59,778 nt of DNA, taken from assembly GCA_016744395.1 (NCBI GenBank), contig JADGEK010000021.1, positions 1 through 59,778 on the forward strand, read 5' to 3'. This document shows positions 1 through 59,778 of the stretch, in pieces. A model generated the notes under the pieces. That model was given only the letters and a program-made list of their open reading frames with translations. It was not told the origin of the DNA and ran no database searches. Made by a program: the position numbers and the translations under genes. Every line of letters begins with the position of its first letter. Within the stretch, counting starts at the first letter, position 1. This DNA is from Gammaproteobacteria bacterium (GTDB lineage Bacteria; Pseudomonadota; Gammaproteobacteria; GRL18).

Positions 1-34
1 AGTTCCCATGCGAAAGTAGGTCACTGCCAGGGTT
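1..34 (+). rRNA. rrf: 5S ribosomal RNA, 3' end only
   Basis: The first bases read like the conserved 3' part of bacterial 5S rRNA: CCCATGCGAAAGTAGG, then TCACTGCCAGG. The 5' part lies outside the window. A short hairpin with a GNRA-type loop (GACTG-GAGA-CAGTC, 41-54) follows and could be part of the precursor trailer. An rRNA operon therefore ends here, and birA follows on the same strand. The exact mature 3' end is uncertain by a few bases. Confidence 0.85.
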
Positions 35-61
35 AAACATGACTGGAGACAGTCGGGAAGA

Positions 62-97
62 AGCCTCAGAGTCGAATGATTCTGGGGCTTTTTTTTT
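62..97 (+). terminator. Rho-independent terminator of the rRNA operon
   Basis: A 9-bp stem (AGCCTCAGA at 62-70 pairing with TCTGGGGCT at 81-89, one G-U pair) with a 10-base loop is followed directly by a run of nine T. It sits just after the 5S rRNA, so it should end the rRNA transcript before birA. Confidence 0.9.
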
Positions 98-210
98 GTC
101 GAGCGATCGGGATCTTTTTTTTTAGTGACTTCTGGCGAGGGAGCTTGGGGCTCTATCAAAATAAGCTTTATTCTTGTTTTGTACTGATATATGCTCCAAA
201 ATAGATTGAT

Positions 211-1164
211 ATGAATAACATTGACGAAGAGTATGAGCTATTTAAATCGCTTTGTAATTTAAATTGTATTGAACTCACTGATACCAATAAATTTCTTTTG
301 GATTGTATTAAACAAAAGGGTCTAAAACTTAAGCATAGCAATGGCACGTTTTGTCTTGACTATAAAATAATTCCGCTTTCTGAAAAAGCCATCCGGGCTG
401 GGATTAATTCACTGTTAAATGAATCTATTAATAACTTTGATATTTTGTACGAAACAAGTTCTACCAATAAAATAATTGCAGGTAAGCAATTAACTGAGGA
501 ATATTCTGTTTTATTAACAGAGTTTCAGAATAAGGGACAAGGTCGAAGAAATAGACAGTGGGTTTCACCACTAGCGGATAATATTTATCTTTCTATAAGG
601 TTTAACCTTGTGGAACCAGATAATATTCATCTTATTCCTCTATTAACTGCACTATCAATATGTTCTGCTCTTAATAATCTAGGCATTGATGGTTGTCTCA
701 TTAAATGGCCAAATGATATTTACCTTTCAGGAAAAAAGTTGGCAGGTATTCTAGTAGAAAGTTATTATAACAAAGCGAATGGTTTTGATCTTGTTGTCGG
801 TATTGGATTAAATGTTAATATGCAGTTTAATGATAATATTGATCAGGTTTGGACAAGCCTACGTATTTCTCAGAATAAACTCTTTGACCGTAATATAATT
901 ATTTCTGAAATTATATCTGAAACATTACAAGTTTATAATAAATTATCTGAAGTTGATTTAGTTACGTTTGTACAAGATTGGAACTCTCATGACTATCTCT
1001 ATAATTCAGACATTATCATTACTAATGATGAAAAGAGTTATACTGCTGTTGCTCGTGGCATATCCAGCGATGGTGCTTTACAGATTTTGGAATCTGGCAG
1101 CAAAACTTTAAAAAAAATATATTCTGCTGATGTCTCAGTCAAAACAAAACATAGCAAAGTTTGA
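211..1164 (+). CDS. birA: Biotin--[acetyl-CoA-carboxylase] ligase, BirA type
   Basis: This enzyme activates biotin with ATP and attaches it to the biotin carrier subunit of acetyl-CoA carboxylase in the cytoplasm. The biotinyl-AMP loop is visible as GQGRRNRQW (109-117), and the biotin pocket as KWPNDIYLSGKKLAG (from 165) followed by VGIGLNVN. At 317 residues it has the length of the two-domain E. coli type. The first 80 residues are where the winged-helix repressor domain would be, but they match poorly, so repression of biotin genes is uncertain. It is the first gene of a three-gene run with coaX and a SPOR protein; its stop overlaps a possible TTG start of coaX. Confidence 0.93.
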   Translation: MNNIDEEYELFKSLCNLNCIELTDTNKFLLDCIKQKGLKLKHSNGTFCLDYKIIPLSEKAIRAGINSLLNESINNFDILYETSSTNKIIAGKQLTEEYSVLLTEFQNKGQGRRNRQWVSPLADNIYLSIRFNLVEPDNIHLIPLLTALSICSALNNLGIDGCLIKWPNDIYLSGKKLAGILVESYYNKANGFDLVVGIGLNVNMQFNDNIDQVWTSLRISQNKLFDRNIIISEIISETLQVYNKLSEVDLVTFVQDWNSHDYLYNSDIIITNDEKSYTAVARGISSDGALQILESGSKTLKKIYSADVSVKTKHSKV

Positions 1165-1175
1165 GAGTTAAAAAA

Positions 1176-1952
1176 GTGAATTGTATATTAATAGATGCTG
1201 GTAATAGTTTTTTAAAAATTAGTTTAATTGACCGTTTCGATGATTCTGATCTTAGTTATAATATTTTAGATTACTCAAACTTATATGATGATTTACTTGA
1301 TAAATTTCATGATGTCATAGCCTCACAAGTTATTATCTGTAATGTTAGCAATCCTGTTAATTACCATATTATTTCTGATGCCATTTACAAAATCTGGCGT
1401 ATAAATCCACATCTTATTCAGGTTGAGCAAAACTCATATGGGCTTTCTACTCGATACACTAACCCTAGAGTTTTAGGAAGTGATCGCTGGGTTGCTATGA
1501 TAGCTGCGCTTACTGAGTTCAAAACTAATCTTTGTGTGGTTGATTGTGGAACTGCAGTCACTGTTGATGTTGTTACAAAGACGGGCATGCATATTGGAGG
1601 CTTCATTACACCAGGGCTAAAAACATCTCGTCTTTCACTTGGTCTAAAGGCCAATAATCTTCCATCTGTTGATAATAATGATGAAAACATTAATAATGAA
1701 ACTTCAATTTTGGCAATAAACACTCAAGATGCAATTTTAGGTGGTACGCTTTATCAAATTAGTGCTTATATTGAGCGTATTGTCTCAGAAATTAAGCTTG
1801 AGTTTGGTGAAGATATAGAGTGTATTATCACTGGAGGTGATGCCGATAAAATACAGGCACTCACTTGCCACCATTTTCATCATAGAGAAACACTCGTATT
1901 GGATGGATTAAGAATTGTGGCACAGAGACTATTTGAGAAGGTTAGAAAATGA
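1176..1952 (+). CDS. coaX: Type III pantothenate kinase
   Basis: Phosphorylates pantothenate in the first step of coenzyme A synthesis (ASKHA fold). Family marks are the N-terminal DAGNSFLK phosphate loop, GSDRWVAM, the VDCGTAVTVD motif with its catalytic Asp region, GGFITPG, and TGGDA near the C-terminus. A GTG start at 1176 is preferred because GAGAG lies 9 bases upstream and the protein then begins directly before the conserved ILIDAGN strand. A TTG at 1161 overlapping the birA stop is the alternative. It overlaps the next gene by four bases (ATGA), so translation is probably coupled. The birA-coaX pairing is common in gammaproteobacteria. Confidence 0.92.
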   Translation: MNCILIDAGNSFLKISLIDRFDDSDLSYNILDYSNLYDDLLDKFHDVIASQVIICNVSNPVNYHIISDAIYKIWRINPHLIQVEQNSYGLSTRYTNPRVLGSDRWVAMIAALTEFKTNLCVVDCGTAVTVDVVTKTGMHIGGFITPGLKTSRLSLGLKANNLPSVDNNDENINNETSILAINTQDAILGGTLYQISAYIERIVSEIKLEFGEDIECIITGGDADKIQALTCHHFHHRETLVLDGLRIVAQRLFEKVRK

Positions 1953-2713
1953 AGTGGTTGTTTATTGTTGTTGCGTTGCTTAATATTGCATATGGTGCAT
2001 ATAATTTATTTTTTGCACAAGGTTCAAAATTAAATAGTAGCAATGTTGCTTTAGCAGATAAAAGTCAAATTGTAAAATTAAATGAGTTAGATGCTAATGC
2101 TCTAAAAGAACTACAGGATAAGGTTTTACCATCCAAACAAATTATAGATGAAATTGAAGTTTCAGAGTCAATAGATGAGCCCAATGAAATAGAAACTATC
2201 GTAGATATTATTCAAGATAGCGTTCCCGAGAATGAATTAAATTTAGAAGAAAATCTTTGTTATAAGCTTGGACCTTTTACAAAAAGTGTTATGAATGATA
2301 TTCGTTCTTTACTGGAAGTTGAATATAAAAATCAACTATCTTTTGGTATTGAAACAACATCAGATATCACTTATTACCGAATATATATTCCTCCCATACA
2401 AGACAAAGCAAAAATAAAGGAAACACTGGCTAACTTGGATAAGAATAATCTTAAAGATCATTATGTGATGTCAATTGATGGTCGAAAAAATGCCATTGCC
2501 TTAGGTGTTTTTAAAGAACGCAGTGCTGCAGAAACGGTTGCCAGTCAAGCTGCAAAAATTGGTTTGTCTACTACTATAGAAGCAATCAGCGATGACAAAA
2601 ATAGTCTCTATCAACTGATGGTTATTTTTCAAAAAGGTCAAGAAACTAATCGTTATCAGGAAATTATATTACAAAAAGAACTTATTTCTGTCCAGTGCGA
2701 CAATAAGGGTTGA
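1949..2713 (+). CDS. SPOR domain-containing membrane protein
   Basis: The N-terminus is one hydrophobic segment (about residues 3-22, WLFIVVALLNIAYGAYNLFF), followed by an acidic, low-complexity linker (about 40-95). The C-terminal third, containing YVMSIDGRKNAIALGVFKERSAAE, resembles a SPOR domain, which binds denuded glycan strands of peptidoglycan at septa. It is therefore probably an inner-membrane anchored protein with a periplasmic SPOR domain. A SPOR protein often follows coaX in this gene order. No enzymatic role is visible. The tRNA-Thr promoter begins over its stop codon. Confidence 0.75.
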   Translation: MKWLFIVVALLNIAYGAYNLFFAQGSKLNSSNVALADKSQIVKLNELDANALKELQDKVLPSKQIIDEIEVSESIDEPNEIETIVDIIQDSVPENELNLEENLCYKLGPFTKSVMNDIRSLLEVEYKNQLSFGIETTSDITYYRIYIPPIQDKAKIKETLANLDKNNLKDHYVMSIDGRKNAIALGVFKERSAAETVASQAAKIGLSTTIEAISDDKNSLYQLMVIFQKGQETNRYQEIILQKELISVQCDNKG

Positions 2714-2737
2714 TCAGTTCAATAGAGTCTGTATAAT
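2710..2737 (+). promoter_or_regulatory. Sigma-70 promoter of tRNA-Thr
   Basis: TTGATC (2710-2715), a 16-base spacer and a perfect TATAAT (2732-2737) lie just upstream of the tRNA. The bases after the -10 box (ACGCGC) form the GC-rich discriminator typical of stable-RNA promoters under stringent control. The -35 box overlaps the stop of the SPOR gene. Confidence 0.65.
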
Positions 2738-2759
2738 ACGCGCATCAACATTATTTAGT

Positions 2760-2835
<76 letters not shown>

Positions 2836-3202
2836 TTTCTAAGTCTTTTAAAAAAGTAACTTCAATTATTTTATAATTAAGTCAAATTCAATTGCTTCTA
2901 TAATATCCAATCTAAAGTTCAATTTTCTACAAAAAAATAACAAAACAAATGCATTACTCATTATTATGAGAGATTAATCCTTTTTTTGTAACGCTTGTCA
3001 TTTATGTTCTGAATAGCTGGCTAACAGAGCCTTCAGGCATAATTTCTTCCAGCTTATCAAGAAAAGCATTAAGAGATTAGCACTGAATAACCTTTGATTT
3101 ATTCCTTAAGCTGAATACGAACTCGTATGTCATCAGTGTTGAATTTGTTAGCGTTTTGTTAAAGTCAGATATATTACAGTTTCACGGAAGGAAAGTATTT
3201 GT
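2836..3202. other. Intergenic gap at a synteny break
   Basis: These 367 bases hold no convincing gene, RNA or strong terminator. On the minus strand a stretch of about 24 codons (roughly 3004-3075) is open and ends in a stop, but nothing in it is recognisable. A weak Shine-Dalgarno sequence (GGAAGGAAAG, 3186-3195) serves the ligase start at 3203. This is where tuf and its neighbours would be expected. Confidence 0.5.
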
Positions 3203-4147
3203 ATGATTTCAGGGTTTGATTGCAATCGAGTGACAGAAATATCGGGTAAAATACCTGCACTTTTTTTTAGTTTATCCATGGGTCTTTTTTTGTGGACTTT
3301 AGCTCAACATGCCCTTGCTAGCGGGATAGTTCTGGAAAAGTCAGAACGTCCGCAATTAATATTACTGAAATCCTATCACAAGGGGATGGATGTAAAAAAC
3401 TGGTCTATGAGCGAAAAGCTTGATGGTGTCAGAGCATACTGGAATGGTCAAACTTTGTATTCACGCAGTGGTAGAAAAATTGCTGCACCGAAGTGGTTCA
3501 CCAAAGATTTCCCAAACTTTAAGCTGGATGGTGAATTGTGGACAAAAAGGGGTGACTTTGAACATATTACTTCGATTGTAAATAGGCATAAACCGCATAA
3601 TGGCTGGAAGCAAATCACTTATGAGATTTTTGAAGTGCCTGATGCTCCTGGAAGTTTTCCAGAGAGATTAAACCGAATTAAATCCTGGCAACAACAACAG
3701 CCATCCCAATATATTCATATTGTTGACCAATCTGTTTGCAAAGGCCCATCACATTTGCAATCATTTCTTAGTGAAGTGGAACAAAAGGGCGGTGAAGGCG
3801 TGGTGATCAGAAATCCTGATTTACCCTATCATACTGGACGAAGTCAAACGTCACTCAAAGTCAAAAGTTTTCAAGATGCTGAATGTCAGGTGACTGGCTA
3901 TAAAAAAGGTCGGGGAAAGTTCATCAGGATGACTGGAGCACTTTATTGCCAGATACAGGACCAGAGAGTTATTAGCATTGGCAGTGGTTTATCAAATGAA
4001 GAAAGGGCCAATCCACCGCCTATTGGAAGTATTGTTACCTATAAACATAATGGCTATACATCAACAGGAAAACCTCGTTTTCCAGTTTACCTGCGCATTA
4101 GAATAAAAAATGAGACACATGACGATCATGCGACCAAGAAAAAATAA
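3203..4147 (+). CDS. ATP-dependent DNA ligase with signal peptide (LigE type)
   Basis: A minimal ATP-dependent DNA ligase. Motif I is EKLDGVRAYW, with the Lys that is adenylated. Later motifs are SRSGR, LDGELW, YEIFEV, GGEGVVIRNP and LKVK. The C-terminal OB-fold part ends in YKHNGYTSTGKPRFPVYLRIR. The first 40 residues form a hydrophobic signal peptide with a plausible cut after HALAS, so the protein is probably periplasmic, as proposed for LigE enzymes linked to DNA uptake or extracellular DNA. It lacks extra N-terminal DNA-binding domains. Decayed helicase sequence follows. The fold is secure; the biological role is inferred. Confidence 0.87.
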   Translation: MISGFDCNRVTEISGKIPALFFSLSMGLFLWTLAQHALASGIVLEKSERPQLILLKSYHKGMDVKNWSMSEKLDGVRAYWNGQTLYSRSGRKIAAPKWFTKDFPNFKLDGELWTKRGDFEHITSIVNRHKPHNGWKQITYEIFEVPDAPGSFPERLNRIKSWQQQQPSQYIHIVDQSVCKGPSHLQSFLSEVEQKGGEGVVIRNPDLPYHTGRSQTSLKVKSFQDAECQVTGYKKGRGKFIRMTGALYCQIQDQRVISIGSGLSNEERANPPPIGSIVTYKHNGYTSTGKPRFPVYLRIRIKNETHDDHATKKK

Positions 4148-4187
4148 AACATCAAAGAAAAGAATCAAGAAGAAAACAGCAGTTTCA

Positions 4188-4991
4188 ATGGCTACAGGAT
4201 GGCTGACCACGGATGAAGAAGAAATTCAGCGTCGCCGGTTTACGCTCAATGGAAGAAAAACTGACGGTAAAAATAATAGTGTCTGAAGACTATAAAGCTT
4301 CCTCCATCTATACTGATTATATTATCTCATCTATGAGTGATATGGGTTCTGGCTCACAATATAAAGTAGAATATTGAGATAAAAAACAACGAATCAACAC
4401 CTGTGATTGTCCAGCTCACCAAATTGATGGTCTAGCCACTTGCAAACATGTTGAGCGGGTTTTACTATTTCTTCTATGAAAATAAATTCCAGCCAATCTT
4501 TAAAAAAGATCATTATTTAACCGATATTTCACAGTGAAATCGCGCCGATTGTCTGAAAACCTATCAAAAAAGTTCATTTTTTACCTATGTAATTATCAAC
4601 AGCTTCTCTACGATCATGAGGCGATTTAAAGCATTCTTATTCCAGGTGTGATCACTCTTGTTGAAGTGCAACGGATTAAAAACTGGCAGTTGAAAACAAC
4701 ACAGGTAGTAAAGTGACTGCAAAGTCCCTATTTGTTTGTTTTGACAGGGATACCACTGGAATTGTCCGTGTCCTGCCAGTATCAGATCCAGATAGGAAAA
4801 GTGGAGGAAACCGTTGATTTATCTATTATTGAACAACAATAATTCCTCGTTTTAAAATACCTGGTGAGGTATTAACCATTCGGGCTAGTTTCAGAGAAGA
4901 CAGTGACATTCACAAAAAAGGAGCCATGATATTATTACAGCATCTATTACAAATGGTGGATGAGCAGCTACTGAATCAACTTTTGCCATAA
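4188..4991 (+). pseudogene. Remnant of a SNF2-family helicase with SWIM zinc finger
   Basis: No intact gene lies between 4148 and 5393, but helicase fragments remain in order on the plus strand. Codons from 4188 read MATGWLTTDEEEIQRRR and stop at 4284. A SWIM finger (CDC...TCKH, 4402-4449) lies downstream, with an in-frame stop just before it. At 4663-4686 the codons read EVQRIKNW, a decayed form of the SNF2 motif II (DEAQRIKNW). In the same frame after a TGA, SPYLFVLTGIPLEL (from 4723) matches motif III (LTGTPLEN). The stops, frameshifts and large internal losses show a dead gene. The last part (4840-4991) is open but not recognisable, so the end is approximate. Confidence 0.75.
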
Positions 4992-5250
4992 ACTGTTGTC
5001 ATTAATTCGTCATCTTCAAGGTTTAAACTTTGAATGTGATGAATTCAAACAGCTTAAATGTTGATGGAACTATAACCAGCCATTCACAAAATAGCGTACT
5101 TTTCCAGAGCTTAGCAAAAATGAATAAGACGGCTACCAGTGGAAAACAAACCGATAAAAGTCTGCAATAATGTGAAGAATCCTATAACTAAATTACATGG
5201 AAATACAGGTATTCAATGCACTCATCCCTGATTGTGTGTATTCTTATTGT

Positions 5251-5267
5251 TGTAAAAAAAACTGACA
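5251..5267 (-). promoter_or_regulatory. Candidate regulator site, TGTCA-N7-TTACA motif (copy 1)
   Basis: On the minus strand these bases read TGTCAGTTTTTTTTACA. The 17 bases, and one more beyond, are identical to the site at 19149-19165 in front of the PEP-CTERM gene. The site lies about 125 bases upstream of the first gene of the priming-transferase/prs operon. The half sites form an imperfect dyad. The binding protein is unknown; PrsR is the obvious candidate because it is encoded here. Confidence 0.55.
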
Positions 5268-5269
5268 TA

Positions 5270-5336
5270 AAGTGTAAAAAATCTAGACAATGTAGTCTTT
5301 TACTGTCATTAATTCTAAACTCAATATGTTACACTT
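5270..5336. repeat. Inverted repeat AAGTGTAA / TTACACTT
   Basis: AAGTGTAA (5270-5277) and its perfect inverse TTACACTT (5329-5336) flank 51 bases in front of the gene at 5394. The spacing is about five helical turns. It may be a paired operator or chance in AT-rich DNA. Confidence 0.3.
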
Positions 5337-5393
5337 AATTACCTATGATGATAAAGTTTTCATGGAAGTTCAATAATATGGTGTTATTACGCA

Positions 5394-6773
5394 ATGGTTA
5401 GAATTTTTAAGCACTACATTCCATTTAGCCTGGTTTTTGTTGGACTATTTGAGGCTTGCGTCTTTTTTTCTTCAGTACCTATTGCAAGATACATTAACAA
5501 ATATGATGTTAATCAGTTTAATGGTTTTTTTTATACAGAGTTTATTTATACTCTTATCGTTATTCTTTCTATTGCTGCAGCGGGTTTATATAGCAGACAT
5601 CTACGAGAAAACTTAAGAGGGGTGGTCTTCAGGGTTATTTTAGTTCTTACCTTTGTTTTTTTCGTTATGAGCTTTTTGTTTTACCTTCATCCCGCATTAT
5701 TCACTGCAAGGACTTCTTTTATTTATGCGCTAATGATTACAGGTGGCACTTTGATCATTACTCGTACATTTCTTTTTTTCTTTATTAATCAAGAGTTTTT
5801 TAAGAAACAAATTATTGTCTATGGTGCGGGGAAAAAAGCGTCACATCTTAATGAATTACGTCGAAAATCAGATACCAGGAACATAAAACTGGTAGGCTTC
5901 ATTCCCATTGAAGGTCAAGAGGTCGTTGTTGGAGAAAATCAACTTGTTGATTTACCAAGTGGCTTGTTTTCATATATTTCTGTCAATAAAATCGATGAAA
6001 TAGTGGTTGCAATTGATGACCGCAGAAAAAACTTTGCTGTTGATGAAGTGCTTGAGTGCCGGGTAAAAGGAATTGAAATTATTGATATTTCAACATTCTT
6101 TGAGCGTCAGACTGGACGAATTAAACTGCATGCATTACACCCGAGTAATCTTATTTTTTCGGATGGATTTATACAGGGAGGCTTAGACCTCTATATTAAA
6201 CGAGTTTTTGATGTATCGGCATCTCTTCTATTATTGTTGCTCACTTGGCCAGTAATGCTTATAACAGCCTTTGCAATTATGTTTGAATCGGGCTTTAAAG
6301 GGACTATTTTTTATAGGCAAATACGAGTTGGACTTTTTAATAAAAACTTTGAAGTGTTTAAATTTCGCAGTATGAGTATGGATGCGGAAAAAAATGGTGC
6401 CCAATTTGCACAAACATCCGATCCCAGAGTAACAAAAGTTGGTGATGTGATACGTAAGTTTCGAATTGATGAACTGCCGCAACTGTATAATGTTTTAATC
6501 GGTGATATGAGTTTTGTTGGCCCAAGGCCAGAGCGTCCTGAATTTGTAAAAGATCTTTCAGAGACGATTAAATATTATGAAATCAGGCACTATGTTAAAC
6601 CAGGTATCACTGGTTGGGCTCAAATTTGTTATCCTTATGGTGCAACAGAGGCGGATACTCGTAATAAACTTGAATATGATCTTTACTATATGAAAAATTA
6701 CAGTATTTTCTTAGATATCATGATATTACTACAAACAATTCAAGTGGTGATCTGGCGTCAGGGTTCTCGATAA
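5394..6773 (+). CDS. Priming polyprenyl-phosphate sugar transferase, PEP-CTERM/XrtA system type
   Basis: Starts polysaccharide repeat-unit assembly by moving a sugar phosphate onto undecaprenyl phosphate at the inner membrane. The N-terminal half has four to five membrane segments (residues 10-135), then a nucleotide-binding-like domain (IIVYGAGKKA). A further membrane-dipping helix (about 270-298) leads into the catalytic domain, with the conserved region FRSMSMDAE (324-332), FRIDELPQLYNVLIGDMSFVG and GPRPERPEF (from 376). The length of 459 is usual for this class. It is the first gene of a unit with prsK and prsR, whereas the other polymer genes lie 29 kb away. No strong Shine-Dalgarno site is visible. 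Confidence 0.9.
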   Translation: MVRIFKHYIPFSLVFVGLFEACVFFSSVPIARYINKYDVNQFNGFFYTEFIYTLIVILSIAAAGLYSRHLRENLRGVVFRVILVLTFVFFVMSFLFYLHPALFTARTSFIYALMITGGTLIITRTFLFFFINQEFFKKQIIVYGAGKKASHLNELRRKSDTRNIKLVGFIPIEGQEVVVGENQLVDLPSGLFSYISVNKIDEIVVAIDDRRKNFAVDEVLECRVKGIEIIDISTFFERQTGRIKLHALHPSNLIFSDGFIQGGLDLYIKRVFDVSASLLLLLLTWPVMLITAFAIMFESGFKGTIFYRQIRVGLFNKNFEVFKFRSMSMDAEKNGAQFAQTSDPRVTKVGDVIRKFRIDELPQLYNVLIGDMSFVGPRPERPEFVKDLSETIKYYEIRHYVKPGITGWAQICYPYGATEADTRNKLEYDLYYMKNYSIFLDIMILLQTIQVVIWRQGSR

Positions 6774-6797
6774 TATGAAGAAACTCGGGCTCATTGC

Positions 6798-8975
6798 ATG
6801 AACATCGAGAGCTATAATATCTATAGCTACCTGTTAGCGACTGTAGCCTATGGTGCATTGTTGTTACTTAGCCTCTGGGGCATCAAAAGATACACCTCAG
6901 GCCTTACATTTTTTATTGCGGTCTTTTTTTCGTTGGTCTGGTCAGCTTATACTTCATATAATCTGTATAGTGAAGAACTTTATTCATCAAGTATCTTACC
7001 ATTTGAAACGATTCGAAACCTATGCTGGTATATCTATTTATTAGCCATGCTAGGCAATCTTGAACGGCAAAAAACACACACTGAAAATACCATTCGCAGT
7101 GAATTTACCTTCTTATTAAATACAAACTACAGCCTATTTCTTCTTGTAGGCTGCCTATTTGTTTTCGTTGCTGAATTGATACCTGAATTAATGTTTCAGC
7201 TTAACCACTGGTTAGGTATGGATTTCAGGCTTTTGTCCCACGTATCCTTTGCAATTATTGGCCTCATCTTAATTGAACAACTCTATAGAAATTCAGTCAC
7301 AGAACAACGTTGGGCAATAAAATTTATCTGTCTTGGTCTTGGTGGCCTTTTTACCTTTGATTTTATCATCTACAGCAAATCCCTGCTCTTTGCTGATATT
7401 GACATCATGCTCTGGAATGCTAGGGGAGTTGTGAATGCCCTGATTGTCCCCTTGCTGGCAATTTCTGTGGTTCGACTACAAGAAGAATCAAGAGCCTATA
7501 CAATTTCAAGGAAAGTTATTTTTCATACCTCTGCATTGGTTGGAACAGGACTGTATCTTATTTTTATGTCAATGGCAGGCTTTTATATTAAGAAATTTGG
7601 TGGAAACTGGGGGGAAGTTGCCCAAATACTGTTTATTTTTCTGGCATTATTACTCTTGCTTGCACTGATGTTTTCAGGCGCAATGAGAGCTCGTTTAAAG
7701 GTTTATTTTAACAAGCACTTTGTGCATTATCGTTATGATTATCGTGAAGAATGGATAAAGTTGAGTAAGACTCTGGCTGAATTGAAATCAATCAATGAGT
7801 TGTCTCCTTTTATGATTAAAACGCTTGCTGATTTAGTTGATAGTTCAGGAGGTGGTTTATGGGTTCAAAATGAACAGGGGGATTATTATCTTGCTGAGAC
7901 ATTAGTTCATGGTTTTGATGGTAGTGGTCTGGAATTAATAGCCCAGGATGATGATTCAGTTCAATTTTTACAAAAAAAACAGTGGGTCATCGATTTGTTT
8001 GAATATGATGCTGCTCCTGAAGTCTATGAGCAAGCCAATTTTTTTCCATGGACTGAAAATAATAATGATATTTGGTTACTAATTCCTCTTTTACAACAAA
8101 ATGAGCTTAAAGCTTTTGTGGTATTAACAAAACCCAGAGTGCCTAGAAAACTAAACTGGGAAGATCATGACCTGCTCAGAACAGTTGGTATGCAATTGGC
8201 CAATGCCTTTATTTTGAGTCAGGCCAGTGAAGAATTATCCACAGCAAGACAATTTGAGGCCTATAGCCGTTTGTCAGCCTTTATTATTCATGATTTAAAA
8301 AATCTGGTTGCTCAGGTTTCACTCGTAGTAAAGAATGCTGAAAAGCACAAACATAATCCTGAGTTTATAGATGATGCCATTGATACGCTGGAAAACGTAG
8401 TAGTTAAAATGCAAAAATTAGTTCAGCAACTCAGACAACGGAATGTTAAGGATGAGCAATCTGCACTTGATTTGGTCAGTGTCATAAAAGACATTATAAA
8501 ACAACAGTCTGCCCACTCCCCAGTACCTCAATTTCAAACCGAGTTGACGGAATGTTTCATCATGGGTGAACAAGAAAAAATTTCAGCGATATTAGGGCAT
8601 CTGGTACAAAATGCCCAGGATGCAACCGAAGATAATGGTTCAATAATTTTAGAGCTGATAAAAAATAATGCTTTACCTGGTGCTTCACAAAAGCAGGATG
8701 CAATAATAAAAATTACGGATACAGGGAGTGGAATGGATAGAAAGTTTATTTCAGAGCGTCTTTTTAAACCCTTTGATACAACAAAAGGCAATGCTGGCAT
8801 GGGTATTGGGGTTTATGAAGCAAAGAGTTATATTTTAAAACATTCAGGTACTATTTCAGTTGATAGTAAAGTAGCACATGGCACAACATTTATTATTCAT
8901 TTACCAATGGCTTCTGAAAAAGTAAATGTGCCAGAGAAACAATCTGTTGAAGATGTTAAAGGGGGAAAAGAATAA
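6798..8975 (+). CDS. prsK: Membrane histidine kinase PrsK (PEP-CTERM system)
   Basis: Sensor kinase expected to phosphorylate PrsR. The N-terminal 300 residues contain about eight hydrophobic segments. A GAF-like region follows (about 330-475), then the dimerisation/phospho-acceptor box FIIHDLKN with His498, and an HATPase domain with N box HLVQNAQDA, G1 DTGSGMD and G2 GNAGMGIGVYEAK. The architecture and H-box match PrsK kinases of exosortase loci, which with PrsR and RpoN control PEP-CTERM genes. The stop codon abuts the GTG start of prsR, so the pair is co-translated. The signal sensed is unknown. Confidence 0.92.
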   Translation: MNIESYNIYSYLLATVAYGALLLLSLWGIKRYTSGLTFFIAVFFSLVWSAYTSYNLYSEELYSSSILPFETIRNLCWYIYLLAMLGNLERQKTHTENTIRSEFTFLLNTNYSLFLLVGCLFVFVAELIPELMFQLNHWLGMDFRLLSHVSFAIIGLILIEQLYRNSVTEQRWAIKFICLGLGGLFTFDFIIYSKSLLFADIDIMLWNARGVVNALIVPLLAISVVRLQEESRAYTISRKVIFHTSALVGTGLYLIFMSMAGFYIKKFGGNWGEVAQILFIFLALLLLLALMFSGAMRARLKVYFNKHFVHYRYDYREEWIKLSKTLAELKSINELSPFMIKTLADLVDSSGGGLWVQNEQGDYYLAETLVHGFDGSGLELIAQDDDSVQFLQKKQWVIDLFEYDAAPEVYEQANFFPWTENNNDIWLLIPLLQQNELKAFVVLTKPRVPRKLNWEDHDLLRTVGMQLANAFILSQASEELSTARQFEAYSRLSAFIIHDLKNLVAQVSLVVKNAEKHKHNPEFIDDAIDTLENVVVKMQKLVQQLRQRNVKDEQSALDLVSVIKDIIKQQSAHSPVPQFQTELTECFIMGEQEKISAILGHLVQNAQDATEDNGSIILELIKNNALPGASQKQDAIIKITDTGSGMDRKFISERLFKPFDTTKGNAGMGIGVYEAKSYILKHSGTISVDSKVAHGTTFIIHLPMASEKVNVPEKQSVEDVKGGKE

Positions 8976-10346
8976 GTGGCTAAAGAAAAAAAAATATTGC
9001 TGATTGTTGAAGACGATCCTGGGCTTCAAAAACAATTGAAATGGAGTTTTGAAAACTATAAAGTCATTATTGCAGGTGATAGAAATGAGGCTATTACGGC
9101 ATTAAGAAGGCATTCTCCCTCTGTTGTCACACTGGATTTAGGCTTACCACCAGACCCTGCAAATGCCAGTGAAGGTCTGGCAACCTTAAAAGAAATCCAG
9201 GAATTATTGCCACAAACCAAAGTGATTGTAGTGACAGGTAATGATGATAGAGAGGTCGCTGTTCAAGCTGTTGCAATGGGTGCCTATGATTTTTATCAAA
9301 AGCCTATAGAAATTGATACCCTTAATCTTATTATTGAACGTGCGTTTAACCTGGATGCCTTAGAAAAAGAAAATAAGCGTTTATCTCATACAGCTGATGA
9401 ACCCTTAGACGGTATGATTGCTGTGAGTAAGCCAATGCTGGATCTTGCTCGTACAGTCGAAAAAATTGCACCCAGTGATGTGACTACTCTACTTCTAGGA
9501 GACAGCGGAACGGGTAAAGAGTTGTTGGCAAAAGCGCTTCATAATCTTAGTTCAAGAAAAAATAAAGCATTTGTTGCAGTTAATTCGGCTGCAATACCAG
9601 AAAATCTACTGGAAAGTGAATTATTTGGTTATGAAAAAGGGGCATTTACTGGGGCTGTAAGACAAACCAAGGGCAAAATTGAATATGCAGACAAAGGTAC
9701 CTTTTTTCTCGATGAAATTGGTGATTTACCAATGGCATTGCAGGCAAAACTCTTACGTTTTTTACAAGAAAGAACAGTAGAGCGGATTGGTGGGCGTACT
9801 GAAATACCAGTTGATATTCGAGTGGTTTGTGCCACTCATCAAAACCTTCAAGATTTAATTGCGCAAGGGCAATTCAGAGAAGATCTTTATTACCGCTTAG
9901 CAGAAATGACAATTAATATACCAGCTTTGAGAAATCGCGAAGGTGATTCTATCGTTATTGCGACGGCTTTTGCTAAGCGCTTCAGTGAGCAACAGCATAA
10001 AAAAATTAAAGGCTTCACAAAAGATGCAGCTCAAGTTATAGAAAACTACAGTTGGCCTGGGAATATTAGAGAGCTTGAAAATAAGGTCAAGCGAGCAGTT
10101 ATTATGTCAGATGGTATTCATATCACGGCCGAAGATTTAGAATTGAGCGTTGAACAAGAAGACTCCTCATTACCACTTAACTTAAAAGAAGTTAGAGAAG
10201 TTGCAGAAACATCAGCAATCAAGCGTGCATTGAGTTATGCTGATAATAATGTCTCTAATGCCGCAAAATTGTTGGGAGTAACAAGGCCAACACTGTATAC
10301 GCTTTTTAATAAATATGGAATTCAAGTTAATAGTGTAGAAAATTAA
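8976..10346 (+). CDS. prsR: Sigma-54-dependent response regulator PrsR
   Basis: Activator of RNA polymerase carrying sigma-54. The receiver domain has the acidic pair at 12-14 and phospho-acceptor Asp54 (VVTLDLGLPPD). The AAA+ domain has Walker A GDSGTGKE (175-182), the sigma-54 contact loop GAFTGA (222-227) and Walker B GTFFLDEIGD. The C-terminus is a Fis-type helix-turn-helix (NVSNAAKLLGVTRPTLYTLF). GTG is the start, preceded by AAAGGGGGAAAAG. A sigma-54 promoter in front of the PEP-CTERM gene (19241) and the shared 17-bp motif nearby are plausible targets; this link is inferred. Confidence 0.94.
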   Translation: MAKEKKILLIVEDDPGLQKQLKWSFENYKVIIAGDRNEAITALRRHSPSVVTLDLGLPPDPANASEGLATLKEIQELLPQTKVIVVTGNDDREVAVQAVAMGAYDFYQKPIEIDTLNLIIERAFNLDALEKENKRLSHTADEPLDGMIAVSKPMLDLARTVEKIAPSDVTTLLLGDSGTGKELLAKALHNLSSRKNKAFVAVNSAAIPENLLESELFGYEKGAFTGAVRQTKGKIEYADKGTFFLDEIGDLPMALQAKLLRFLQERTVERIGGRTEIPVDIRVVCATHQNLQDLIAQGQFREDLYYRLAEMTINIPALRNREGDSIVIATAFAKRFSEQQHKKIKGFTKDAAQVIENYSWPGNIRELENKVKRAVIMSDGIHITAEDLELSVEQEDSSLPLNLKEVREVAETSAIKRALSYADNNVSNAAKLLGVTRPTLYTLFNKYGIQVNSVEN

Positions 10347-10407
10347 GAGTATTTTCGTCAATTACAGTTAGTCAGAATGACAAAATTATTAATATTAGGA
10401 AAGAATT

Positions 10408-13176
10408 ATGAAAAGGTTTAACCAGGTTATCACTGCTAGTATTTTTACATTACTTTTTATTTTTTCTGTGAATAGCCATGCATCAAACTATGTTGTGGAT
10501 GCAAAAAAAAATATAGCAAATGGTGAGTATAAAACAGCTATTATTCAGTTAAAAAATTATTTGAAAGAATCTCCTGATGATGCCCAAGCTCGTTACTTGC
10601 TTGGGATGAGTTATCAAAAAAGTGGTAACCTTGCAGGAGCATCTAAGGAATTTGAAAAAGCTTACAAGACGAATAAAAATGATCACAAAATACAGTTGGC
10701 TTATGCAAAAATTTTAAAATTAAAAAATAAAGAACAAGCTAAGAATATCCTGCTACAAAACTACGAAGATAATTCAGATGAAAGCCAGAGGTTGGTCATC
10801 CTTGCTGAAATTGCATTAAGTGAGAATAAATTAGCGGATGCTACAGAGTTGTTAAAAAGAGCAGAAGAGTTAAATAATACTGCTGAAGTGCAGTTAGCTT
10901 TTGTGACATTGGCTATTGTGGAAAAAGATGGAGCTGGAGCTGATAAAAGATTAGAAGAGATCTTAAAAAAAGACAATAAAAATAAAACCGCCTTATTTTT
11001 AAAGGCAATGAGATTCAGTAATAAAAATGAACTCCAAAAGTCACTGGACATTTTTGATCAACTTTATAAAGAATACCCAAATGATCTACGATTTTTGCTT
11101 GAGAGAGCTGGGGTAAAATACAAGAAAAAAGATTATGAAGGTGTGGAGCAGGACTTATCTGTTATTCTCAATAAGAACAAAAACTTTCCTCAAGCAAATT
11201 CATTGATGTCATTGAGCAAGTTGCAACAAAAAGACTATAAGTCAGCTAGAGAGTATACCCAAAAAGTTCTTAATATTTTACCAGATCATTCCCTTTCATT
11301 ATTTGTTAGTGGTGTGTCTGAATTTGCCCTTGGAAATTTGAATCAAGCTGAGAAAGCTTTGAATCAAGTTTTGTTCAAATTTCCAGATAATCTTGAAGCT
11401 CAAAGTATTTTATCGTCTTTATACATTGCAAAAAAAGAGGGTGAGCAAGCACTGTTGATTCTGGAATCAATAGATAAAGACACTATAGAAAAAAATGCCA
11501 AATTATTATTGAATCTTGGTACTGCTTATTTATTAATAGGTGAACATGAAAAAGCAATGCTGGCATTAAATCAAGCAAAAAAAATTGAACCAGATAATAA
11601 ATTAGTCAATGAAAGACTCGTTGTAGGTTACTTCAAATCGAAAGATATGAAAAATGCCATAGCAAGTTTAGAGAGCATTGCTGCGGACAAGAAAAATATG
11701 CAGGCTCAATATTTGCTTGTTATGACCTATATTCAAAATAAAGAATTTGATAAAGCAAAAGAAACAATCAAGCGATTGAAAATACAATCACCCAATGATC
11801 CTAACTTACATAATTTTGAAGCTGCCTTGCATTTGATCAATAAAAATATAGAATTAGCATATTTATCCTATCAGCAGGCAATTAAACTAGATGCCAACTA
11901 CATACCAGCCTATTTGGGTATTATCAGGATTCATATGGATAAGAATGAATATGACATTGCTGATAATTTGTTTGAAAAAATATTAAGTACTAATAATAAA
12001 TACATAAAAGCCTGGTTAGGAAGAGCTGCTATTGCTGAAAAAAAAGGGGAGGCTGAGAAGGTTGAATTTTTTATCACAGAGGGCTTAAATCATTCTAAAG
12101 GCGAGGTTAAATCTGAGCTGATTGCTCTGACGCAGTTGGCAAAATGGTACAACAGGCAGGGGCAGAAAGAGAAGGTCTTAGAATTAGGTCGTGAGATAGT
12201 ACAACGTTACCCAAATAATGCAACAGCTCAGTTTTTTCAAGTGAAAGCACTATTACTTAATGGAAAAAGCCAGTCAGCAGAAATGGCTTTAGAAAAGCTA
12301 CTTTATAATGACTCTGAAAATCGAACTTATCAATTATTGTTAGTTCGTTTGATGGTAGAAAAAAAAGATAATCAGAGAGCTTTCCATTTATTAGATAATA
12401 TCCTTAAGTCTAATTCAAATGATAGACAGGCAATGCTGTTGAAAGGTAAATTATTAGCATTAGAAGGGCAAAATAAAAAAGCAATTGAAACTAGTCGGCT
12501 CTACCAACAAGTCTTTCCTGAAGGTTCGGCTGGTTTTCAATTAGAGGCTGATGTCCTTTTAGCAGAAAAAAAATATGAAAAGGCACTGGTAAAATATCAG
12601 ATAGCATTTAAAAAAACAGCAAGCGATCAATTATTACTAAAAATAGTAAGCTTACTTATCAAACAGAAGAAAACCGATGAAGCAATTGAGTTTTTGACTG
12701 ATGTGATTACTGGGGATAATGCCAATATTATTGCACGTTATCGTTTGGCCGTATTATTACAGAAACAACAGAAAAATGAACTGGCAATTGAGCAATACAA
12801 GGCATTAATTTCACTTGAACCTAGCAATGTTTTGGCGCTAAATAATTTGGCATGGATGTTATCGGAGAAGGGTGATGGAGATGCGTTAAAATTGGGAAAA
12901 AAAGCTTATGAGTCAGCTCCAGATTCTCCAGCAATCCTTGATACTTACGGCTATATCTTACTGAAAGAAAATCACCTGGAAGAGGGCACAAAATTACTAC
13001 AAAAAGCTGTAGAATTAGCGCCAAAAGCCTATGATATTCATTATCATCTCGCAAAAGCCTACTTTTTAGCTGGAAAGACTCAAAAAGCTAAAAATGTACT
13101 GAGTCTTGTTTTAAATGAAGATGCTAATTTTTCTGAAAAAGAAAATGCAAAAAAACTATTTAATCAGTTACAATAG
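10408..13176 (+). CDS. prsT: PrsT-like TPR repeat protein of the PEP-CTERM system
   Basis: A 922-residue exported protein. A signal peptide (ITASIFTLLFIFSVNSHAS, about 8-26) lacks a lipobox Cys, so signal peptidase I cleavage is likely. The rest is nearly continuous tetratricopeptide repeats (ARYLLGMSYQKSGNLAGASKEF, ALNNLAWMLSEKGDGDALKL and many others; at least 20 by eye). TPR superhelices of this type scaffold polysaccharide or protein export across the periplasm. Its place after prsK/prsR and its size match PrsT. AGGAAAG lies 6 bases before the ATG. It is lysine- and asparagine-rich. Confidence 0.88.
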   Translation: MKRFNQVITASIFTLLFIFSVNSHASNYVVDAKKNIANGEYKTAIIQLKNYLKESPDDAQARYLLGMSYQKSGNLAGASKEFEKAYKTNKNDHKIQLAYAKILKLKNKEQAKNILLQNYEDNSDESQRLVILAEIALSENKLADATELLKRAEELNNTAEVQLAFVTLAIVEKDGAGADKRLEEILKKDNKNKTALFLKAMRFSNKNELQKSLDIFDQLYKEYPNDLRFLLERAGVKYKKKDYEGVEQDLSVILNKNKNFPQANSLMSLSKLQQKDYKSAREYTQKVLNILPDHSLSLFVSGVSEFALGNLNQAEKALNQVLFKFPDNLEAQSILSSLYIAKKEGEQALLILESIDKDTIEKNAKLLLNLGTAYLLIGEHEKAMLALNQAKKIEPDNKLVNERLVVGYFKSKDMKNAIASLESIAADKKNMQAQYLLVMTYIQNKEFDKAKETIKRLKIQSPNDPNLHNFEAALHLINKNIELAYLSYQQAIKLDANYIPAYLGIIRIHMDKNEYDIADNLFEKILSTNNKYIKAWLGRAAIAEKKGEAEKVEFFITEGLNHSKGEVKSELIALTQLAKWYNRQGQKEKVLELGREIVQRYPNNATAQFFQVKALLLNGKSQSAEMALEKLLYNDSENRTYQLLLVRLMVEKKDNQRAFHLLDNILKSNSNDRQAMLLKGKLLALEGQNKKAIETSRLYQQVFPEGSAGFQLEADVLLAEKKYEKALVKYQIAFKKTASDQLLLKIVSLLIKQKKTDEAIEFLTDVITGDNANIIARYRLAVLLQKQQKNELAIEQYKALISLEPSNVLALNNLAWMLSEKGDGDALKLGKKAYESAPDSPAILDTYGYILLKENHLEEGTKLLQKAVELAPKAYDIHYHLAKAYFLAGKTQKAKNVLSLVLNEDANFSEKENAKKLFNQLQ

Positions 13177-13268
13177 AAATCAATATGATCTATCAAATAA
13201 AAATTATAAAACCAAAGATAGGAAAATAATTATTAAATTCAAATTCTAATATTTGAAACAAACTCAGG

Positions 13269-14537
13269 ATGACTATCAAAATGTCAATAAAGTTAATCAT
13301 TGCACGTACAGCAAAAGAGCTGGATGATGTCTTTAGATTGCGCTATGAAGTCTATGTCCTTGACAAAGGAAGATTTTCACTTGATGCGGCATCAAATGAA
13401 AATAAATTTAGAATCGTTGACCGTTTTGACACTATTCCTGATGTGGCTAACATTATTGCTTATGAAAATGGTGTGCCTGTTGCCTGTATGCGTGTAAATA
13501 GAGACTCTGAAATAGGCCTTCCTGCTGAAGTTCACTTTGATTTTTCTAGTTGTAGAGAAAGAATTAAACAGGAGTGTGAAGAAAGACAAATTAATCAGGT
13601 CATTGTTAGTGGCGGCATGCTGGCCATTAAAGAAAAGTGGCGGAATCAAAGAAATATTATTCATGCGATGTTTAAAACAGCGATAAATATTATGCATGGT
13701 CTTGGTGCCTCTCACTTGATTACTTCTGTGAGTGAAGTGACTCAATCCCTCTATGGAAGAATGGGACTTGAAGTGGTTGGAGAATCTAAGTGGTGTGAAT
13801 CGATAGGAGATAATTTAGTGCCTATGGTTGCGTCATTTGATAAAATTATTAAATGGGGATTTGGTGACCTTAACAAGGAAGGATACTCTATCTGGCTTGA
13901 TGGCCTGAACGATTACTATGAACGCATTGTGCTCTCGGCGGGCGAGGTGTTGTTTTATCAGGGCGATATTGCTGAAAATGCTTATGTGATAGAAGATGGC
14001 TGGCTCTCGGTTTCAAGGACCGATAAGAATGATAATGAACTGATCTTATCAAATCTTTCTAAAGGTGAATTATTTGGTGAATTAGCACTTTTTGATCAAA
14101 AGCCCAGATCAGCCACAGCAACAGCATTGACGAATGTCGAAATTAATGTGATACCCAAAAAATCTTTTTTAACAATGATTAAAAATAACCCAGAAAAAAT
14201 GGGTACTTTACTTAGTTATTTTTCAAAGCGATTACGTGATATGGATGAGCAAGCCATGATGCATGTTTTTGCACCTCAGACGGCACGTATACAGTTTGAA
14301 CTGAAAAAAATATGGCAGTCAGCCCCTCCTGATAGAAAGCTTCCTGATACTCGTACAGCAAAGGTTGGACCAAAACAAATTGCGAGTTCTGCACATGTAC
14401 ATATCGAAGATGTTATGCTCAATCTTGAGCAAGAAAAAACTGAAGGGAACTTAGAATATAGCCAAAAAACGATTCGTTTTTTTAAATCCCCTATTATTAG
14501 TTCGGAAAATACCCCACAGTTACACATAGACAGTTGA
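13269..14537 (+). CDS. N-acyl-synthase-like acyltransferase fused to cyclic-nucleotide-binding and Crp-like HTH domains
   Basis: Three parts are visible. Residues 5-190 look like the GNAT/autoinducer-synthase-type fold of long-chain N-acyl amino acid synthases (FRLRYEVYVLDKGRF, later VACMRVNRDSE, ITSVSEVTQSLYGRMGLEVVG). Residues about 210-335 are a cyclic-nucleotide-binding domain with an intact phosphate cassette GELFGELALFDQKPRSA (from 266; Arg280). Residues about 340-410 (ARIQFELKKIW, then GPKQIASSAHVHIEDVMLNL and GNLEYSQKTIRFF) resemble the winged helix of Crp. ATG 13281 has AGGA 11 bases upstream and may be the true start. The domain reading is mine; substrate and ligand are unknown. Confidence 0.75.
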   Translation: MTIKMSIKLIIARTAKELDDVFRLRYEVYVLDKGRFSLDAASNENKFRIVDRFDTIPDVANIIAYENGVPVACMRVNRDSEIGLPAEVHFDFSSCRERIKQECEERQINQVIVSGGMLAIKEKWRNQRNIIHAMFKTAINIMHGLGASHLITSVSEVTQSLYGRMGLEVVGESKWCESIGDNLVPMVASFDKIIKWGFGDLNKEGYSIWLDGLNDYYERIVLSAGEVLFYQGDIAENAYVIEDGWLSVSRTDKNDNELILSNLSKGELFGELALFDQKPRSATATALTNVEINVIPKKSFLTMIKNNPEKMGTLLSYFSKRLRDMDEQAMMHVFAPQTARIQFELKKIWQSAPPDRKLPDTRTAKVGPKQIASSAHVHIEDVMLNLEQEKTEGNLEYSQKTIRFFKSPIISSENTPQLHIDS

Positions 14538-14538
14538 A

Positions 14539-15480
14539 TTATTTTTTTACTGTTTTCAGTATGGATTCCAGAGATATAAGATCCACAAGAGATCTGAATA
14601 AAATCGCATTATTTCTCACTAGCCCGTAACATTCATACGTTTTTATATTTGTCTCCGTTTTCTTTTCCTGAAGATGGATTAATATATGCAATATATCATT
14701 ACTTTTTAAAGTGGATAACAATTGACGATCAACACTTATTTTGTGTGAAAGATAGACCATCGGCGAACGCTCAAAGTCCAGGCCATTTTGCATGAATTTT
14801 TCCAGTAAAGCACAGGAAATAAACGCACAAGGAAAAATCTCGGGGAACTGGTACTTATTCTCTAATTCATCAAAAAATAGTCGTTGATCGACCATAGAGC
14901 CACACAGAAAATTTTTAGCATTACTGACATTAATAAACTTCCTTTTTAAAAAGAAGCTATTTTTTTTTCCCAAAATATTAGCTTTAATAAAGCTACGATC
15001 AGCATACGTTTTCAAAGCTTCAAAATTTCTATTAAAATCTGGCTCGGGTAAAAATAAAGGTAGTTGCGTTTCTTTTTTAAAGCCAATTAAAGCCAGTTTG
15101 TCCCCTGCTTTGACACTGACTCTATTGCTTAATGAGGGTGGAGTAATGTCTGTTGATTGAGCTATTGTCGTTTGTTTTACATCGACACAGATCCCCTGCC
15201 CAGGTTTTATCGCATTAGCAAAAGAAAACTGATAATTACTAAAATTCAGATTATTCTTAATAATAAAGTTATTTTCATTATTAATTTGTCGATGATGATA
15301 AATTTTATTCTCAATTAATGATTCTATTTGAAAGCCAAGCACAATCGGCCCCTTAAAAGGATTTTGTAAAATCCTTGACCATTTATGGCTGTCATGAAAT
15401 AAATTAAAGTCATCTGTAGCATTGCGTGCAACATCAATGTGAATTTGACTAAATTGTTCGTGGTTTGTTTGAGAGACCAT
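14539..15480 (-). CDS. MaoC-like hotdog-fold protein
   Basis: A 313-residue cytoplasmic protein. Residues 13-55 fit the MaoC/hydratase signature (DVARNATDDFNLFHDSHKW then NPFKGPIVLGFQ), where Asp and His usually hydrate enoyl thioesters. A second, weaker hotdog-like half may follow (about 185-310: CAFISCALLEKFM...PMVYLSHKISV). The exact active-site pattern D-x-N-x-x-H is altered to D-F-N-L-F-H, which keeps N and H. It could act on acyl-CoA or acyl-ACP feeding the neighbouring acyltransferases. It is convergent with the gene before it (1-base gap) and divergent from the next one. Confidence 0.6.
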   Translation of the reverse strand: MVSQTNHEQFSQIHIDVARNATDDFNLFHDSHKWSRILQNPFKGPIVLGFQIESLIENKIYHHRQINNENNFIIKNNLNFSNYQFSFANAIKPGQGICVDVKQTTIAQSTDITPPSLSNRVSVKAGDKLALIGFKKETQLPLFLPEPDFNRNFEALKTYADRSFIKANILGKKNSFFLKRKFINVSNAKNFLCGSMVDQRLFFDELENKYQFPEIFPCAFISCALLEKFMQNGLDFERSPMVYLSHKISVDRQLLSTLKSNDILHILIHLQEKKTETNIKTYECYGLVRNNAILFRSLVDLISLESILKTVKK

Positions 15481-15622
15481 ATATTACCCTCGAGATTGCT
15501 TAAACTTCAGAATTTAGCACTTAAAAAATGACACGTCCATAGCATCTTGTAGTTTTTATAGCTATACTCAAGTTAACGGGGGATGTCTTTGATTATGCGA
15601 GTCTTTTATACGAAATGAATTT

Positions 15623-16096
15623 ATGAATAATATCCTTAAAGATATACTGGATGATCCACACTTTTCAGAAGGATCAGCTTGGAAGCGGCGCTGTTTTCGT
15701 CATAATGAAATAATTGTCGAAGAAGGTCAGGATGGTGGTTCTTTATTCTATATTGAAGAAGGGCAATTAAGAGTGGCAGGTAATATTGAGCTTGAGGAAC
15801 ATAAACACATTCAGCCTGGAATTTGGGAACTTGAAAAAGGTGAAATTTTTGGTGAAATTGCACTGTATGAGTCACAGCTTCGAACTGCCTCGGTACGTGC
15901 AACATCAGATGGTTGTCTAGTGGAAATTGATGGCGAAAAGCTAGGCATTTATCTGGATGCTCACCCTTCTCTTGGTTACCTGTTTTATAAAGATTTGTTT
16001 GAAATACTCATTGGTCGGTTGAGCCGAGCCAATCATCGAGTGAATGATCTCTTTGCATGGGGTTTAAAAGTCCATGGCATCGAGCAGCATTTATAA
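15623..16096 (+). CDS. Stand-alone cyclic-nucleotide-binding protein
   Basis: 157 residues, nearly all one cyclic-nucleotide-binding beta-barrel. FRHNEIIVEEGQDGGSLFYI opens the domain, and the phosphate-binding cassette is GEIFGEIALYESQLRTAS, with Arg87 in the ligand-binding position. No DNA-binding or enzyme domain is attached. The next gene starts 23 bases before this one ends, so the two products are probably made together and may form a complex. The neighbouring fusion at 13269, which joins the same two functions in one chain, supports this. Confidence 0.8.
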   Translation: MNNILKDILDDPHFSEGSAWKRRCFRHNEIIVEEGQDGGSLFYIEEGQLRVAGNIELEEHKHIQPGIWELEKGEIFGEIALYESQLRTASVRATSDGCLVEIDGEKLGIYLDAHPSLGYLFYKDLFEILIGRLSRANHRVNDLFAWGLKVHGIEQHL

Positions 16097-16859
16097 TCTT
16101 ATGAAAGAGAAGCAGCATGATAATGGTTTAACCCTGGCCCAAACCTTTCAAAAGTACTTTTCAATTGAGCTGGCAAATACCCCAGAATTGAAACAGAAAG
16201 CCTATAATATTCGATACCATGTTTATTGCAAAGAATTTGAATATGAATCCATTGATTCTTGCCCCAATGAAATGGAAACAGATGAATATGATGATTCTTC
16301 ATTACATTGCTTGATTATCCATAATGAAACGAATATCCCAGCAGCATGTGTCCGACTTGTACCAGCAACTGGTAGTGACTTAATCTTTGACTTATTGCCT
16401 TTTGAAAAGTATTGCTCAAGCAGCCTTGATAAAGAATTTATTAAGCAATTACATTTGGACAGAAATACAGAATGTGAAATTTCACGATTGGCGGTTGATG
16501 GAATCTTTCGCAAGCGTTCAGGTGAAGCTTTAACACGATTTGGTGATGTCAATCTGGAATTTTCCAAAGAAGAACAACGTACTTTTTTGTTGATTGCTGT
16601 GGCTGCATTTCTTGCCGCAACGGTATTGACTGAGCTATCAGGTAAGACCAATGTGTTTGCTATGATGGAACCCTTTTTACCCAGATTGTTAAGGCGTTCA
16701 GGTCTTATATTCCAGAGAGCGGGAAAGGATATTGACTACCATGGGATCAGAGCCCCCTATTTTATAACCACACAGTCTGCATTGGACAACATGCGTCCTG
16801 AACTACTAGAGCTGTATCATTGGATACATCAAAATATAGAACCTTCGTACTTAAAATGA
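16074..16859 (+). CDS. PEP-CTERM/exosortase system-associated acyltransferase
   Basis: A GNAT-like acyltransferase of the family found beside PEP-CTERM loci and related to long-chain N-acyl amino acid synthases. Visible marks: KQKAYNIRYHVYCKEFEYE (start of the LuxI-like fold, about 44-62), CLIIHNETNIPAACVRLVPA, and the conserved CEISRLAVDGIFRKR (about 142-156). The alpha-helical tail includes TNVFAMMEPFLPRLLRRSG. Expected reaction: transfer of an acyl group from acyl-ACP or acyl-CoA to an amine. The ATG at 16074 overlaps the upstream gene; ATG 16101 is an alternative but has no better ribosome site. Confidence 0.88.
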   Translation: MASSSIYNLMKEKQHDNGLTLAQTFQKYFSIELANTPELKQKAYNIRYHVYCKEFEYESIDSCPNEMETDEYDDSSLHCLIIHNETNIPAACVRLVPATGSDLIFDLLPFEKYCSSSLDKEFIKQLHLDRNTECEISRLAVDGIFRKRSGEALTRFGDVNLEFSKEEQRTFLLIAVAAFLAATVLTELSGKTNVFAMMEPFLPRLLRRSGLIFQRAGKDIDYHGIRAPYFITTQSALDNMRPELLELYHWIHQNIEPSYLK

Positions 16860-16886
16860 GATTAATTCAGATATCAGAGAATTGTT

Positions 16887-18875
16887 ATGGATAAAATTTT
16901 GCAATCGACTTTTCATTACGGGACCGCTTTTTCCAGAAATATTGGCTGGGTAACTGAAACTGAACAGGAAATATTGCGTAATAAACGAATTGCAATTGCT
17001 GGTTTGGGTGGTGTTGGTGGAAGTCATCTGATCACATTGACTCGTCTGGGTATTGGAAAATTTAACATTTCTGACTTGGATATTTTTGAGCTAGCTAACT
17101 TCAACCGTCAGGCGGGTGCGGCTATAAGCCATATTGATCGTAGCAAAGTTGATGTTATGGCTGAGCTGGCAAGAGATATTAATACTGAGTTAAATCTGAA
17201 GACTTTCCCTGAAGGAGTGAGTAAACAAAATCTGGATGAATTTTTAGAGGATGTTGACCTTTATGTTGATGGCCTGGATTTTTTTGCTCTGGAAGCCCGA
17301 AAAGCTGTTTTTGCTGCTTGCGCAGAAAAAGGCATTCCTGCTGTGACTGCTGCACCTCTTGGGATGGGTGTTGCCTTATTATGTTTTCTGCCAGGAAAGA
17401 TGTCCTTTGAAGAATACTTTCGTCTCAATGGACAGACAGAGGATGAACAGTTACTCCGTTTTCTTATGGGCTTGTCTCCTGCAATGCTACAAATGTCTTA
17501 TTTAGTGGATGATAGCCGAGTGGATCTGGATAATCATAAAGGCCCATCGACTCCCATGGCATGTGAGCTTTGCGCTGGCCTGGCAGCGACCAATGCTTTA
17601 AAAATCTTGCTTAATAGAGGTAATGTTATTGCGGCCCCAAATGGCTTGCATTTTGATGCCTTTCGCAATAAATTTTCAAAAACCTGGCGTCCCTGGGGGA
17701 ATAATAACTGGATTCAACGTCTGGGTATTGAAATTGTTCGTAATAAACTGTCAGAAAATTTAACAATGCCTAAAGTGACCTCAGAAGAAATCATATTAGA
17801 TACACCCATTGCCCGTATTCTTGACTTGGCTCGTTGGGCACCTAGTGGCGATAATACTCAGCCCTGGCGTTTTGAAATATTGGATGAGCATTCTTTTTTG
17901 ATTTACGCTAATGATACCAGAGACTGGTGTGTTTATGATTTAGATGGGCGGGCTAGCCAGACAGCAGTGGGAGCCTTATTGGAAACAATACAAATTGCGG
18001 CATCGAAAGAAGGGTTGAATGTCAGTTTTAATCAGACAGAAAAATCCAGTGAAGAAAACCCGATTATTGAGGTTAAACTGGTTAATGCGGCGGGTGAGCA
18101 AGTTACAGATCTTTTATTTCCCTTTATTAAAATTCGTTGTACTCAGCGCAGAGCTTTGTCTGGCAAAGTTTTAACCCAATCTGAAAAGGAACAGCTTGAA
18201 GCATCTGTTGGTGATGGTTTTAAGCTCATCTGGTTAGAAGGTCAATCAAACAAATGGCAAATGGCCAAACTACTTTTTAGAAATGCTCAGATCCGCTTAA
18301 CAATCGAAGAAGCCTATAAAGTACATAAACGAATTATTGATTGGAATTCACAGTTTAGTAAAGACAAAATCCCAGACCGAGCAGTCGGGCTTGATCCGTT
18401 TTCATTAAAAATGATGCGCTGGGCCATGCAGAGTTGGGAGCGTGTCACAATGCTTAATACCTGGTTTGCAGGAACATGGATTCCCCGCATTCAGTTGGAT
18501 TTGTTGCCAGCAATGCAATGTGGTGCACATTTTATTATTGTTTCAGATAACAAACTGGAAACTATAGATGACTATATTTCTGGTGGTCGGGCAATGCAAC
18601 GATTTTGGTTAACCAGTGCCCGTTTAGGATTACAATTTCAGCCAGAAATGACACCTTTAATATTTTCTCGGTATGTTAATGAATCAGAAAATTTCACACA
18701 ACCTTTCACAAAAAACACACAGGCTTATCAGCAAGCAGAAAAATTGGCTGTTGATTTAGAAATTATAGTGGGGAAAAAGATTAAAGGATATTCCGTTTTT
18801 ATGGGGCGAGTGGGCAAAGGAAGAATACCCATTTCCCGCTCCATTCGACTATCGATAGGTGAATTACAAAAATAA
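16887..18875 (+). CDS. ThiF-family (E1-like) adenylyltransferase fused to nitroreductase
   Basis: A two-domain protein of 662 residues. The N-terminal half is an E1/ThiF Rossmann domain: IAGLGGVGGSHL (about 36-47), the Arg of NFNRQ, VDGLDFF, and a CELC pair near 225. E1-like enzymes adenylate carboxylates. The C-terminal half (from about 300) is a flavin nitroreductase fold, with LARWAPSGDNTQPWRFEI as FMN-binding start and SGGRAMQRFWLTSARLGLQ. The fusion suggests carboxylate activation plus a redox step on one small molecule, probably the product of the upstream acyltransferase (27-base gap, same strand). The substrate is not known. Confidence 0.85.
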   Translation: MDKILQSTFHYGTAFSRNIGWVTETEQEILRNKRIAIAGLGGVGGSHLITLTRLGIGKFNISDLDIFELANFNRQAGAAISHIDRSKVDVMAELARDINTELNLKTFPEGVSKQNLDEFLEDVDLYVDGLDFFALEARKAVFAACAEKGIPAVTAAPLGMGVALLCFLPGKMSFEEYFRLNGQTEDEQLLRFLMGLSPAMLQMSYLVDDSRVDLDNHKGPSTPMACELCAGLAATNALKILLNRGNVIAAPNGLHFDAFRNKFSKTWRPWGNNNWIQRLGIEIVRNKLSENLTMPKVTSEEIILDTPIARILDLARWAPSGDNTQPWRFEILDEHSFLIYANDTRDWCVYDLDGRASQTAVGALLETIQIAASKEGLNVSFNQTEKSSEENPIIEVKLVNAAGEQVTDLLFPFIKIRCTQRRALSGKVLTQSEKEQLEASVGDGFKLIWLEGQSNKWQMAKLLFRNAQIRLTIEEAYKVHKRIIDWNSQFSKDKIPDRAVGLDPFSLKMMRWAMQSWERVTMLNTWFAGTWIPRIQLDLLPAMQCGAHFIIVSDNKLETIDDYISGGRAMQRFWLTSARLGLQFQPEMTPLIFSRYVNESENFTQPFTKNTQAYQQAEKLAVDLEIIVGKKIKGYSVFMGRVGKGRIPISRSIRLSIGELQK

Positions 18876-18995
18876 TTGAATTACTTTATCAAAGAAAAAG
18901 ATATACAAAGAAAATAGATTTAATGTACATAGAATATTTTTTCAGCTTCCTTTTCTATTGTTTTTAAATAGCCATTAATTTCGATGAAGGGTTAA

Positions 18996-19012
18996 TGTCA
19001 GATATTTTTACA
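18996..19012 (+). promoter_or_regulatory. Candidate regulator site (copy 2)
   Basis: TGTCAGATATTTTTACA. It matches the copy at 19149 in 15 of 17 positions and in the same orientation, 153 bases apart. It lies roughly 270 bases upstream of the expected transcription start. Confidence 0.45.
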
Positions 19013-19148
19013 CTCTGCTCATTATATTTTTTATTTTTCAATATTATTGTAGAAATTAGTTCAAAATTTGCAGCTGATTTTACTTAAATACAAGCTAAAC
19101 CATTATAATTTCATCATTGTATTATTTTCATTATATGATCGTAATATC

Positions 19149-19165
19149 TGTCAGTTTTTTTTACA
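19149..19165 (+). promoter_or_regulatory. Candidate regulator site (copy 3)
   Basis: TGTCAGTTTTTTTTACA, identical to the minus-strand copy at 5251-5267. It lies about 95 bases upstream of the -24 element, a usual distance for an enhancer-binding protein such as PrsR. Confidence 0.55.
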
Positions 19166-19240
19166 AAACAAGTAGAGAGGGATATAAAAAATTTAGGCTG
19201 AACTTCGTTATCTTATTGAATTTTAAAGAGTATGTTTTTT

Positions 19241-19257
19241 TTGGCATAAAACTAGCA
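19241..19257 (+). promoter_or_regulatory. Sigma-54 (-24/-12) promoter of the PEP-CTERM gene
   Basis: TTGGCATAAAACTAGCA fits the consensus YTGGCACGRNNNTTGCW: the -24 GG and -12 GC are both present with the exact 10-base gap, and the -24 box (TTGGCA) is perfect. The gene starts 72 bases downstream. PrsR, a sigma-54 activator, is encoded in the same locus. Confidence 0.75.
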
Positions 19258-19328
19258 TTAAGAGAAGTACTTGATTGGTTTTGTTGTTAGCAAGGCAAGT
19301 AGAATTTAATATAAATTGGAGTTATAAA

Positions 19329-20153
19329 ATGATATTTAAGAAAAAATTAGCAATATTAGGTGGCGCAGCCCTGCTAGCATTTAGTGCGAGTGCAAGTGCT
19401 GTAACTGTGGATCTGTTTTCGACTGACCAAGGCCTTCTAAGTGATTCTACAACTAGTGATGGTGGCTTGACATCTTCTGTAGATACTGTGGGTACTGATA
19501 TCTTGGGTGGTTCACGTGATCTTTATGTGGAATTAGTTTCAAGAGCAGTTACATCTCCATTTTCAACAGCTGATCTTGGTGTAGGTGGTGGAGCATTAAG
19601 TTTTAGTGTAGGTACCGAAGCTACTGGTACTGCTGTTGTGCAGTGGGATGGTAATGATCATAGTCCTCTCATTGATACAACAGGATTACAGACACTTGGA
19701 GTTGGTATTGATTTGACCGAAGCTGGTACACATACAGCATTTGGTGTTAATACTCTGTTTGCTGATGCAGATTTTCTCTTCACAATTACAGCATGGACTG
19801 ATGATGACAATTGGACAGCTGTTACTTTAGGCTCTCATGCTGTTGGGCTTGGATCAGGTGTTTTCTCTGCTATAGGATTTGATTCTTTTACAAATGCTGC
19901 TGATTGTGGTTCTTTAGATCCAGAGCCAGGTGTCATTGCGATCACTTGTGGTGGTGTTGGCGGAGATCAAGTTGTTGATTTATCTAATCTAGGTGCCTTA
20001 CAGTTAGTAATTGATCCGCTAGGTAGTTTTGTCTCGCTAGATTTAACTCTTGATAGCATTGAAACTATCCCAGAGCCTTCAACATTAGGTTTACTTGGTC
20101 TTGGTTTAGTCGGTGCAGGTTTTGCTCGTCGTAGAAAAAATCAGAAAGCATAA
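19329..20153 (+). CDS. PEP-CTERM sorting-domain protein
   Basis: A secreted protein of about 274 residues. It has an N-terminal signal peptide (MIFKKKLAILGGAALLAFSA, cut after SASA), a Ser/Thr/Asp/Gly-rich body of about 220 residues with one Cys pair, and a textbook C-terminal sorting signal: IPEPSTLGLLGLGLVGAGFA followed by the basic tail RRRKNQKA. Exosortase is expected to cut at PEP and release or anchor the protein; function in floc or biofilm matrix is known for relatives. ATG 19329 is chosen over an upstream start at 19275 because GGAG precedes it and the signal peptide begins there. It is monocistronic. Confidence 0.93.
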   Translation: MIFKKKLAILGGAALLAFSASASAVTVDLFSTDQGLLSDSTTSDGGLTSSVDTVGTDILGGSRDLYVELVSRAVTSPFSTADLGVGGGALSFSVGTEATGTAVVQWDGNDHSPLIDTTGLQTLGVGIDLTEAGTHTAFGVNTLFADADFLFTITAWTDDDNWTAVTLGSHAVGLGSGVFSAIGFDSFTNAADCGSLDPEPGVIAITCGGVGGDQVVDLSNLGALQLVIDPLGSFVSLDLTLDSIETIPEPSTLGLLGLGLVGAGFARRRKNQKA

Positions 20154-20180
20154 AATATTATTAAATATAATATTTTAAAT

Positions 20181-20222
20181 GAAAAAAGGGTGTCATTACA
20201 TTTGTAATGACACCCTTTTTTC
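20181..20222. terminator. Bidirectional Rho-independent terminator
   Basis: A perfect 19-bp stem (20181-20199 with 20204-20222) closes a 4-base loop (ATTT). The stem ends in A6 on one side and T6 on the other, so it can stop both the PEP-CTERM transcript and the convergent operon that ends at 20259. Confidence 0.92.
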
Positions 20223-20258
20223 ATTTTAGGGTAAAATAAAGTTGATTAAAGGTTTTCT

Positions 20259-21458
20259 TTAAATACTTTCAATGAATGAATTAAATTCAATGCAACAATT
20301 ATGTTTATGGAATAGTACTTTCATTGTTTTTGCGTTAGTTTTGTACTCAGGAGTATTTAGTAATTCACTAGCTGTTTTTTTCAATAAAATCCCTTCTTGA
20401 GTTTGTTCAGAACGTATAATTAATCCTGTGGTTGTTTGTTCTATATACGACATGGTTAAATACTGATCCATATTACTGGCAATCCCCAAAACAGGGATCC
20501 CTTCAGATAGAGCTTGATAAGCTGTTGCACTTCCGCCATTACACACAACCAGATCACACTCACGGATGACCTCAGTTCCTGGTAAATAATCGGCTACATA
20601 AACATTCCCAGCCATTTTAATGTCAGAGCGACTGGCGGTAGCAACTAGAATATTAGCATTAAACTCAGATAAAACAGACATGATCTCAGGCAATTTATCT
20701 GCTGCACCAGAGGAGCCCAAAGTGACATAGATTTTTTGTTTATTCTTATCCAGACTTTCAAACCATTCAGGCAAAGGAATATCTGGAGACCAAATTAATG
20801 GGCCAATGAAATGATGATTGTCTGGTAATTTCTGAGTTGGAATAAGCTCAGGTACGTCCAGATAGAGCGTGTAATCACCATAAGTATAGACCTGTCTTAA
20901 GTCACCCATTGGTTCAAGATGATGTTGTTTTCGGAGCTGATTATGAGGGTGTGCATGATATTTAAAGACAAAGGGGCGTATTAACTGGAAGAAAAAATTA
21001 GTGATGGTATAACCCAGAAATCGAGTCATGGGATGATCGGGTAAAGGGTAGTTTTCTTGACTATAGGGGCTCCAGTGGGCGTTGGCTAGAGCAATATAAG
21101 GTGTGTGACTTAAAGGTGCACTGATCGCTAAAGAAAGTCTGAAATCTCCGACAATAATATCGGGCTTAATTTTATTAATAAGCTCAATGTCATCTTTGAT
21201 ATAACTGCTGAGTGTTTTTTTGTCATAAAACCTTGCACCAGATGCCAGAGCGTTAATAAATTGCTCACTGGGAATGCTTTTGATCGGCCATCGAGTTATG
21301 TTTGAGTTTTCAGGAAAAACAAAATCAAAGCCTTCAGCACAGGCAAAGTGAACATCATAGGTTTTTGGATCCAGTGATTGTGCTAAAACCAGAGGACGAA
21401 CAACATGAGCCAGAGTCACTGCTTCAGCAAAAAATAAGATTCGTTTTGTTTGGGGCAT
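20259..21458 (-). CDS. GT1-family (UGT/MGT-like) glycosyltransferase
   Basis: 399 residues with the GT-B fold of macrolide- and lipid-type glycosyltransferases. The N-terminal half begins KRILFFAEAVTLAHVVRPLVLA and holds the acceptor pocket. The C-terminal half has IYVTLGSSG and the nucleotide-sugar loop CDLVVCNGGSATAYQALSEGIPVLGI. Such enzymes usually glycosylate small or lipid molecules rather than chain-extending polysaccharide. Its start overlaps the stop of the epimerase gene by one base, and the RND exporter is the first gene of the same unit. It is therefore a good candidate to decorate a metabolite that is then exported. Confidence 0.85.
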   Translation of the reverse strand: MPQTKRILFFAEAVTLAHVVRPLVLAQSLDPKTYDVHFACAEGFDFVFPENSNITRWPIKSIPSEQFINALASGARFYDKKTLSSYIKDDIELINKIKPDIIVGDFRLSLAISAPLSHTPYIALANAHWSPYSQENYPLPDHPMTRFLGYTITNFFFQLIRPFVFKYHAHPHNQLRKQHHLEPMGDLRQVYTYGDYTLYLDVPELIPTQKLPDNHHFIGPLIWSPDIPLPEWFESLDKNKQKIYVTLGSSGAADKLPEIMSVLSEFNANILVATASRSDIKMAGNVYVADYLPGTEVIRECDLVVCNGGSATAYQALSEGIPVLGIASNMDQYLTMSYIEQTTTGLIIRSEQTQEGILLKKTASELLNTPEYKTNAKTMKVLFHKHNCCIEFNSFIESI

Positions 21459-22591
21459 CAGGATTTTCCTGCTCTGCCAAATAAACCGTATTTTTCTAAC
21501 TCATCCACTGTTTTTTCATATCCGTCAAAGGACTCCTGATCAGATGCCCATTGCACAAATTCTTCCATGCCCTGTTCCAGAGAGGTAGATGGTGAAAAAT
21601 TAAGTCCATGCTTTGCTTGAGTGAGATCAGCATAACAGGAAAAAATATCGCCCTGACGAAACTCACCTAGATCGAGCATTTCCACATCCTTCTTACAGGC
21701 TTTGGCCAATGCACTTGCAACATCTCGAATTGTGTCGTTGCAACCACTGCCAACATTAAATATTGCGGGGGAGCGGTTATTATTTTCTAAAGCCAGCACA
21801 TTGGCTTTAGCAACATCAAATATATGTACAAAATCCCTTCCAGGCATTCCTTGTTCATAAAGTGATAGTGCTTGATTGGCAATGATTCTGTTATAGAAGA
21901 TGGAGACAACACCAGTATAAGGATTTTTTAATGATTGTCTGGAGCCGTAAACATTAAAATATCTTAGCATCGTGACAGGAATACCAAAGGTATTCGCGGC
22001 ATAACGACAATAATCCTCCTGATGTTTTTTTGTTTCAGCATAGACAGATAATGGGTCAAGTGGGCGCTCCTCAATGGTTGCGACAGGTTCAAGGATGGTT
22101 CGACAATGAGGGCATAGTTGGTGAAACATTCCTTTGTCCAGATCCTCTCGAAGACGAAGAGAAGGATAAATGGTTCCATGCTCTGGACAGGTATGGGTTC
22201 CCTCTCCATAAACAGCACGTGAAGATGCAAGTATAAATTGTTTGAGTTTAATGTTTTGTTTAACGATGCATTCTAGTAGTGTTGCTGTACCAATGACATT
22301 AACATCAACATAATTTCGTATATCGTACATGCTTTGTCCAACACCAGTCAGTGCAGCAAAATGATAAACGGCATCAATATCTTCAAGTGCCTTATTGACA
22401 TCTTCAGGTTGACACACATCACCATATATCTTTTCAATGTCAGGGTGGAGGTAGTCTGGAAAGTCAGCATTTTTACCATGTATTTGTGGATCAAGTAAAT
22501 CCAGGATTCGAACTCTATGGCCTTTTGCAATAAGCTGATCTGCAGTGTGTGAGCCAATAAAACCTGCCCCACCTGTGATTAATATATTCAT
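21458..22591 (-). CDS. NAD-dependent sugar epimerase with zinc-ribbon-like insert (dTDP-L-rhamnose 4-epimerase-like)
   Basis: Extended short-chain dehydrogenase of 377 residues. The NAD site is TGGAGFIGSH (about 7-16), with SSRAVYG and the catalytic pair in YAETKKHQE. Between these lies an insert with two Cys pairs' worth of ligands (CPEHG ... CPHC), which I associate with dTDP-L-rhamnose 4-epimerase-like enzymes and their relatives. The product is a nucleotide sugar, most likely donor for the overlapping glycosyltransferase. The exact sugar is not determined. It is the middle gene of a three-gene minus-strand operon. Confidence 0.82.
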   Translation of the reverse strand: MNILITGGAGFIGSHTADQLIAKGHRVRILDLLDPQIHGKNADFPDYLHPDIEKIYGDVCQPEDVNKALEDIDAVYHFAALTGVGQSMYDIRNYVDVNVIGTATLLECIVKQNIKLKQFILASSRAVYGEGTHTCPEHGTIYPSLRLREDLDKGMFHQLCPHCRTILEPVATIEERPLDPLSVYAETKKHQEDYCRYAANTFGIPVTMLRYFNVYGSRQSLKNPYTGVVSIFYNRIIANQALSLYEQGMPGRDFVHIFDVAKANVLALENNNRSPAIFNVGSGCNDTIRDVASALAKACKKDVEMLDLGEFRQGDIFSCYADLTQAKHGLNFSPSTSLEQGMEEFVQWASDQESFDGYEKTVDELEKYGLFGRAGKS

Positions 22592-22592
22592 G

Positions 22593-24905
22593 TCATTTCC
22601 TTGATTCGTTAAATTGTTTTTGTTGTCTGTATTTTATTCCCAGTGCTAATATCGCAGGTAAGAGTAAAATATCAAAAAACAATGCAGCCAGAAGTCCAAC
22701 ACCTGTCATTAAGCCAAATTGATGGGTTGGAATAAAGGATGAAAATGCGAGAATAAAAAATTGCCCACAAAGAATAATGGTGGTTGCTGAAATGGCTCGC
22801 CCTGCTGAACGGTAGGCTCGCATTAGAGCAATAATGGGTTTAATGCCTTTATTAATTCGCCTGAGATAGGCATCGTAGACATGAATAGTATCATCAACGG
22901 CAATGCCAATAGCAACGCTTAAGATTATAGCTGTTCCAATGTCCAATGTGATACTCAGGATACCCATGGTAATAAAGATAAAGAGGATAGGGGAAATATT
23001 GGGCAACATAGCTAACATTGCTGGTTTGTAGGAGCGCCAGAATAGGGTCAGGCAGAGAAAAATTAATAAAAATGCCATAGCTCCACTTTTAAGTTGTCCA
23101 GAGATCAGCTGTTTTTCCTGATCGGAAAACATTCGGGCACTACCAGCAAACTGCCATTGTAAACTGATGTGATTCTTTTTCATGAGTTGCTCAATTTTTT
23201 CCATGGTCTCTCGGATTTTTCTGGCACCATGGACATTTAAGTTGAGCAGCATTCGAGTACGTTTAAACTCCTGATCGACTAACTCAAAGAGGTCGGTTCC
23301 ATCGTAAATAAATAGATATTGACTGATAATGGGGCGTTTATCAGGTATAGAGCGGTAGGCAGGATTTTCGTTATGGAATGCCCAGTGCATTTCTTCGACA
23401 ATATCTGCCATTGAAAGGCTTGCATCAACTTCAGGTAAATTATCTATCTCTTGTTGAATTGCTTTTATTTGTTTCAAGTTAATGGGATCTTTAAGGTCAT
23501 CACGTTGTTTGCCATCAAAGATAATTTCCAGAGGTGTTGTTCCTGCAAGATTTTTTTGGATTAGTTTGTCTGATTGAATAAGAGAATGTTGTTGAGGAAA
23601 GTAGAGCAATAAATCTGTTTCTGGTCTCACCTTGATTGCTTGTGTGAGTCCTCCCAGAAGCAACAAGCTCAGGATAACAGTAGAAACAATTCCAGCATGA
23701 CGGATACTGATACGCGCCCCAAACATGACAATGCGGTTAAACTGTGTCATTCCGACTTTTTGTATTTGCCAGCTATTATTATCATACCTAAGAAAGACTG
23801 AAGGAATAATCCAAATGACTAATAAATAAAGCATTGCAACTCCAACTGCTGCTGCATAACCAAATGTTTGAATGGGTGGCAGAGGGCTAAACCCTAGTGA
23901 GAGCAGGCCAGCCATTGTGGTAATTGCTGTAAACCGAATTGGGCGCTCAACGTCGTTTAAGGCGTATAAAATTCTGGAATGTCCAGAGTGACCAATTGCA
24001 GAAGCGTGTAAAAATGCATTAAAAAAATGTATGAAAAATGCAATAGTTAAGGAAGTGAGTAATGGACTGACCATTGAGACTGGCATTGAAAAGGGCTCAT
24101 CAATCAAGACAACAAATAGTAGCGAACTATTAACGGCAATACCTATTGATATCATAACAAGTACGATGATGAGTATACTTCTAAATAACCACCAGATTAA
24201 AACAATGCCGAGAATAACGGTTGCTGGAATAAAGCGCAGATTATCTGCCAGCATGGTGTCAAACATGGTGACTTCAATTTCAATACTGCCAGCAGTTGCG
24301 ACAATGTAGGGGATTAGATTGTATTTGCTAATTAAGTCCATTGTCATTGTTTTTATTTTTTCACTGTCAAAACTGCTTTCCAATGGGTTTGGTCTAACCA
24401 GCATTGCGATGTGGGAGCCATCAGTTGAGGCAATACGTTTTGGAGCAAAGCGATCGTTAACCACTCTAGCTTTGCGCTGGAAAGTATTCAGTTTTTGAAT
24501 TTCTTCTTTTTTCAGTACATATTCCACTGAAAAGCCATCGCTGGTGCCAAAAATTTTGTCCATAGTAGTGATTGCTATGACACGATCAATCAGTGGATCT
24601 TTTTCTAATTGGGTAACAACTGACTCAAAGGGGGTGAGAAATGTATCTGCATATAGGTTATCCCCTGTAAATAAAATAATAAGCATGTCATCTTCAGGAA
24701 ATTGCTGTCGTAATTCTTTTTCAAGCAGAATAACTGGTTCATCCTCATGAAAAAACACATCTTCACTATTATCTGGTTGTAATTGATTTAAAAAAGGAAT
24801 GGGTGTTATAAAAAGTATTGAAAGGAGGAATAATGATAGCCAGAGAGGTAATCTTTTTTGCTTTAGAGCAAACATGAATTTTTGATCCAATGGATGAATG
24901 AACAA
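22593..24905 (-). CDS. RND/MMPL-family exporter
   Basis: 770 residues with two repeats of one membrane helix, a large periplasmic loop and five further helices. The second repeat has the conserved GTAIILSVAIGIAVDDTIHVYDAYLRR, with acidic residues of the proton path. This single-chain RND architecture, rather than the tripartite drug-pump form, is used by MmpL-like and HpnN-like lipid transporters. It is the first gene of the operon with epimerase and glycosyltransferase, and divergent from the LolA-like/beta-barrel/NRPS operon. Together they would cover inner membrane, periplasm and outer membrane. Confidence 0.85.
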   Translation of the reverse strand: MFIHPLDQKFMFALKQKRLPLWLSLFLLSILFITPIPFLNQLQPDNSEDVFFHEDEPVILLEKELRQQFPEDDMLIILFTGDNLYADTFLTPFESVVTQLEKDPLIDRVIAITTMDKIFGTSDGFSVEYVLKKEEIQKLNTFQRKARVVNDRFAPKRIASTDGSHIAMLVRPNPLESSFDSEKIKTMTMDLISKYNLIPYIVATAGSIEIEVTMFDTMLADNLRFIPATVILGIVLIWWLFRSILIIVLVMISIGIAVNSSLLFVVLIDEPFSMPVSMVSPLLTSLTIAFFIHFFNAFLHASAIGHSGHSRILYALNDVERPIRFTAITTMAGLLSLGFSPLPPIQTFGYAAAVGVAMLYLLVIWIIPSVFLRYDNNSWQIQKVGMTQFNRIVMFGARISIRHAGIVSTVILSLLLLGGLTQAIKVRPETDLLLYFPQQHSLIQSDKLIQKNLAGTTPLEIIFDGKQRDDLKDPINLKQIKAIQQEIDNLPEVDASLSMADIVEEMHWAFHNENPAYRSIPDKRPIISQYLFIYDGTDLFELVDQEFKRTRMLLNLNVHGARKIRETMEKIEQLMKKNHISLQWQFAGSARMFSDQEKQLISGQLKSGAMAFLLIFLCLTLFWRSYKPAMLAMLPNISPILFIFITMGILSITLDIGTAIILSVAIGIAVDDTIHVYDAYLRRINKGIKPIIALMRAYRSAGRAISATTIILCGQFFILAFSSFIPTHQFGLMTGVGLLAALFFDILLLPAILALGIKYRQQKQFNESRK

Positions 24906-25293
24906 AATGTCATTTTAAAGCATAGTTAGAATAATGAGTTTGGTCAACTCTCTTTTACAATATTCAATAGATGAAAAATTACAGTGTAAATAATTATTGA
25001 TTGGTTATGTGATTAGTTAGTTTTTAGAAGTATTTAGACTTGTTTTATGTACCTTTGATAAAGTAAAGTGCAAAGTTGATCTATGGAATTGATGTTAGTA
25101 CAAACAGGTTCTACAACCGTTTATTTTTATTACTTGCAGTTGGCTAAAATTCCTGGGAATAAATTGTATATTGCTCCTTGTTTATAAACTGGGAGACCTT
25201 GTGTTTTAATAGTATTATATCTATACTTAGTTTGATTGCTTTATAAGGTTTGAACGTTAACTTGTTAATTTAAAAGAATTTTGGATGTGTTTT
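24906..25293. other. Divergent promoter region
   Basis: 388 bases without a gene between the RND operon (minus) and the LolA-like operon (plus). A possible plus-strand sigma-70 promoter is TTGTGT (25199-25204), 17 bases, TATACT (25222-25227). No sigma-54 promoter or TGTCA-N7-TTACA site was found. The promoter for the minus side is unclear. Confidence 0.4.
25199..25227 (+). promoter_or_regulatory. Possible sigma-70 promoter for the LolA-like/NRPS operon
   Basis: TTGTGT and TATACT with a 17-base spacer; the -10 box matches 5 of 6 positions and the -35 only 3 of 6. It lies 67 bases before the ATG at 25294. Confidence 0.3.
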
Positions 25294-26142
25294 ATGAAAC
25301 GTTTTACACTGCTTAATTTTATTTTTAAATCAGTTGTAACTTTTGTGTCATTGACTTTTTTAATCCCTTCTACTCTTTGGGCAAAAGATTTTAGTAATGG
25401 CAAAGAGCTGGCAACGGCTGCTTACAATCGTCCAGATGGTGATAATTCACTCTCTTTGGGCACTATGGTTCTGGTTGAAAAAGGGCACGATCCTCGAGTC
25501 AGGCAAATGTATACTTTCAATCTTGATGCAGGCAATGAAAATAAATTTATGATGATCCGCTTTAAAAAACCTGCGGATATTACCAACACTGGCCTGCTAA
25601 CTATTGACCACAGTGGTGACAAGGAGACAGAGCAGTGGGTTTATTTACCTGCAATTAATAAATCAAGACGCATCTCAACTAAACGAAGAGGCGGGCGTTT
25701 TGTAGGATCAGATATATTATATGAAGACCTCAGAGATAGAACCGTCGATATGGATAATCATAAAATATTGCGAAAGGAAAAATTCAATAAGATGGGTACA
25801 ATTGTGTTGGAGAGTATTCCCATTGATCCTGATAATTCTGTTTATGACAGAAAAATTGCCTGGATCCACCCCAAGACCTTGCTGGCGTTAAAGGTCGATA
25901 TTTATCAAAATGGGAGCAAAGAACCAGTTAAGCAAGTACTTGCTAAACAGATAGAAAAAAAGCAAGGTTACTGGACGGTAATGAAAAGTGTGATTCGAGA
26001 CTTGAAAACCAAACACGAGACTCACTTAAAAATTAATAAAATCAAATATGACCAGGCTATTCCAGAGGCACTTTTTTCATTGAAATACCTTGAAGATCCG
26101 CAAAGAGAAAAAGAAGTGATAAAGCTTCTTTCAGGAAAATAA
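25294..26142 (+). CDS. LolA-like periplasmic lipid/lipoprotein-binding protein
   Basis: A signal peptide (about 1-30, ending LWA) is followed by a LolA-like open barrel of the 'outer membrane lipoprotein-sorting protein' type: MVLVEKGHDPRVRQMYTF, FMMIRFKKPADITNTGLLTI, WVYLPAINKSRRIST, GSDILYEDL, and IAWIHPKTLLALKVDIY. Members of this family usually sit next to MMPL/RND transporters and are thought to carry hydrophobic cargo across the periplasm. ATG 25294 is preferred over 25285 because TTGGA lies 8 bases upstream. It is 3 bases from the next gene. Confidence 0.83.
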   Translation: MKRFTLLNFIFKSVVTFVSLTFLIPSTLWAKDFSNGKELATAAYNRPDGDNSLSLGTMVLVEKGHDPRVRQMYTFNLDAGNENKFMMIRFKKPADITNTGLLTIDHSGDKETEQWVYLPAINKSRRISTKRRGGRFVGSDILYEDLRDRTVDMDNHKILRKEKFNKMGTIVLESIPIDPDNSVYDRKIAWIHPKTLLALKVDIYQNGSKEPVKQVLAKQIEKKQGYWTVMKSVIRDLKTKHETHLKINKIKYDQAIPEALFSLKYLEDPQREKEVIKLLSGK

Positions 26143-26145
26143 GTT

Positions 26146-28113
26146 ATGTTACGTACTTTTGCTGGATGCACCCTCTTTTTAATTTTGTTTGTATCGCAAA
26201 ATGTGTTTTCCAGAATGGATGATTTGAATAACAAAGACAATATCTTTGTCTTTTCAAGCAAAGTGAAAGCATTGCAATATGCAGAAAAGAAAAAGTTGTC
26301 TGGACTTAAAGCCAACACAACAACTCAACATCAAAATAGACAACGCTATGTAGTATATCTTAAAGGTTATCGTCAGTGGTCAGTTGCTTTTAAGCAGGCT
26401 CAAACATTGGAAAAAATGGGCTATAAAAAAATAGAAGTGCGTAAGGATAAACAAGGGCGCAGTTATTCTATTATTGTTGCGCAATTATTAAATAAGAAGA
26501 AAGCAGGTCAAGTTTTTAATAAGTTGCGTGCTGTGGGATTAAAAAATGTCAAAGTAAAAACGGATATGATTAAACTAACTCGCTATATTGTCAAAACACA
26601 ACAGATTCCAGTTGTTCCAATCGCAAAAACAAAACCCGTTGTAGACGAGAAAAAGACACAAGCCCCTATTGGTTTAGAAATAAAAAAACCTGTGGTTGGA
26701 CTTGTTGAAAAAGTACTACCTCCAGAAAAAGAAGAGCCGATTGTTATTTTAATTGATGAAGATTCCTTGACCGATGATGAGATGATGATTGTAATGTCAG
26801 ATGAATCTGATGTGACATTTGATATTAAAATGGATGATGAATTGGAAGCAAAAGATGTGGTTTGGGCTATTGATAAAATGGTTCTTGAAGAAGAATTGTT
26901 TACTCGCTCATCTTCCGATGTGACTAATGTGGAGTATGCCCATATCTCTTCACATGTTAACTGGCAAGTTTCAGATAAGTGGGATGTACAACTAGCAGCA
27001 CGAATTGATGCTTATAATCAGCATGGTAAACGTGGTACTGATGTTGAGGACGCCACCCTGGACTATGAAGAAAACTACTTGCGCTATCGTGATGATCATA
27101 TGCGTGTCACAGTGGGTACACAAACAATTCGCTGGGGGCGGGTTGATGTGCTGGCACCTACCGATAATATGGTGACTTTGGATCTATCACGAGGTGTGTT
27201 GCCGAACTGGGATGATCTTTATCGTTCTTCTCTTGCTATTAGAGGAGAGTTTTTTTCAGGGCAGAGTAAGTTGGATTTTGTCTACCTGCCTAAATTTAGA
27301 GAGGCACAACTAGCAGAAGATGATGAAAGTGTCTGGTATCCCGTTAATTTTCGTAATGGGGAAATTTTGGGCGGAAAATCAAGTCCATTGTCTAGAGCTA
27401 TTATTCAAAATGCCACAATAGATGATCATATTAATGGTGATGGTGGTCTGGGATTTCGCTTTAGTTCAAATGTGAATTCAGTTGATTATGCTCTCACTCT
27501 GCAAAGAGTTCGCTTATCTGCGCCTTCATACAAAATAAATGAGCAATTCAGACAAGATTTATTGGTTAATCCTCTAATGGCAATTGCTAATCAGGGTAGT
27601 TATGGTGACACTTATACAGAAGAACATCCCAGAAATTGGATAGTTGGTGGGGACATGGCTTTTCAATGGAAACAAGTTACTTTACGCTTTGAGGGTGCCT
27701 GGTTCTCTGATATGCCTGCAACAACAGAGAATTTGGAGTTTAAAACCTATGATGGCTTCAAGTGGGCAACAGGTATGGAGTTTTATCCAGGTGATGCTGA
27801 TACAAGGGTGATTCTTCAACTATCGGGAAATCATATTGACGAAAAGGAAAAAATTGTTGATCGTGATAATAGCATGACTTTAAGTGGTGAAAGTGAAACG
27901 CTTTTTTCTAATAATCGCTGGCGATTGAGCACTAAATTCAGTTTGGGGCTGGACATTAAAGATATCTATATTTCACCAGAGCTTTCTTACCTTGGCTGGG
28001 AGCCCTTTGAAATTTATAGTGCTGTGCATTACCTTGATGGTAGTGAGCAGTCGTTGGGGCATTTTTATCAGGAAAACTCGATGATTACAGTGGGGTGGCG
28101 AGGCCGCTACTAA
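26146..28113 (+). CDS. SPOR-like domain plus DUF1302-type outer-membrane beta-barrel protein
   Basis: 655 residues. The signal peptide spans about 1-22. Residues 65-145 form a SPOR-like repeat (RYVVYLKGYRQWSVAFKQAQTLEKMG; SYSIIVAQLLNKKKAGQVFNKL). An acidic linker rich in Val and Asp reaches about 250. The C-terminal 400 residues look like a DUF1302-type outer-membrane barrel: alternating strands, TVGTQTIRWGRVDVLAPTDN, LSRGVLPNWDDLYRSSLAIRG, and a strand-like C-terminus. DUF1302/LolA-like/RND sets recur together and probably move lipids outward. The SPOR part would tie the barrel to peptidoglycan. Confidence 0.78.
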   Translation: MLRTFAGCTLFLILFVSQNVFSRMDDLNNKDNIFVFSSKVKALQYAEKKKLSGLKANTTTQHQNRQRYVVYLKGYRQWSVAFKQAQTLEKMGYKKIEVRKDKQGRSYSIIVAQLLNKKKAGQVFNKLRAVGLKNVKVKTDMIKLTRYIVKTQQIPVVPIAKTKPVVDEKKTQAPIGLEIKKPVVGLVEKVLPPEKEEPIVILIDEDSLTDDEMMIVMSDESDVTFDIKMDDELEAKDVVWAIDKMVLEEELFTRSSSDVTNVEYAHISSHVNWQVSDKWDVQLAARIDAYNQHGKRGTDVEDATLDYEENYLRYRDDHMRVTVGTQTIRWGRVDVLAPTDNMVTLDLSRGVLPNWDDLYRSSLAIRGEFFSGQSKLDFVYLPKFREAQLAEDDESVWYPVNFRNGEILGGKSSPLSRAIIQNATIDDHINGDGGLGFRFSSNVNSVDYALTLQRVRLSAPSYKINEQFRQDLLVNPLMAIANQGSYGDTYTEEHPRNWIVGGDMAFQWKQVTLRFEGAWFSDMPATTENLEFKTYDGFKWATGMEFYPGDADTRVILQLSGNHIDEKEKIVDRDNSMTLSGESETLFSNNRWRLSTKFSLGLDIKDIYISPELSYLGWEPFEIYSAVHYLDGSEQSLGHFYQENSMITVGWRGRY

Positions 28114-28147
28114 TTATTCGCTTTTTGGTCGATTTTTTATAAATTTT

Positions 28148-31100
28148 ATGCAAACAATTGATAAAAATAATCCATTCTGCATGTCTCTGGCATCAAACCA
28201 AAGAGAAATATGGTTTGATCAAAAGGTCTACCCTGATTCTCCCTTGTATAATATTGGTGGTTATTTACGTATTGATGGCCATGTTGATTTTGAATTGTTA
28301 CAACAGGCTATTCGTCGGCTCATTCAGGAAAGTGAATCTTTACGCATTTCGATAAAGGAAGAGAGCAATGAGGTTTTTCAATGTGTTTTACCAGATGTTC
28401 CTTATACGTTAGAATGTATTGATTTTTCTCATGTAAAAAAAGCTGACACTTTTGCAATTAATTGGATCAATACTCAATTTCAGCACCCCTTTGCCATTGA
28501 TGAGAACTCCCTCCTTTGGCGTTTTGCCTTACTTAAAGTTAATTCGCAATGCTTTTTTTTTATGACCCAATACCACCATCTGACTGCTGATGGTTGGACA
28601 ACTAAGGTTGTTATTGATCGATTAACAGAGCTTTATAACGCTTCAATAGAAAATCGGCAGGCTTCACCTGCATCAAATCTCAATTATTCTGATTATGTGT
28701 CACAAGAGCAGGAGTATTTAAAGTCTAAAGCATTTCATCGTGATCAGGCTTACTGGCTTGATCTTGTCCCAAGCTTGTATCCGCCAATAATTGAGCCAGC
28801 CCAGACCACTTCACAAATTCCTAAGGCAATCACACACCGTTTTTTGCTGAGGCATGATTTTTACAATCAGCTAAAGAATTTTTCTAAAAACTATAATGTT
28901 GCAAGTTACCATGTCATTTTGAGTGCTTTGATCATATACGTATTTCGGATCTACGGACGTGATGAAATAATCTTTGGTATCCCGAGTCTAAATCGAAGCG
29001 GTGCCCGTTACAAAGATGTTCTCGGACTTTTTATGAGTCTTTCACCATTGCCTATAGATCTCACTGCTGATTGTCATGTGGATGAATTATTGGCCATGTG
29101 TTCTGTGTCTTTAAAAAATAATTATCGCCATCAACGATTTCCTTTAAGAGAGATTAATAAACGTCTTGGAATGATGCAGCAGCATCGCAATTCATTGTTT
29201 GATATTATTGTATCCTATGAAAAGCAGGATTATTCTACCCTCTTTGGAGGGGCTCCTGTGAGTGCTCATCAACAATTTAGTGGTGTTGCTCGTTATCCTC
29301 TCGGAGTAACGATTTGTGAGTTTAATGAGTCGCATGATGTTGAGTTCATTCTTGAAGGGGCTCAGAATATTTTTGATGCTCAAGCTCTCGAACGATTAGA
29401 ACTGGGCTTAAAGTCTATTATTGAACAAATGATTTCCAAGCCTCAGCAACAGTTAAGTGAGATTAATTTATTGTCTCAATCTGAAACAAAATTTCTGTTG
29501 AAAACGTTTAATACTAGTCAAAACCTGACTGTCTTTTCAGAGAGTATTATTGGCTTGTTTCAGAAACAAGTTCATTTAAATCGGCAATCTATCGCTATTG
29601 AAAGTGCCCATCATCGCTTAACTTTTGAACAACTCGATCAGCAAAGTAATCAATTAGCTCATTATTTAATGGAAGTTTTTTTGTTTGAAAAAGGACAGAA
29701 GCACGAACAAATTATTGCCATTAGCTTGTCTCGTAGTGTTGAAATGATTGTTGCCTTGTTAGCTATCCTAAAAACTGGGTCTGCTTATTTACCTATTGAT
29801 CCAGATACCCCTAATAAACGTATACAGCAAATGCTGGAGCAAAGTAAGGCTTTGGCACTTATTTGTCGTGAAGAATCTCAGCGAGACTTTTCAGCACTGG
29901 GTGCTAATTTAGTTATTTTAGATAAAATACAAGAGCAAGTGAAACAACAATCCGTTGAGTCAACTCACCTTATTTTACAAGAAAATGATTTAGCCTATGT
30001 GATTTTTACTTCAGGTACCAGTGGTCAGCCAAAAGGGGTTTTATTGGAACATGGTGCTTTATCCCGTCGCTTAATTGGTTTAGCAAAACTGTTTGGGATT
30101 CAGCATGGAGATAGAATCGGGCAAACGGTTCAGTTTAATTTTGATCCCTCAATTATTGAAATCTTTTTACCTTTAATCCATGGTGGTTGTTTAATTCTTG
30201 CTCCAGAGCGTCACCAGACTCCTGATGAAATGGCACGATTTGTCATTGATAATCGGATTAATATGTTGGCACTGGTACCTTCTGGCTTACGTGCGTTATC
30301 ATTAGGACTGTCCCAGTTTTCAGTCTCAGAGTTAGACTTACGGGTAGTCTGTTGTGGTGGTGAGGTTTTATCTCCTGAACTGGCTAGAGAATTCGTTCAT
30401 CAAAGTCATGCCAGGCTATTTAATGTTTATGGGCCAACAGAAACGGCTATTCTGGCGACCGCATGGGAATGTATTGATTCAGATCCCTCTTTGAATAAAA
30501 ATGCATTACCCTTGGGCAGCCCGATTGATGACTCCCGTATTTATATTTTGGATCAGAGAAACCAGTTGCTGCCTCCTGGAGTGAGCGGTGAAATCGCAAT
30601 TGGCGGCATTACTGCCAGGGGATATTTACATGATGAAAAAATGACAGAGGAGAAATTTTTATCGGATACCTTTTTTAAGCAAGAGGTAGAGCAAGAAACT
30701 GATATTAAAGGTCAGCGGTATTATAAAACAGGTGATAATGGTTATGTTGATTTTAATGGCCAGCTTTATTTTAAAGGACGAATCGATCGGCAGGTTAAAA
30801 TCAGCGGCTATCGTATTGAGCCAGGCGAAATTGAAGTGGTACTTGAGAGCAGTGATTGTGTTGCTAAAGCGGCAGTCACTCTCTTTGAGGAGCAGGAAAA
30901 GAAAAGCTTATATGCTTTCGTTGAATTGATGAAAGAACGAAGTGATAGTGAAAAAAAAACCTGCTTAACAGACTTATCAACCTTGCTCCTTCATTCTTTA
31001 CCAGAGTATATGCAGCCAAGGGGGATTGTCGCCTTGGAAAAGCTGCCAGTGCTTCCAAATGGAAAACTTGATTATTCAGTATTGCCAGCACCCACATTAA

Positions 31101-32056
31101 ATTCCTCAGAATTGCTTCAAACACTGCCTAGAAGCTCGCTTGAAACTCACTTAATGCAATGTTGGGAAGAGGTGCTTGATACACATGAGTTAAGTATCAA
31201 TGATAATTTTTTTGACCTGGGGGGGGATTCTTTGTCTGCTGTCAAGTTGATAAAAAAAATTGAATCATTGGTAGGACATCACTGTCCATTGTCCTTCATT
31301 CTTGAATTTTCCACTATTGAGCAACAGGCTAAAACTTTAAGTCGTGAATTACCATTGGAGGCCGTGCCTTTACTAACAACATTGAGTAAAAATGAAAACT
31401 TGCCTGCATTTTATCTGGCCGCATCTGGTCATGGCGATGCTATTCGTTTCTCAAAACTGGCAGATGAATTGGGGGAGGCTTGTAGTTTACATATGCTGCA
31501 ACCTTCAGGTGAATCGGTTGAGCATAAAACGATTGAAGAATTAGCACGTTGTTATGCAGAGCTGATTTTAATTCGTGAAGAGCCTCCAGGTTATCTTGGT
31601 GGATTTTCTATTGGCGGTATTACAGCATTGGAAACGGCCAGAATTTTGACTGAGCAGGGTAAACCTCCGCTAGGTGTTTTGCTATTAGACACAGTCTTTC
31701 CGCATCGTTTATTGAAATCCCCGATACTGTATTCGCTGCTCCGATTTATTTCGAAACTACCTATTTTTAACCAAATTCCAATCAATGGTCGACGTCTGGA
31801 TACAATGCTTGCTGATCCAGGCATTCGTACGCAATTAATTGCTCTGAGAAAATATCAGTTAAGTGATTATAATGATCCCGTTGCTCTATTCATCTCTTCA
31901 GGGTTATGGGGGAAAGGATGGTTTTTCTTTCGTTGGAAGACTGCCCTTAATTCTGAAATCAAGTATTATTCTCTTACTGGAATGCATGGAGGAATTTTTC
32001 AAAAAGCACATATTACTGTGTTGTCAAATGCTATCAGACATTATTTTAAGAAATAG
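28148..32056 (+). CDS. Single-module nonribosomal peptide synthetase (C-A-T-TE)
   Basis: 1302 residues. Condensation domain: HHLTADG active site at 143-149. Adenylation domain: about 470-1000, with TSGTSGQPKG (from 621), NVYGPTETAI, the YKTGDNGYVD motif and PNGKLDYSVLP. Thiolation domain: FFDLGGDSLSAVKL with the phosphopantetheine Ser1028. Thioesterase: GGFSIGGI with Ser1154 and a C-terminal His (GMHGG). By hand alignment to GrsA the specificity residues read D-P-I-A-C-G-V-I-L-K, which I cannot assign. A lone module beginning with a C domain can join an outside acyl donor to one amino acid. No MbtH-like gene is visible. The ribosome site is weak. Confidence 0.93.
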   Translation: MQTIDKNNPFCMSLASNQREIWFDQKVYPDSPLYNIGGYLRIDGHVDFELLQQAIRRLIQESESLRISIKEESNEVFQCVLPDVPYTLECIDFSHVKKADTFAINWINTQFQHPFAIDENSLLWRFALLKVNSQCFFFMTQYHHLTADGWTTKVVIDRLTELYNASIENRQASPASNLNYSDYVSQEQEYLKSKAFHRDQAYWLDLVPSLYPPIIEPAQTTSQIPKAITHRFLLRHDFYNQLKNFSKNYNVASYHVILSALIIYVFRIYGRDEIIFGIPSLNRSGARYKDVLGLFMSLSPLPIDLTADCHVDELLAMCSVSLKNNYRHQRFPLREINKRLGMMQQHRNSLFDIIVSYEKQDYSTLFGGAPVSAHQQFSGVARYPLGVTICEFNESHDVEFILEGAQNIFDAQALERLELGLKSIIEQMISKPQQQLSEINLLSQSETKFLLKTFNTSQNLTVFSESIIGLFQKQVHLNRQSIAIESAHHRLTFEQLDQQSNQLAHYLMEVFLFEKGQKHEQIIAISLSRSVEMIVALLAILKTGSAYLPIDPDTPNKRIQQMLEQSKALALICREESQRDFSALGANLVILDKIQEQVKQQSVESTHLILQENDLAYVIFTSGTSGQPKGVLLEHGALSRRLIGLAKLFGIQHGDRIGQTVQFNFDPSIIEIFLPLIHGGCLILAPERHQTPDEMARFVIDNRINMLALVPSGLRALSLGLSQFSVSELDLRVVCCGGEVLSPELAREFVHQSHARLFNVYGPTETAILATAWECIDSDPSLNKNALPLGSPIDDSRIYILDQRNQLLPPGVSGEIAIGGITARGYLHDEKMTEEKFLSDTFFKQEVEQETDIKGQRYYKTGDNGYVDFNGQLYFKGRIDRQVKISGYRIEPGEIEVVLESSDCVAKAAVTLFEEQEKKSLYAFVELMKERSDSEKKTCLTDLSTLLLHSLPEYMQPRGIVALEKLPVLPNGKLDYSVLPAPTLNSSELLQTLPRSSLETHLMQCWEEVLDTHELSINDNFFDLGGDSLSAVKLIKKIESLVGHHCPLSFILEFSTIEQQAKTLSRELPLEAVPLLTTLSKNENLPAFYLAASGHGDAIRFSKLADELGEACSLHMLQPSGESVEHKTIEELARCYAELILIREEPPGYLGGFSIGGITALETARILTEQGKPPLGVLLLDTVFPHRLLKSPILYSLLRFISKLPIFNQIPINGRRLDTMLADPGIRTQLIALRKYQLSDYNDPVALFISSGLWGKGWFFFRWKTALNSEIKYYSLTGMHGGIFQKAHITVLSNAIRHYFKK

Positions 32057-32186
32057 TCTCTTGGTACAGTCTCTTTATTCATATTGAAATTTATTCTGCT
32101 CTAATTGAAGTGAAAGCAAGTGGGGAGTTGGTTGAATTATTGCGGCAGAAGTGTAACCAATTTGAAAATATTATTTGCTTAAAATG

Positions 32187-34394
32187 TTATTGGTTCTTCC
32201 ATTTTGTTAACTCTTTAATTGCATACTTATAACCTTGTAATGCAATCTTATCACCTTGTTTATAAGCCCTGATAGAAAAGTTTTTAAGTGGTGGTTGGAG
32301 GTATATGTCTGCAAGACCATCCATCATTTCTTTACGCTTGGCTAAACTACCAATCATACTGGCTCGGGTCAATATTTCAATCATGTTGGGGTAACGAATT
32401 GTTTCAACCATTGGGTTCAGTTTGTTAAAAAGTAGCTTCCAGCCATTCATTCCTCCTTCATTTTCAGTATTGTTAAGTAAATCTTCTTTGCTATTGACAT
32501 CAACAGCAATCACTATTCCACCGTCGTTATATTTTCTCATGACATCAACAGGTACGTTATTTAATAAGGCACCGTCAACAAGTAGATCGCCATTATCGAC
32601 TTGTGGCGGGAAAAGTCCTGGCGGTGTATTGCTATTGAGGACTGCTGAAAATAATGAACCATTTTTATGAGTCATAATGGTGGCGCGGCTAATGTTACAG
32701 GAAACACTATAAAATCGATGCCATAAGTCTTCAATGCTGACATCAGCAAAAAAGTTTTTGAGACTTTGAGTAATTTTTCTACCTGAAAATAGGGAAACTA
32801 TTGGCAGTGTAAATTCATCGCCTTCTATGCAGAGTTGTTTTGTCTTGGTGATCATTGTGTCGTAATCCCACTGCATCGCACACTCTGCAGCAATAATGGC
32901 TCCCATGCTGTTACCTCCCACGAGATCAATCGGAATGTTCAGCTCCTGCAATGCACGAATAACACCTATATGAGCAAAACCACGGGCACCACCACCACCA
33001 AGAACAAGTCCAATTGCATTACCCGTTAAAAAACGAGCTACCCGGCCATAGTCAGATGGGTTACCTGCCCTGATGTGATGATGCATATCGATAGAACGTA
33101 GTGAAAGCCATTGGGAAGTGCCTGAGGGTACTTGAATATCCTCCTCATGGAGTAATACCAGTGTTTTTTTTGCACATGTCGATAACGTGCTATTAAGGAT
33201 ATTTTGTTCAAAATCAGAAATTAATGGGCTATTTTCTGCTTTTGCAACAAATATTAGGTGATCAGCTTGTCGAAGACAGCGGTGGGTCCAATTATTCAAA
33301 TGTTTATCGATATTATAGATGACATGTCTTTGTGCATTTTCCTGGGCAGATAACCATTGCAAGATCGTATCATTTCGCTCATCAGTGAAGGTAATCTGAG
33401 CTATTTTGCTGTCATTAAAGGACTGTTCTACTTGTGCGCTGTCAATAATTGAGCTTGGACCATGTTCATTTAATTGGGTTGCAAGTAAAGAGCTAAAATC
33501 GGAAAGAATAACATCAGCAGAGATAGGAATAACAGCAAAAGTTTCTGCTGAATGTGCTTTATGATAGCCTGAATCTTTCGACTGCTGAATAATACTTTTT
33601 ACTAAAGTCTGGTTGATTTCCAATGGGTATTTTAGAAGTAATTTTTCAAATGAAGTGCGATTCAGGCTAGCAACTAAAGAGTCTCGAATGGCTAAAATTT
33701 CTGAGTCGCTACTGTATTCACCAATCACATTTTGCTCACAAATTGCTTCACCCCTTCCGATAATAGAAATTATTTTAGGTGGCTCTGCATTGCTTTGCTG
33801 CCTTTTTTGTAACCTTCCGTGAATTACAATAAATAATTCTTGAGAAATTTGATTCTGTTGAATTAAGTACTGATTAGCTGGAATGGATGTAATTTTCAGT
33901 TCATTGATTAAAGCACGGACAATGTCATCATTCATGCCAATAAATAGTTTGCTGAGTCGTAAAGCAAGGTTGGTTTCATTCCAGCTCAGGCGGTTTGTGA
34001 TCCTGGAACCAATAAGTGCCATTTGGTCTGGAAATTTGGAGTTAAGAGTGTGAAAATCTTCAATCGAAAGAAAGTATAAGACTGATTTTTTCTTTGAGCA
34101 GGCGCCAGTGGTGCGAATGCAGTCGCCAGCAAGTAGAAATTCGCCAAATAAATGGTTATCAGATGCTTCGGATAATGTAATTTGCTCATTATCTCGCTGG
34201 GTAAAAACTTGAATTTCACCTGAAGAAATAAGATAAAGGCCATCAGACTTTTCCCCCTGATGATATAAGACATCATTTATTTGAACGACTCGCATTTGCA
34301 AGCTTTTTGATAGCTCTGCAAGTAATGATTTATCCACACCTCTTAATAAAATATTTTTGTTTAAGAGTGATTGGAGCGCTTGATTTTGTGTCAT
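32187..34394 (-). CDS. Patatin-like phospholipase with two cyclic-nucleotide-binding domains (NTE-like)
   Basis: 735 residues. Two cyclic-nucleotide-binding-like domains come first: about 15-140, with FGEFLLAGDCIRTT in the cassette position, and about 155-270, more degenerate. A linker of about 180 residues follows. The C-terminal patatin domain has the oxyanion loop GGGGARG (from 466), nucleophile Ser496 in GNSMG, and dyad Asp607 in VDGALLNN. The architecture resembles bacterial NTE-type lysophospholipases. It is convergent with the NRPS gene and divergent from the EPS operon. It may release fatty acids for the local acyltransferases; that link is speculative. Confidence 0.9.
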   Translation of the reverse strand: MTQNQALQSLLNKNILLRGVDKSLLAELSKSLQMRVVQINDVLYHQGEKSDGLYLISSGEIQVFTQRDNEQITLSEASDNHLFGEFLLAGDCIRTTGACSKKKSVLYFLSIEDFHTLNSKFPDQMALIGSRITNRLSWNETNLALRLSKLFIGMNDDIVRALINELKITSIPANQYLIQQNQISQELFIVIHGRLQKRQQSNAEPPKIISIIGRGEAICEQNVIGEYSSDSEILAIRDSLVASLNRTSFEKLLLKYPLEINQTLVKSIIQQSKDSGYHKAHSAETFAVIPISADVILSDFSSLLATQLNEHGPSSIIDSAQVEQSFNDSKIAQITFTDERNDTILQWLSAQENAQRHVIYNIDKHLNNWTHRCLRQADHLIFVAKAENSPLISDFEQNILNSTLSTCAKKTLVLLHEEDIQVPSGTSQWLSLRSIDMHHHIRAGNPSDYGRVARFLTGNAIGLVLGGGGARGFAHIGVIRALQELNIPIDLVGGNSMGAIIAAECAMQWDYDTMITKTKQLCIEGDEFTLPIVSLFSGRKITQSLKNFFADVSIEDLWHRFYSVSCNISRATIMTHKNGSLFSAVLNSNTPPGLFPPQVDNGDLLVDGALLNNVPVDVMRKYNDGGIVIAVDVNSKEDLLNNTENEGGMNGWKLLFNKLNPMVETIRYPNMIEILTRASMIGSLAKRKEMMDGLADIYLQPPLKNFSIRAYKQGDKIALQGYKYAIKELTKWKNQ

Positions 34395-34473
34395 ATTTTA
34401 ATCTAAAGCAGGTTATTTAAATGCTCATAATACAGAGGTTAGGATAACAAAAAAATAGAATGTAGGATTTTAC

Positions 34474-34499
34474 GACTATTTTAGTCTAAATTTAGTCTA
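34474..34499. promoter_or_regulatory. TAGTC repeat cluster, possible operator
   Basis: GACTA-TTT-TAGTC (34474-34486) is a perfect inverted repeat. TTTAGTCTA occurs twice as a direct repeat (34480-34488 and 34491-34499), 11 bases apart, about one helical turn. It lies in the divergent gap between the patatin gene and the EPS operon and abuts a TATAAT (34500-34505). Confidence 0.4.
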
Positions 34500-34536
34500 T
34501 ATAATGCCTTTTGAATTGAAAAATATGAAAATTCAC

Positions 34537-34553
34537 TGTAAAAGAAGTTGACA
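34537..34553 (-). promoter_or_regulatory. Candidate regulator site, TGTCA-N7-TTACA motif (copy 4)
   Basis: On the minus strand it reads TGTCAACTTCTTTTACA, 14 of 17 identical to the copies at 5251 and 19149, with both half sites (TGTCA and TTACA) intact. It lies 85 bases before the first gene of the main EPS operon. Its right edge coincides with a TTGACA that could be a -35 box, so binding could block or aid a sigma-70 promoter. Confidence 0.45.
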
Positions 34554-34575
34554 GTTACATTATTACTTATAAACT
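34548..34575 (+). promoter_or_regulatory. Possible sigma-70 promoter of the EPS operon
   Basis: A perfect TTGACA (34548-34553) is followed after 16 bases by TAAACT (34570-34575), which matches TATAAT in 4 of 6 positions. It overlaps motif copy 4. An alternative -10 box is TATAAT at 34500-34505, which lacks a good -35. Confidence 0.35.
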
Positions 34576-34638
34576 GTTAGGTAATAAATAAAAATAATTT
34601 TTTAACACTTCAGACATCTTGATTTCAGGGAGATGGAA

Positions 34639-35274
34639 ATGCAAATTAACAGAAAACTGGTTGCCTTAGCTGTAACTGCAATGGTTGTTATTCTCAATGG
34701 TTGTAGTAATCCAGTGTACCCCCCATTACCACCAAGCCAACCTATTGCTCCTTTTACCACGGATCATGAGCAATATAAATATATCGTTGGTCCAGGTGAT
34801 AGTCTAAATATCTTTGTCTGGAGAAACCCTGAAGTCTCAACAAGTGCAACAGTAAGACCAGATGGTTATATTACAGCGCCTCTTGTGGAAGATTTAAAAG
34901 TGAGCGAAAAGACTCCGACAGAAATTGCCCGCCTTTATGAGAAAGTGTTGGGTGAATATGTAAAAGATCCAATTGTTAGTGTGACTGTCGGTGGTTTTGT
35001 TGGTCCTTATCGTGAACAGGTTCGAGTAATAGGCGAGGCATCGGAGCCTCAGGCTCTGTCATATAAAGAGCATATGACCTTATTAGATCTGATGATTGTT
35101 GTTGGGGGGATGACTGAGTTCGCCGATGGTGATAAAGCAATACTATCCAGAGTGATTGAAAATCATAATGAACAATATACCGTTCGTATTGAGTCACTGA
35201 TAAATGGTGACCTGTCAGCCAATGTCAATATCCTTCCAGGTGATATTCTAATCATACCAGAAGCCTGGTTCTAA
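34639..35274 (+). CDS. XrtA/PEP-CTERM system polysaccharide export lipoprotein (Wza-like)
   Basis: Outer-membrane polysaccharide export protein. A lipoprotein signal peptide ends in the lipobox ILNGC (Cys22 from this start). The export domain shows YIVGPGDSLNIFVWRNPEVS and TVRPDGYITAPLVEDL, followed by a SLBB-like region (VRVIGEASEPQALSY, LLDLMIVVGGMTEFADGDKA) and ILPGDILIIPEAWF at the end. ATG 34639 is chosen because AGGGAG lies 6 bases upstream; ATG 34633 is also possible. About 210 residues is short relative to Wza but usual for this XrtA-type family. It is the first gene of the 20-kb operon. Confidence 0.92.
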   Translation: MQINRKLVALAVTAMVVILNGCSNPVYPPLPPSQPIAPFTTDHEQYKYIVGPGDSLNIFVWRNPEVSTSATVRPDGYITAPLVEDLKVSEKTPTEIARLYEKVLGEYVKDPIVSVTVGGFVGPYREQVRVIGEASEPQALSYKEHMTLLDLMIVVGGMTEFADGDKAILSRVIENHNEQYTVRIESLINGDLSANVNILPGDILIIPEAWF

Positions 35275-35299
35275 TCGTTATAAAGCAAGGAAATTATTA

Positions 35300-36856
35300 G
35301 TGCAGGAGATTTTAGAACAGGTTTTTGGTTATCTGAAAGGAATTTGGAACAAACGTTGGTATGCAATGGGTATTGCCTGGGTAATGTGTATTGCAGGTTG
35401 GGGATATATTTATAATATGCCCGATCAATTCCAGTCTACAGGAAAGTTATATATTGATACTCAGTCACTTTTACGTCCATTATTAAGAGGTCTTGCTATT
35501 CAAACTAATGTTGAGCAACAGGTTAGATTGATGGTTAAAACTCTATTGACGCGCCCTAATGTGATTAAAATTATTAATATTGCTGATCTTGATCTGCATG
35601 TTAATAGTGATGAGGCTATGAATGGGCTGATTAAATCATTGCAGGGTAAAATTAAAATAAAAAAGACTGGCAGAGAAAACCTCTATAACATTTCAGTTGA
35701 TGATAAAGATCCAGAGATTGCTCAACGTATTGTTCAGGCAACACTCACCGTGTTTGTTGAAAATACATTGGGTGAAGGACGAGATGAATCGGACTCAGCC
35801 CGAAAATTTATTGATAAACAAATAAAAGAATATGAAAAACGACTGGTAAAAGCTGAAAAAAAACTGACAGAATTTAAGCAGACAAATTATGAAATGCTGT
35901 CATCTGGGCAAGGGTATTATTCTCAGATGAAAGCGGCACAAACTCAATTAGAACAAGCAAAATTAGAGTTAAAAGAAGCCATAGAAAATAAAACGGCATT
36001 AGAAGAAGAAATTGAGGATCTTGAAGATGATATCGAATCTTATGATCTAATACCTTCGCCAACATCGGGACCTGCTATTGCTAGCAGCTATGATACTCGA
36101 ATAGAGGCACTTGAAACGGATATTGATAATTTTCTGATTGGCTACACAGAAAAACACCCTGATGTCATTTCCTCAAAGCGTTTGTTAAAACGATTGAAGG
36201 CGAAGCGAAGCAGTGAAATTGCAACTTATAAGGCTAAGAAAAAGAACAATCAAGATACTATCTCAAAAGATGTTGGTGAAAATCCGATCTATCAGCAATT
36301 AAAAATTAGCATGGGGCAGGCAAATGCTGTGGTGCAGACATTGAATGTACGCATCACAGAATATGAAGGCCGCTATGAAAAAATGAAAAAACTGGTGAAT
36401 ACGGTGCCAGAAATTGATGCAAAGCTGGTGGCATTAAATCGGGATTATAGTGTCACTAAAGAACAATATAATAAATTCTTGCAAAAAAGAGAGTCAGCCA
36501 GTATTTCACGTAGTGTTGATCAAACAACAGATAGTGTCCAATTTCGAGTTATTGAGCAACCTAGGGTGATTAAGGAACCTGTGGGGCCAAATAGAATTTT
36601 ATTCTCTTCCCTTGTGTTGTTGATTTCTCTGGGAGTAGGGATTGGAATTGCATTTCTAGTGTCACAGTTAAAACCCGTCTTTAATTCAGTGCATTCAATT
36701 TCTCAGGCAACCAGTTACCCCATTTTAGGTAGCGTTTCTGCGATTAGTTCGCCAGCACAGAAGCAAAGAAGAATGATGATGGCTTTTTCTTTTTTCCTTT
36801 TACTCTTGTTATTAGTCACTATCTATAGTGCTTTGATAGCATGGTATTATTTTTGA
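35300..36856 (+). CDS. XrtA system polysaccharide chain-length determinant (Wzc N-terminal-like)
   Basis: 518 residues. A Wzz-type inner-membrane protein with one membrane segment near the N-terminus (about 20-38) and two near the C-terminus (about 430-455 and 495-516). Between them is a long periplasmic coiled coil (about 165-400). QFQSTGKLYIDTQSLL is the Wzz-domain start, and the proline-rich RVIEQPRVIKEPVGPNR precedes the second membrane segment. No kinase domain is attached; that is the next gene. The start is GTG with AAGG 9 bases upstream. It regulates chain length and links polymerase to the outer-membrane exporter. Confidence 0.9.
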   Translation: MQEILEQVFGYLKGIWNKRWYAMGIAWVMCIAGWGYIYNMPDQFQSTGKLYIDTQSLLRPLLRGLAIQTNVEQQVRLMVKTLLTRPNVIKIINIADLDLHVNSDEAMNGLIKSLQGKIKIKKTGRENLYNISVDDKDPEIAQRIVQATLTVFVENTLGEGRDESDSARKFIDKQIKEYEKRLVKAEKKLTEFKQTNYEMLSSGQGYYSQMKAAQTQLEQAKLELKEAIENKTALEEEIEDLEDDIESYDLIPSPTSGPAIASSYDTRIEALETDIDNFLIGYTEKHPDVISSKRLLKRLKAKRSSEIATYKAKKKNNQDTISKDVGENPIYQQLKISMGQANAVVQTLNVRITEYEGRYEKMKKLVNTVPEIDAKLVALNRDYSVTKEQYNKFLQKRESASISRSVDQTTDSVQFRVIEQPRVIKEPVGPNRILFSSLVLLISLGVGIGIAFLVSQLKPVFNSVHSISQATSYPILGSVSAISSPAQKQRRMMMAFSFFLLLLLLVTIYSALIAWYYF

Positions 36857-36882
36857 GCATAATTTAACGGTAATATCTTTTT

Positions 36883-37848
36883 ATGAGTACAATTGAAAGA
36901 GCTGTGGGTCAAAATAAATCTCCAGTAGAAAAAAATAAAATTGCAGCAGAATGTGATGTAAAGTCGGAGCAAGAGTTACATACTGAACTCAATAAACAAT
37001 ATTTAGAAAAGAGTAGCGCCTTATTGAATAACTCGGACGAGTTATTGGATGGACAAGACACTATTATTGCCAATGCAGTCAAACAACAGGGGGCTTCTGA
37101 ATCACAAATACCTACTGATGAAAGGCAGTCAACTCAGGTTGAAATCGATTTAAAACATCTTGCCGATCAGGGAATTATTGTTCCAAGTGAAGAAAGAAAT
37201 ATTTTAAATGAAGAGTATCGAAGAATAAAACAACCCCTGATTAATAATGTTAAAGGAAAATCGGCCCAAGTCATTGAAAAATCTAATTTAATTCAAGTTA
37301 CCAGTGCCTTACCTGGAGAAGGAAAAACATTTACGGCCATTAATCTTGCCATGGCTATTTCTTTGGAATTTGACTATACCGTTTTGCTAGTTGATGGCGA
37401 TCTTCTTAGGCCGTCCTTGAATGATATGTTTGGAATTGATGAAAAAAGGGGCTTATCTGAGTATCTTTCGGGTGATATTAATAGCCTTTCTGAAGTTTTA
37501 TTAACGACTAATATTCCTAAGTTGACATTATTACCTGCTGGAAAACAGCACCATTTAACCAGTGAATTATTCAGTAGTGGGGTCATGGATAATTTGTTCT
37601 GTGAATTATCTGAACGTTATAGTGATCGAATTATTATTATTGATTCCCCCCCCGTCTTGCATACTAATGAAGCTAATATTCTGGCAAAAAATGTGGGGCA
37701 AATTGTTTTTGTTATTGAACAAAACAAAACAACACAAATTGAAGTAAAAGAAGCTTTATCTCAATTTGACGATAATAGTGTGATTGGCATTGTTATGAAT
37801 AAAAGTCGCAGTGGCGACTCGAGTAGCGGTTATGGATATTATTATTAA
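36883..37848 (+). CDS. XrtA-associated tyrosine autokinase
   Basis: Cytoplasmic BY-kinase of 321 residues. About 110 residues of variable, acidic sequence precede the kinase. Walker A is LPGEGKTFTAIN (GEGKT at 145-149), Walker A' VLLVDGDLLRPSL, Walker B IIIIDSPPVL. The C-terminus ends in a tyrosine cluster (GYGYYY), the usual autophosphorylation tail. It should work with the Wzz-like protein encoded upstream in cycles of phosphorylation that drive polymer export. The last codons overlap the next gene by 17 bases. Confidence 0.93.
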   Translation: MSTIERAVGQNKSPVEKNKIAAECDVKSEQELHTELNKQYLEKSSALLNNSDELLDGQDTIIANAVKQQGASESQIPTDERQSTQVEIDLKHLADQGIIVPSEERNILNEEYRRIKQPLINNVKGKSAQVIEKSNLIQVTSALPGEGKTFTAINLAMAISLEFDYTVLLVDGDLLRPSLNDMFGIDEKRGLSEYLSGDINSLSEVLLTTNIPKLTLLPAGKQHHLTSELFSSGVMDNLFCELSERYSDRIIIIDSPPVLHTNEANILAKNVGQIVFVIEQNKTTQIEVKEALSQFDDNSVIGIVMNKSRSGDSSSGYGYYY

Positions 37849-39268
37849 TAAAAAAGCAGTTTTTATACTGTCTCTAGGAATGTTGCTTAGTCATAATGTT
37901 TCAGCAGAAGCTGAAGTTGATAAAATTAACCCAACTATTACTGTTGGGATGACTTATACCGATAATGTTGATTTAACTTCTACGAATGAAGAGAGTGACC
38001 TGGTTTTGAGGGTTACACCAAGTTTGGGGGATGCTGGGATTTCAACTCAGGGAAGCCGCCTGAGGACGCAATTAAACTATAGCGTGAGTGGGTTATCTTA
38101 TGAGTCAAATTCCAATAGTAATGATTTGAATCATAATTTGGCTGCTAGTGCGAATGCAGAAATTATAAAAAATGCTATTTTTCTTGATGCTTTTGCGAAT
38201 ACAAGACAGGTCTTGTTAGATCAAAATACAAGTTCATCTTCAGATGGCATCAGTGGTTCAAATAATTTGACGAACACTTATACTTATGGATTAACAGCAT
38301 CCTGGAAGAAAAACTGGGAACGTTATGCTACTTCAGATTTTAGTTATAGTTACGATGAAGTAAAATTAAGTGGCGGTGATGACAGTACTGGTAACCGCTT
38401 TAATTTTCATTTTGCTAATGGTCCTAAGTTCAATCAATATTTTTGGGATCTTAATTATAATTATAATGAGACACGTTATGATTCTGATAGCCCTGACACC
38501 ACAACAAAAATTGCTTATATTACATTAGGGTACCACTATTCCCGACTTTTGGATTTAAGGATTAGGCTAGGTCAAGAAGATTATGATAATACAGTCGACG
38601 ATGGTTTTGGCTGGACAGTTGGCGGTAACTGGCATCCAAGTGAAAGAACCTCTTTGGATGCCAGTTGGGGGCAACGAGCCTTTGGTCGAACTGCTTTTTT
38701 AGATTTTTCTCACCGAACTAAAAGGATTACATGGCAAGTTAATTATAGTGATGATGTCACTAATAGCCGTGGACAACTAATTGAAAATAGTCAGTCAATT
38801 AATGATATTAATGCCAATCCAGATGATAACCAGAGCGCAAATATTAATGGTATTGATGTTCCTCTGGCAACGTTCGATCCAAACTTGCGTTTAACTCGCC
38901 GTTTAACTGGAAGCGCATCTGCTCATTATAATAAGTCATCTTTTACTCTGAGCCTTTATGCTGAACGTCTATACTATGGCGATGCTGATAATAAAGACAA
39001 TGATAATCAGGGTGCCAGTTTGAATTGGGGCTTTAGGATTGGAGGAAAAACTTTAATGAATACTCGTTTGTCCTGGGACTCTTTGGAAGATCTGGATGTT
39101 AATAATACACAGAAGAGAATGGGCTTGTCATGGTCTCTAAACAGGACTTTTTCGCCCACTCTTACTGGTAATATTGGTTACACCTATACCAATAATGATG
39201 CCGATATTAAACTCACTGAATATGATGAAAATAGAGTTTTTGTTAATATTTCCAAGAGTTATCGATAA
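37832..39268 (+). CDS. PEP-CTERM system-associated outer-membrane beta-barrel protein
   Basis: About 478 residues. A signal peptide (AVFILSLGMLLSHNVSA) precedes a typical large barrel. Alternating aromatic/polar strands run throughout (INPTITVGMTYTDNVDLTS, LRTQLNYSVSGLSYES, TGNIGYTYTNNDADI), and the chain ends in an aromatic-rich strand (VFVNISKSYR). It belongs by position and pattern to the barrel protein family of XrtA-type EPS loci, probably part of the secretion pore. ATG 37832 gives a clean signal peptide; a GTG at 37811 is an alternative. The ATPase gene that usually follows is absent. Confidence 0.85.
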   Translation: MDIIINKKAVFILSLGMLLSHNVSAEAEVDKINPTITVGMTYTDNVDLTSTNEESDLVLRVTPSLGDAGISTQGSRLRTQLNYSVSGLSYESNSNSNDLNHNLAASANAEIIKNAIFLDAFANTRQVLLDQNTSSSSDGISGSNNLTNTYTYGLTASWKKNWERYATSDFSYSYDEVKLSGGDDSTGNRFNFHFANGPKFNQYFWDLNYNYNETRYDSDSPDTTTKIAYITLGYHYSRLLDLRIRLGQEDYDNTVDDGFGWTVGGNWHPSERTSLDASWGQRAFGRTAFLDFSHRTKRITWQVNYSDDVTNSRGQLIENSQSINDINANPDDNQSANINGIDVPLATFDPNLRLTRRLTGSASAHYNKSSFTLSLYAERLYYGDADNKDNDNQGASLNWGFRIGGKTLMNTRLSWDSLEDLDVNNTQKRMGLSWSLNRTFSPTLTGNIGYTYTNNDADIKLTEYDENRVFVNISKSYR

Positions 39269-39303
39269 CGTTTAATCGACAATAAATAAGCGATAAAATC
39301 CTT

Positions 39304-40443
39304 ATGTTTAAATTAATTTGTGTGGTAGGTGCGCGTCCTAATTTTATGAAAATAGCACCTGTGATGGAAGCTTTTTCAAATTATAAAGCATCGGATAGCT
39401 CTGAAATATTTAATGTTAAGCTAGTTCATACTGGGCAGCATTATGATGATAATATGAAAGCCCAGTTTTTTACTCAACTGGGAATTCCAGAACCTGATAT
39501 TGATCTGGGTGTTGGTGGAGGGAGTCATGCTGTACAAACTGCAGATGTCATGAAACGTTTTGAACCTGTTATGGATGACTTTCAACCTGATGCAATTATT
39601 GTTGTTGGTGATGTTAATTCAACAATAGCTTGTGCTTTGGTGTCGGTAAAAAAACAAGTTCCAGTTATCCATATTGAAGCAGGACTGCGAAGTTATGATC
39701 GTTACATGCCAGAAGAAATTAACCGTGTGTTAACCGATCAAATTTCTGATCGCCTCTATATTACAGAAAGAAGTGCAGAAGCGAATTTAGCAAGAGAAGG
39801 TATTGATACAGACAGAGTTTGTTTTGTTGGTAACGTCATGATTGATACTCTTAAAAAAAATGCTCAAAAAGCAGTTTCTTTCTCTGAAACATTAAAATCA
39901 TATTATGTACCAGCAGAAATTATATCTCAGGTTCAGGATAGTAACTATTCTTTAGTCACCATGCATCGTCCATCAAATGTTGATGAACCTATTGTGTTAG
40001 AACGACTCCTGACAGCTATTACAAAAACCAGTCAAACGATACCTGTTATTTTTCCAGTACATCCGAGAACCAGTAGTAAAATTAAAGAATTTAAGCTGGA
40101 TAAGTATCTTCAAAATGATCAGGTTATCACTTTACCGCCACTGGGATACATGCAATTAGTTGGTCTGATGAAAAGTGCAAAACTGGTGATAACAGATTCA
40201 GGTGGTATTCAGGAAGAGACAACTGCTTTAGGTGTTCCGTGTATTACGATTAGAGAAAATACAGAACGTCCTATTACCGTTGAACAAGGAACAAATACGA
40301 TAGTCGGTACCAATAGTGAATTAATACAGGAGACTTTTGAAGAGATTATTAATAGCGGTGGAAAATCAGGCTGTGAACCTGAGTATTGGGATGGACATGC
40401 TGCTGAAAGAATTGTTGCGGACATTGCTAAATGGCTAGGGTGA
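39304..40443 (+). CDS. wecB: UDP-N-acetylglucosamine 2-epimerase (non-hydrolysing)
   Basis: Converts UDP-GlcNAc to UDP-ManNAc for the polysaccharide. Family marks: VVGARPNFMKIAPV at the N-terminus, LVHTGQHYDDNM, HIEAGLRSYDRYMPEEINR, VTMHRPSNVD, and ITDSGGIQEETTALGVPCITIRENTERPIT cut here in two conserved blocks (SGGIQEE and RENTERP). The length of 379 is normal. The stop overlaps a GTG start of the deacetylase gene (GTGA). Confidence 0.95.
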   Translation: MFKLICVVGARPNFMKIAPVMEAFSNYKASDSSEIFNVKLVHTGQHYDDNMKAQFFTQLGIPEPDIDLGVGGGSHAVQTADVMKRFEPVMDDFQPDAIIVVGDVNSTIACALVSVKKQVPVIHIEAGLRSYDRYMPEEINRVLTDQISDRLYITERSAEANLAREGIDTDRVCFVGNVMIDTLKKNAQKAVSFSETLKSYYVPAEIISQVQDSNYSLVTMHRPSNVDEPIVLERLLTAITKTSQTIPVIFPVHPRTSSKIKEFKLDKYLQNDQVITLPPLGYMQLVGLMKSAKLVITDSGGIQEETTALGVPCITIRENTERPITVEQGTNTIVGTNSELIQETFEEIINSGGKSGCEPEYWDGHAAERIVADIAKWLG

Positions 40444-41282
40444 GGGAAGTTAATTCTAAAATTACCAATGCAATGAGCGTTGATGTGGAGGACTACTTTC
40501 AAGTTTCAGCATTTGAAAAAAATATTGACCCATCGGATTGGGATAAACTACCCTGTCGAGTTGAACATAACACACACAAAATCCTGGAATTATTCAAGCA
40601 AGCTAATATCCATAGCACTTTCTTTGTTTTGGGCTGGGTTGCTGAACGATATCCTGAACTGGTTAGAGAAATTGTCACTCATGGGCATGAGCTTGCCAGT
40701 CATGGCTACGCACACCAAAGAGCCACATTACAGAGTAGAGAAGTCTTCCGTGATGATATCGATCGGGCAAAAAAACTACTTGAAGATATTAGCGGAAAAA
40801 AAATATTAGGTTATCGTGCCCCCAGTTATTCCATCAGTACACAAAATTTATGGGCGCATGATGAGTTACTGAAAGCAGGGCATGAATACAGCTCTAGTGT
40901 CTATCCTGTTAAACATGATTTATATGGCATTCCCGATGCCCCTCGGTTTGCCTATCGCTGTGAAAACGGCTTATTAGAAATACCTATAACTACTTCAAAA
41001 TTTGGTTCAAAAAATATACCAGCAGGCGGCGGTGGATTTTTCAGATTTTTTCCCTATACTTTTTCGCGATGGAACATTCATCGTGTTAATCAAAAGGATC
41101 AACAGCCAACTATTTTTTACTTCCATCCATGGGAAATTGATCCTGATCAGCCCAGACAAACAGGCATCAGCCTGAAATCACAATTCCGCCATTATTTGAA
41201 CCTGAATAAAATGCAGCCCAGGCTAAAACAATTATTATCTGATTTTCAATGGGATAGAATGGATAAAATCTTTCTAAAATAA
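40440..41282 (+). CDS. XrtA system polysaccharide deacetylase (NodB-like)
   Basis: About 280 residues. A NodB-homology deacetylase with MSVDVEDYFQVSAFE near the start (metal Asp), HSTFFVLGWVAERYPELV, ELASHGYAHQ with metal-binding His, and GYRAPSYSIS. The C-terminal part (YFHPWEIDPDQPR, FRHYLNLNKM) is the extension found in exosortase-linked deacetylases. It removes acetyl groups from amino sugars, in keeping with wecB next door. GTG 40440 overlapping the previous stop is preferred; ATG 40473 would start directly at the catalytic strand. Confidence 0.92.
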   Translation: MREVNSKITNAMSVDVEDYFQVSAFEKNIDPSDWDKLPCRVEHNTHKILELFKQANIHSTFFVLGWVAERYPELVREIVTHGHELASHGYAHQRATLQSREVFRDDIDRAKKLLEDISGKKILGYRAPSYSISTQNLWAHDELLKAGHEYSSSVYPVKHDLYGIPDAPRFAYRCENGLLEIPITTSKFGSKNIPAGGGGFFRFFPYTFSRWNIHRVNQKDQQPTIFYFHPWEIDPDQPRQTGISLKSQFRHYLNLNKMQPRLKQLLSDFQWDRMDKIFLK

Positions 41283-41321
41283 TCATGATTTATTATTTTT
41301 ATTCCATCAATATAATCATCG

Positions 41322-41349
41322 TCCTACAACACTTTTCCTATTTGTAGGA
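41322..41349 (+). other. Intra-operon hairpin
   Basis: TCCTACAA (41322-41329) and TTGTAGGA (41342-41349) form a perfect 8-bp stem with a 12-base loop, 12 bases before the next ATG. There is no following T-run, so it is not a simple terminator. It may tune translation or stabilise a processed mRNA end. Confidence 0.4.
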
Positions 41350-41361
41350 TATAATTTCCTA

Positions 41362-42393
41362 ATGAATAAAATAACAATAAATCAAGCAACTGATAATGAT
41401 AAAGAACGTTGGGATGCTTATGTCAATCAACACCCAGAGGCGACATTCTTCCATCAGTATGGCTGGAAACAAGCACTCAATAAATCATTTCGGCATAAAT
41501 GTTACTATCTCTATGCCGTTCAGGATGAGAACATTGTGGGAGTCCTTCCTCTTGGACATATAAAAAGCCTTTTTTTTGGCAACGCCCTAATTTCCACCCC
41601 CTTTGCCGTCTATGGCGGTGTTCTTTCTGACAATAATGAAATTAAGCAATTATTGACAAACGATGCTTGTCAGCTTGCAGAAAAACTTAAAGTTGATCAT
41701 CTGGAAATCCGTAATATTAAACAACAGCACCCAGACTGGCCCAATAAAGAACTTTACGTCTACTTTAAAAAAGAGCTGGCTGATAATGATGATGATAATT
41801 TAAAAGCGATCCCCAGAAAGCAGCGTGCAATGGTTCGAAAAGGAATTAAAGCTGGCCTAGAGTATGATATCAGTAAAAATATCGACTCATTTTATCAGGC
41901 CTATTCAGAAAGTGTCAGAAATCTTGGGACGCCCGTTTTTTCTAAAAAATTCTTTGCTTCATTGATTGATGTATTTGGCGAGCAGGCCGATATATTGACG
42001 GTGACTAAAGAAAATGAATTAGTCGCGAGTGTACTGAGTTTTTATTATAAAAATGAAGTACTGCCATATTATGGTGGTGGTACCTCAGTAGCCCGAAATT
42101 TAAAGGGCAATGATTTTATGTATTGGGCATTGATGCAGCATAGCGTGCAGCAGGGTATCACTGCGTTTGATTATGGACGCAGTAAAGAAGGAACTGGCTC
42201 TTATAGTTTTAAAAAGAACTGGGGGTTCGAACCAAGACCTCTTTTTTATGAATTCTACCTGGTCAAAGCAAAAGCTATCCCAGATATCAACCCATTAAAT
42301 CCTAAATATCAGCGCTTTATTTCGATTTGGCGAAAATTACCACTGAAACTCAGCCAAATGCTGGGGCCAATCCTGTCGAGGGATCTGGGGTGA
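41362..42393 (+). CDS. FemAB family XrtA/PEP-CTERM system-associated protein
   Basis: 343 residues with the double GNAT-like fold of FemAB/peptidyl-tRNA-dependent transferases. Visible: WDAYVNQHPEATFFHQYGWK at the start, then VGVLPLGHIKS, RKQRAMVRKGIKAGLEYDI, and FDYGRSKEGTGSYSFKKNWGFEP near the end, the best-conserved block of this family. The protein is expected to add an amino acid or acyl group to a sugar or peptide of the surface polymer; the acceptor is unknown. The stop overlaps the next start (GTGA). Confidence 0.9.
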   Translation: MNKITINQATDNDKERWDAYVNQHPEATFFHQYGWKQALNKSFRHKCYYLYAVQDENIVGVLPLGHIKSLFFGNALISTPFAVYGGVLSDNNEIKQLLTNDACQLAEKLKVDHLEIRNIKQQHPDWPNKELYVYFKKELADNDDDNLKAIPRKQRAMVRKGIKAGLEYDISKNIDSFYQAYSESVRNLGTPVFSKKFFASLIDVFGEQADILTVTKENELVASVLSFYYKNEVLPYYGGGTSVARNLKGNDFMYWALMQHSVQQGITAFDYGRSKEGTGSYSFKKNWGFEPRPLFYEFYLVKAKAIPDINPLNPKYQRFISIWRKLPLKLSQMLGPILSRDLG

Positions 42394-43637
42394 TAGAGCC
42401 TTCAGCAAAGAAAGAGCCATTACTTCTACTAGTCCACAGAATACCTTATCCACCTAATAAGGGGGATAAAATACGCTCGTTTAATTTATTAAAGTTTTTA
42501 AGTACCACTTTTGATATCTATCTGGGGGCATTTATTGATGATCCCGAAGATAAGAAGTATATCTATAAAGTTGAAGAGTATTGCAAAGACGTCCATCTAA
42601 TTGAAATAAATCCTAAACAGAGAAAACTAGCTAGTTTAAGTGCTTTTTTTAGTAGTGAAGCTCTGAGTTTACCCTATTACAGATTGGCACCAATGCAACT
42701 CTGGGTTGATAATATTGTGTCAGCTAAGACCATTAAAAAGCATTTTGTTTATTCATCGCCCATGGCACAATATATTCAGAATATTGACAGTGCTGAGTTA
42801 AAGGTTATTGACTTTGTTGATGTTGATTCTGAAAAATGGAAGCAATACAGTGAAAAACATTCTGGATTAATGAAATGGGTTTATGCCAGAGAGGCCAGAA
42901 AATTACTTGAATTTGAAAAACAGGTGAGCAATGAGTTTGATTGGTCTTTGTTTGTGAGTAAAAATGAAGCTGATTTATTTAAACAGCTAGCTCCAGTCTC
43001 TATCGATGAAAAGGTGACTTATTATAGCAATGGCGTTGATACGGCTTATTTTTCCCCAGAAATAGAATTGGAAAATCCCTATATTGAACATGGAAAAAAT
43101 ACACCAATAATGGTTTTTACAGGTGCAATGGATTACTGGGCGAATCAAGAAGCAGTGATATGGTTTGCTGAATCAATTTTTCCAATATTAAAACAAAATT
43201 GCCCAGATGCCTGTTTTTATATTGTGGGCTCAAGACCTTCTGAAAAAATAATGTTTTTATCAGAAAAAGCAGGTATCTTTGTTACGGGAGGTGTGAATGA
43301 TATTCGCCCCTACATCAACTTTGCTAACCTCGTAGTTGCTCCTTTAAGAATTGCCAGAGGTATTCAAAATAAAGTACTCGAAGCAATGGCTATGGAAAAA
43401 CCTGTTGTTGCAACACATGCTGCTATGGTTGGCATTGACACCTCTTTTGAAAAGAATACGAATGGTGAATTTAAGTCGTATACCAGTGACTCTGCAGATG
43501 AAATAGCACAGATTTGTGAGAAAATTATTCTAGATGGAGATCATAAAGATTTAGGGAAGCAAGGCCGAGAGCTAGTTATCAATCATTTCTCATGGGATAG
43601 TCATTTGGACAAAATAACCAAATACCTGAAAAAGTAA
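42390..43637 (+). CDS. PEP-CTERM/XrtA system glycosyltransferase (TIGR03087-like)
   Basis: GT4-type glycosyltransferase of about 415 residues. The conserved start LLLVHRIPYPPNKGDKIRSF is diagnostic of this exosortase-linked family. The GT-B C-terminal domain has VFTGAMDYWANQEAV, NLVVAPLRIARGIQNKVLEA and the MAMEKPVVAT loop. GTG 42390 (overlapping the upstream TGA) is chosen because GAGGGA lies 6 bases upstream; an upstream ATG at 42327 lies inside the previous gene and has no ribosome site. Confidence 0.92.
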   Translation: MIEPSAKKEPLLLLVHRIPYPPNKGDKIRSFNLLKFLSTTFDIYLGAFIDDPEDKKYIYKVEEYCKDVHLIEINPKQRKLASLSAFFSSEALSLPYYRLAPMQLWVDNIVSAKTIKKHFVYSSPMAQYIQNIDSAELKVIDFVDVDSEKWKQYSEKHSGLMKWVYAREARKLLEFEKQVSNEFDWSLFVSKNEADLFKQLAPVSIDEKVTYYSNGVDTAYFSPEIELENPYIEHGKNTPIMVFTGAMDYWANQEAVIWFAESIFPILKQNCPDACFYIVGSRPSEKIMFLSEKAGIFVTGGVNDIRPYINFANLVVAPLRIARGIQNKVLEAMAMEKPVVATHAAMVGIDTSFEKNTNGEFKSYTSDSADEIAQICEKIILDGDHKDLGKQGRELVINHFSWDSHLDKITKYLKK

Positions 43638-43644
43638 AATCATA

Positions 43645-44796
43645 ATGTCAAAGAAGTCAATAATTGCACATGTGATCTATCGTTTTGGCATGGGGGGACT
43701 GGAGAACGGTCTGGTTAATATTATTAACCGTTTACCTGAGGATAAATATCGGCATGTAATAATATGCATGACTGATCACGGTGAATTTTCCCAACGCTTA
43801 AATGTATCAGTAGATATCTATGATATGCACAAAAAACCAGGGAAAGATTTCATGGTTTACTATCGCTTGTGGAAACTGTTTAGAAAAATCAGACCAGATA
43901 TTGTTCATACCCGTAATATGTCAGCATTGGAGTCGCAATTGCCTGCTTTTTTATCTGGGGTACCGATTAGAATTCATGGCGAACATGGAAGAGATGTACA
44001 TGATCTGGATGGCAGTAATAAACGCTACCAAAGTATCAGAAAGTTTTTTAGATTGATAATTGATTATTATATTCCTTTATCCAAAGATCTGGAAAAGTAT
44101 CTGAGTAATACTATTGAAATCAAAAAAGAAAAAATTATCACTATTTGTAACGGTGTGGATACCGAAAAGTTTCAACATCTGGAGGCGATGGATTTAACTT
44201 CTTCCAGTTTACGTTTGGGATTTATCAACAGTGACACGATTGTTATAGGCACAGTGGGTCGTTTAGAGGAGGTTAAAGATCAGCCTAATTTGCTGGAAGC
44301 ATTCATTGAATTGCTTAAATTACCCAATGTAGCTGATAAAGACATAAAACTTCTTTTAGTCGGTGATGGTTCTCTGAGAGATAAGCTACAGAGGAGGGTT
44401 GACGAAAAAGGCCTACAAAATAAAGTCTGGTTGGCTGGTGCCAGGGAAGACGTACCTGAATTAATGAATTTGATGACGATCTTTGTCTTACCTTCCCTTG
44501 CAGAGGGGATATCAAATACCATTCTTGAAGCTATGGCATGTAGTTTGCCCGTTATTGCAACCAATGTGGGTGGCAATGCTGAACTTATCATCGATGGTCA
44601 AACAGGATGGATTGTACCCAGAGCTGACCATCATGCCATTAAAGAAAAATGTCTTCGATATATAGAATCACCAGAATTAATTCAAAAACAGGGTAGTTTA
44701 GCCAGAAAAAGAATTGAAGAAAAATTCAGTATCATTAATATGGTGCAAAACTACAATAATGTTTATTTAACATCAATTAAAGAAAAGATTGCTTAA
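43645..44796 (+). CDS. PEP-CTERM/XrtA system glycosyltransferase (TIGR03088-like)
   Basis: 383 residues, GT4 family. It begins with IAHVIYRFGMGGLENGLVN, typical of this subgroup, and carries HTRNMSALESQLPAFL, GTVGRLEEVKDQP, and the donor-binding block LPSLAEGISNTILEAMA. The gene ends two bases before the amidotransferase start. In many XrtA loci the exosortase gene lies between these two genes; here there is no room for it. Confidence 0.92.
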   Translation: MSKKSIIAHVIYRFGMGGLENGLVNIINRLPEDKYRHVIICMTDHGEFSQRLNVSVDIYDMHKKPGKDFMVYYRLWKLFRKIRPDIVHTRNMSALESQLPAFLSGVPIRIHGEHGRDVHDLDGSNKRYQSIRKFFRLIIDYYIPLSKDLEKYLSNTIEIKKEKIITICNGVDTEKFQHLEAMDLTSSSLRLGFINSDTIVIGTVGRLEEVKDQPNLLEAFIELLKLPNVADKDIKLLLVGDGSLRDKLQRRVDEKGLQNKVWLAGAREDVPELMNLMTIFVLPSLAEGISNTILEAMACSLPVIATNVGGNAELIIDGQTGWIVPRADHHAIKEKCLRYIESPELIQKQGSLARKRIEEKFSIINMVQNYNNVYLTSIKEKIA

Positions 44797-44798
44797 AA

Positions 44799-46703
44799 AT
44801 GTGTGGAATAGCGGGAATATTTGATTGTTCTTCAAGTCATCAAGGTCGTCGGGATATCAATCCCAAGATACTTGAGGCGATGAATCAGGTTCAAATCCAT
44901 CGAGGACCTGATGATGGTGGTTATTTTATCCAACAGGGAATTGGACTTGCCCATCGACGTCTGTCAATTATTGATATTTCAACAGGACAGCAACCACTTT
45001 TCAGTCAGGACAAGTCTGTAGTGATTGTCTTTAATGGTGAAATTTATAACTTTCGTGATATCCGCGAAATACTTATTCAAAAAGGTTATAAGTTCCAAAC
45101 TCATAGTGATACCGAAGTGATTGTTTGTGCCTGGCAGGAATGGGGTGAGCAATGTGTTAATAAACTACGGGGTATGTTTGCTTTTGCAATCTGGGATACA
45201 AAAAAACAAAGCCTGTTTATTGCTCGCGATCGTATGGGGATTAAACCGCTTTACTATACCTGGCTGGCAAATGGACAGTTTATTTTTGGTTCAGAATTAA
45301 AAGTGCTTATGGCTCACCCCGAGTTTAAAAAAGAACTGGATTTCTATGCAACGGAAGAATATTTTGCTTTAGGCTATGTACCTGAACCTCGTACTATTTA
45401 TAAAAATGTGTTCAAATTACCCCCAGGCTTCTGCATGACACTCAAGTCAGGAATGTCATCGGTCACCCCAGTTCAGTACTGGGATATTCCATTCAAAATG
45501 CTACCCCAAATGGATGAAAAAGAAGCTTCAAGTGAATTGATACGGCGTTTTAAAGAAGCGGTGGATATTCGCATGGTTTCAGAGGTGCCGCTGGGTGCTT
45601 TTCTTTCTGGTGGTGTTGATTCAAGTGCCGTGGTTGCCATGATGGCTGGTTTACAGGATGATCCTGTCAATACCTGTGCCATTGGTTTTGATGTGAAAAA
45701 ATTTGATGAGTCAATATACGCGGCTCAAGTGGCGGAACAATTTAAGACCAATCATCATTTGGATACTGTCGATGATGATGATTTTAGTCTGATTGATAAA
45801 CTGGCCAGTCTATATGATGAGCCTTATGCCGATAGTTCAGCCATGCCGACTTATCGGGTTTGCCAATTAGCACGTAAGCAAGTGACTGTGGCTCTTTCGG
45901 GCGATGGTGGCGATGAAACATTTGCTGGTTATCGACGTTACCGCTGGCATATGAACGAAGAAAGACTTAGGAGCATCTTCCCATCCTCAATACGACCTGG
46001 TTTATTTGGCTTTTTAGGAGCTGCTTATCCTAAAGCGGATTGGGCCCCTAAAATCTTTCGGGCAAAAACGACTTTCCAGGCTCTGGCACGTGATCCTGTG
46101 CATGGCTACTTCCATAACTTCTCAATTTTGACTGATCAACTGAGAAACAGCATTTATAGCCCAAAACTTCAAAGTGAGTTGCAGGGCTATAATGCCATTG
46201 AAGTCTTTAGAAAGCATGCTGAAAATGCACCGACTGATGATCCGCTCTCACTGGTTCAGTATATTGATATGAAAACTTACCTTGCTGGTGACATTTTAAC
46301 GAAAGTAGACAGAGCTAGTATGGCGCACTCACTTGAAGTCCGTGTGCCTATTTTAGATCATGAATTTATAGAATGGACTTCTGGCCTGTCATCAAAAATT
46401 AAACTCAAAGGTCAGGAAGGTAAATATATCTTCAAAAAGTCACTCGAACCCTATTTGACGAATGACATTCTTTATCGGAAGAAAATGGGCTTTGCAGTGC
46501 CACTGGAAAAATGGTTCAGAGGCCCTTTGAAGCAAAGGGTAAAAGAGTCACTTGAAGGTGAATTAATATCAGATTGCGGCCTGTTTAATCAAAAAACCAT
46601 TCACGCAATGGTAGACCAACATCAATCAGGTATGAGAGATCACAGCGCGGCCATATGGTCACTATTAATGTATGAGGCTTTTTTGCGACAGGTTCATGAA
46701 TAG
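44799..46703 (+). CDS. XrtA/PEP-CTERM system amidotransferase (asparagine synthase-like)
   Basis: 634 residues. The N-terminal glutaminase domain begins MCGIAGIF with nucleophile Cys2 and holds RGPDDGGY and FNGEIYNF. The C-terminal synthase domain has the ATP-binding loop FLSGGVDSSAV, LSGDGGDETFAGYRRY and DRASMAHSLEVRVPILDH. Members probably amidate a sugar carboxylate (uronamide) in the polymer, which fits the uronic acid genes downstream. The family assignment is secure; the acceptor is inferred. Confidence 0.93.
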   Translation: MCGIAGIFDCSSSHQGRRDINPKILEAMNQVQIHRGPDDGGYFIQQGIGLAHRRLSIIDISTGQQPLFSQDKSVVIVFNGEIYNFRDIREILIQKGYKFQTHSDTEVIVCAWQEWGEQCVNKLRGMFAFAIWDTKKQSLFIARDRMGIKPLYYTWLANGQFIFGSELKVLMAHPEFKKELDFYATEEYFALGYVPEPRTIYKNVFKLPPGFCMTLKSGMSSVTPVQYWDIPFKMLPQMDEKEASSELIRRFKEAVDIRMVSEVPLGAFLSGGVDSSAVVAMMAGLQDDPVNTCAIGFDVKKFDESIYAAQVAEQFKTNHHLDTVDDDDFSLIDKLASLYDEPYADSSAMPTYRVCQLARKQVTVALSGDGGDETFAGYRRYRWHMNEERLRSIFPSSIRPGLFGFLGAAYPKADWAPKIFRAKTTFQALARDPVHGYFHNFSILTDQLRNSIYSPKLQSELQGYNAIEVFRKHAENAPTDDPLSLVQYIDMKTYLAGDILTKVDRASMAHSLEVRVPILDHEFIEWTSGLSSKIKLKGQEGKYIFKKSLEPYLTNDILYRKKMGFAVPLEKWFRGPLKQRVKESLEGELISDCGLFNQKTIHAMVDQHQSGMRDHSAAIWSLLMYEAFLRQVHE

Positions 46704-46721
46704 TATACCTGTTGACCTTGC

Positions 46722-46768
46722 TAGCTTCTCCGTTTTTCAAAGGGGGACTGAGAGGGTTAGCTCTTAAA
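46722..46768 (+). repeat. Intergenic repeat-like fragment
   Basis: The gap after the amidotransferase gene contains TTTTTCAAAGGGGGACTGAG with flanking CTCC and GAGGG. This resembles dispersed, partly palindromic intergenic sequences I have seen in gammaproteobacterial genomes. No second copy was found in the window, so it is a weak call. Confidence 0.3.
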
Positions 46769-46785
46769 GACTAAGACTAAAAATT

Positions 46786-48000
46786 ATGAAAATTTTACAC
46801 ATACTCGATCATTCAATACCACTACACAGCGGCTATACATTTCGAACCCGCGCCATCCTGGAGCAACAAAAAGCATTAGGCTGGGAAACGTATCACCTGA
46901 CAGGACCCAAGCATAACCATGTTGCCAAACCTGAATCAAGGGAAGAGCTTATTGATAGTTTGAAATTTTATCGCTCAGATGAATTAAACGGTATTTGGAA
47001 TTTTCCAATTATTAATCAATGGTCAGTGGTAAAATCATTACAAAAACGTCTGGATGAAATTATTCCAGAAATTAAGCCTGATATTATTCATGCACATTCA
47101 CCCGCATTAAATGGTCTGGCTGCAGTAAAAGCAGGGAAAAAATATAATATCCCAGTGGTTTATGAAATCAGAGCATTTTGGGAAGATGCAGCAGTTGATC
47201 ATGGCACCAGCAAAGAGTGGGGACTAAGATACCGAATAACCCGTGCATTAGAAACTTATGTCATCAAAAACGCACAGGCAGTGACAACCATATGCGAAGG
47301 TTTGAGAAAAGATATTGTACAAAGAGGTGTGCCTGAAACAAGAGTAACAGTCATCCCCAATGCGGTCGATCTGGATAAGTTTTCAGACAATACAGAGAAG
47401 GATGAAGTATTTGCAGAATCATTAGGGCTAAAAAATGCCATGGTCCTGGGGTTTATAGGCTCTTTTTATGCCTACGAAGGCCTGCCTTTGCTCATTGCAG
47501 CAATGCCTGAAATTTTGAATAAGCAAAAAAATGTTAAACTACTATTAGTGGGTGGTGGTCCCGATGAACAAAAATTAAAACAGAAAATTGATGAACTGAG
47601 ATTAAGCGATAAAGTAATCTTCACAGGTCGCGTACCTCATGAAAAAATACAAGCTTATTATAATCTGGTTGATATTTTTATTTACCCCAGATATCCCATG
47701 CGCTTAACTGAACTTGTTACGCCATTAAAACCACTGGAAGCCATGGCACAAAACAGATTGGTAGTGGCATCTGATGTCGGTGGTCATAAAGAACTCATAC
47801 AAGATGGCAAGAATGGCAAACTTTTTCAGGCAGGAAATTCATCGGCATTAGCTCATGCAGTGCTCACTCTTACAGAGCAAAAAGACCAATGGCAAAGCTT
47901 CCATCAGTCAGGAAAAAAATATGTAGAAGACGAACGAAACTGGCCAACAAGCGTGGCCAGATACCGAACTGTTTATGAAAAGATAGTCAGTTTAACGTAG
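46786..48000 (+). CDS. PEP-CTERM/XrtA system glycosyltransferase (TIGR04063-like)
   Basis: 404 residues, GT4 family. The start KILHILDHSIPLHSGYTFRT is a hallmark of this exosortase A-associated group. HAHSPALNGLAAV and VYEIRAFWEDAAVDHGT lie in the acceptor domain; GSFYAYEGLPLLI, VKLLLVGGGPDE and YPRYPMRLTELVTPLKPLEA in the donor domain. The stop codon lies inside a small palindromic repeat (47996-48018). Confidence 0.92.
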   Translation: MKILHILDHSIPLHSGYTFRTRAILEQQKALGWETYHLTGPKHNHVAKPESREELIDSLKFYRSDELNGIWNFPIINQWSVVKSLQKRLDEIIPEIKPDIIHAHSPALNGLAAVKAGKKYNIPVVYEIRAFWEDAAVDHGTSKEWGLRYRITRALETYVIKNAQAVTTICEGLRKDIVQRGVPETRVTVIPNAVDLDKFSDNTEKDEVFAESLGLKNAMVLGFIGSFYAYEGLPLLIAAMPEILNKQKNVKLLLVGGGPDEQKLKQKIDELRLSDKVIFTGRVPHEKIQAYYNLVDIFIYPRYPMRLTELVTPLKPLEAMAQNRLVVASDVGGHKELIQDGKNGKLFQAGNSSALAHAVLTLTEQKDQWQSFHQSGKKYVEDERNWPTSVARYRTVYEKIVSLT

Positions 48001-48018
48001 GCTCAGTACCAACCTACG
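47996..48018. repeat. REP-like palindromic element (copy A)
   Basis: CGTAGG (47996-48001) and CCTACG (48013-48018) flank CTCAGTACCAA. The core CTCAGTACCAACCTA (48002-48016) recurs exactly at 50880-50894 and, with two changes and inverted, at 55013-55027. It provides the TAG stop of the upstream gene. Confidence 0.6.
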
Positions 48019-48089
48019 CCCTGAAGGAAGTGCCCTTGGGGGTACAACAATATAAAAATATAATCTTTTAGAAATACAATGAGAAAATT

Positions 48090-49442
48090 ATGAAAGTAAC
48101 AATATTTGGAACAGGCTATGTTGGCTTGGTCACAGGAGCCTGCCTATCAGAAGTCGGTCATCACGTTATGTGCGTCGATGTTGATGAAAATAAAATAGAA
48201 GGTCTGAAAAACGGCATTATGCCTATCTACGAGCCAGGGCTGGATTCAATTGTTAAAGAAAACTATGAATCAGGACGATTACTGTTCAGTACAGACATAA
48301 AAGAAGCTGTAGAATTTTCAAATATTCAATTTATTGCTGTTGGTACACCACCTGATGAAGATGGTTCCGCTGACCTTCAATATGTGGTTTCCGTTGCGAA
48401 TAGCATCGGTGAGCATATGACAGGTGATCAAATTGTCATTGATAAATCGACTGTACCCGTTGGAACTGGTGATAAAGTTGCTGCAGCATTGACAGCAAAA
48501 TTAGCGGGTAGAAGTAGCCAACTTCAGTTTCATGTAGTTTCCAACCCTGAATTTTTAAAAGAAGGTTCAGCCGTTAATGACTTTATGAAACCCGATCGCA
48601 TTATTATTGGAACAGATAATGCTGAAGTTGAAAAAATCATTCGTGAACTCTATGCACCATTTAACCGTAATCATGAGCGAATTATTTTTATGGATGTTCG
48701 TTCTGCAGAATTAACTAAATATGCAGCCAATTCACTCTTAGCAACTAAAATCAGCTTTATGAATGAAATTTCTAATCTGGCTGAACGTTTGGGGGCTGAT
48801 ATAGAAAATGTCCGTCTGGGTATTGGTTCTGACCCAAGAATTGGCTATCAATTTATATATCCAGGCTGTGGTTATGGCGGTTCTTGTTTCCCTAAAGATG
48901 TACAGGCTCTTGCCAGAACAGCCAGTGAAGTGGGTTATAATGCCGAATTATTAAATGCCGTTGAGGCAGTTAATTATCGTCAAAAAGAAGTTCTGTTTGA
49001 TAAAATTACCAAACATTTTAATGGTAAAGAAAACCTGAAAGGCAAAACCATTGCTCTATGGGGTCTGGCATTTAAACCCAATACGGATGATATGAGAGAA
49101 GCTTCCAGCCGAACTTTGATGAAATCATTATGGGAAGCTGGTGCCTCAGTGAATGCCTATGATCCAGAATCAATGGAAGAAACACAACGTATCTATGGTA
49201 ATCGTGATGATTTGAAGCTCATGGGAACAAAAGAAGCCTGTCTTAAAAATGCTGACATGCTGGTGATCTGCACAGAATGGAAACAATTCAGAGCCCCAGA
49301 TTTTGATGAAATCAAAGAAACAATCTCAGAAGCCGTTATCTTTGACGGCAGAAACCTCTATGATCCCAAAATAATGAAAGAAAAAGGCTTTGCTTACTAT
49401 GCTATAGGCCGTGGTGATAGTATCAATAAATTTAAGGATTAA
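48090..49442 (+). CDS. ugd: UDP-glucose 6-dehydrogenase
   Basis: 450 residues. Oxidises UDP-glucose to UDP-glucuronate with two NAD. The NAD site is [20 protein letters not shown]; the conserved PIYEPGLD loop and the catalytic Cys266 in [12 protein letters not shown] are present; the C-terminal domain has [15 protein letters not shown]. Together with the UDP-glucuronate epimerase at 49823 it supplies uronic acids. A small peptidase-like gene begins five bases downstream. Confidence 0.95.
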
Positions 49443-49446
49443 TTTA

Positions 49447-49819
<373 letters not shown>

Positions 49820-49822
49820 CCA

Positions 49823-50860
49823 ATGAAAATTTTAGTAACAGGTGTGGCCGGCTTTATAGGCTCAAAATTATCAGAAGAACTCCTGCTTCGTGGTGATGAT
49901 GTTGTCGGAATTGATATTCTTAATGATTATTATGATGTTCACCTAAAAGAGGCGCGTCTAAAACGAATTGATAAAACATTAGTAACCAGCAGCTCATCCA
50001 ATAAGGGGGCCTTCCGTTTTATAAAAATGGATTTGGCCGATCGCCAGGCAATGAAGCAGCTATTTGCAGATGAGCAATTTGATAAAGTGATGAATTTAGC
50101 CGCTCAAGCTGGTGTACGCTATTCTATTGAAAACCCTCTATCCTATATTGATAGTAATATTGTTGGCTTCGCACACATACTGGAAGGTTGCCGCCATAAT
50201 AAAGTCAAGCACCTGGTTTATGCTTCATCCAGCTCTGTTTATGGTTTGAATGAAAGTATGCCTTTTTCAATTCATGATAATGTCGATCACCCCATATCTC
50301 TTTATGCTGCATCAAAGAAATCTGGTGAATTAATGGCTCATACCTATAGTCATTTATATCGATTACCCACAACAGGGCTAAGATTCTTTACCGTCTATGG
50401 TCCATGGGATCGTCCTGATATGGCTTTGCAAAAGTTTGCTAAGGCAATCTTTGAAGACAAGCCCATTGATGTTTACAATTATGGTAAACACCGTAGAGAC
50501 TTTACTTATATTGATGACATCGTTGAAGGTATTATTCGGGTGCTTGATAATGTTGCGGAACCTAATCCTGAGTGGAGTGGTGAAACACCAGATTCAGCAA
50601 CCAGCCCAGCTCCATGGCGTATCTACAATATCGGCAACCAACAACCAGTTGAGCTCATGACCTATATTGAAACATTAGAAAAATATTTAGGAAAATCAGC
50701 TGAAAAAAATCTTTTACCATTACAGCCTGGAGATGTGCCAGATACTTTTGCTGATGTTACCGATTTAGTCAGAGATGTTGATTACAAACCATCTACCAGC
50801 GTTGATGATGGCATTCAAAACTTTGCAGTCTGGTATAAAGATTATTACAACATAAAGTAG
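49823..50860 (+). CDS. UDP-glucuronate 4-epimerase-like NAD-dependent epimerase
   Basis: 345 residues, extended SDR. NAD site [16 protein letters not shown] at the start, YASSSSVYG, and the catalytic Tyr161/Lys165 in [27 protein letters not shown] and [17 protein letters not shown] match UDP-glucuronate epimerases, which make UDP-galacturonate. It acts after ugd in the same operon. Confidence 0.92.
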
Positions 50861-50894
50861 TTAATGTTGGGTTTTTTGCCTCAGTACCAACCTA
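50861..50894. repeat. REP-like palindromic element (copy B)
   Basis: The gap after the epimerase gene contains TGTTGG and CCAACC arms around a pyrimidine-rich loop and the core CTCAGTACCAACCTA (50880-50894), identical to that of copy A. Confidence 0.6.
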
Positions 50895-50934
50895 TATTGA
50901 CACAAGCATTATAATAAGAATAACTGTTATCTAA

Positions 50935-52146
50935 ATGAAGAAAAAAAGCAATATTTTACCCCGATTGGTTGTGTTCAGCACCTTATTCCCAAATCCTGGA
51001 CAACCCAATGCAGGTGTGTTTATTCGTGAAAGAATGTTCCGGGTAGGTAAGAATGTGCCTCTTATTGTTGTGTCACCGATTGCCTGGTTTCCAGGGCAGT
51101 CCCTTATCAGGCGATTTAAACCACATTTCAGGCCTGAGGCACCATTACAGGAAATACAAGATGGTGTTATGGTCTATCATCCTCGCTTTTTTTCAATCCC
51201 CGTTTTTTTTAAATGGCTGGATGGTTACTTTTTAGCAATAAGTACCTATAGATTAATGAAAAGGTTGAAACAAGAATTTAACTTTAACATCATTGATTCA
51301 CATTTTGCCTATCCAGATGGCTTTGCTGCAACACTATTGGCTAAATGGTTTTCAGTACCCATTACAATTACCTTACGAGGGACAGAAATTCGCCATTCAA
51401 AATCCAGAACAATACGACCATTTCTTGTAAAAGCATTAAATTCTGCATCGAAAATTTTTTCAGTATCGAATTCTTTAAAAAAACATGTGGTTAATCTGGG
51501 CATAGAAAAAAATAAAATAACTGTCGTTGGCAATGGTGTTGATACAGAAAAATTCTACCCACTTGAACAACAGATTATGCGTGAAAAGTTGGGTTTAAAT
51601 AAAACCGAAAAAGTTTTGATTACGGTTGGTGGCCTGGTGGAGCGCAAAGGCTTTCATCGTGTTCTTGAAATAATGCCGCAACTGATAAAAAAGTCTCCAG
51701 AACTAAAATATCTGATAGTTGGCGGACCAAGTGCAGAAGGTGACTGGACTGAAAAACTACAACGCATGGTCAAAGAGCTAAAATTACAGAATTATGTACA
51801 GTTTTTGGGAACAATGCCGCCTGCGCAATTAAAAGAAGTGCTTTCAGCATCAGATGTTTTTATCCTGTCAACACGAAATGAAGGCTGGGCTAATGTGATT
51901 CTGGAGGCTATGGCATGTGGAATACCAGTAGTAGCAACTGATGTTGGTGGTAATGCTGAAGTGATCAACAATGAAGATATAGGTTCTATTGTTCCTTTTG
52001 GTGATAAGCAACAACTAAAAGAATCCATAGAAATATCATTAAAAAAAGATTGGAATAAAGACAATATTGTTGATTATGCACAGGATAATAGCTGGGATAA
52101 CCGGGTAAAAACTTTATTGTCTGAATTTAAAAATTTAACCATTTGA
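50935..52146 (+). CDS. GT4-family glycosyltransferase
   Basis: 403 residues. N-terminal FSTLFPNPGQPNAGVFIRERM is typical of exopolysaccharide GT4 enzymes. DSHFAYPDGFAATLLA, TLRGTEIRHSK, VVGNGVDTEKFYPL and VGGLVERKGFHRVLE follow. The donor loop is LSTRNEGWANVILEAMACG. The sugar specificity cannot be read. There is no good Shine-Dalgarno site before the ATG. It ends 41 bases before the preferred start of the CapK-like gene. Confidence 0.9.
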   Translation: MKKKSNILPRLVVFSTLFPNPGQPNAGVFIRERMFRVGKNVPLIVVSPIAWFPGQSLIRRFKPHFRPEAPLQEIQDGVMVYHPRFFSIPVFFKWLDGYFLAISTYRLMKRLKQEFNFNIIDSHFAYPDGFAATLLAKWFSVPITITLRGTEIRHSKSRTIRPFLVKALNSASKIFSVSNSLKKHVVNLGIEKNKITVVGNGVDTEKFYPLEQQIMREKLGLNKTEKVLITVGGLVERKGFHRVLEIMPQLIKKSPELKYLIVGGPSAEGDWTEKLQRMVKELKLQNYVQFLGTMPPAQLKEVLSASDVFILSTRNEGWANVILEAMACGIPVVATDVGGNAEVINNEDIGSIVPFGDKQQLKESIEISLKKDWNKDNIVDYAQDNSWDNRVKTLLSEFKNLTI

Positions 52147-52187
52147 AAAATACAATCTTGCTGGATAATAAAGGAAATAAGCTGACG

Positions 52188-53543
52188 ATGTTGAATTTAT
52201 ATACTAGATTTATTTCCTCTTTTATTTTCCCTTTGCATGAAAGATTAAAAAAACATAAAACTGTTCAGATCAAAGAGCAAATGAATGAGTCCCAGTGGTG
52301 GTCTCAAAAAGAAATAGAACAATTACAAATTAGTCGATTAAAAAAAATAATAGCCTATTGTTCTTCAAATGTGCCTTATTACAAAGAATTACTTCAGGAA
52401 AGTGAATTAACGGAAGATGATTTTAACCGTATTTCTGATTTACAGAAATTACCTTTTTTGACAAAACCTCGGATTCGAAATAATATTGAAGAAATCAAAT
52501 CAAAAAAAGCAAATGGGCTGGCTCGATTTAATACTGGTGGTTCCAGTGGTGAACCACTAATTTTTTACATTGCTAATGAGCGGGTCAGTCATGATGTTGC
52601 AGCCAAATGGCGTGCTACACAATGGTGGGATGTTGATATTGGTGATAAAGAGCTGGTTATTTGGGGATCACCAATTGAACTGGGTTCCCAGGATTATGTC
52701 CGACTCATACGTGATAAACTGCTTAGAACAAAGTTATTATCTGCTTTTGAAATGTCTGAAGATAAGATTGCTCTTTTCATCAAAGAAATCAAAGCGTTTA
52801 ACCCCAAAATGCTGTTTGGTTATCCTTCTTCTATTTCATTAATTGCTAAATACGCCAACAAGAACAATATTTCATTAAGTCAGTTTGGCATTAAAGTTGT
52901 TTTTGTCACCTCTGAAAGGCTTTACGATGAACAAAGGGATATCATCTCATCTGTTTTTGGCTGTCCTGTCGCCAATGGCTATGGTGGTCGTGATGCTGGA
53001 TTTATTGCCCACCAGTGCTCTGAAGGCGGTATGCATATTACTGCTGAAGATATTATTGTTGAAATTGTTGATGCAGAAGGTAAAGTGTTGCCTCATGGGC
53101 AAAGCGGTGAAGTCGTTGTTACACATCTGGCGACAAAAGATTTTCCCTTTATTCGATATAAAACAGGTGATGTTGCAATTTTATCTGATAAGCAGTGCAG
53201 TTGTGGTCGAGGTTTACCATTAATAGAAGAGATTCAAGGTAGGACAACTGACTTTATTGTTGCAACCGATGGAACCATAATGCATGGCCTTGCACTCATC
53301 TATGTTTTAAGAGATTTACAGGGAATGGAAAACTTTAAAATTACTCAAGAAAATATACATAACACGACTGTTCAGTTAATCACCAATGATTTGTATGACA
53401 GAATAAATGATCAGGAAATCATAAAAACATTTAAAATACGTCTTGGCCAGAGTGTTAATATAAAAATTGAGCATGTAGACAAGTTAGCCTCAGAAAAATC
53501 AGGAAAATTTCGCTATGTAGTTAGTAAAGTTAAACTGAATTAA
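52188..53543 (+). CDS. CapK/phenylacetate-CoA ligase-like adenylate-forming protein
   Basis: About 451 residues. A PaaK/CapK relative of the adenylate-forming family. The ATP loop is FNTGGSSGEPLIFY; NGYGGRDAGFIAHQC and FPFIRYKTGDVAIL are later motifs, and a CSCGRGLPLIEEIQGR block follows. CapK-type proteins occur in capsule and EPS loci, where they may activate an acid for transfer onto the polymer; substrate unknown. ATG 52188 is preferred because AAGGA lies 12 bases upstream and the protein then begins like its relatives; a TTG at 52143 overlaps the previous stop. Confidence 0.85.
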   Translation: MLNLYTRFISSFIFPLHERLKKHKTVQIKEQMNESQWWSQKEIEQLQISRLKKIIAYCSSNVPYYKELLQESELTEDDFNRISDLQKLPFLTKPRIRNNIEEIKSKKANGLARFNTGGSSGEPLIFYIANERVSHDVAAKWRATQWWDVDIGDKELVIWGSPIELGSQDYVRLIRDKLLRTKLLSAFEMSEDKIALFIKEIKAFNPKMLFGYPSSISLIAKYANKNNISLSQFGIKVVFVTSERLYDEQRDIISSVFGCPVANGYGGRDAGFIAHQCSEGGMHITAEDIIVEIVDAEGKVLPHGQSGEVVVTHLATKDFPFIRYKTGDVAILSDKQCSCGRGLPLIEEIQGRTTDFIVATDGTIMHGLALIYVLRDLQGMENFKITQENIHNTTVQLITNDLYDRINDQEIIKTFKIRLGQSVNIKIEHVDKLASEKSGKFRYVVSKVKLN

Positions 53544-53594
53544 AATATTATATATTGAATACCTAGGCTATCAGTCTTTAAATTGAGAAGTTGA

Positions 53595-54908
53595 ATGAGA
53601 GATCTTGTTTTATTATTAGCTATTGTTGCAACAATTCCTATTGTATTAAAAAAACCTTGGACTGGATTATTAGTCTTAGCCTGGTTAGGTTATATGAGTC
53701 CTCACAGACTTGCTTATGGCTTTGCTATGACCGCGCCATGGGTCTTTTTTATGGTTCTTGTTTTGTTCATTGGTTTATTGTCTTTACCCAAGGAAGAAAG
53801 AGGGAAAATCACTTTCACCATAGAGGTTAAAATATTACTGGTCTTTATTGTCTGGATGTTAATTACAACTGTTTTTTCCGTTCATAGTGCTGCTGCATGG
53901 CAGCAATGGGACAAAGTATGGAAAATCCAATTAATTATTTTTTTAAGTTTACTGTTAATTAATAATAGAGAACGAATTAATGCATTAATCTGGACGATTG
54001 TGCTTTCATTAGGATTTTACGGATTTAAAGGAGGGATCTTTACCTTGATGACTGCTGGGTCATACCGCGTACAAGGTCCCTCACATACTTTTATTGGAGG
54101 GAATAATGAAATAGGTCTGGCGCTATTAATTACAATCCCACTTATGCGCTACCTACAACTAGAGACAGATAAGTATTATGTAAAACTTGCCTTAAATGTT
54201 ATGATTTTTTTGACATTTATTGCTGTTTTGGGAACTCATTCCAGGGGAGCTCTTGTGGCTGCAGTGGTAATGGGAGTATTCCTTATTCTAAAAAGTCGAA
54301 AAAGATTCTTTTTAACGATCCTCAGTGTGCTGCTTATTGTTGGTACTATATCATTCGCACCACAAAAATGGTTTGACAGAATGAATACGATTGAAACCTA
54401 TGAGGAGGATGGCTCTGCGATGGGACGAATAAATGCCTGGTGGATGGCCTATAATCTTGCAAATGATCGTGTTTTAGGAGCAGGATATGAAGCCTTTCAG
54501 TACGATATGTTTTTACTATATGCACCTTTCCCTGATTCAGTACATGATGCTCATAGTATTTACTTTGAAATTCTGGCGGAACATGGATATATTGGTTTGA
54601 CAATTTTTCTTACTTTGTGGCTTGTTTCCTGGTTAAGTGCACAACAGGTGATAAAAAGGACAAAAATTAATAAAGAACTGTTCTGGATGAGGGATTTAGC
54701 AAGTATGCTTCAAGTGAGTATGCTGGCCTATGCTGCTGGAGGAATTTTTTTAGGACTGGCTTATTTTGATTTACCATATCATTTAATTGCCCTGGTCATA
54801 ATACTTAAAACATTGTTAAACGCAGAAAATGAAAAAAAAATGGAGGAAAAAAGTACTACTTCTACTACTGAAAAAGAGACAGTTAAATATAAACTGCTAG
54901 ATAACTGA
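53595..54908 (+). CDS. Exosortase A system-associated O-glycosylation ligase / O-antigen ligase-like membrane protein
   Basis: 437 residues with about 10-12 membrane segments. The Wzy/WaaL-type periplasmic region lies at about 280-330 (GRINAWWMAYNLANDRVLGAG ... HDAHSIYFEILAEHGYIGL), with the conserved HSIYFE-type motif and His. SPHRLAYGFAMTAPW near residue 35 is typical of the exosortase-associated subgroup. It could polymerise repeat units or attach glycan to protein. It is the last gene of the long operon. Confidence 0.88.
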   Translation: MRDLVLLLAIVATIPIVLKKPWTGLLVLAWLGYMSPHRLAYGFAMTAPWVFFMVLVLFIGLLSLPKEERGKITFTIEVKILLVFIVWMLITTVFSVHSAAAWQQWDKVWKIQLIIFLSLLLINNRERINALIWTIVLSLGFYGFKGGIFTLMTAGSYRVQGPSHTFIGGNNEIGLALLITIPLMRYLQLETDKYYVKLALNVMIFLTFIAVLGTHSRGALVAAVVMGVFLILKSRKRFFLTILSVLLIVGTISFAPQKWFDRMNTIETYEEDGSAMGRINAWWMAYNLANDRVLGAGYEAFQYDMFLLYAPFPDSVHDAHSIYFEILAEHGYIGLTIFLTLWLVSWLSAQQVIKRTKINKELFWMRDLASMLQVSMLAYAAGGIFLGLAYFDLPYHLIALVIILKTLLNAENEKKMEEKSTTSTTEKETVKYKLLDN

Positions 54909-55009
54909 ACTTCGGCAGAAGTGTTCAATTGAAAGTTCAGACACCTTGAACTGATAGATAATGCCTTGACAGCAAATCAAATGCTGCTTTTAAGATCACT
55001 TTTATCAGA

Positions 55010-55045
55010 GCGTAGGTTGGAGCTGAGGAACGAAGCTCAACGCTG
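55010..55045. repeat. REP-like palindromic element (copy C)
   Basis: TAGGTTGGAGCTGAG (55013-55027) is the inverse of the copies A/B core with two changes. With the following GAACGAAGCTCAACG it forms an imperfect hairpin (GGAGCT ... AGCTC). It sits between the convergent operon ends at 54908 and 55104 and might also help termination. Confidence 0.55.
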
Positions 55046-55103
55046 GATTCAATTTGAGTAGAAATATTGGTCTCAAATTAAAAATCCAGGGTGAGTGTAT
55101 GAT

Positions 55104-56324
55104 TTATAAATATTGCTTATAAACCTTTTGTACATTCTGAACATGGCTTTCAACGGCAAATGTCTTTAATGCGATTGTTCGTGCCGCCTTACCTAGTTTT
55201 TCCCTTAAATCCTTATTACTATAAAATGAAAAAATTGCACCAGCCAGACTCTCAGCATTACCTGGTTCAAATAATAGTGCTGTTTCATTGTGATCTGCCA
55301 TCTCTGCAGCACCACCATGATTCGGTGCAACCAGAGGACGTCCCAGTGCCATTGATTCAATAACAACGGTACCCAAAGGCTCTGGGCTAGTTGATGCAGA
55401 AACAACGACATCCAGACCATTATAGACCACATTCATATCCGATTGATGTCCAGTGAAGATTATAAAGTCTCCTAATTCTTCCTGTTCAATACGTTGTTTT
55501 AAATGTTTTTCAAAATTGGTGCAGACATCAGGTGTTCCACCCACTAAGAGCATTTTCAATTGGGGTATTTTTTTGTGCAGAATCTTTGCCGCATCAAGAA
55601 AAATGTCCTGACCTTTCCAGGGAATGATAAGGCCGACTAACCCAACGACAAAATTCTTTTCATGCAGGTTGAGTTTATTACGAAATATATGGCCATCTGC
55701 TTGAACATCTAAATTGTCCAATTCAAGACCATCATAAATTACTGTTCTTTTGGATTGAGGAATATCAAATTGGGCAATATTTTTAGAAACCCAGTGAGAA
55801 ACAGGAATAAAATGAGTAGGTTTTTGGTAAATCCATCGTGTCATTTGAGAAGTACCATCCAAATCACCTCGAACATGGCTGATGACAGGAATGTGTAATA
55901 TTTTGCCCACAAGAATCGAGGCTCGATTACAAACTGCTTCATTATTTGCATGGATTAAATCAGCTTTAAACTGCTTACAAGTCCAAAGTAGTTGTATTGT
56001 AAAGGGTAAAAAGTTTCCTAAATCATCAAGGCGTGCTATTAACTGATTAGAAATAAAACTAAGGCCAGGTATTTTATTTATCCATTGATTTTTTTCAAGG
56101 GACTCTTTCATTTTTATTGTGTCAAATCGATGATCGGGAATATATTTCCATTGGGTTTCATGTGCAATTTCTTCATACGATGCTCCAGTTCTTCCTGTGA
56201 CGACCATGGAGTCAAATTGTGTGTGATCAAGGTTTCTGACAAGATGACGCATACAGATCGCCGCACCACCATAACCGATACCATTTTCAACATAAACAAT
56301 GTGTTTTTTTTGAGGAGAATTCAT
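55104..56324 (-). CDS. GT4-family glycosyltransferase
   Basis: 406 residues. KHIVYVENGIGYGGAAICMRHLV at the start, then HANNEAVCNRASILV, HVRGDLDGTSQMTRWIYQK, GLIIPWKGQDIFLDAA, and the donor loop VSASTSPEPLGTVVIESMALG. It is part of a minus-strand group of four genes that converges with the EPS operon. The previous gene (56338) ends 13 bases upstream. Specificity unknown. Confidence 0.9.
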   Translation of the reverse strand: MNSPQKKHIVYVENGIGYGGAAICMRHLVRNLDHTQFDSMVVTGRTGASYEEIAHETQWKYIPDHRFDTIKMKESLEKNQWINKIPGLSFISNQLIARLDDLGNFLPFTIQLLWTCKQFKADLIHANNEAVCNRASILVGKILHIPVISHVRGDLDGTSQMTRWIYQKPTHFIPVSHWVSKNIAQFDIPQSKRTVIYDGLELDNLDVQADGHIFRNKLNLHEKNFVVGLVGLIIPWKGQDIFLDAAKILHKKIPQLKMLLVGGTPDVCTNFEKHLKQRIEQEELGDFIIFTGHQSDMNVVYNGLDVVVSASTSPEPLGTVVIESMALGRPLVAPNHGGAAEMADHNETALLFEPGNAESLAGAIFSFYSNKDLREKLGKAARTIALKTFAVESHVQNVQKVYKQYL

Positions 56325-56337
56325 AAATAACGTCTCA

Positions 56338-57267
56338 TTAATTTCTTAATTTATTAAAAATTGGGAAACATGCCAAAATATTGAGGATATAAGTTTTGCT
56401 TGGTTTAAGCTGAATGCTTTTCAAGAATGCATTACGCGCTTTTGAGTATTCGCCATTTTTTCGATACCAATAGCCCAGATCAAACCATTTTTGTGCCATT
56501 GTTTGTTCAGGATTTAAACCATGTGAACGCAATTGTTCAGCAAATTGCTGGTAAATTAATGTATGTACAGAAACCAGATCTTTAAGCATATTTTCGCTGA
56601 CTTGTGATGTGGCATTATTATCATGCCGGTACCGGTGCATATGAACTATAGGTAAACAAGTTATTGGATAGTTGGCAGCAACACGGCACCAAAGTTCTAA
56701 ATCTTCAGCAAAGCGGATAGTCTCTTTAAAAAGGCCGACTTCAAGTAATACGTCACGTTTTATAAGAACAGTCCCAGTGGGAATAAAATTTTTCTCCACT
56801 AATTTACGCAAAGCATTTTTTACAGGTCGCCCTGCATTGACTTGGAATTGTTTAAGGAGATTATGTTGTTTTAACACAGACGGAGAGGTGACCTGATGAC
56901 CAGAATCAATTTCATCCATATCTGATGCAATTAATCTTAATTCAGGGTATTTTGACAACACATGGAGTTGTTGTTCTATTTTATTCTCTACCCATTGATC
57001 GTCAGCATCTAGAAATGCAATCCATTCATGAGATGCTTCTTTGATACCTAAATTCCGAGCGGTAGAAGGACCAGAGTTTTCTTGTCTATAATAACTGATT
57101 TGATTTGTAAATGGCTTTAATACATGTTCAATATTATCCTCTGAGCCATCATCGATCACAATAATTTCGTCAACTGGAACTGTCTGTTTAAGAATGCTGC
57201 GAATAGCATTACTAATAAATTCAGCATTATTATAACAAGGGATAATAGCACTGATTTTGATTTTCAT
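56338..57267 (-). CDS. GT2-family glycosyltransferase with C-terminal TPR-like tail
   Basis: 309 residues. GT-A fold: ISAIIPCYNNAEFISNAIRS, VIDDGSEDNIE, ENSGPSTARNLGIKEA, the metal motif FLDADDQW and EDLELWCRVA. After the catalytic domain (about 1-225) a single TPR-like unit (WFDLGYWYRKNGEYSKARNAFLKSI) is present. It overlaps the next upstream gene by four bases. Sugar specificity cannot be read. Confidence 0.9.
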   Translation of the reverse strand: MKIKISAIIPCYNNAEFISNAIRSILKQTVPVDEIIVIDDGSEDNIEHVLKPFTNQISYYRQENSGPSTARNLGIKEASHEWIAFLDADDQWVENKIEQQLHVLSKYPELRLIASDMDEIDSGHQVTSPSVLKQHNLLKQFQVNAGRPVKNALRKLVEKNFIPTGTVLIKRDVLLEVGLFKETIRFAEDLELWCRVAANYPITCLPIVHMHRYRHDNNATSQVSENMLKDLVSVHTLIYQQFAEQLRSHGLNPEQTMAQKWFDLGYWYRKNGEYSKARNAFLKSIQLKPSKTYILNILACFPIFNKLRN

Positions 57268-58544
57268 AATGACGGATTACGAGAGTTAAGCAGTTTATCA
57301 GCCAATAATAGAATACCCCATGGAATTACAAGTGCTGTAACTATGCTGAGTAATCTCAGTTTCTGATGGCGGTACCATAAACGCCATAGAAAAGCATTGA
57401 GCAGGCCCAGTCCACCAAGAGATTGTAGTGCTGGCCATTCTTTCTTTTGAGCATCACAAAACATAGCTTGCTCAGGATTTTCAAGCCATTGACCTAACTC
57501 GGGAGAACTTAGGAAGCGAAGTCGTTTGCCATAATGCCCAGTAACAAAAAATAACAGAGTTTCCAGGCCTTTGATTGAATCATTAAAAATCTCTTCAGAG
57601 CGAGTATAATTATAACGATGAGTTGAAATAGTTGCAGCTTCACCCTGGCGAAAAGCCTTGATGATTTGCTTGATGCAATCTTGAGCTTTTCTTCCATCGG
57701 CAGGTTCATACATAGCGTTACGGACTAAATATAATGCACCATGTTCAGTTTTATCACCTGAACGGATGAGACGAATGTCCTGATGGTAATGGCCATTCTG
57801 GTCTCTACCATTACAACGGTACCCTGCAGTTTGAATATATTGAATAGTCTGCTCATGTTCAGCCCATACCGTTTCACTTGTGTTGTCCCATAAGTAGCAA
57901 GGTGCAACTATACTCTTACTGTTAAAATTAAAACAGTTGAAAAATTCTTGTTGAGCATGTTCATATTGGAGTTGCTGTTGTTGTTTACTCACAGGTTCAG
58001 TGGGTAGTTGGGTGCCATTGACATAATGCCCTTGCAAAGGTGAATCTAGTGCTTCCCAATCAGTCCAGTCAGGCTGGTTAAAAAATGGGGTTACACGGGG
58101 ATCATTTTGTTGTGCCAGTTGGAGTAAGCCAGGCGCATAATAATGTTCGATACCATGAATCTGGGGAATGAATGTTCCTTGAGAAATACAGTGTTTAAAA
58201 CCGTTTAGCAGGGTGATAAAATTTTTGGACAGGGTTTTTCTTTCAAACTGATTAAAGCAGTTTTGTTGCATGCTTATTGTATCAGGTAAACTCAGCACCA
58301 TATTGGCTGTTAGAACCGCAGGGCGTTTAACATGATCAGAATATCGTTGAAATAGAGTATTAATACCAGATAAACGCTCTAAATGGTAGGCCTCTCCAAC
58401 TCCCCAGTCATCACTTTCAATTATTAAAGCAAAATCGGAAAGGTAGGGCTCATGCCAAGTTTTTTTCAATAATGTGTGTTTCCATAGCCATAACGTAAAA
58501 ATTATTATGGACCAGAACAGAATAAGAAGTGCAAAATATAACAT
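57264..58544 (-). CDS. Membrane-anchored polysaccharide deacetylase-like protein
   Basis: 426 residues. An N-terminal membrane segment (about 2-20) and a second near the C-terminus (about 395-418) frame a soluble domain. ALIIESDDWGVGEAYHLERL has the Asp pair seen in NodB-like deacetylases, PQIHGIEHYYAPGLLQLA a possible metal-binding HxxxH, and ISTHRYNY a late His motif. The overall match to known deacetylases is weak, so hydrolase activity is tentative. It is co-transcribed with the GT2 gene (four-base overlap). Confidence 0.6.
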   Translation of the reverse strand: MLYFALLILFWSIIIFTLWLWKHTLLKKTWHEPYLSDFALIIESDDWGVGEAYHLERLSGINTLFQRYSDHVKRPAVLTANMVLSLPDTISMQQNCFNQFERKTLSKNFITLLNGFKHCISQGTFIPQIHGIEHYYAPGLLQLAQQNDPRVTPFFNQPDWTDWEALDSPLQGHYVNGTQLPTEPVSKQQQQLQYEHAQQEFFNCFNFNSKSIVAPCYLWDNTSETVWAEHEQTIQYIQTAGYRCNGRDQNGHYHQDIRLIRSGDKTEHGALYLVRNAMYEPADGRKAQDCIKQIIKAFRQGEAATISTHRYNYTRSEEIFNDSIKGLETLLFFVTGHYGKRLRFLSSPELGQWLENPEQAMFCDAQKKEWPALQSLGGLGLLNAFLWRLWYRHQKLRLLSIVTALVIPWGILLLADKLLNSRNPSL

Positions 58545-58619
58545 TCAGTTATCAAATTAATTATGTAGTTGATCTATAATCACATTGTAAGTGATTAGTC
58601 TCTTTAATGTCTGTAGTAT

Positions 58620-59645
58620 TTAGCCTACGCCTGTGGCTGATGTTTCAAAGCCTGACTTTAACAATTTTAGATACCTTGAATAGCGGCGCTTCTTTTCGAA
58701 TTCTCGATACCCCAAAGTTACAGGAGAATCAAGTAATGTCAGCATTTTACTCAGGGTGAGTCGAGTGAGACCGAGTTTTATATCAGGACGAGACATATCA
58801 AAATTTGATCCATAGGCAGTAAGAAACTGATTTTGGATAGCCTCCATACCTTTGTTGCCACGAAGTATTGACCACTTTAAATCCTCTAATTTGTGCCAGA
58901 AACAGGCGAGATCAAATGCAGGCAGGCCAGGGGTTGAATAAGAAAAATCCAGAACACAGACACCTTTATCAGTAACAATAATATTATGGGGTGAAAAATC
59001 ATTGTGACACAGAACGAGTTTTACATCCGATTTGAATAATGCGTCATTGACCCACGTTTCGATATTGTGCATTATTGATTTGGCAAGGGTTGTTGATACC
59101 TGACTATTTTTTTTATTAACAAGTAAATCCAGTCTATCACCACAGTAGTTTAAAATATCTTTACGCAGGTCAAACTGATTGTCAACAATCTCCATGGAAT
59201 GGAAGCGATACAGCCACTCTCCAGTCAATTTTGCCAGCCTTTCCAATTCAGGTATAGCCCCTCCATAGTGGAATCGGAGTTTATTATTGATAATATCCTG
59301 TAGTTCATTACCTTGTACTTCCCATGTAACAAAACCATTAATTTCATCGATGTATCCAGCAGGTGAAACGACCTCAAGTTCTTCAGTAGAATTAAATTTA
59401 GACTCGATAAGTTTTGCTAGTTGAAACTCATATTTTAGGCGTTTAATGATCTTTGCTGTTTGCCGACTGTTTTTGCCTTCAATGGGAATTTTGACATAAA
59501 CAGTTTTAGATATGTTGCCAATTAAATACTCGAGTCGGAATACTAAGGAGTTGGGTGTTTGAATTTGTTCATGGGTTTCTAATGCTATATTATGGTCTCC
59601 TAAAATGGATCTTGCAGTTATGTCAGCTATATATTGGAGTTCCAT
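58620..59645 (-). CDS. Aminoglycoside phosphotransferase-like kinase
   Basis: Protein-kinase-like fold of the APH/choline kinase type. The Brenner motif is LVLCHNDFSPHNIIV (catalytic Asp, Asn), followed by the metal-binding Asp in VCVLDFSYSTPGLPAFDLACFW. The N-lobe has KTVYVKIPIEGK with the probable ATP-binding Lys. It may phosphorylate a sugar, alcohol or lipid; antibiotic resistance is not implied. ATG 59645 is chosen; a TTG at 59693 would add 16 residues but has no ribosome site. First gene of the minus-strand group. Confidence 0.8.
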   Translation of the reverse strand: MELQYIADITARSILGDHNIALETHEQIQTPNSLVFRLEYLIGNISKTVYVKIPIEGKNSRQTAKIIKRLKYEFQLAKLIESKFNSTEELEVVSPAGYIDEINGFVTWEVQGNELQDIINNKLRFHYGGAIPELERLAKLTGEWLYRFHSMEIVDNQFDLRKDILNYCGDRLDLLVNKKNSQVSTTLAKSIMHNIETWVNDALFKSDVKLVLCHNDFSPHNIIVTDKGVCVLDFSYSTPGLPAFDLACFWHKLEDLKWSILRGNKGMEAIQNQFLTAYGSNFDMSRPDIKLGLTRLTLSKMLTLLDSPVTLGYREFEKKRRYSRYLKLLKSGFETSATGVG

Positions 59646-59778
59646 ATTGGTAGCATTTTCTCTTGTGTAAATGATGAAAAGAGTATTTTCCAATACTGAA
59701 ATGAGCCTGAAATAGGTACAATTCTAGATCTCGGGAGTAGACTTATCCACATATCCCCAGGTCTGCCATTTATGGAGA
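59646..59778. other. Right-edge sequence
   Basis: No gene can be called in the last 130 bases. It should hold the promoter of the minus-strand group. A single perfect DnaA-box-like TTATCCACA lies at 59743-59751. Confidence 0.4.

Follow-up and report, generated by a model that had tools for sequence, protein, structure and literature searches.

The window, meaning the whole stretch of 59,778 nucleotides that was analysed, is an XrtA/PEP-CTERM exopolysaccharide locus, and the gene that concerns us, a fusion of an acyltransferase domain with a Crp-like module, comes after prsK, prsR and prsT. The genes needed for the argument are as follows:

6798–8975, + strand: PrsK, XrtA/PEP-CTERM histidine kinase, a conserved neighbour (NCBIfam TIGR02916)
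8976–10346, + strand: PrsR, PEP-CTERM response regulator, a conserved neighbour (NCBIfam TIGR02915)
10408–13176, + strand: PrsT, XrtA/PEP-CTERM TPR protein, immediately upstream of the fusion (NCBIfam TIGR02917)
13281–14537, + strand: FeeM-like/cNMP-binding/Crp-type winged-helix fusion protein, 418 aa
15623–16096, + strand: stand-alone cNMP-binding protein of 157 aa, its gene overlapping that of the following acyltransferase (Pfam PF00027)
16074–16859, + strand: PEP-CTERM/exosortase-associated acyltransferase with the catalytic Glu kept (ECEISRLAV; TIGR03694)
16887–18875, + strand: ThiF and nitroreductase-type oxidase fusion, OxzB/TrzS-like, of the acyl-oxazolone pathway type (family matches; PMC10404671, PMC12856293)

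The open reading frame at 13269–14537 (+) is genuine. A start at 13269 would give a protein of 422 aa; since the homologues begin with MSIK at the in-frame ATG at 13281, the latter is probably the true start, and our residue numbers follow the resulting 418-aa protein. The promoter scan gave no excess over the shuffled expectation, and the terminator scan found weak terminator-like sites alone.

Several other features of the surroundings deserve mention. Some 1.1 kb past the fusion, the genes at 15623–16859 make up another cNMP/acyltransferase pair, this one split, which recurs in the closest relatives (L013 and L014), and the ThiF–nitroreductase fusion at 16887–18875 suggests that an acyl-oxazolone-type lipid is made in this XrtA/PEP-CTERM locus. 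A 313-aa protein encoded at 14539–15480 (−) also occurs in L060 and, 66% conserved, beside the L014 fusion; it has no match in Pfam or NCBIfam, its structure model reaches a pLDDT of 34, and a by-eye likeness to a hotdog/MaoC-like enzyme was supported by neither family match nor model. The locus also holds a 1302-aa NRPS-like protein (28148–32056), and the window contains a patatin/NTE-type phospholipase with two cNMP-binding domains (32187–34394, −); in L065, a similar patatin/NTE-type protein stands directly between a fusion gene and a TIGR03694 acyltransferase. In L016, a locus of the cultured relative Aestuariicella hydrocarbonica JCM 30134, two consecutive large PrsT-like TPR frames (127–5913) lie upstream of the fusion gene.

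Three domains in one chain

The initial annotation had described a single chain made of an autoinducer-synthase-like acyltransferase, a cyclic-nucleotide-binding domain with an intact phosphate cassette (its Arg280 being Arg276 here) and a tail reading like the Crp winged helix. Profile searches of each third and the predicted structure bear out this description, with the following parts:

13326–13832, + strand: FeeM/LuxI-type GNAT acyltransferase domain, residues 16–184 (Pfam PF21926; fold match to FeeM 2g0b, Z 19; hhalign)
13608–13610, + strand: Ser110, where FeeM has its catalytic Glu95 (alignments; role of the Glu from PMC4897644)
13929–14189, + strand: cyclic-nucleotide-binding domain, residues 217–303 (Pfam PF00027; Foldseek to CRP/GlxR/NtcA)
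14064–14126, + strand: phosphate-binding cassette GELFGELALFDQKPRSATATA, residues 262–282, in which Glu267 and Arg276 do not vary among 22 homologues
14277–14480, + strand: Crp-type winged helix, residues 333–400 (AlphaFold; structural match; tail-only hhalign)
14403–14441, + strand: degenerate recognition helix, residues 375–387, with Ile375 at the CRP Arg180 position

Pfam identified residues 16–184 as FeeM (E 9e-19, 68 bits against a cut-off of 27) and did so in each of the 22 family members used for the residue conservation counts, and hhalign aligned this domain with stand-alone FeeM proteins at E 1.5e-17. Residues 217–303 matched cNMP_binding at E 2e-25 (89 bits, cut-off 27.5). The tail had no Pfam match in the window protein, and HTH_Crp_2 was found in two of the 22 members; the NCBIfam CRP model, however, runs on through the tail (226–401 in the 422-aa numbering), and a profile made from just the tail is aligned by hhalign with Crp-like proteins (E 6.7e-6, probability 85%). 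No PilZ domain was matched in the fusion, its C-terminal part being the cNMP-binding domain and the winged helix, and the protein stays under the curated TIGR03694 cut-off (18.5 vs 111.95 bits).

The AlphaFold model, built with an alignment of 13 sequences, has a mean pLDDT of 80 and a pTM of 0.76. The tail is modelled as a helix at 333–347, helices at 364–371 and 375–387 and strands at 391–393 and 398–400, with a pLDDT of 72–91 for this helix, helix-turn-helix and wing. The best Foldseek matches of the model are CRP, GlxR and NtcA. With VIA-align, residues 1–195 superpose on FeeM 2g0b with a Z of 19.0 over 174 residues, and NtcA, CRP and FNR on mostly residues 193–413 with a Z of 16–18 over ~190–218 residues, such that the N-terminal part is predicted to have a GNAT/FeeM-like fold and the C-terminal part to end in a winged helix. 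It is thereby confirmed that one chain holds a bacterial FeeM/LuxI-type GNAT, a cNMP-binding domain that is intact and a winged helix of the Crp type; judging from the model, the last two form one complete Crp module and not two separate acquisitions.

Genome searches yielded ~24 homologous ORFs with the same domain order, 34–69% identical, from Aestuariicella, Cellvibrionaceae, Sedimenticola, Chromatiaceae, Ectothiorhodospiraceae and other Gammaproteobacteria; one contig labelled Chryseobacterium also bears the fusion and may be misbinned. The family is uncommon in the sampled genomes: roughly a dozen of 369 genomes of the class had FeeM matches in frames of ~400–520 aa, which turned out to be the fusion, and sampling across the phylum brought in nothing further but a two-domain protein, L056. 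A tree of the N-terminal domain places the fusions in one group, together with one truncated member (L044), the fork at its base having a support of 84/99 and being unstarred. L056, with FeeM and cNMP domains and no winged helix, branches just outside the group (support 98/90), and three more distant FeeM–cNMP proteins (L050, L054 and L070) also lack the winged helix. That two genes were joined by chance or by an artefact, through misassembly or frameshift, has a negligible probability, because the same order recurs in the ~24 independent homologues, in many genera and with no internal stops, and these form one clade but for the truncated member.

Nucleotide pocket and DNA-reading face

All 22 fusions have Glu and Arg at the positions of CRP Glu72 and Arg82; the Ser83 position is Ser in 19/22, and the Ser128 position, in the C-helix, is Asp in 19/22. 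The genome carries the gene of a class I adenylate cyclase and also encodes class III cyclase domains, five or six in number. Given the invariant pocket residues, a coupling of the fusion to cyclic nucleotide appears well supported.

The alignments show a winged helix that keeps its core residues but has lost its DNA-reading face. A368, L382 and F400 are invariant, and V373 and G389 are kept in 20 of the 22 members, while the position of CRP Arg180 is Arg in none of them and Glu in 16, that of Lys188 is mostly Glu and that of Arg169 mostly Pro; the CRP contact set of Arg180, Glu181 and Arg185 was not found in the 22 fusions. In the true Crp of the host genome (L071), position 169 has the CRP residue, and Arg180, Glu181, Arg185 and Lys188 are all retained, in agreement with E. 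coli CRP. A complete Crp module, winged helix included, in a regulatory gene neighbourhood could point to a trigger enzyme, that is, an acyltransferase doubling as a Crp-family transcription factor and bound to DNA when the cyclic nucleotide rises, but the loss of the contacts, their retention in the genome's own Crp and the branching of the wingless L056 just outside the clade make this reading quite improbable. The DNA binding that the initial annotation had thought possible is thus disfavoured: with the recognition-helix contacts gone across the family, it is unlikely, and the winged helix has probably been retained for dimerisation or allosteric transmission.

The acyltransferase site and its neighbours

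Synthases of the FeeM type rely on a Glu in their fourth strand (Glu95 of FeeM itself), and the equivalent change in Nas354, E103A, abolished activity-dependent phenotypes (PMC4897644). In the fusions, this position is Ser in 19/22 and acidic in 0/22, and we rejected the idea of a catalytic Glu hidden by misalignment, the family multiple alignment, the alignment with FeeM 2g0b and hhalign all giving Ser110. Other residues of the domain are kept: R21, D47, D50, R71 and R121 in all 22 members, as is Y158, the GNAT thiolate-protonating Tyr, and R124 in 21. Many ordinary GNATs, moreover, function without a Glu at the FeeM Glu95 position. As the FeeM catalytic Glu is missing, N-acyl-amino-acid synthesis by the fusion is no more than likely. 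Of the earlier suggestion that such synthesis is coupled to the cyclic-nucleotide level, the nucleotide part appears well supported by the pocket Glu and Arg, and the synthesis itself is plausible by fold and neighbourhood.

The absent Glu is equally what a non-catalytic regulatory subunit would show, its FeeM-like domain binding an acyl donor, an N-acyl amino acid or a partner TIGR03694 acyltransferase and reporting the cyclic-nucleotide level to that partner. A Glu-containing acyltransferase is indeed close by, in the window as well as in the closest relatives, and the one in the window (16074–16859) adjoins the ThiF/nitroreductase gene. Such a subunit would hardly explain why Tyr158, D47, D50, R71 and the basic residues of the donor loop vary little or not at all, and it loses force from the ordinary GNATs that work without that Glu and from genomes in which the presumed partner was not found; we consider it unlikely, though deserving of more weight than the trigger enzyme.

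The genomes in question are G258, G169 and G280, where the fusion adjoins ThiF or ThiF/nitroreductase genes. As no TIGR03694 protein that reaches the cut-off was found there, the fusion is the obvious local acyltransferase, and this context is the best argument for its putative activity. A ThiF protein and a nitroreductase-type oxidase beside an N-acyltransferase are the signature of acyl-oxazolone synthesis known from OxzAB, TyzABC and TrzAS (PMC10404671, PMC12856293), and similar genes accompany producers of N-acyl dehydrotyrosine (PMC12479983). Across the 22 other fusion loci, with flanks taken as retrieved and several of them ended by contig ends, ThiF and/or nitroreductase homologues were present in nine and prsK/prsR homologues in ten.

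Proposed function and known systems

On balance, and with modest confidence, we favour a FeeM/LuxI-group acyltransferase that responds to cyclic nucleotide through its Crp-like module and feeds a PEP-CTERM-associated lipid pathway. In such a protein, cAMP, possibly cGMP, would bind the Crp-like module and alter how active the N-terminal acyltransferase is. This domain would most likely take a fatty acyl chain from acyl-ACP or acyl-CoA and attach it to an amino acid, while the winged helix, no longer reading DNA, would probably help in dimerisation or in passing on the allosteric signal. The product would then pass to the neighbouring ThiF and nitroreductase-type enzymes, which would turn it into acyl amino acids of the dehydro or oxazolone type with a tie to the XrtA/PEP-CTERM exopolysaccharide locus. 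We infer that the protein binds nucleotide and is catalytic, and likewise the direction in which it is regulated, its substrate and the pathway that follows; the FeeM fold, the kept GNAT residues and pocket, the cyclase genes, the prsK/prsR and ThiF/nitroreductase neighbours and the precedent of the cAMP-activated NasP argue for an enzyme of this kind, and the never acidic Glu95 position and the Glu-intact acyltransferase already beside the ThiF/nitroreductase gene argue against it. More tentatively, the fusions may be a family of cyclic-nucleotide-gated acyltransferases in PEP-CTERM loci whose FeeM site can do without the canonical Glu and whose Crp part, once a transcription factor, now serves, winged helix included, purely as an enzyme-regulating module.

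The initial annotation knew of no described protein with this domain order, which puts the novelty too strongly. NasP, an N-acyl(phenylalanine) synthase, is directly activated by cAMP, as stated in the title of Clardy and Brady 2007 (J Bacteriol 189:6487) cited in PMC4897644, and NAS–PilZ fusions were described in 2016 (PMC4897644). NasP is likewise proteobacterial, and its direct activation by a cyclic nucleotide is what we propose for the fusion as a putative N-acyl amino acid synthase; a literature search for text on the domains of NasP found none. Nas343 and Nas354 resemble the fusion in joining an N-terminal FeeM-type NAS to a C-terminal second-messenger domain but differ in that this domain is PilZ, for c-di-GMP, and the catalytic Glu is present (PMC4897644). 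FeeM itself (PDB 2g0b), an acyl-ACP-dependent N-acyltyrosine synthase, shares the N-terminal fold and PF21926 but has Glu95 in place of Ser, and its solved 198-residue chain is without a regulatory module. In OxzA, TyzA and TrzA, a FeeM/LuxI-like acyltransferase similarly stands beside ThiF and a nitroreductase-type oxidase, but the available parts of the reports mention no cyclic-nucleotide module (PMC10404671, PMC12856293). From the regulatory side, CRP, GlxR and NtcA have the cNMP-binding domain, C-helix and winged helix in the same order, whereas the fusion has lost their recognition-helix DNA contacts and places an acyltransferase domain first. Mycobacterial Pat, a cAMP-regulated protein lysine acetyltransferase, also combines a cNMP-binding domain and a GNAT in one chain, but in reverse order (cNMP N-terminal to GNAT) and with an ordinary GNAT; the Pat model NF058543 covers the cNMP part of the fusion only (46 bits vs a cut-off of 460).

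The fusion is a widespread variant within a group that already includes NasP, a cyclic-nucleotide-regulated synthase, and the NAS–PilZ fusions; its missing Glu and its full Crp module, with a DNA face that has degenerated, may be new, although NasP could share both. To our knowledge, NasP has so far been one isolated cAMP-switched synthase. The fusions, by contrast, are a conserved family of single chains, with an intact nucleotide pocket and with PrsK/PrsR/PrsT and ThiF/nitroreductase genes nearby, and offer a direct, assayable second-messenger link to an envelope-associated lipid pathway. They also look like a Crp transcription factor turned enzyme-control module. If the more tentative reading is true, acyl-amino-acid or oxazolone lipid synthesis would be under direct cAMP/cGMP control.

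Follow-up and report, generated by a model that had tools for sequence, protein, structure and literature searches.

We propose that the core of the gene cluster described here is a proton-driven lipid exporter spanning the cell envelope and belonging to an XrtA/PEP-CTERM exopolysaccharide (EPS) locus, with a pump exchange and the addition of an NRPS particular to this organism; we give this explanation as a whole a probability of about 0.5. The cluster lies in a window of 59,778 nucleotides, the whole stretch of gammaproteobacterial DNA that was analysed (Table 1). Its LolA-like carrier, DUF1302-related barrel and HAE3/MMPL pump form a conserved triad found in many sulfur and marine bacteria. 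Set beside slime-making genes, the triad probably moves a fatty molecule out of the inner membrane and across the envelope. The NRPS, epimerase and GT1 next to the triad are a rare local addition.

Table 1 Features of the window, with their positions, strand and basis of assignment.
Feature	Positions	Strand	Basis
FeeM-type N-acyl amino acid synthase fused to a cyclic-nucleotide-binding domain	13269-14537	+	FeeM 9.4e-19, cNMP_binding 1.9e-25
PEP-CTERM/exosortase-associated acyltransferase TIGR03694	16074-16859	+	2.3e-64, over cut-off
ThiF/E1-like + Acg nitroreductase fusion	16887-18875	+	Frequent triad neighbour
GT1 glycosyltransferase, macrolide/EryCIII type	20259-21458	-	EryCIII-like_C 1.8e-11, UDPGT 8.2e-8
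NAD-dependent sugar epimerase/dehydratase (SDR)	21458-22591	-	Epimerase 2.9e-54
HAE3/MMPL RND pump	22593-24905	-	MMPL 1.2e-29; NCBIfam HAE3 TIGR00921 1.2e-40
Divergent intergenic region, imperfect palindrome at 25174-25195	24906-25284		
LolA-like periplasmic lipid carrier (PF17131)	25285-26142	+	PF17131 4.9e-53; DUF1329 1.2e-5, over cut-off
Outer-membrane barrel with N-terminal SPOR-like domain, putative remote DUF1302 homologue	26146-28113	+	AlphaFold2 model; hhalign
Stand-alone NRPS module, order Condensation, AMP-binding, PP-binding, Thioesterase (C-A-T-TE)	28148-32056	+	Domain search
cNMP-binding/NTE-type patatin phospholipase, convergent with the NRPS	32187-34394	-	Domain search
XrtA/PEP-CTERM exopolysaccharide genes	34633-54908	+	NCBIfam models over cut-off

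All six open reading frames singled out by an earlier note on this DNA are present with exactly the boundaries given there, and their names hold, including that of a one-module C-A-T-TE NRPS. On the minus strand, GT1 and SDR share a stop/start overlap and 1 bp separates SDR from the pump, for which a TTG start is listed and an ATG is present 10 codons further in; on the plus strand, 3 bp lie between the LolA-like gene and the barrel and 34 bp between the barrel and the NRPS. This spacing favours two putative divergent operons. A sigma-70 scan gave 50 matches against 54 expected, and a sigma-54 scan gave 70 two-mismatch matches against 47 expected, none of them conspicuous at the divergent region.

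A barrel-profile scan of named genomes recovered 59 triad loci, from Gammaproteobacteria and Thiobacillus/Hydrogenophilales. All three components are present in 48 of these loci, and 44 of the 48 complete triads have the order LolA-barrel-MMPL on a single strand, with the pump upstream in three and reversed in one. The LolA-like gene lies immediately upstream of the barrel in every complete triad (48/48) and leads the three genes in 45. Pairwise identities of carrier, barrel and pump are strongly correlated with each other (r 0.95-0.96) over 34 rows, one for the window and 33 for the loci left when truncated, near-duplicate and triad-incomplete ones were omitted from the 59. The contiguity of the triad in most relatives, this correlation and its resemblance to published HAE3 + DUF1302 + LolA/DUF1329 systems, which act on hydrophobic substrates, support the proposal, made in the earlier note, of an inner-to-outer-membrane export set for a hydrophobic molecule. 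Within the family, the barrel occurs in 10 of 24 genomes.

The distribution of the remaining genes does not bear out conservation of the six genes as a unit, which the earlier note gave as a check: the 59 triad loci hold no epimerase, one GT1 and no close NRPS homologue, which is the outcome that note had itself named as counting against its proposal. The only match to the NRPS query in these loci (24% identity) lies in a separate ORF of 537 aa. Among the 24 family genomes, the epimerase (E<=1e-40) is confined to the window, GT1 is present in two, and full-length relatives of the NRPS in two counting the window. Farther afield, GT1, whose nearest solved relative is CalG1 (2.6e-11), was found once in a sample of 398 phylum genomes, in the window itself; epimerase relatives at 39-42% occur in 10 further genomes of this sample, and putative NRPS orthologues in only two other genomes of 274 in the class (E<=1e-150, 32% identity). 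These counts weigh against reading the six genes as a single pathway devoted to the synthesis, glycosylation and export of one acyl-peptide. Such a pathway would account for the tightly spaced divergent operons with exporter parts in both, and for the contiguity of pump, SDR and GT1. It would also fit genome G021, the one close relative found to have the window's pump type and, besides the window, the sole family genome with GT1, where both genes occupy the same slot of the locus. However, G021 has no such NRPS or SDR, and genome G018 has the NRPS without GT1, and we consider a single pathway doubtful.

The product named in the earlier note, an acyl-peptide, likewise claims too much for a one-module synthetase: on its own, the C-A-T-TE enzyme would release either an acyl-amino acid or, in the manner of EntF, an oligomer. 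The motifs HHLTADG, LGGDS and GFSIG are intact in the NRPS, and its full-length relative in G018 (41% identity) is accompanied by the same convergent patatin gene. Read by hand, the presumed selectivity positions of the A domain are DPIACGVIL in the window and DPIACGVIF in the G018 enzyme, eight of nine being shared by proteins that are 41% identical overall; they include the Asp indicative of an alpha-amino acid. Against solved structures, the condensation domain scored best, by a small margin, with RzmA-Cs (128.6 bits), followed closely by Txo2 (114.7), and then by the CDA starter C with only 74; the RzmA-Cs entry is a starter C domain (PMC7804268). A starter type, which would accept acyl-CoA or acyl-ACP, is thus a tentative assignment for this domain and not a clear-cut one.

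The pump sits apart from carrier and barrel, in its own MMPL-epimerase-GT1 operon, and may have been exchanged relative to them. Pump and barrel trees, built from 20 rows (the window and 19 loci, with L076, L095 and other long branches omitted), disagree, with 98/95 support for a rival clade. The mirrored topology is rejected for the barrel (p 0.0047), and the AU test on the pump, for a clade picked after inspection of the first tree, gave p 0.065, so an exchange is only suggested by these sequences. Of the NCBIfam models, the pump matches TIGR00921 (HAE3) best, below the curated cut-off of that model at 139 vs 352 bits, and the broader Pfam MMPL match is over cut-off. The motif GIAVDDTIH is embedded in a transmembrane segment, and D671 and D672 are invariant in the 20-row alignment.

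The surroundings of the cluster are a whole XrtA/PEP-CTERM EPS locus, which bears out and makes more exact the EPS setting recognised in the earlier note. Its genes encode an export protein, chain-length factor, tyrosine kinase, deacetylase, FemAB, glycosyltransferases, amidotransferase and O-ligase, and XrtA-system models over cut-off are TIGR03027, 03007, 03018, 03016, 03006, 03019, 03087, 03088, 03108, 04063 and 03097. The locus shows no exosortase A gene: stp2 begins at 43645, almost directly after the end of stp1 at 43637, which leaves no space for one, whereas G021 carries XrtA between these two genes. In the window's genome, which is 96.6% complete and in which the window contig ends at 59778, the sole exosortase found lies on contig C166 and is below the XrtA cut-off. 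The FeeM-type synthase, the TIGR03694 acyltransferase and the XrtA context, recurring partners of the exporter, had been overlooked in the earlier note.

XrtA-locus markers occur in the fetched flanks of 27 of the 59 triad loci, recognised acyltransferases of N-acyl-amino-acid-synthase type near 11 and the ThiF fusion beside 19. The first two of these counts point to an N-acyl amino acid type lipid, and not a peptide, as the probable default cargo, and the FeeM-type synthase of the window is a candidate for its maker; four of the 24 family genomes, the window's among them, have strong FeeM homologues, and each of the four has the barrel too. The triad does not require an XrtA locus, as Thiobacillus-type triads without its markers demonstrate: 32 of the 59 loci are marker-free (8 of them contigs <10 kb), most being Thiobacillus-type and lying beside PEP carboxylase and purL-type genes. 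This pattern, and the involvement of relatives in monoterpene tolerance and growth on Tween 20 in the published accounts (PMC6394551, PMC10866462), would suit a role in uptake or efflux of environmental hydrophobic compounds, the triad's place in the EPS locus being then accidental or protective. We think this unlikely, given that the triad set recurs among XrtA-locus genes in Zooshikella, Sedimenticola, Chromatiaceae, Hydrogenophilaceae and the window's own family, and that no degradation genes were noticed adjoining it in the window.

The profile of the LolA-like carrier matches the LolA-like crystal structures 9tp6, 4z48 and 3bk5. For the barrel, an AlphaFold2 model from 49 sequences reached pLDDT 83 and superseded a poor one from nine sequences (pLDDT 60); its part 235-655 is predicted to resemble the 18-strand porins OprD/Occ (Z about 22). 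The description of the barrel as DUF1302-type holds as a putative remote homology, upheld when the 49-row barrel profile was aligned by hhalign to 16 DUF1302 proteins (probability 97.1, E 4.7e-11; an unrelated barrel family from the same locus, as control, scored 0.2), and fails as a Pfam assignment, with no DUF1302 match in the protein. Against Pfam at E<=1 the barrel gave nothing except a weak TonB-barrel match, and its profile matched no solved-structure sequence. A DUF1302 search matched 30 of 120 phylum genomes and not the window's own, where control searches were silent too. The SPOR tether was a sound proposal: the model contains a SPOR-like alpha/beta domain at about residues 55-152, and a Zooshikella relative matches Pfam SPOR over cut-off (2.2e-7), although the window protein does not. 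The model also matches AlgE (Z about 20) and maltoporin, and in an EPS locus the barrel might therefore pass polysaccharide, with the LolA-like protein and pump maintaining the envelope during EPS export; we consider this highly improbable, since Z to OprD-type porins is equally high and the fold does not discriminate, the barrel's sequence homology is to DUF1302, and the locus already encodes an export protein (TIGR03027) and an XrtA-system outer-membrane protein (TIGR03016).

In the lipid-export mechanism that we favour, the proton-driven pump would lift an acylated small molecule out of the inner membrane, the carrier would ferry it over the periplasm, and the 18-strand barrel, kept close to the peptidoglycan by its SPOR-like domain, would pass it to the outer membrane or outside. 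In most relatives with XrtA context, FeeM/TIGR03694-type acyltransferases encoded in the locus would make the lipid to be exported, probably one of N-acyl amino acid type. In the window, the pump appears to have been replaced by one co-transcribed with epimerase and GT1, and the one-module NRPS would have joined the carrier-barrel operon; together these changes suggest a sugar-bearing acyl-amino acid as the probable cargo here, and such a glycosylated molecule is a reasonable candidate. A broader proposal, which is tentative, is that XrtA loci have a dedicated lipid-export machine shipping N-acyl amino acid lipids into the matrix, and that here an exchange of pump and GT1 (and NRPS and epimerase) turned its carrier and barrel over to a glycosylated acyl-amino acid. 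If true, such export into the EPS matrix gives orphan synthases a destination, and a conserved exporter in these loci would make the destination of the lipid and its role in the biofilm matrix testable. The window further suggests that replacement of the pump alone could give an RND lipid exporter a new cargo.

Like EntF, the window's NRPS has the order C-A-T-TE and a similar size (1302 vs 1295 aa chain); unlike EntF, it has no aryl-acid or siderophore genes found adjoining it, and the best match of its C domain, by a small margin, is a starter C. AmeABCD of Castellaniella defragrans, which combines an HAE3-family RND, a LolA-superfamily protein and a DUF1302 barrel and acts in monoterpene tolerance (PMC6394551), resembles the window, where a LolA-superfamily carrier, assigned by its PF17131 and DUF1329 matches, is likewise encoded together with a putative HAE3-type pump and a putative remote DUF1302 homologue. 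No counterpart of AmeC (YCF48/HCF136-like) lies between or directly flanking the triad genes. The window differs in a barrel that is below Pfam DUF1302 recognition and has a SPOR-like domain, in a carrier of PF17131 instead of DUF1329, and in a context of EPS synthesis instead of monoterpene degradation. PP_0765/PP_0766 and PP_2018/PP_2019 of Pseudomonas putida likewise combine DUF1302 barrel, DUF1329 carrier and efflux pump and share a hydrophobic-substrate phenotype on Tween 20 (PMC10866462), but they are split over two loci and tied to Tween 20 use. In the literature covered, with few subscription journals, we found no link of exosortase/PEP-CTERM with MMPL/RND or LolA-type sorting proteins. 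Disruption of NAS in Methylomonas LW13 reportedly led to loss of the polysaccharide band. N-acyl amino acid synthases have been linked to PEP-CTERM/exosortase loci (Craig et al. 2011, as cited in passages of PMC11072679, PMC7293339 and PMC4897644), and acyltransferases of both FeeM type and TIGR03694 likewise belong to the XrtA locus of the window; those passages mention no export route, and to such synthases the locus described here adds a conserved exporter.

The six genes were searched against Pfam and NCBIfam; their ORF calls matched the ends given in the earlier note exactly. Its gene labels held: the GT1 glycosyltransferase, SDR epimerase, MMPL/HAE3 pump and LolA-like protein (PF17131) were all recognised, and the NRPS has the order Condensation–AMP-binding–PP-binding–Thioesterase. 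For the barrel protein, which gave no significant match to Pfam, the DUF1302 label denotes remote kinship only (profile homology probability 97.1, E 4.7e-11; 0.2 for a control barrel family in the same comparison). An AlphaFold2 model from 49 sequences (mean pLDDT 83) predicts a signal helix followed by a SPOR-like domain of alpha/beta type (~55-152), a disordered linker (~160-234) and a beta-barrel (235-655). The modelled barrel resembles OprD/Occ porins (Z ~22, 3.1-3.8 Å, ~300 residues aligned), and maltoporin and AlgE also match (Z ~20).

Since 11 XrtA-system models scored above their own cut-offs (NCBIfam), the window represents an XrtA/PEP-CTERM exopolysaccharide locus. In the left flank, a sugar transferase gene is accompanied by those for a paired histidine kinase and sigma-54 regulator and for a TPR protein (the last three presumably PrsK, PrsR and PrsT). 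Further genes there encode a cNMP-binding protein, an exosortase-associated acyltransferase (TIGR03694), a fusion of ThiF and Acg, and a PEP-CTERM protein. A FeeM-type fusion in this flank suggests, from its predicted domains, acyl-amino acid synthesis under second-messenger control. The ThiF-Acg gene is often found near the triad of carrier, barrel and pump; its halves are two separate ORFs in two relatives' loci (L053, L057). To the right lie a cNMP/NTE patatin and then the EPS operon. No XrtA gene was found at 42327-44796, the related genome G021 carrying it between stp1 and stp2 (from 21012 of its locus); the sole exosortase found in the window's genome, on contig C166, scores below the XrtA cut-off.

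Features of the window and of related loci
Feature	Locus	Position
N-acyl amino acid synthase (FeeM-type) with a fused cyclic-nucleotide-binding domain	window, left flank	13269-14537
ThiF/E1-like enzyme fused to Acg-type nitroreductase	window	16887-18875
Imperfect palindrome, possible operator	window, divergent intergenic region	25174-25195
Convergent NRPS and cNMP/NTE patatin pair	window (also L038, a second genus of the family)	28148-34394
Longer MMPL ORF, PAS-like N-terminus	L053	12088-14709
Longer MMPL ORF, PAS-like N-terminus	L057	11577-14204
Longer MMPL ORF, PAS-like N-terminus	L058	11668-14286
Longer MMPL ORF, PAS-like N-terminus	L063	11330-14317

The barrel occurs in 10 of 24 family genomes (11/57 of all genomes searched). 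Carrier, barrel and pump stand together in seven of the ten relatives' loci fetched; two others are cut by contig ends (L009, L019) and L020 has no pump next to the barrel. The NRPS and SDR are absent from all ten, and GT1 is present in one (at 40%). Scanning named genomes with a nine-row barrel profile yielded 59 loci, 10 of them on the same contigs as the relatives' loci. The triad is complete in 48, of which 44 keep the order LolA–barrel–MMPL on a single strand; incomplete loci are mostly truncated or on short contigs, and no pump was found in L060 and L062 despite 21 kb each. By tblastn with preset thresholds, 27 of the 59 carry at least one XrtA-locus marker: FeeM-type 6, TIGR03694-type 8 (either, 11), ThiF fusion 19, PrsT-type TPR 18, export protein 8 and XrtA itself 4. 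The 32 marker-free loci (8 on short contigs) are mainly Thiobacillus-type, beside PEP carboxylase and purL-like genes. As these flanks yield no marker, the marker set is not promiscuous; as their triads are conserved outside an XrtA neighbourhood, any claim of a fixed functional link is limited. Within the Thiobacillus group (L072-L101), where such a setting is frequent, the triad may handle a different lipid. The longer MMPL ORFs are the triad pumps of Sedimenticola/Chromatiales-type loci (PAS_8 above the Pfam cut-off in L053, slightly under in L063) and could be sensor-coupled lipid exporters.

Carriers and barrels of the window and G021 fall inside the family clades (support 100/98 and 99/99), whereas their pumps fall outside the family group, the other family pumps clustering with Zooshikella (98/95). 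The window pump shares 39-41% identity with family pumps, no more than the 42% with that of Sedimenticola, and 65% with that of G021; identity to family counterparts is 56-60% for the carrier and 49-52% for the barrel. Forcing the family pumps into one group lowers the log-likelihood by 10 units (AU test, p 0.065). These trees are suggestive of pump exchange relative to carrier and barrel. The pump has also left its usual post-barrel slot, running divergently with SDR and GT1 in the window and lying upstream of the carrier in G021. These are the two of 24 family genomes with GT1, which in G021 lies on the strand opposite to the pump, ~2 kb away; among 398 phylum genomes GT1 was found in the window only (E<=1e-45). 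The SDR occurs in 1/24 family genomes, with relatives at 39-42% identity in 10 others of the 398.

A single full-length relative of the NRPS occurs in the family, in G018 (~40% identity), likewise convergent with an NTE patatin; the remaining family matches listed reach at most 36%. The G018 contig breaks off at the start of its NRPS, and the G018 triad lies on another contig. Selectivity positions read by hand, which we take to be the Stachelhaus positions, are DPIACGVIL in the window and DPIACGVIF in G018, and the HHLTADG, LGGDSL and GFSIG motifs are intact. The C domain scores highest against RzmA-Cs, described as a starter C domain (PMC7804268), by a margin too small to fix its type. At the residue matching R148, given in that source as the chain-length site of RzmA, both enzymes would have Thr (hand alignment), which would fit a longer acyl chain if the C domain is of starter type.

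The triad's parts, gene order, homology and context are observed directly. HAE3/MMPL pumps have an established role in lifting lipids and LolA folds in carrying hydrophobic molecules, and SPOR domains bind peptidoglycan. From these roles and those of DUF1302-type sets, we infer a trans-envelope path in which an acylated small molecule would cross via pump, LolA-fold carrier and DUF1302-related barrel. The enzymes that recur around the triad point to N-acyl amino acids as a likely general cargo. N-acyl amino acid synthase genes are described within a PEP-CTERM/EPS region of Stieleria (PMC7293339), and a synthase mutant of Methylomonas LW13 is described as giving no polysaccharide band (PMC11072679). 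Given the NRPS and GT1, a glycosylated acyl-amino acid is a plausible local cargo; the earlier note had proposed a glycosylated acyl-peptide. In the literature searched, which included few subscription journals, we found no account of XrtA loci that carry a conserved triad of carrier, barrel and pump. Export sets of this kind and links between N-acyl amino acid synthases and exosortases are already known, and the DUF1302-type sets AmeABCD and PP_0765/0766 have hydrophobic substrates.
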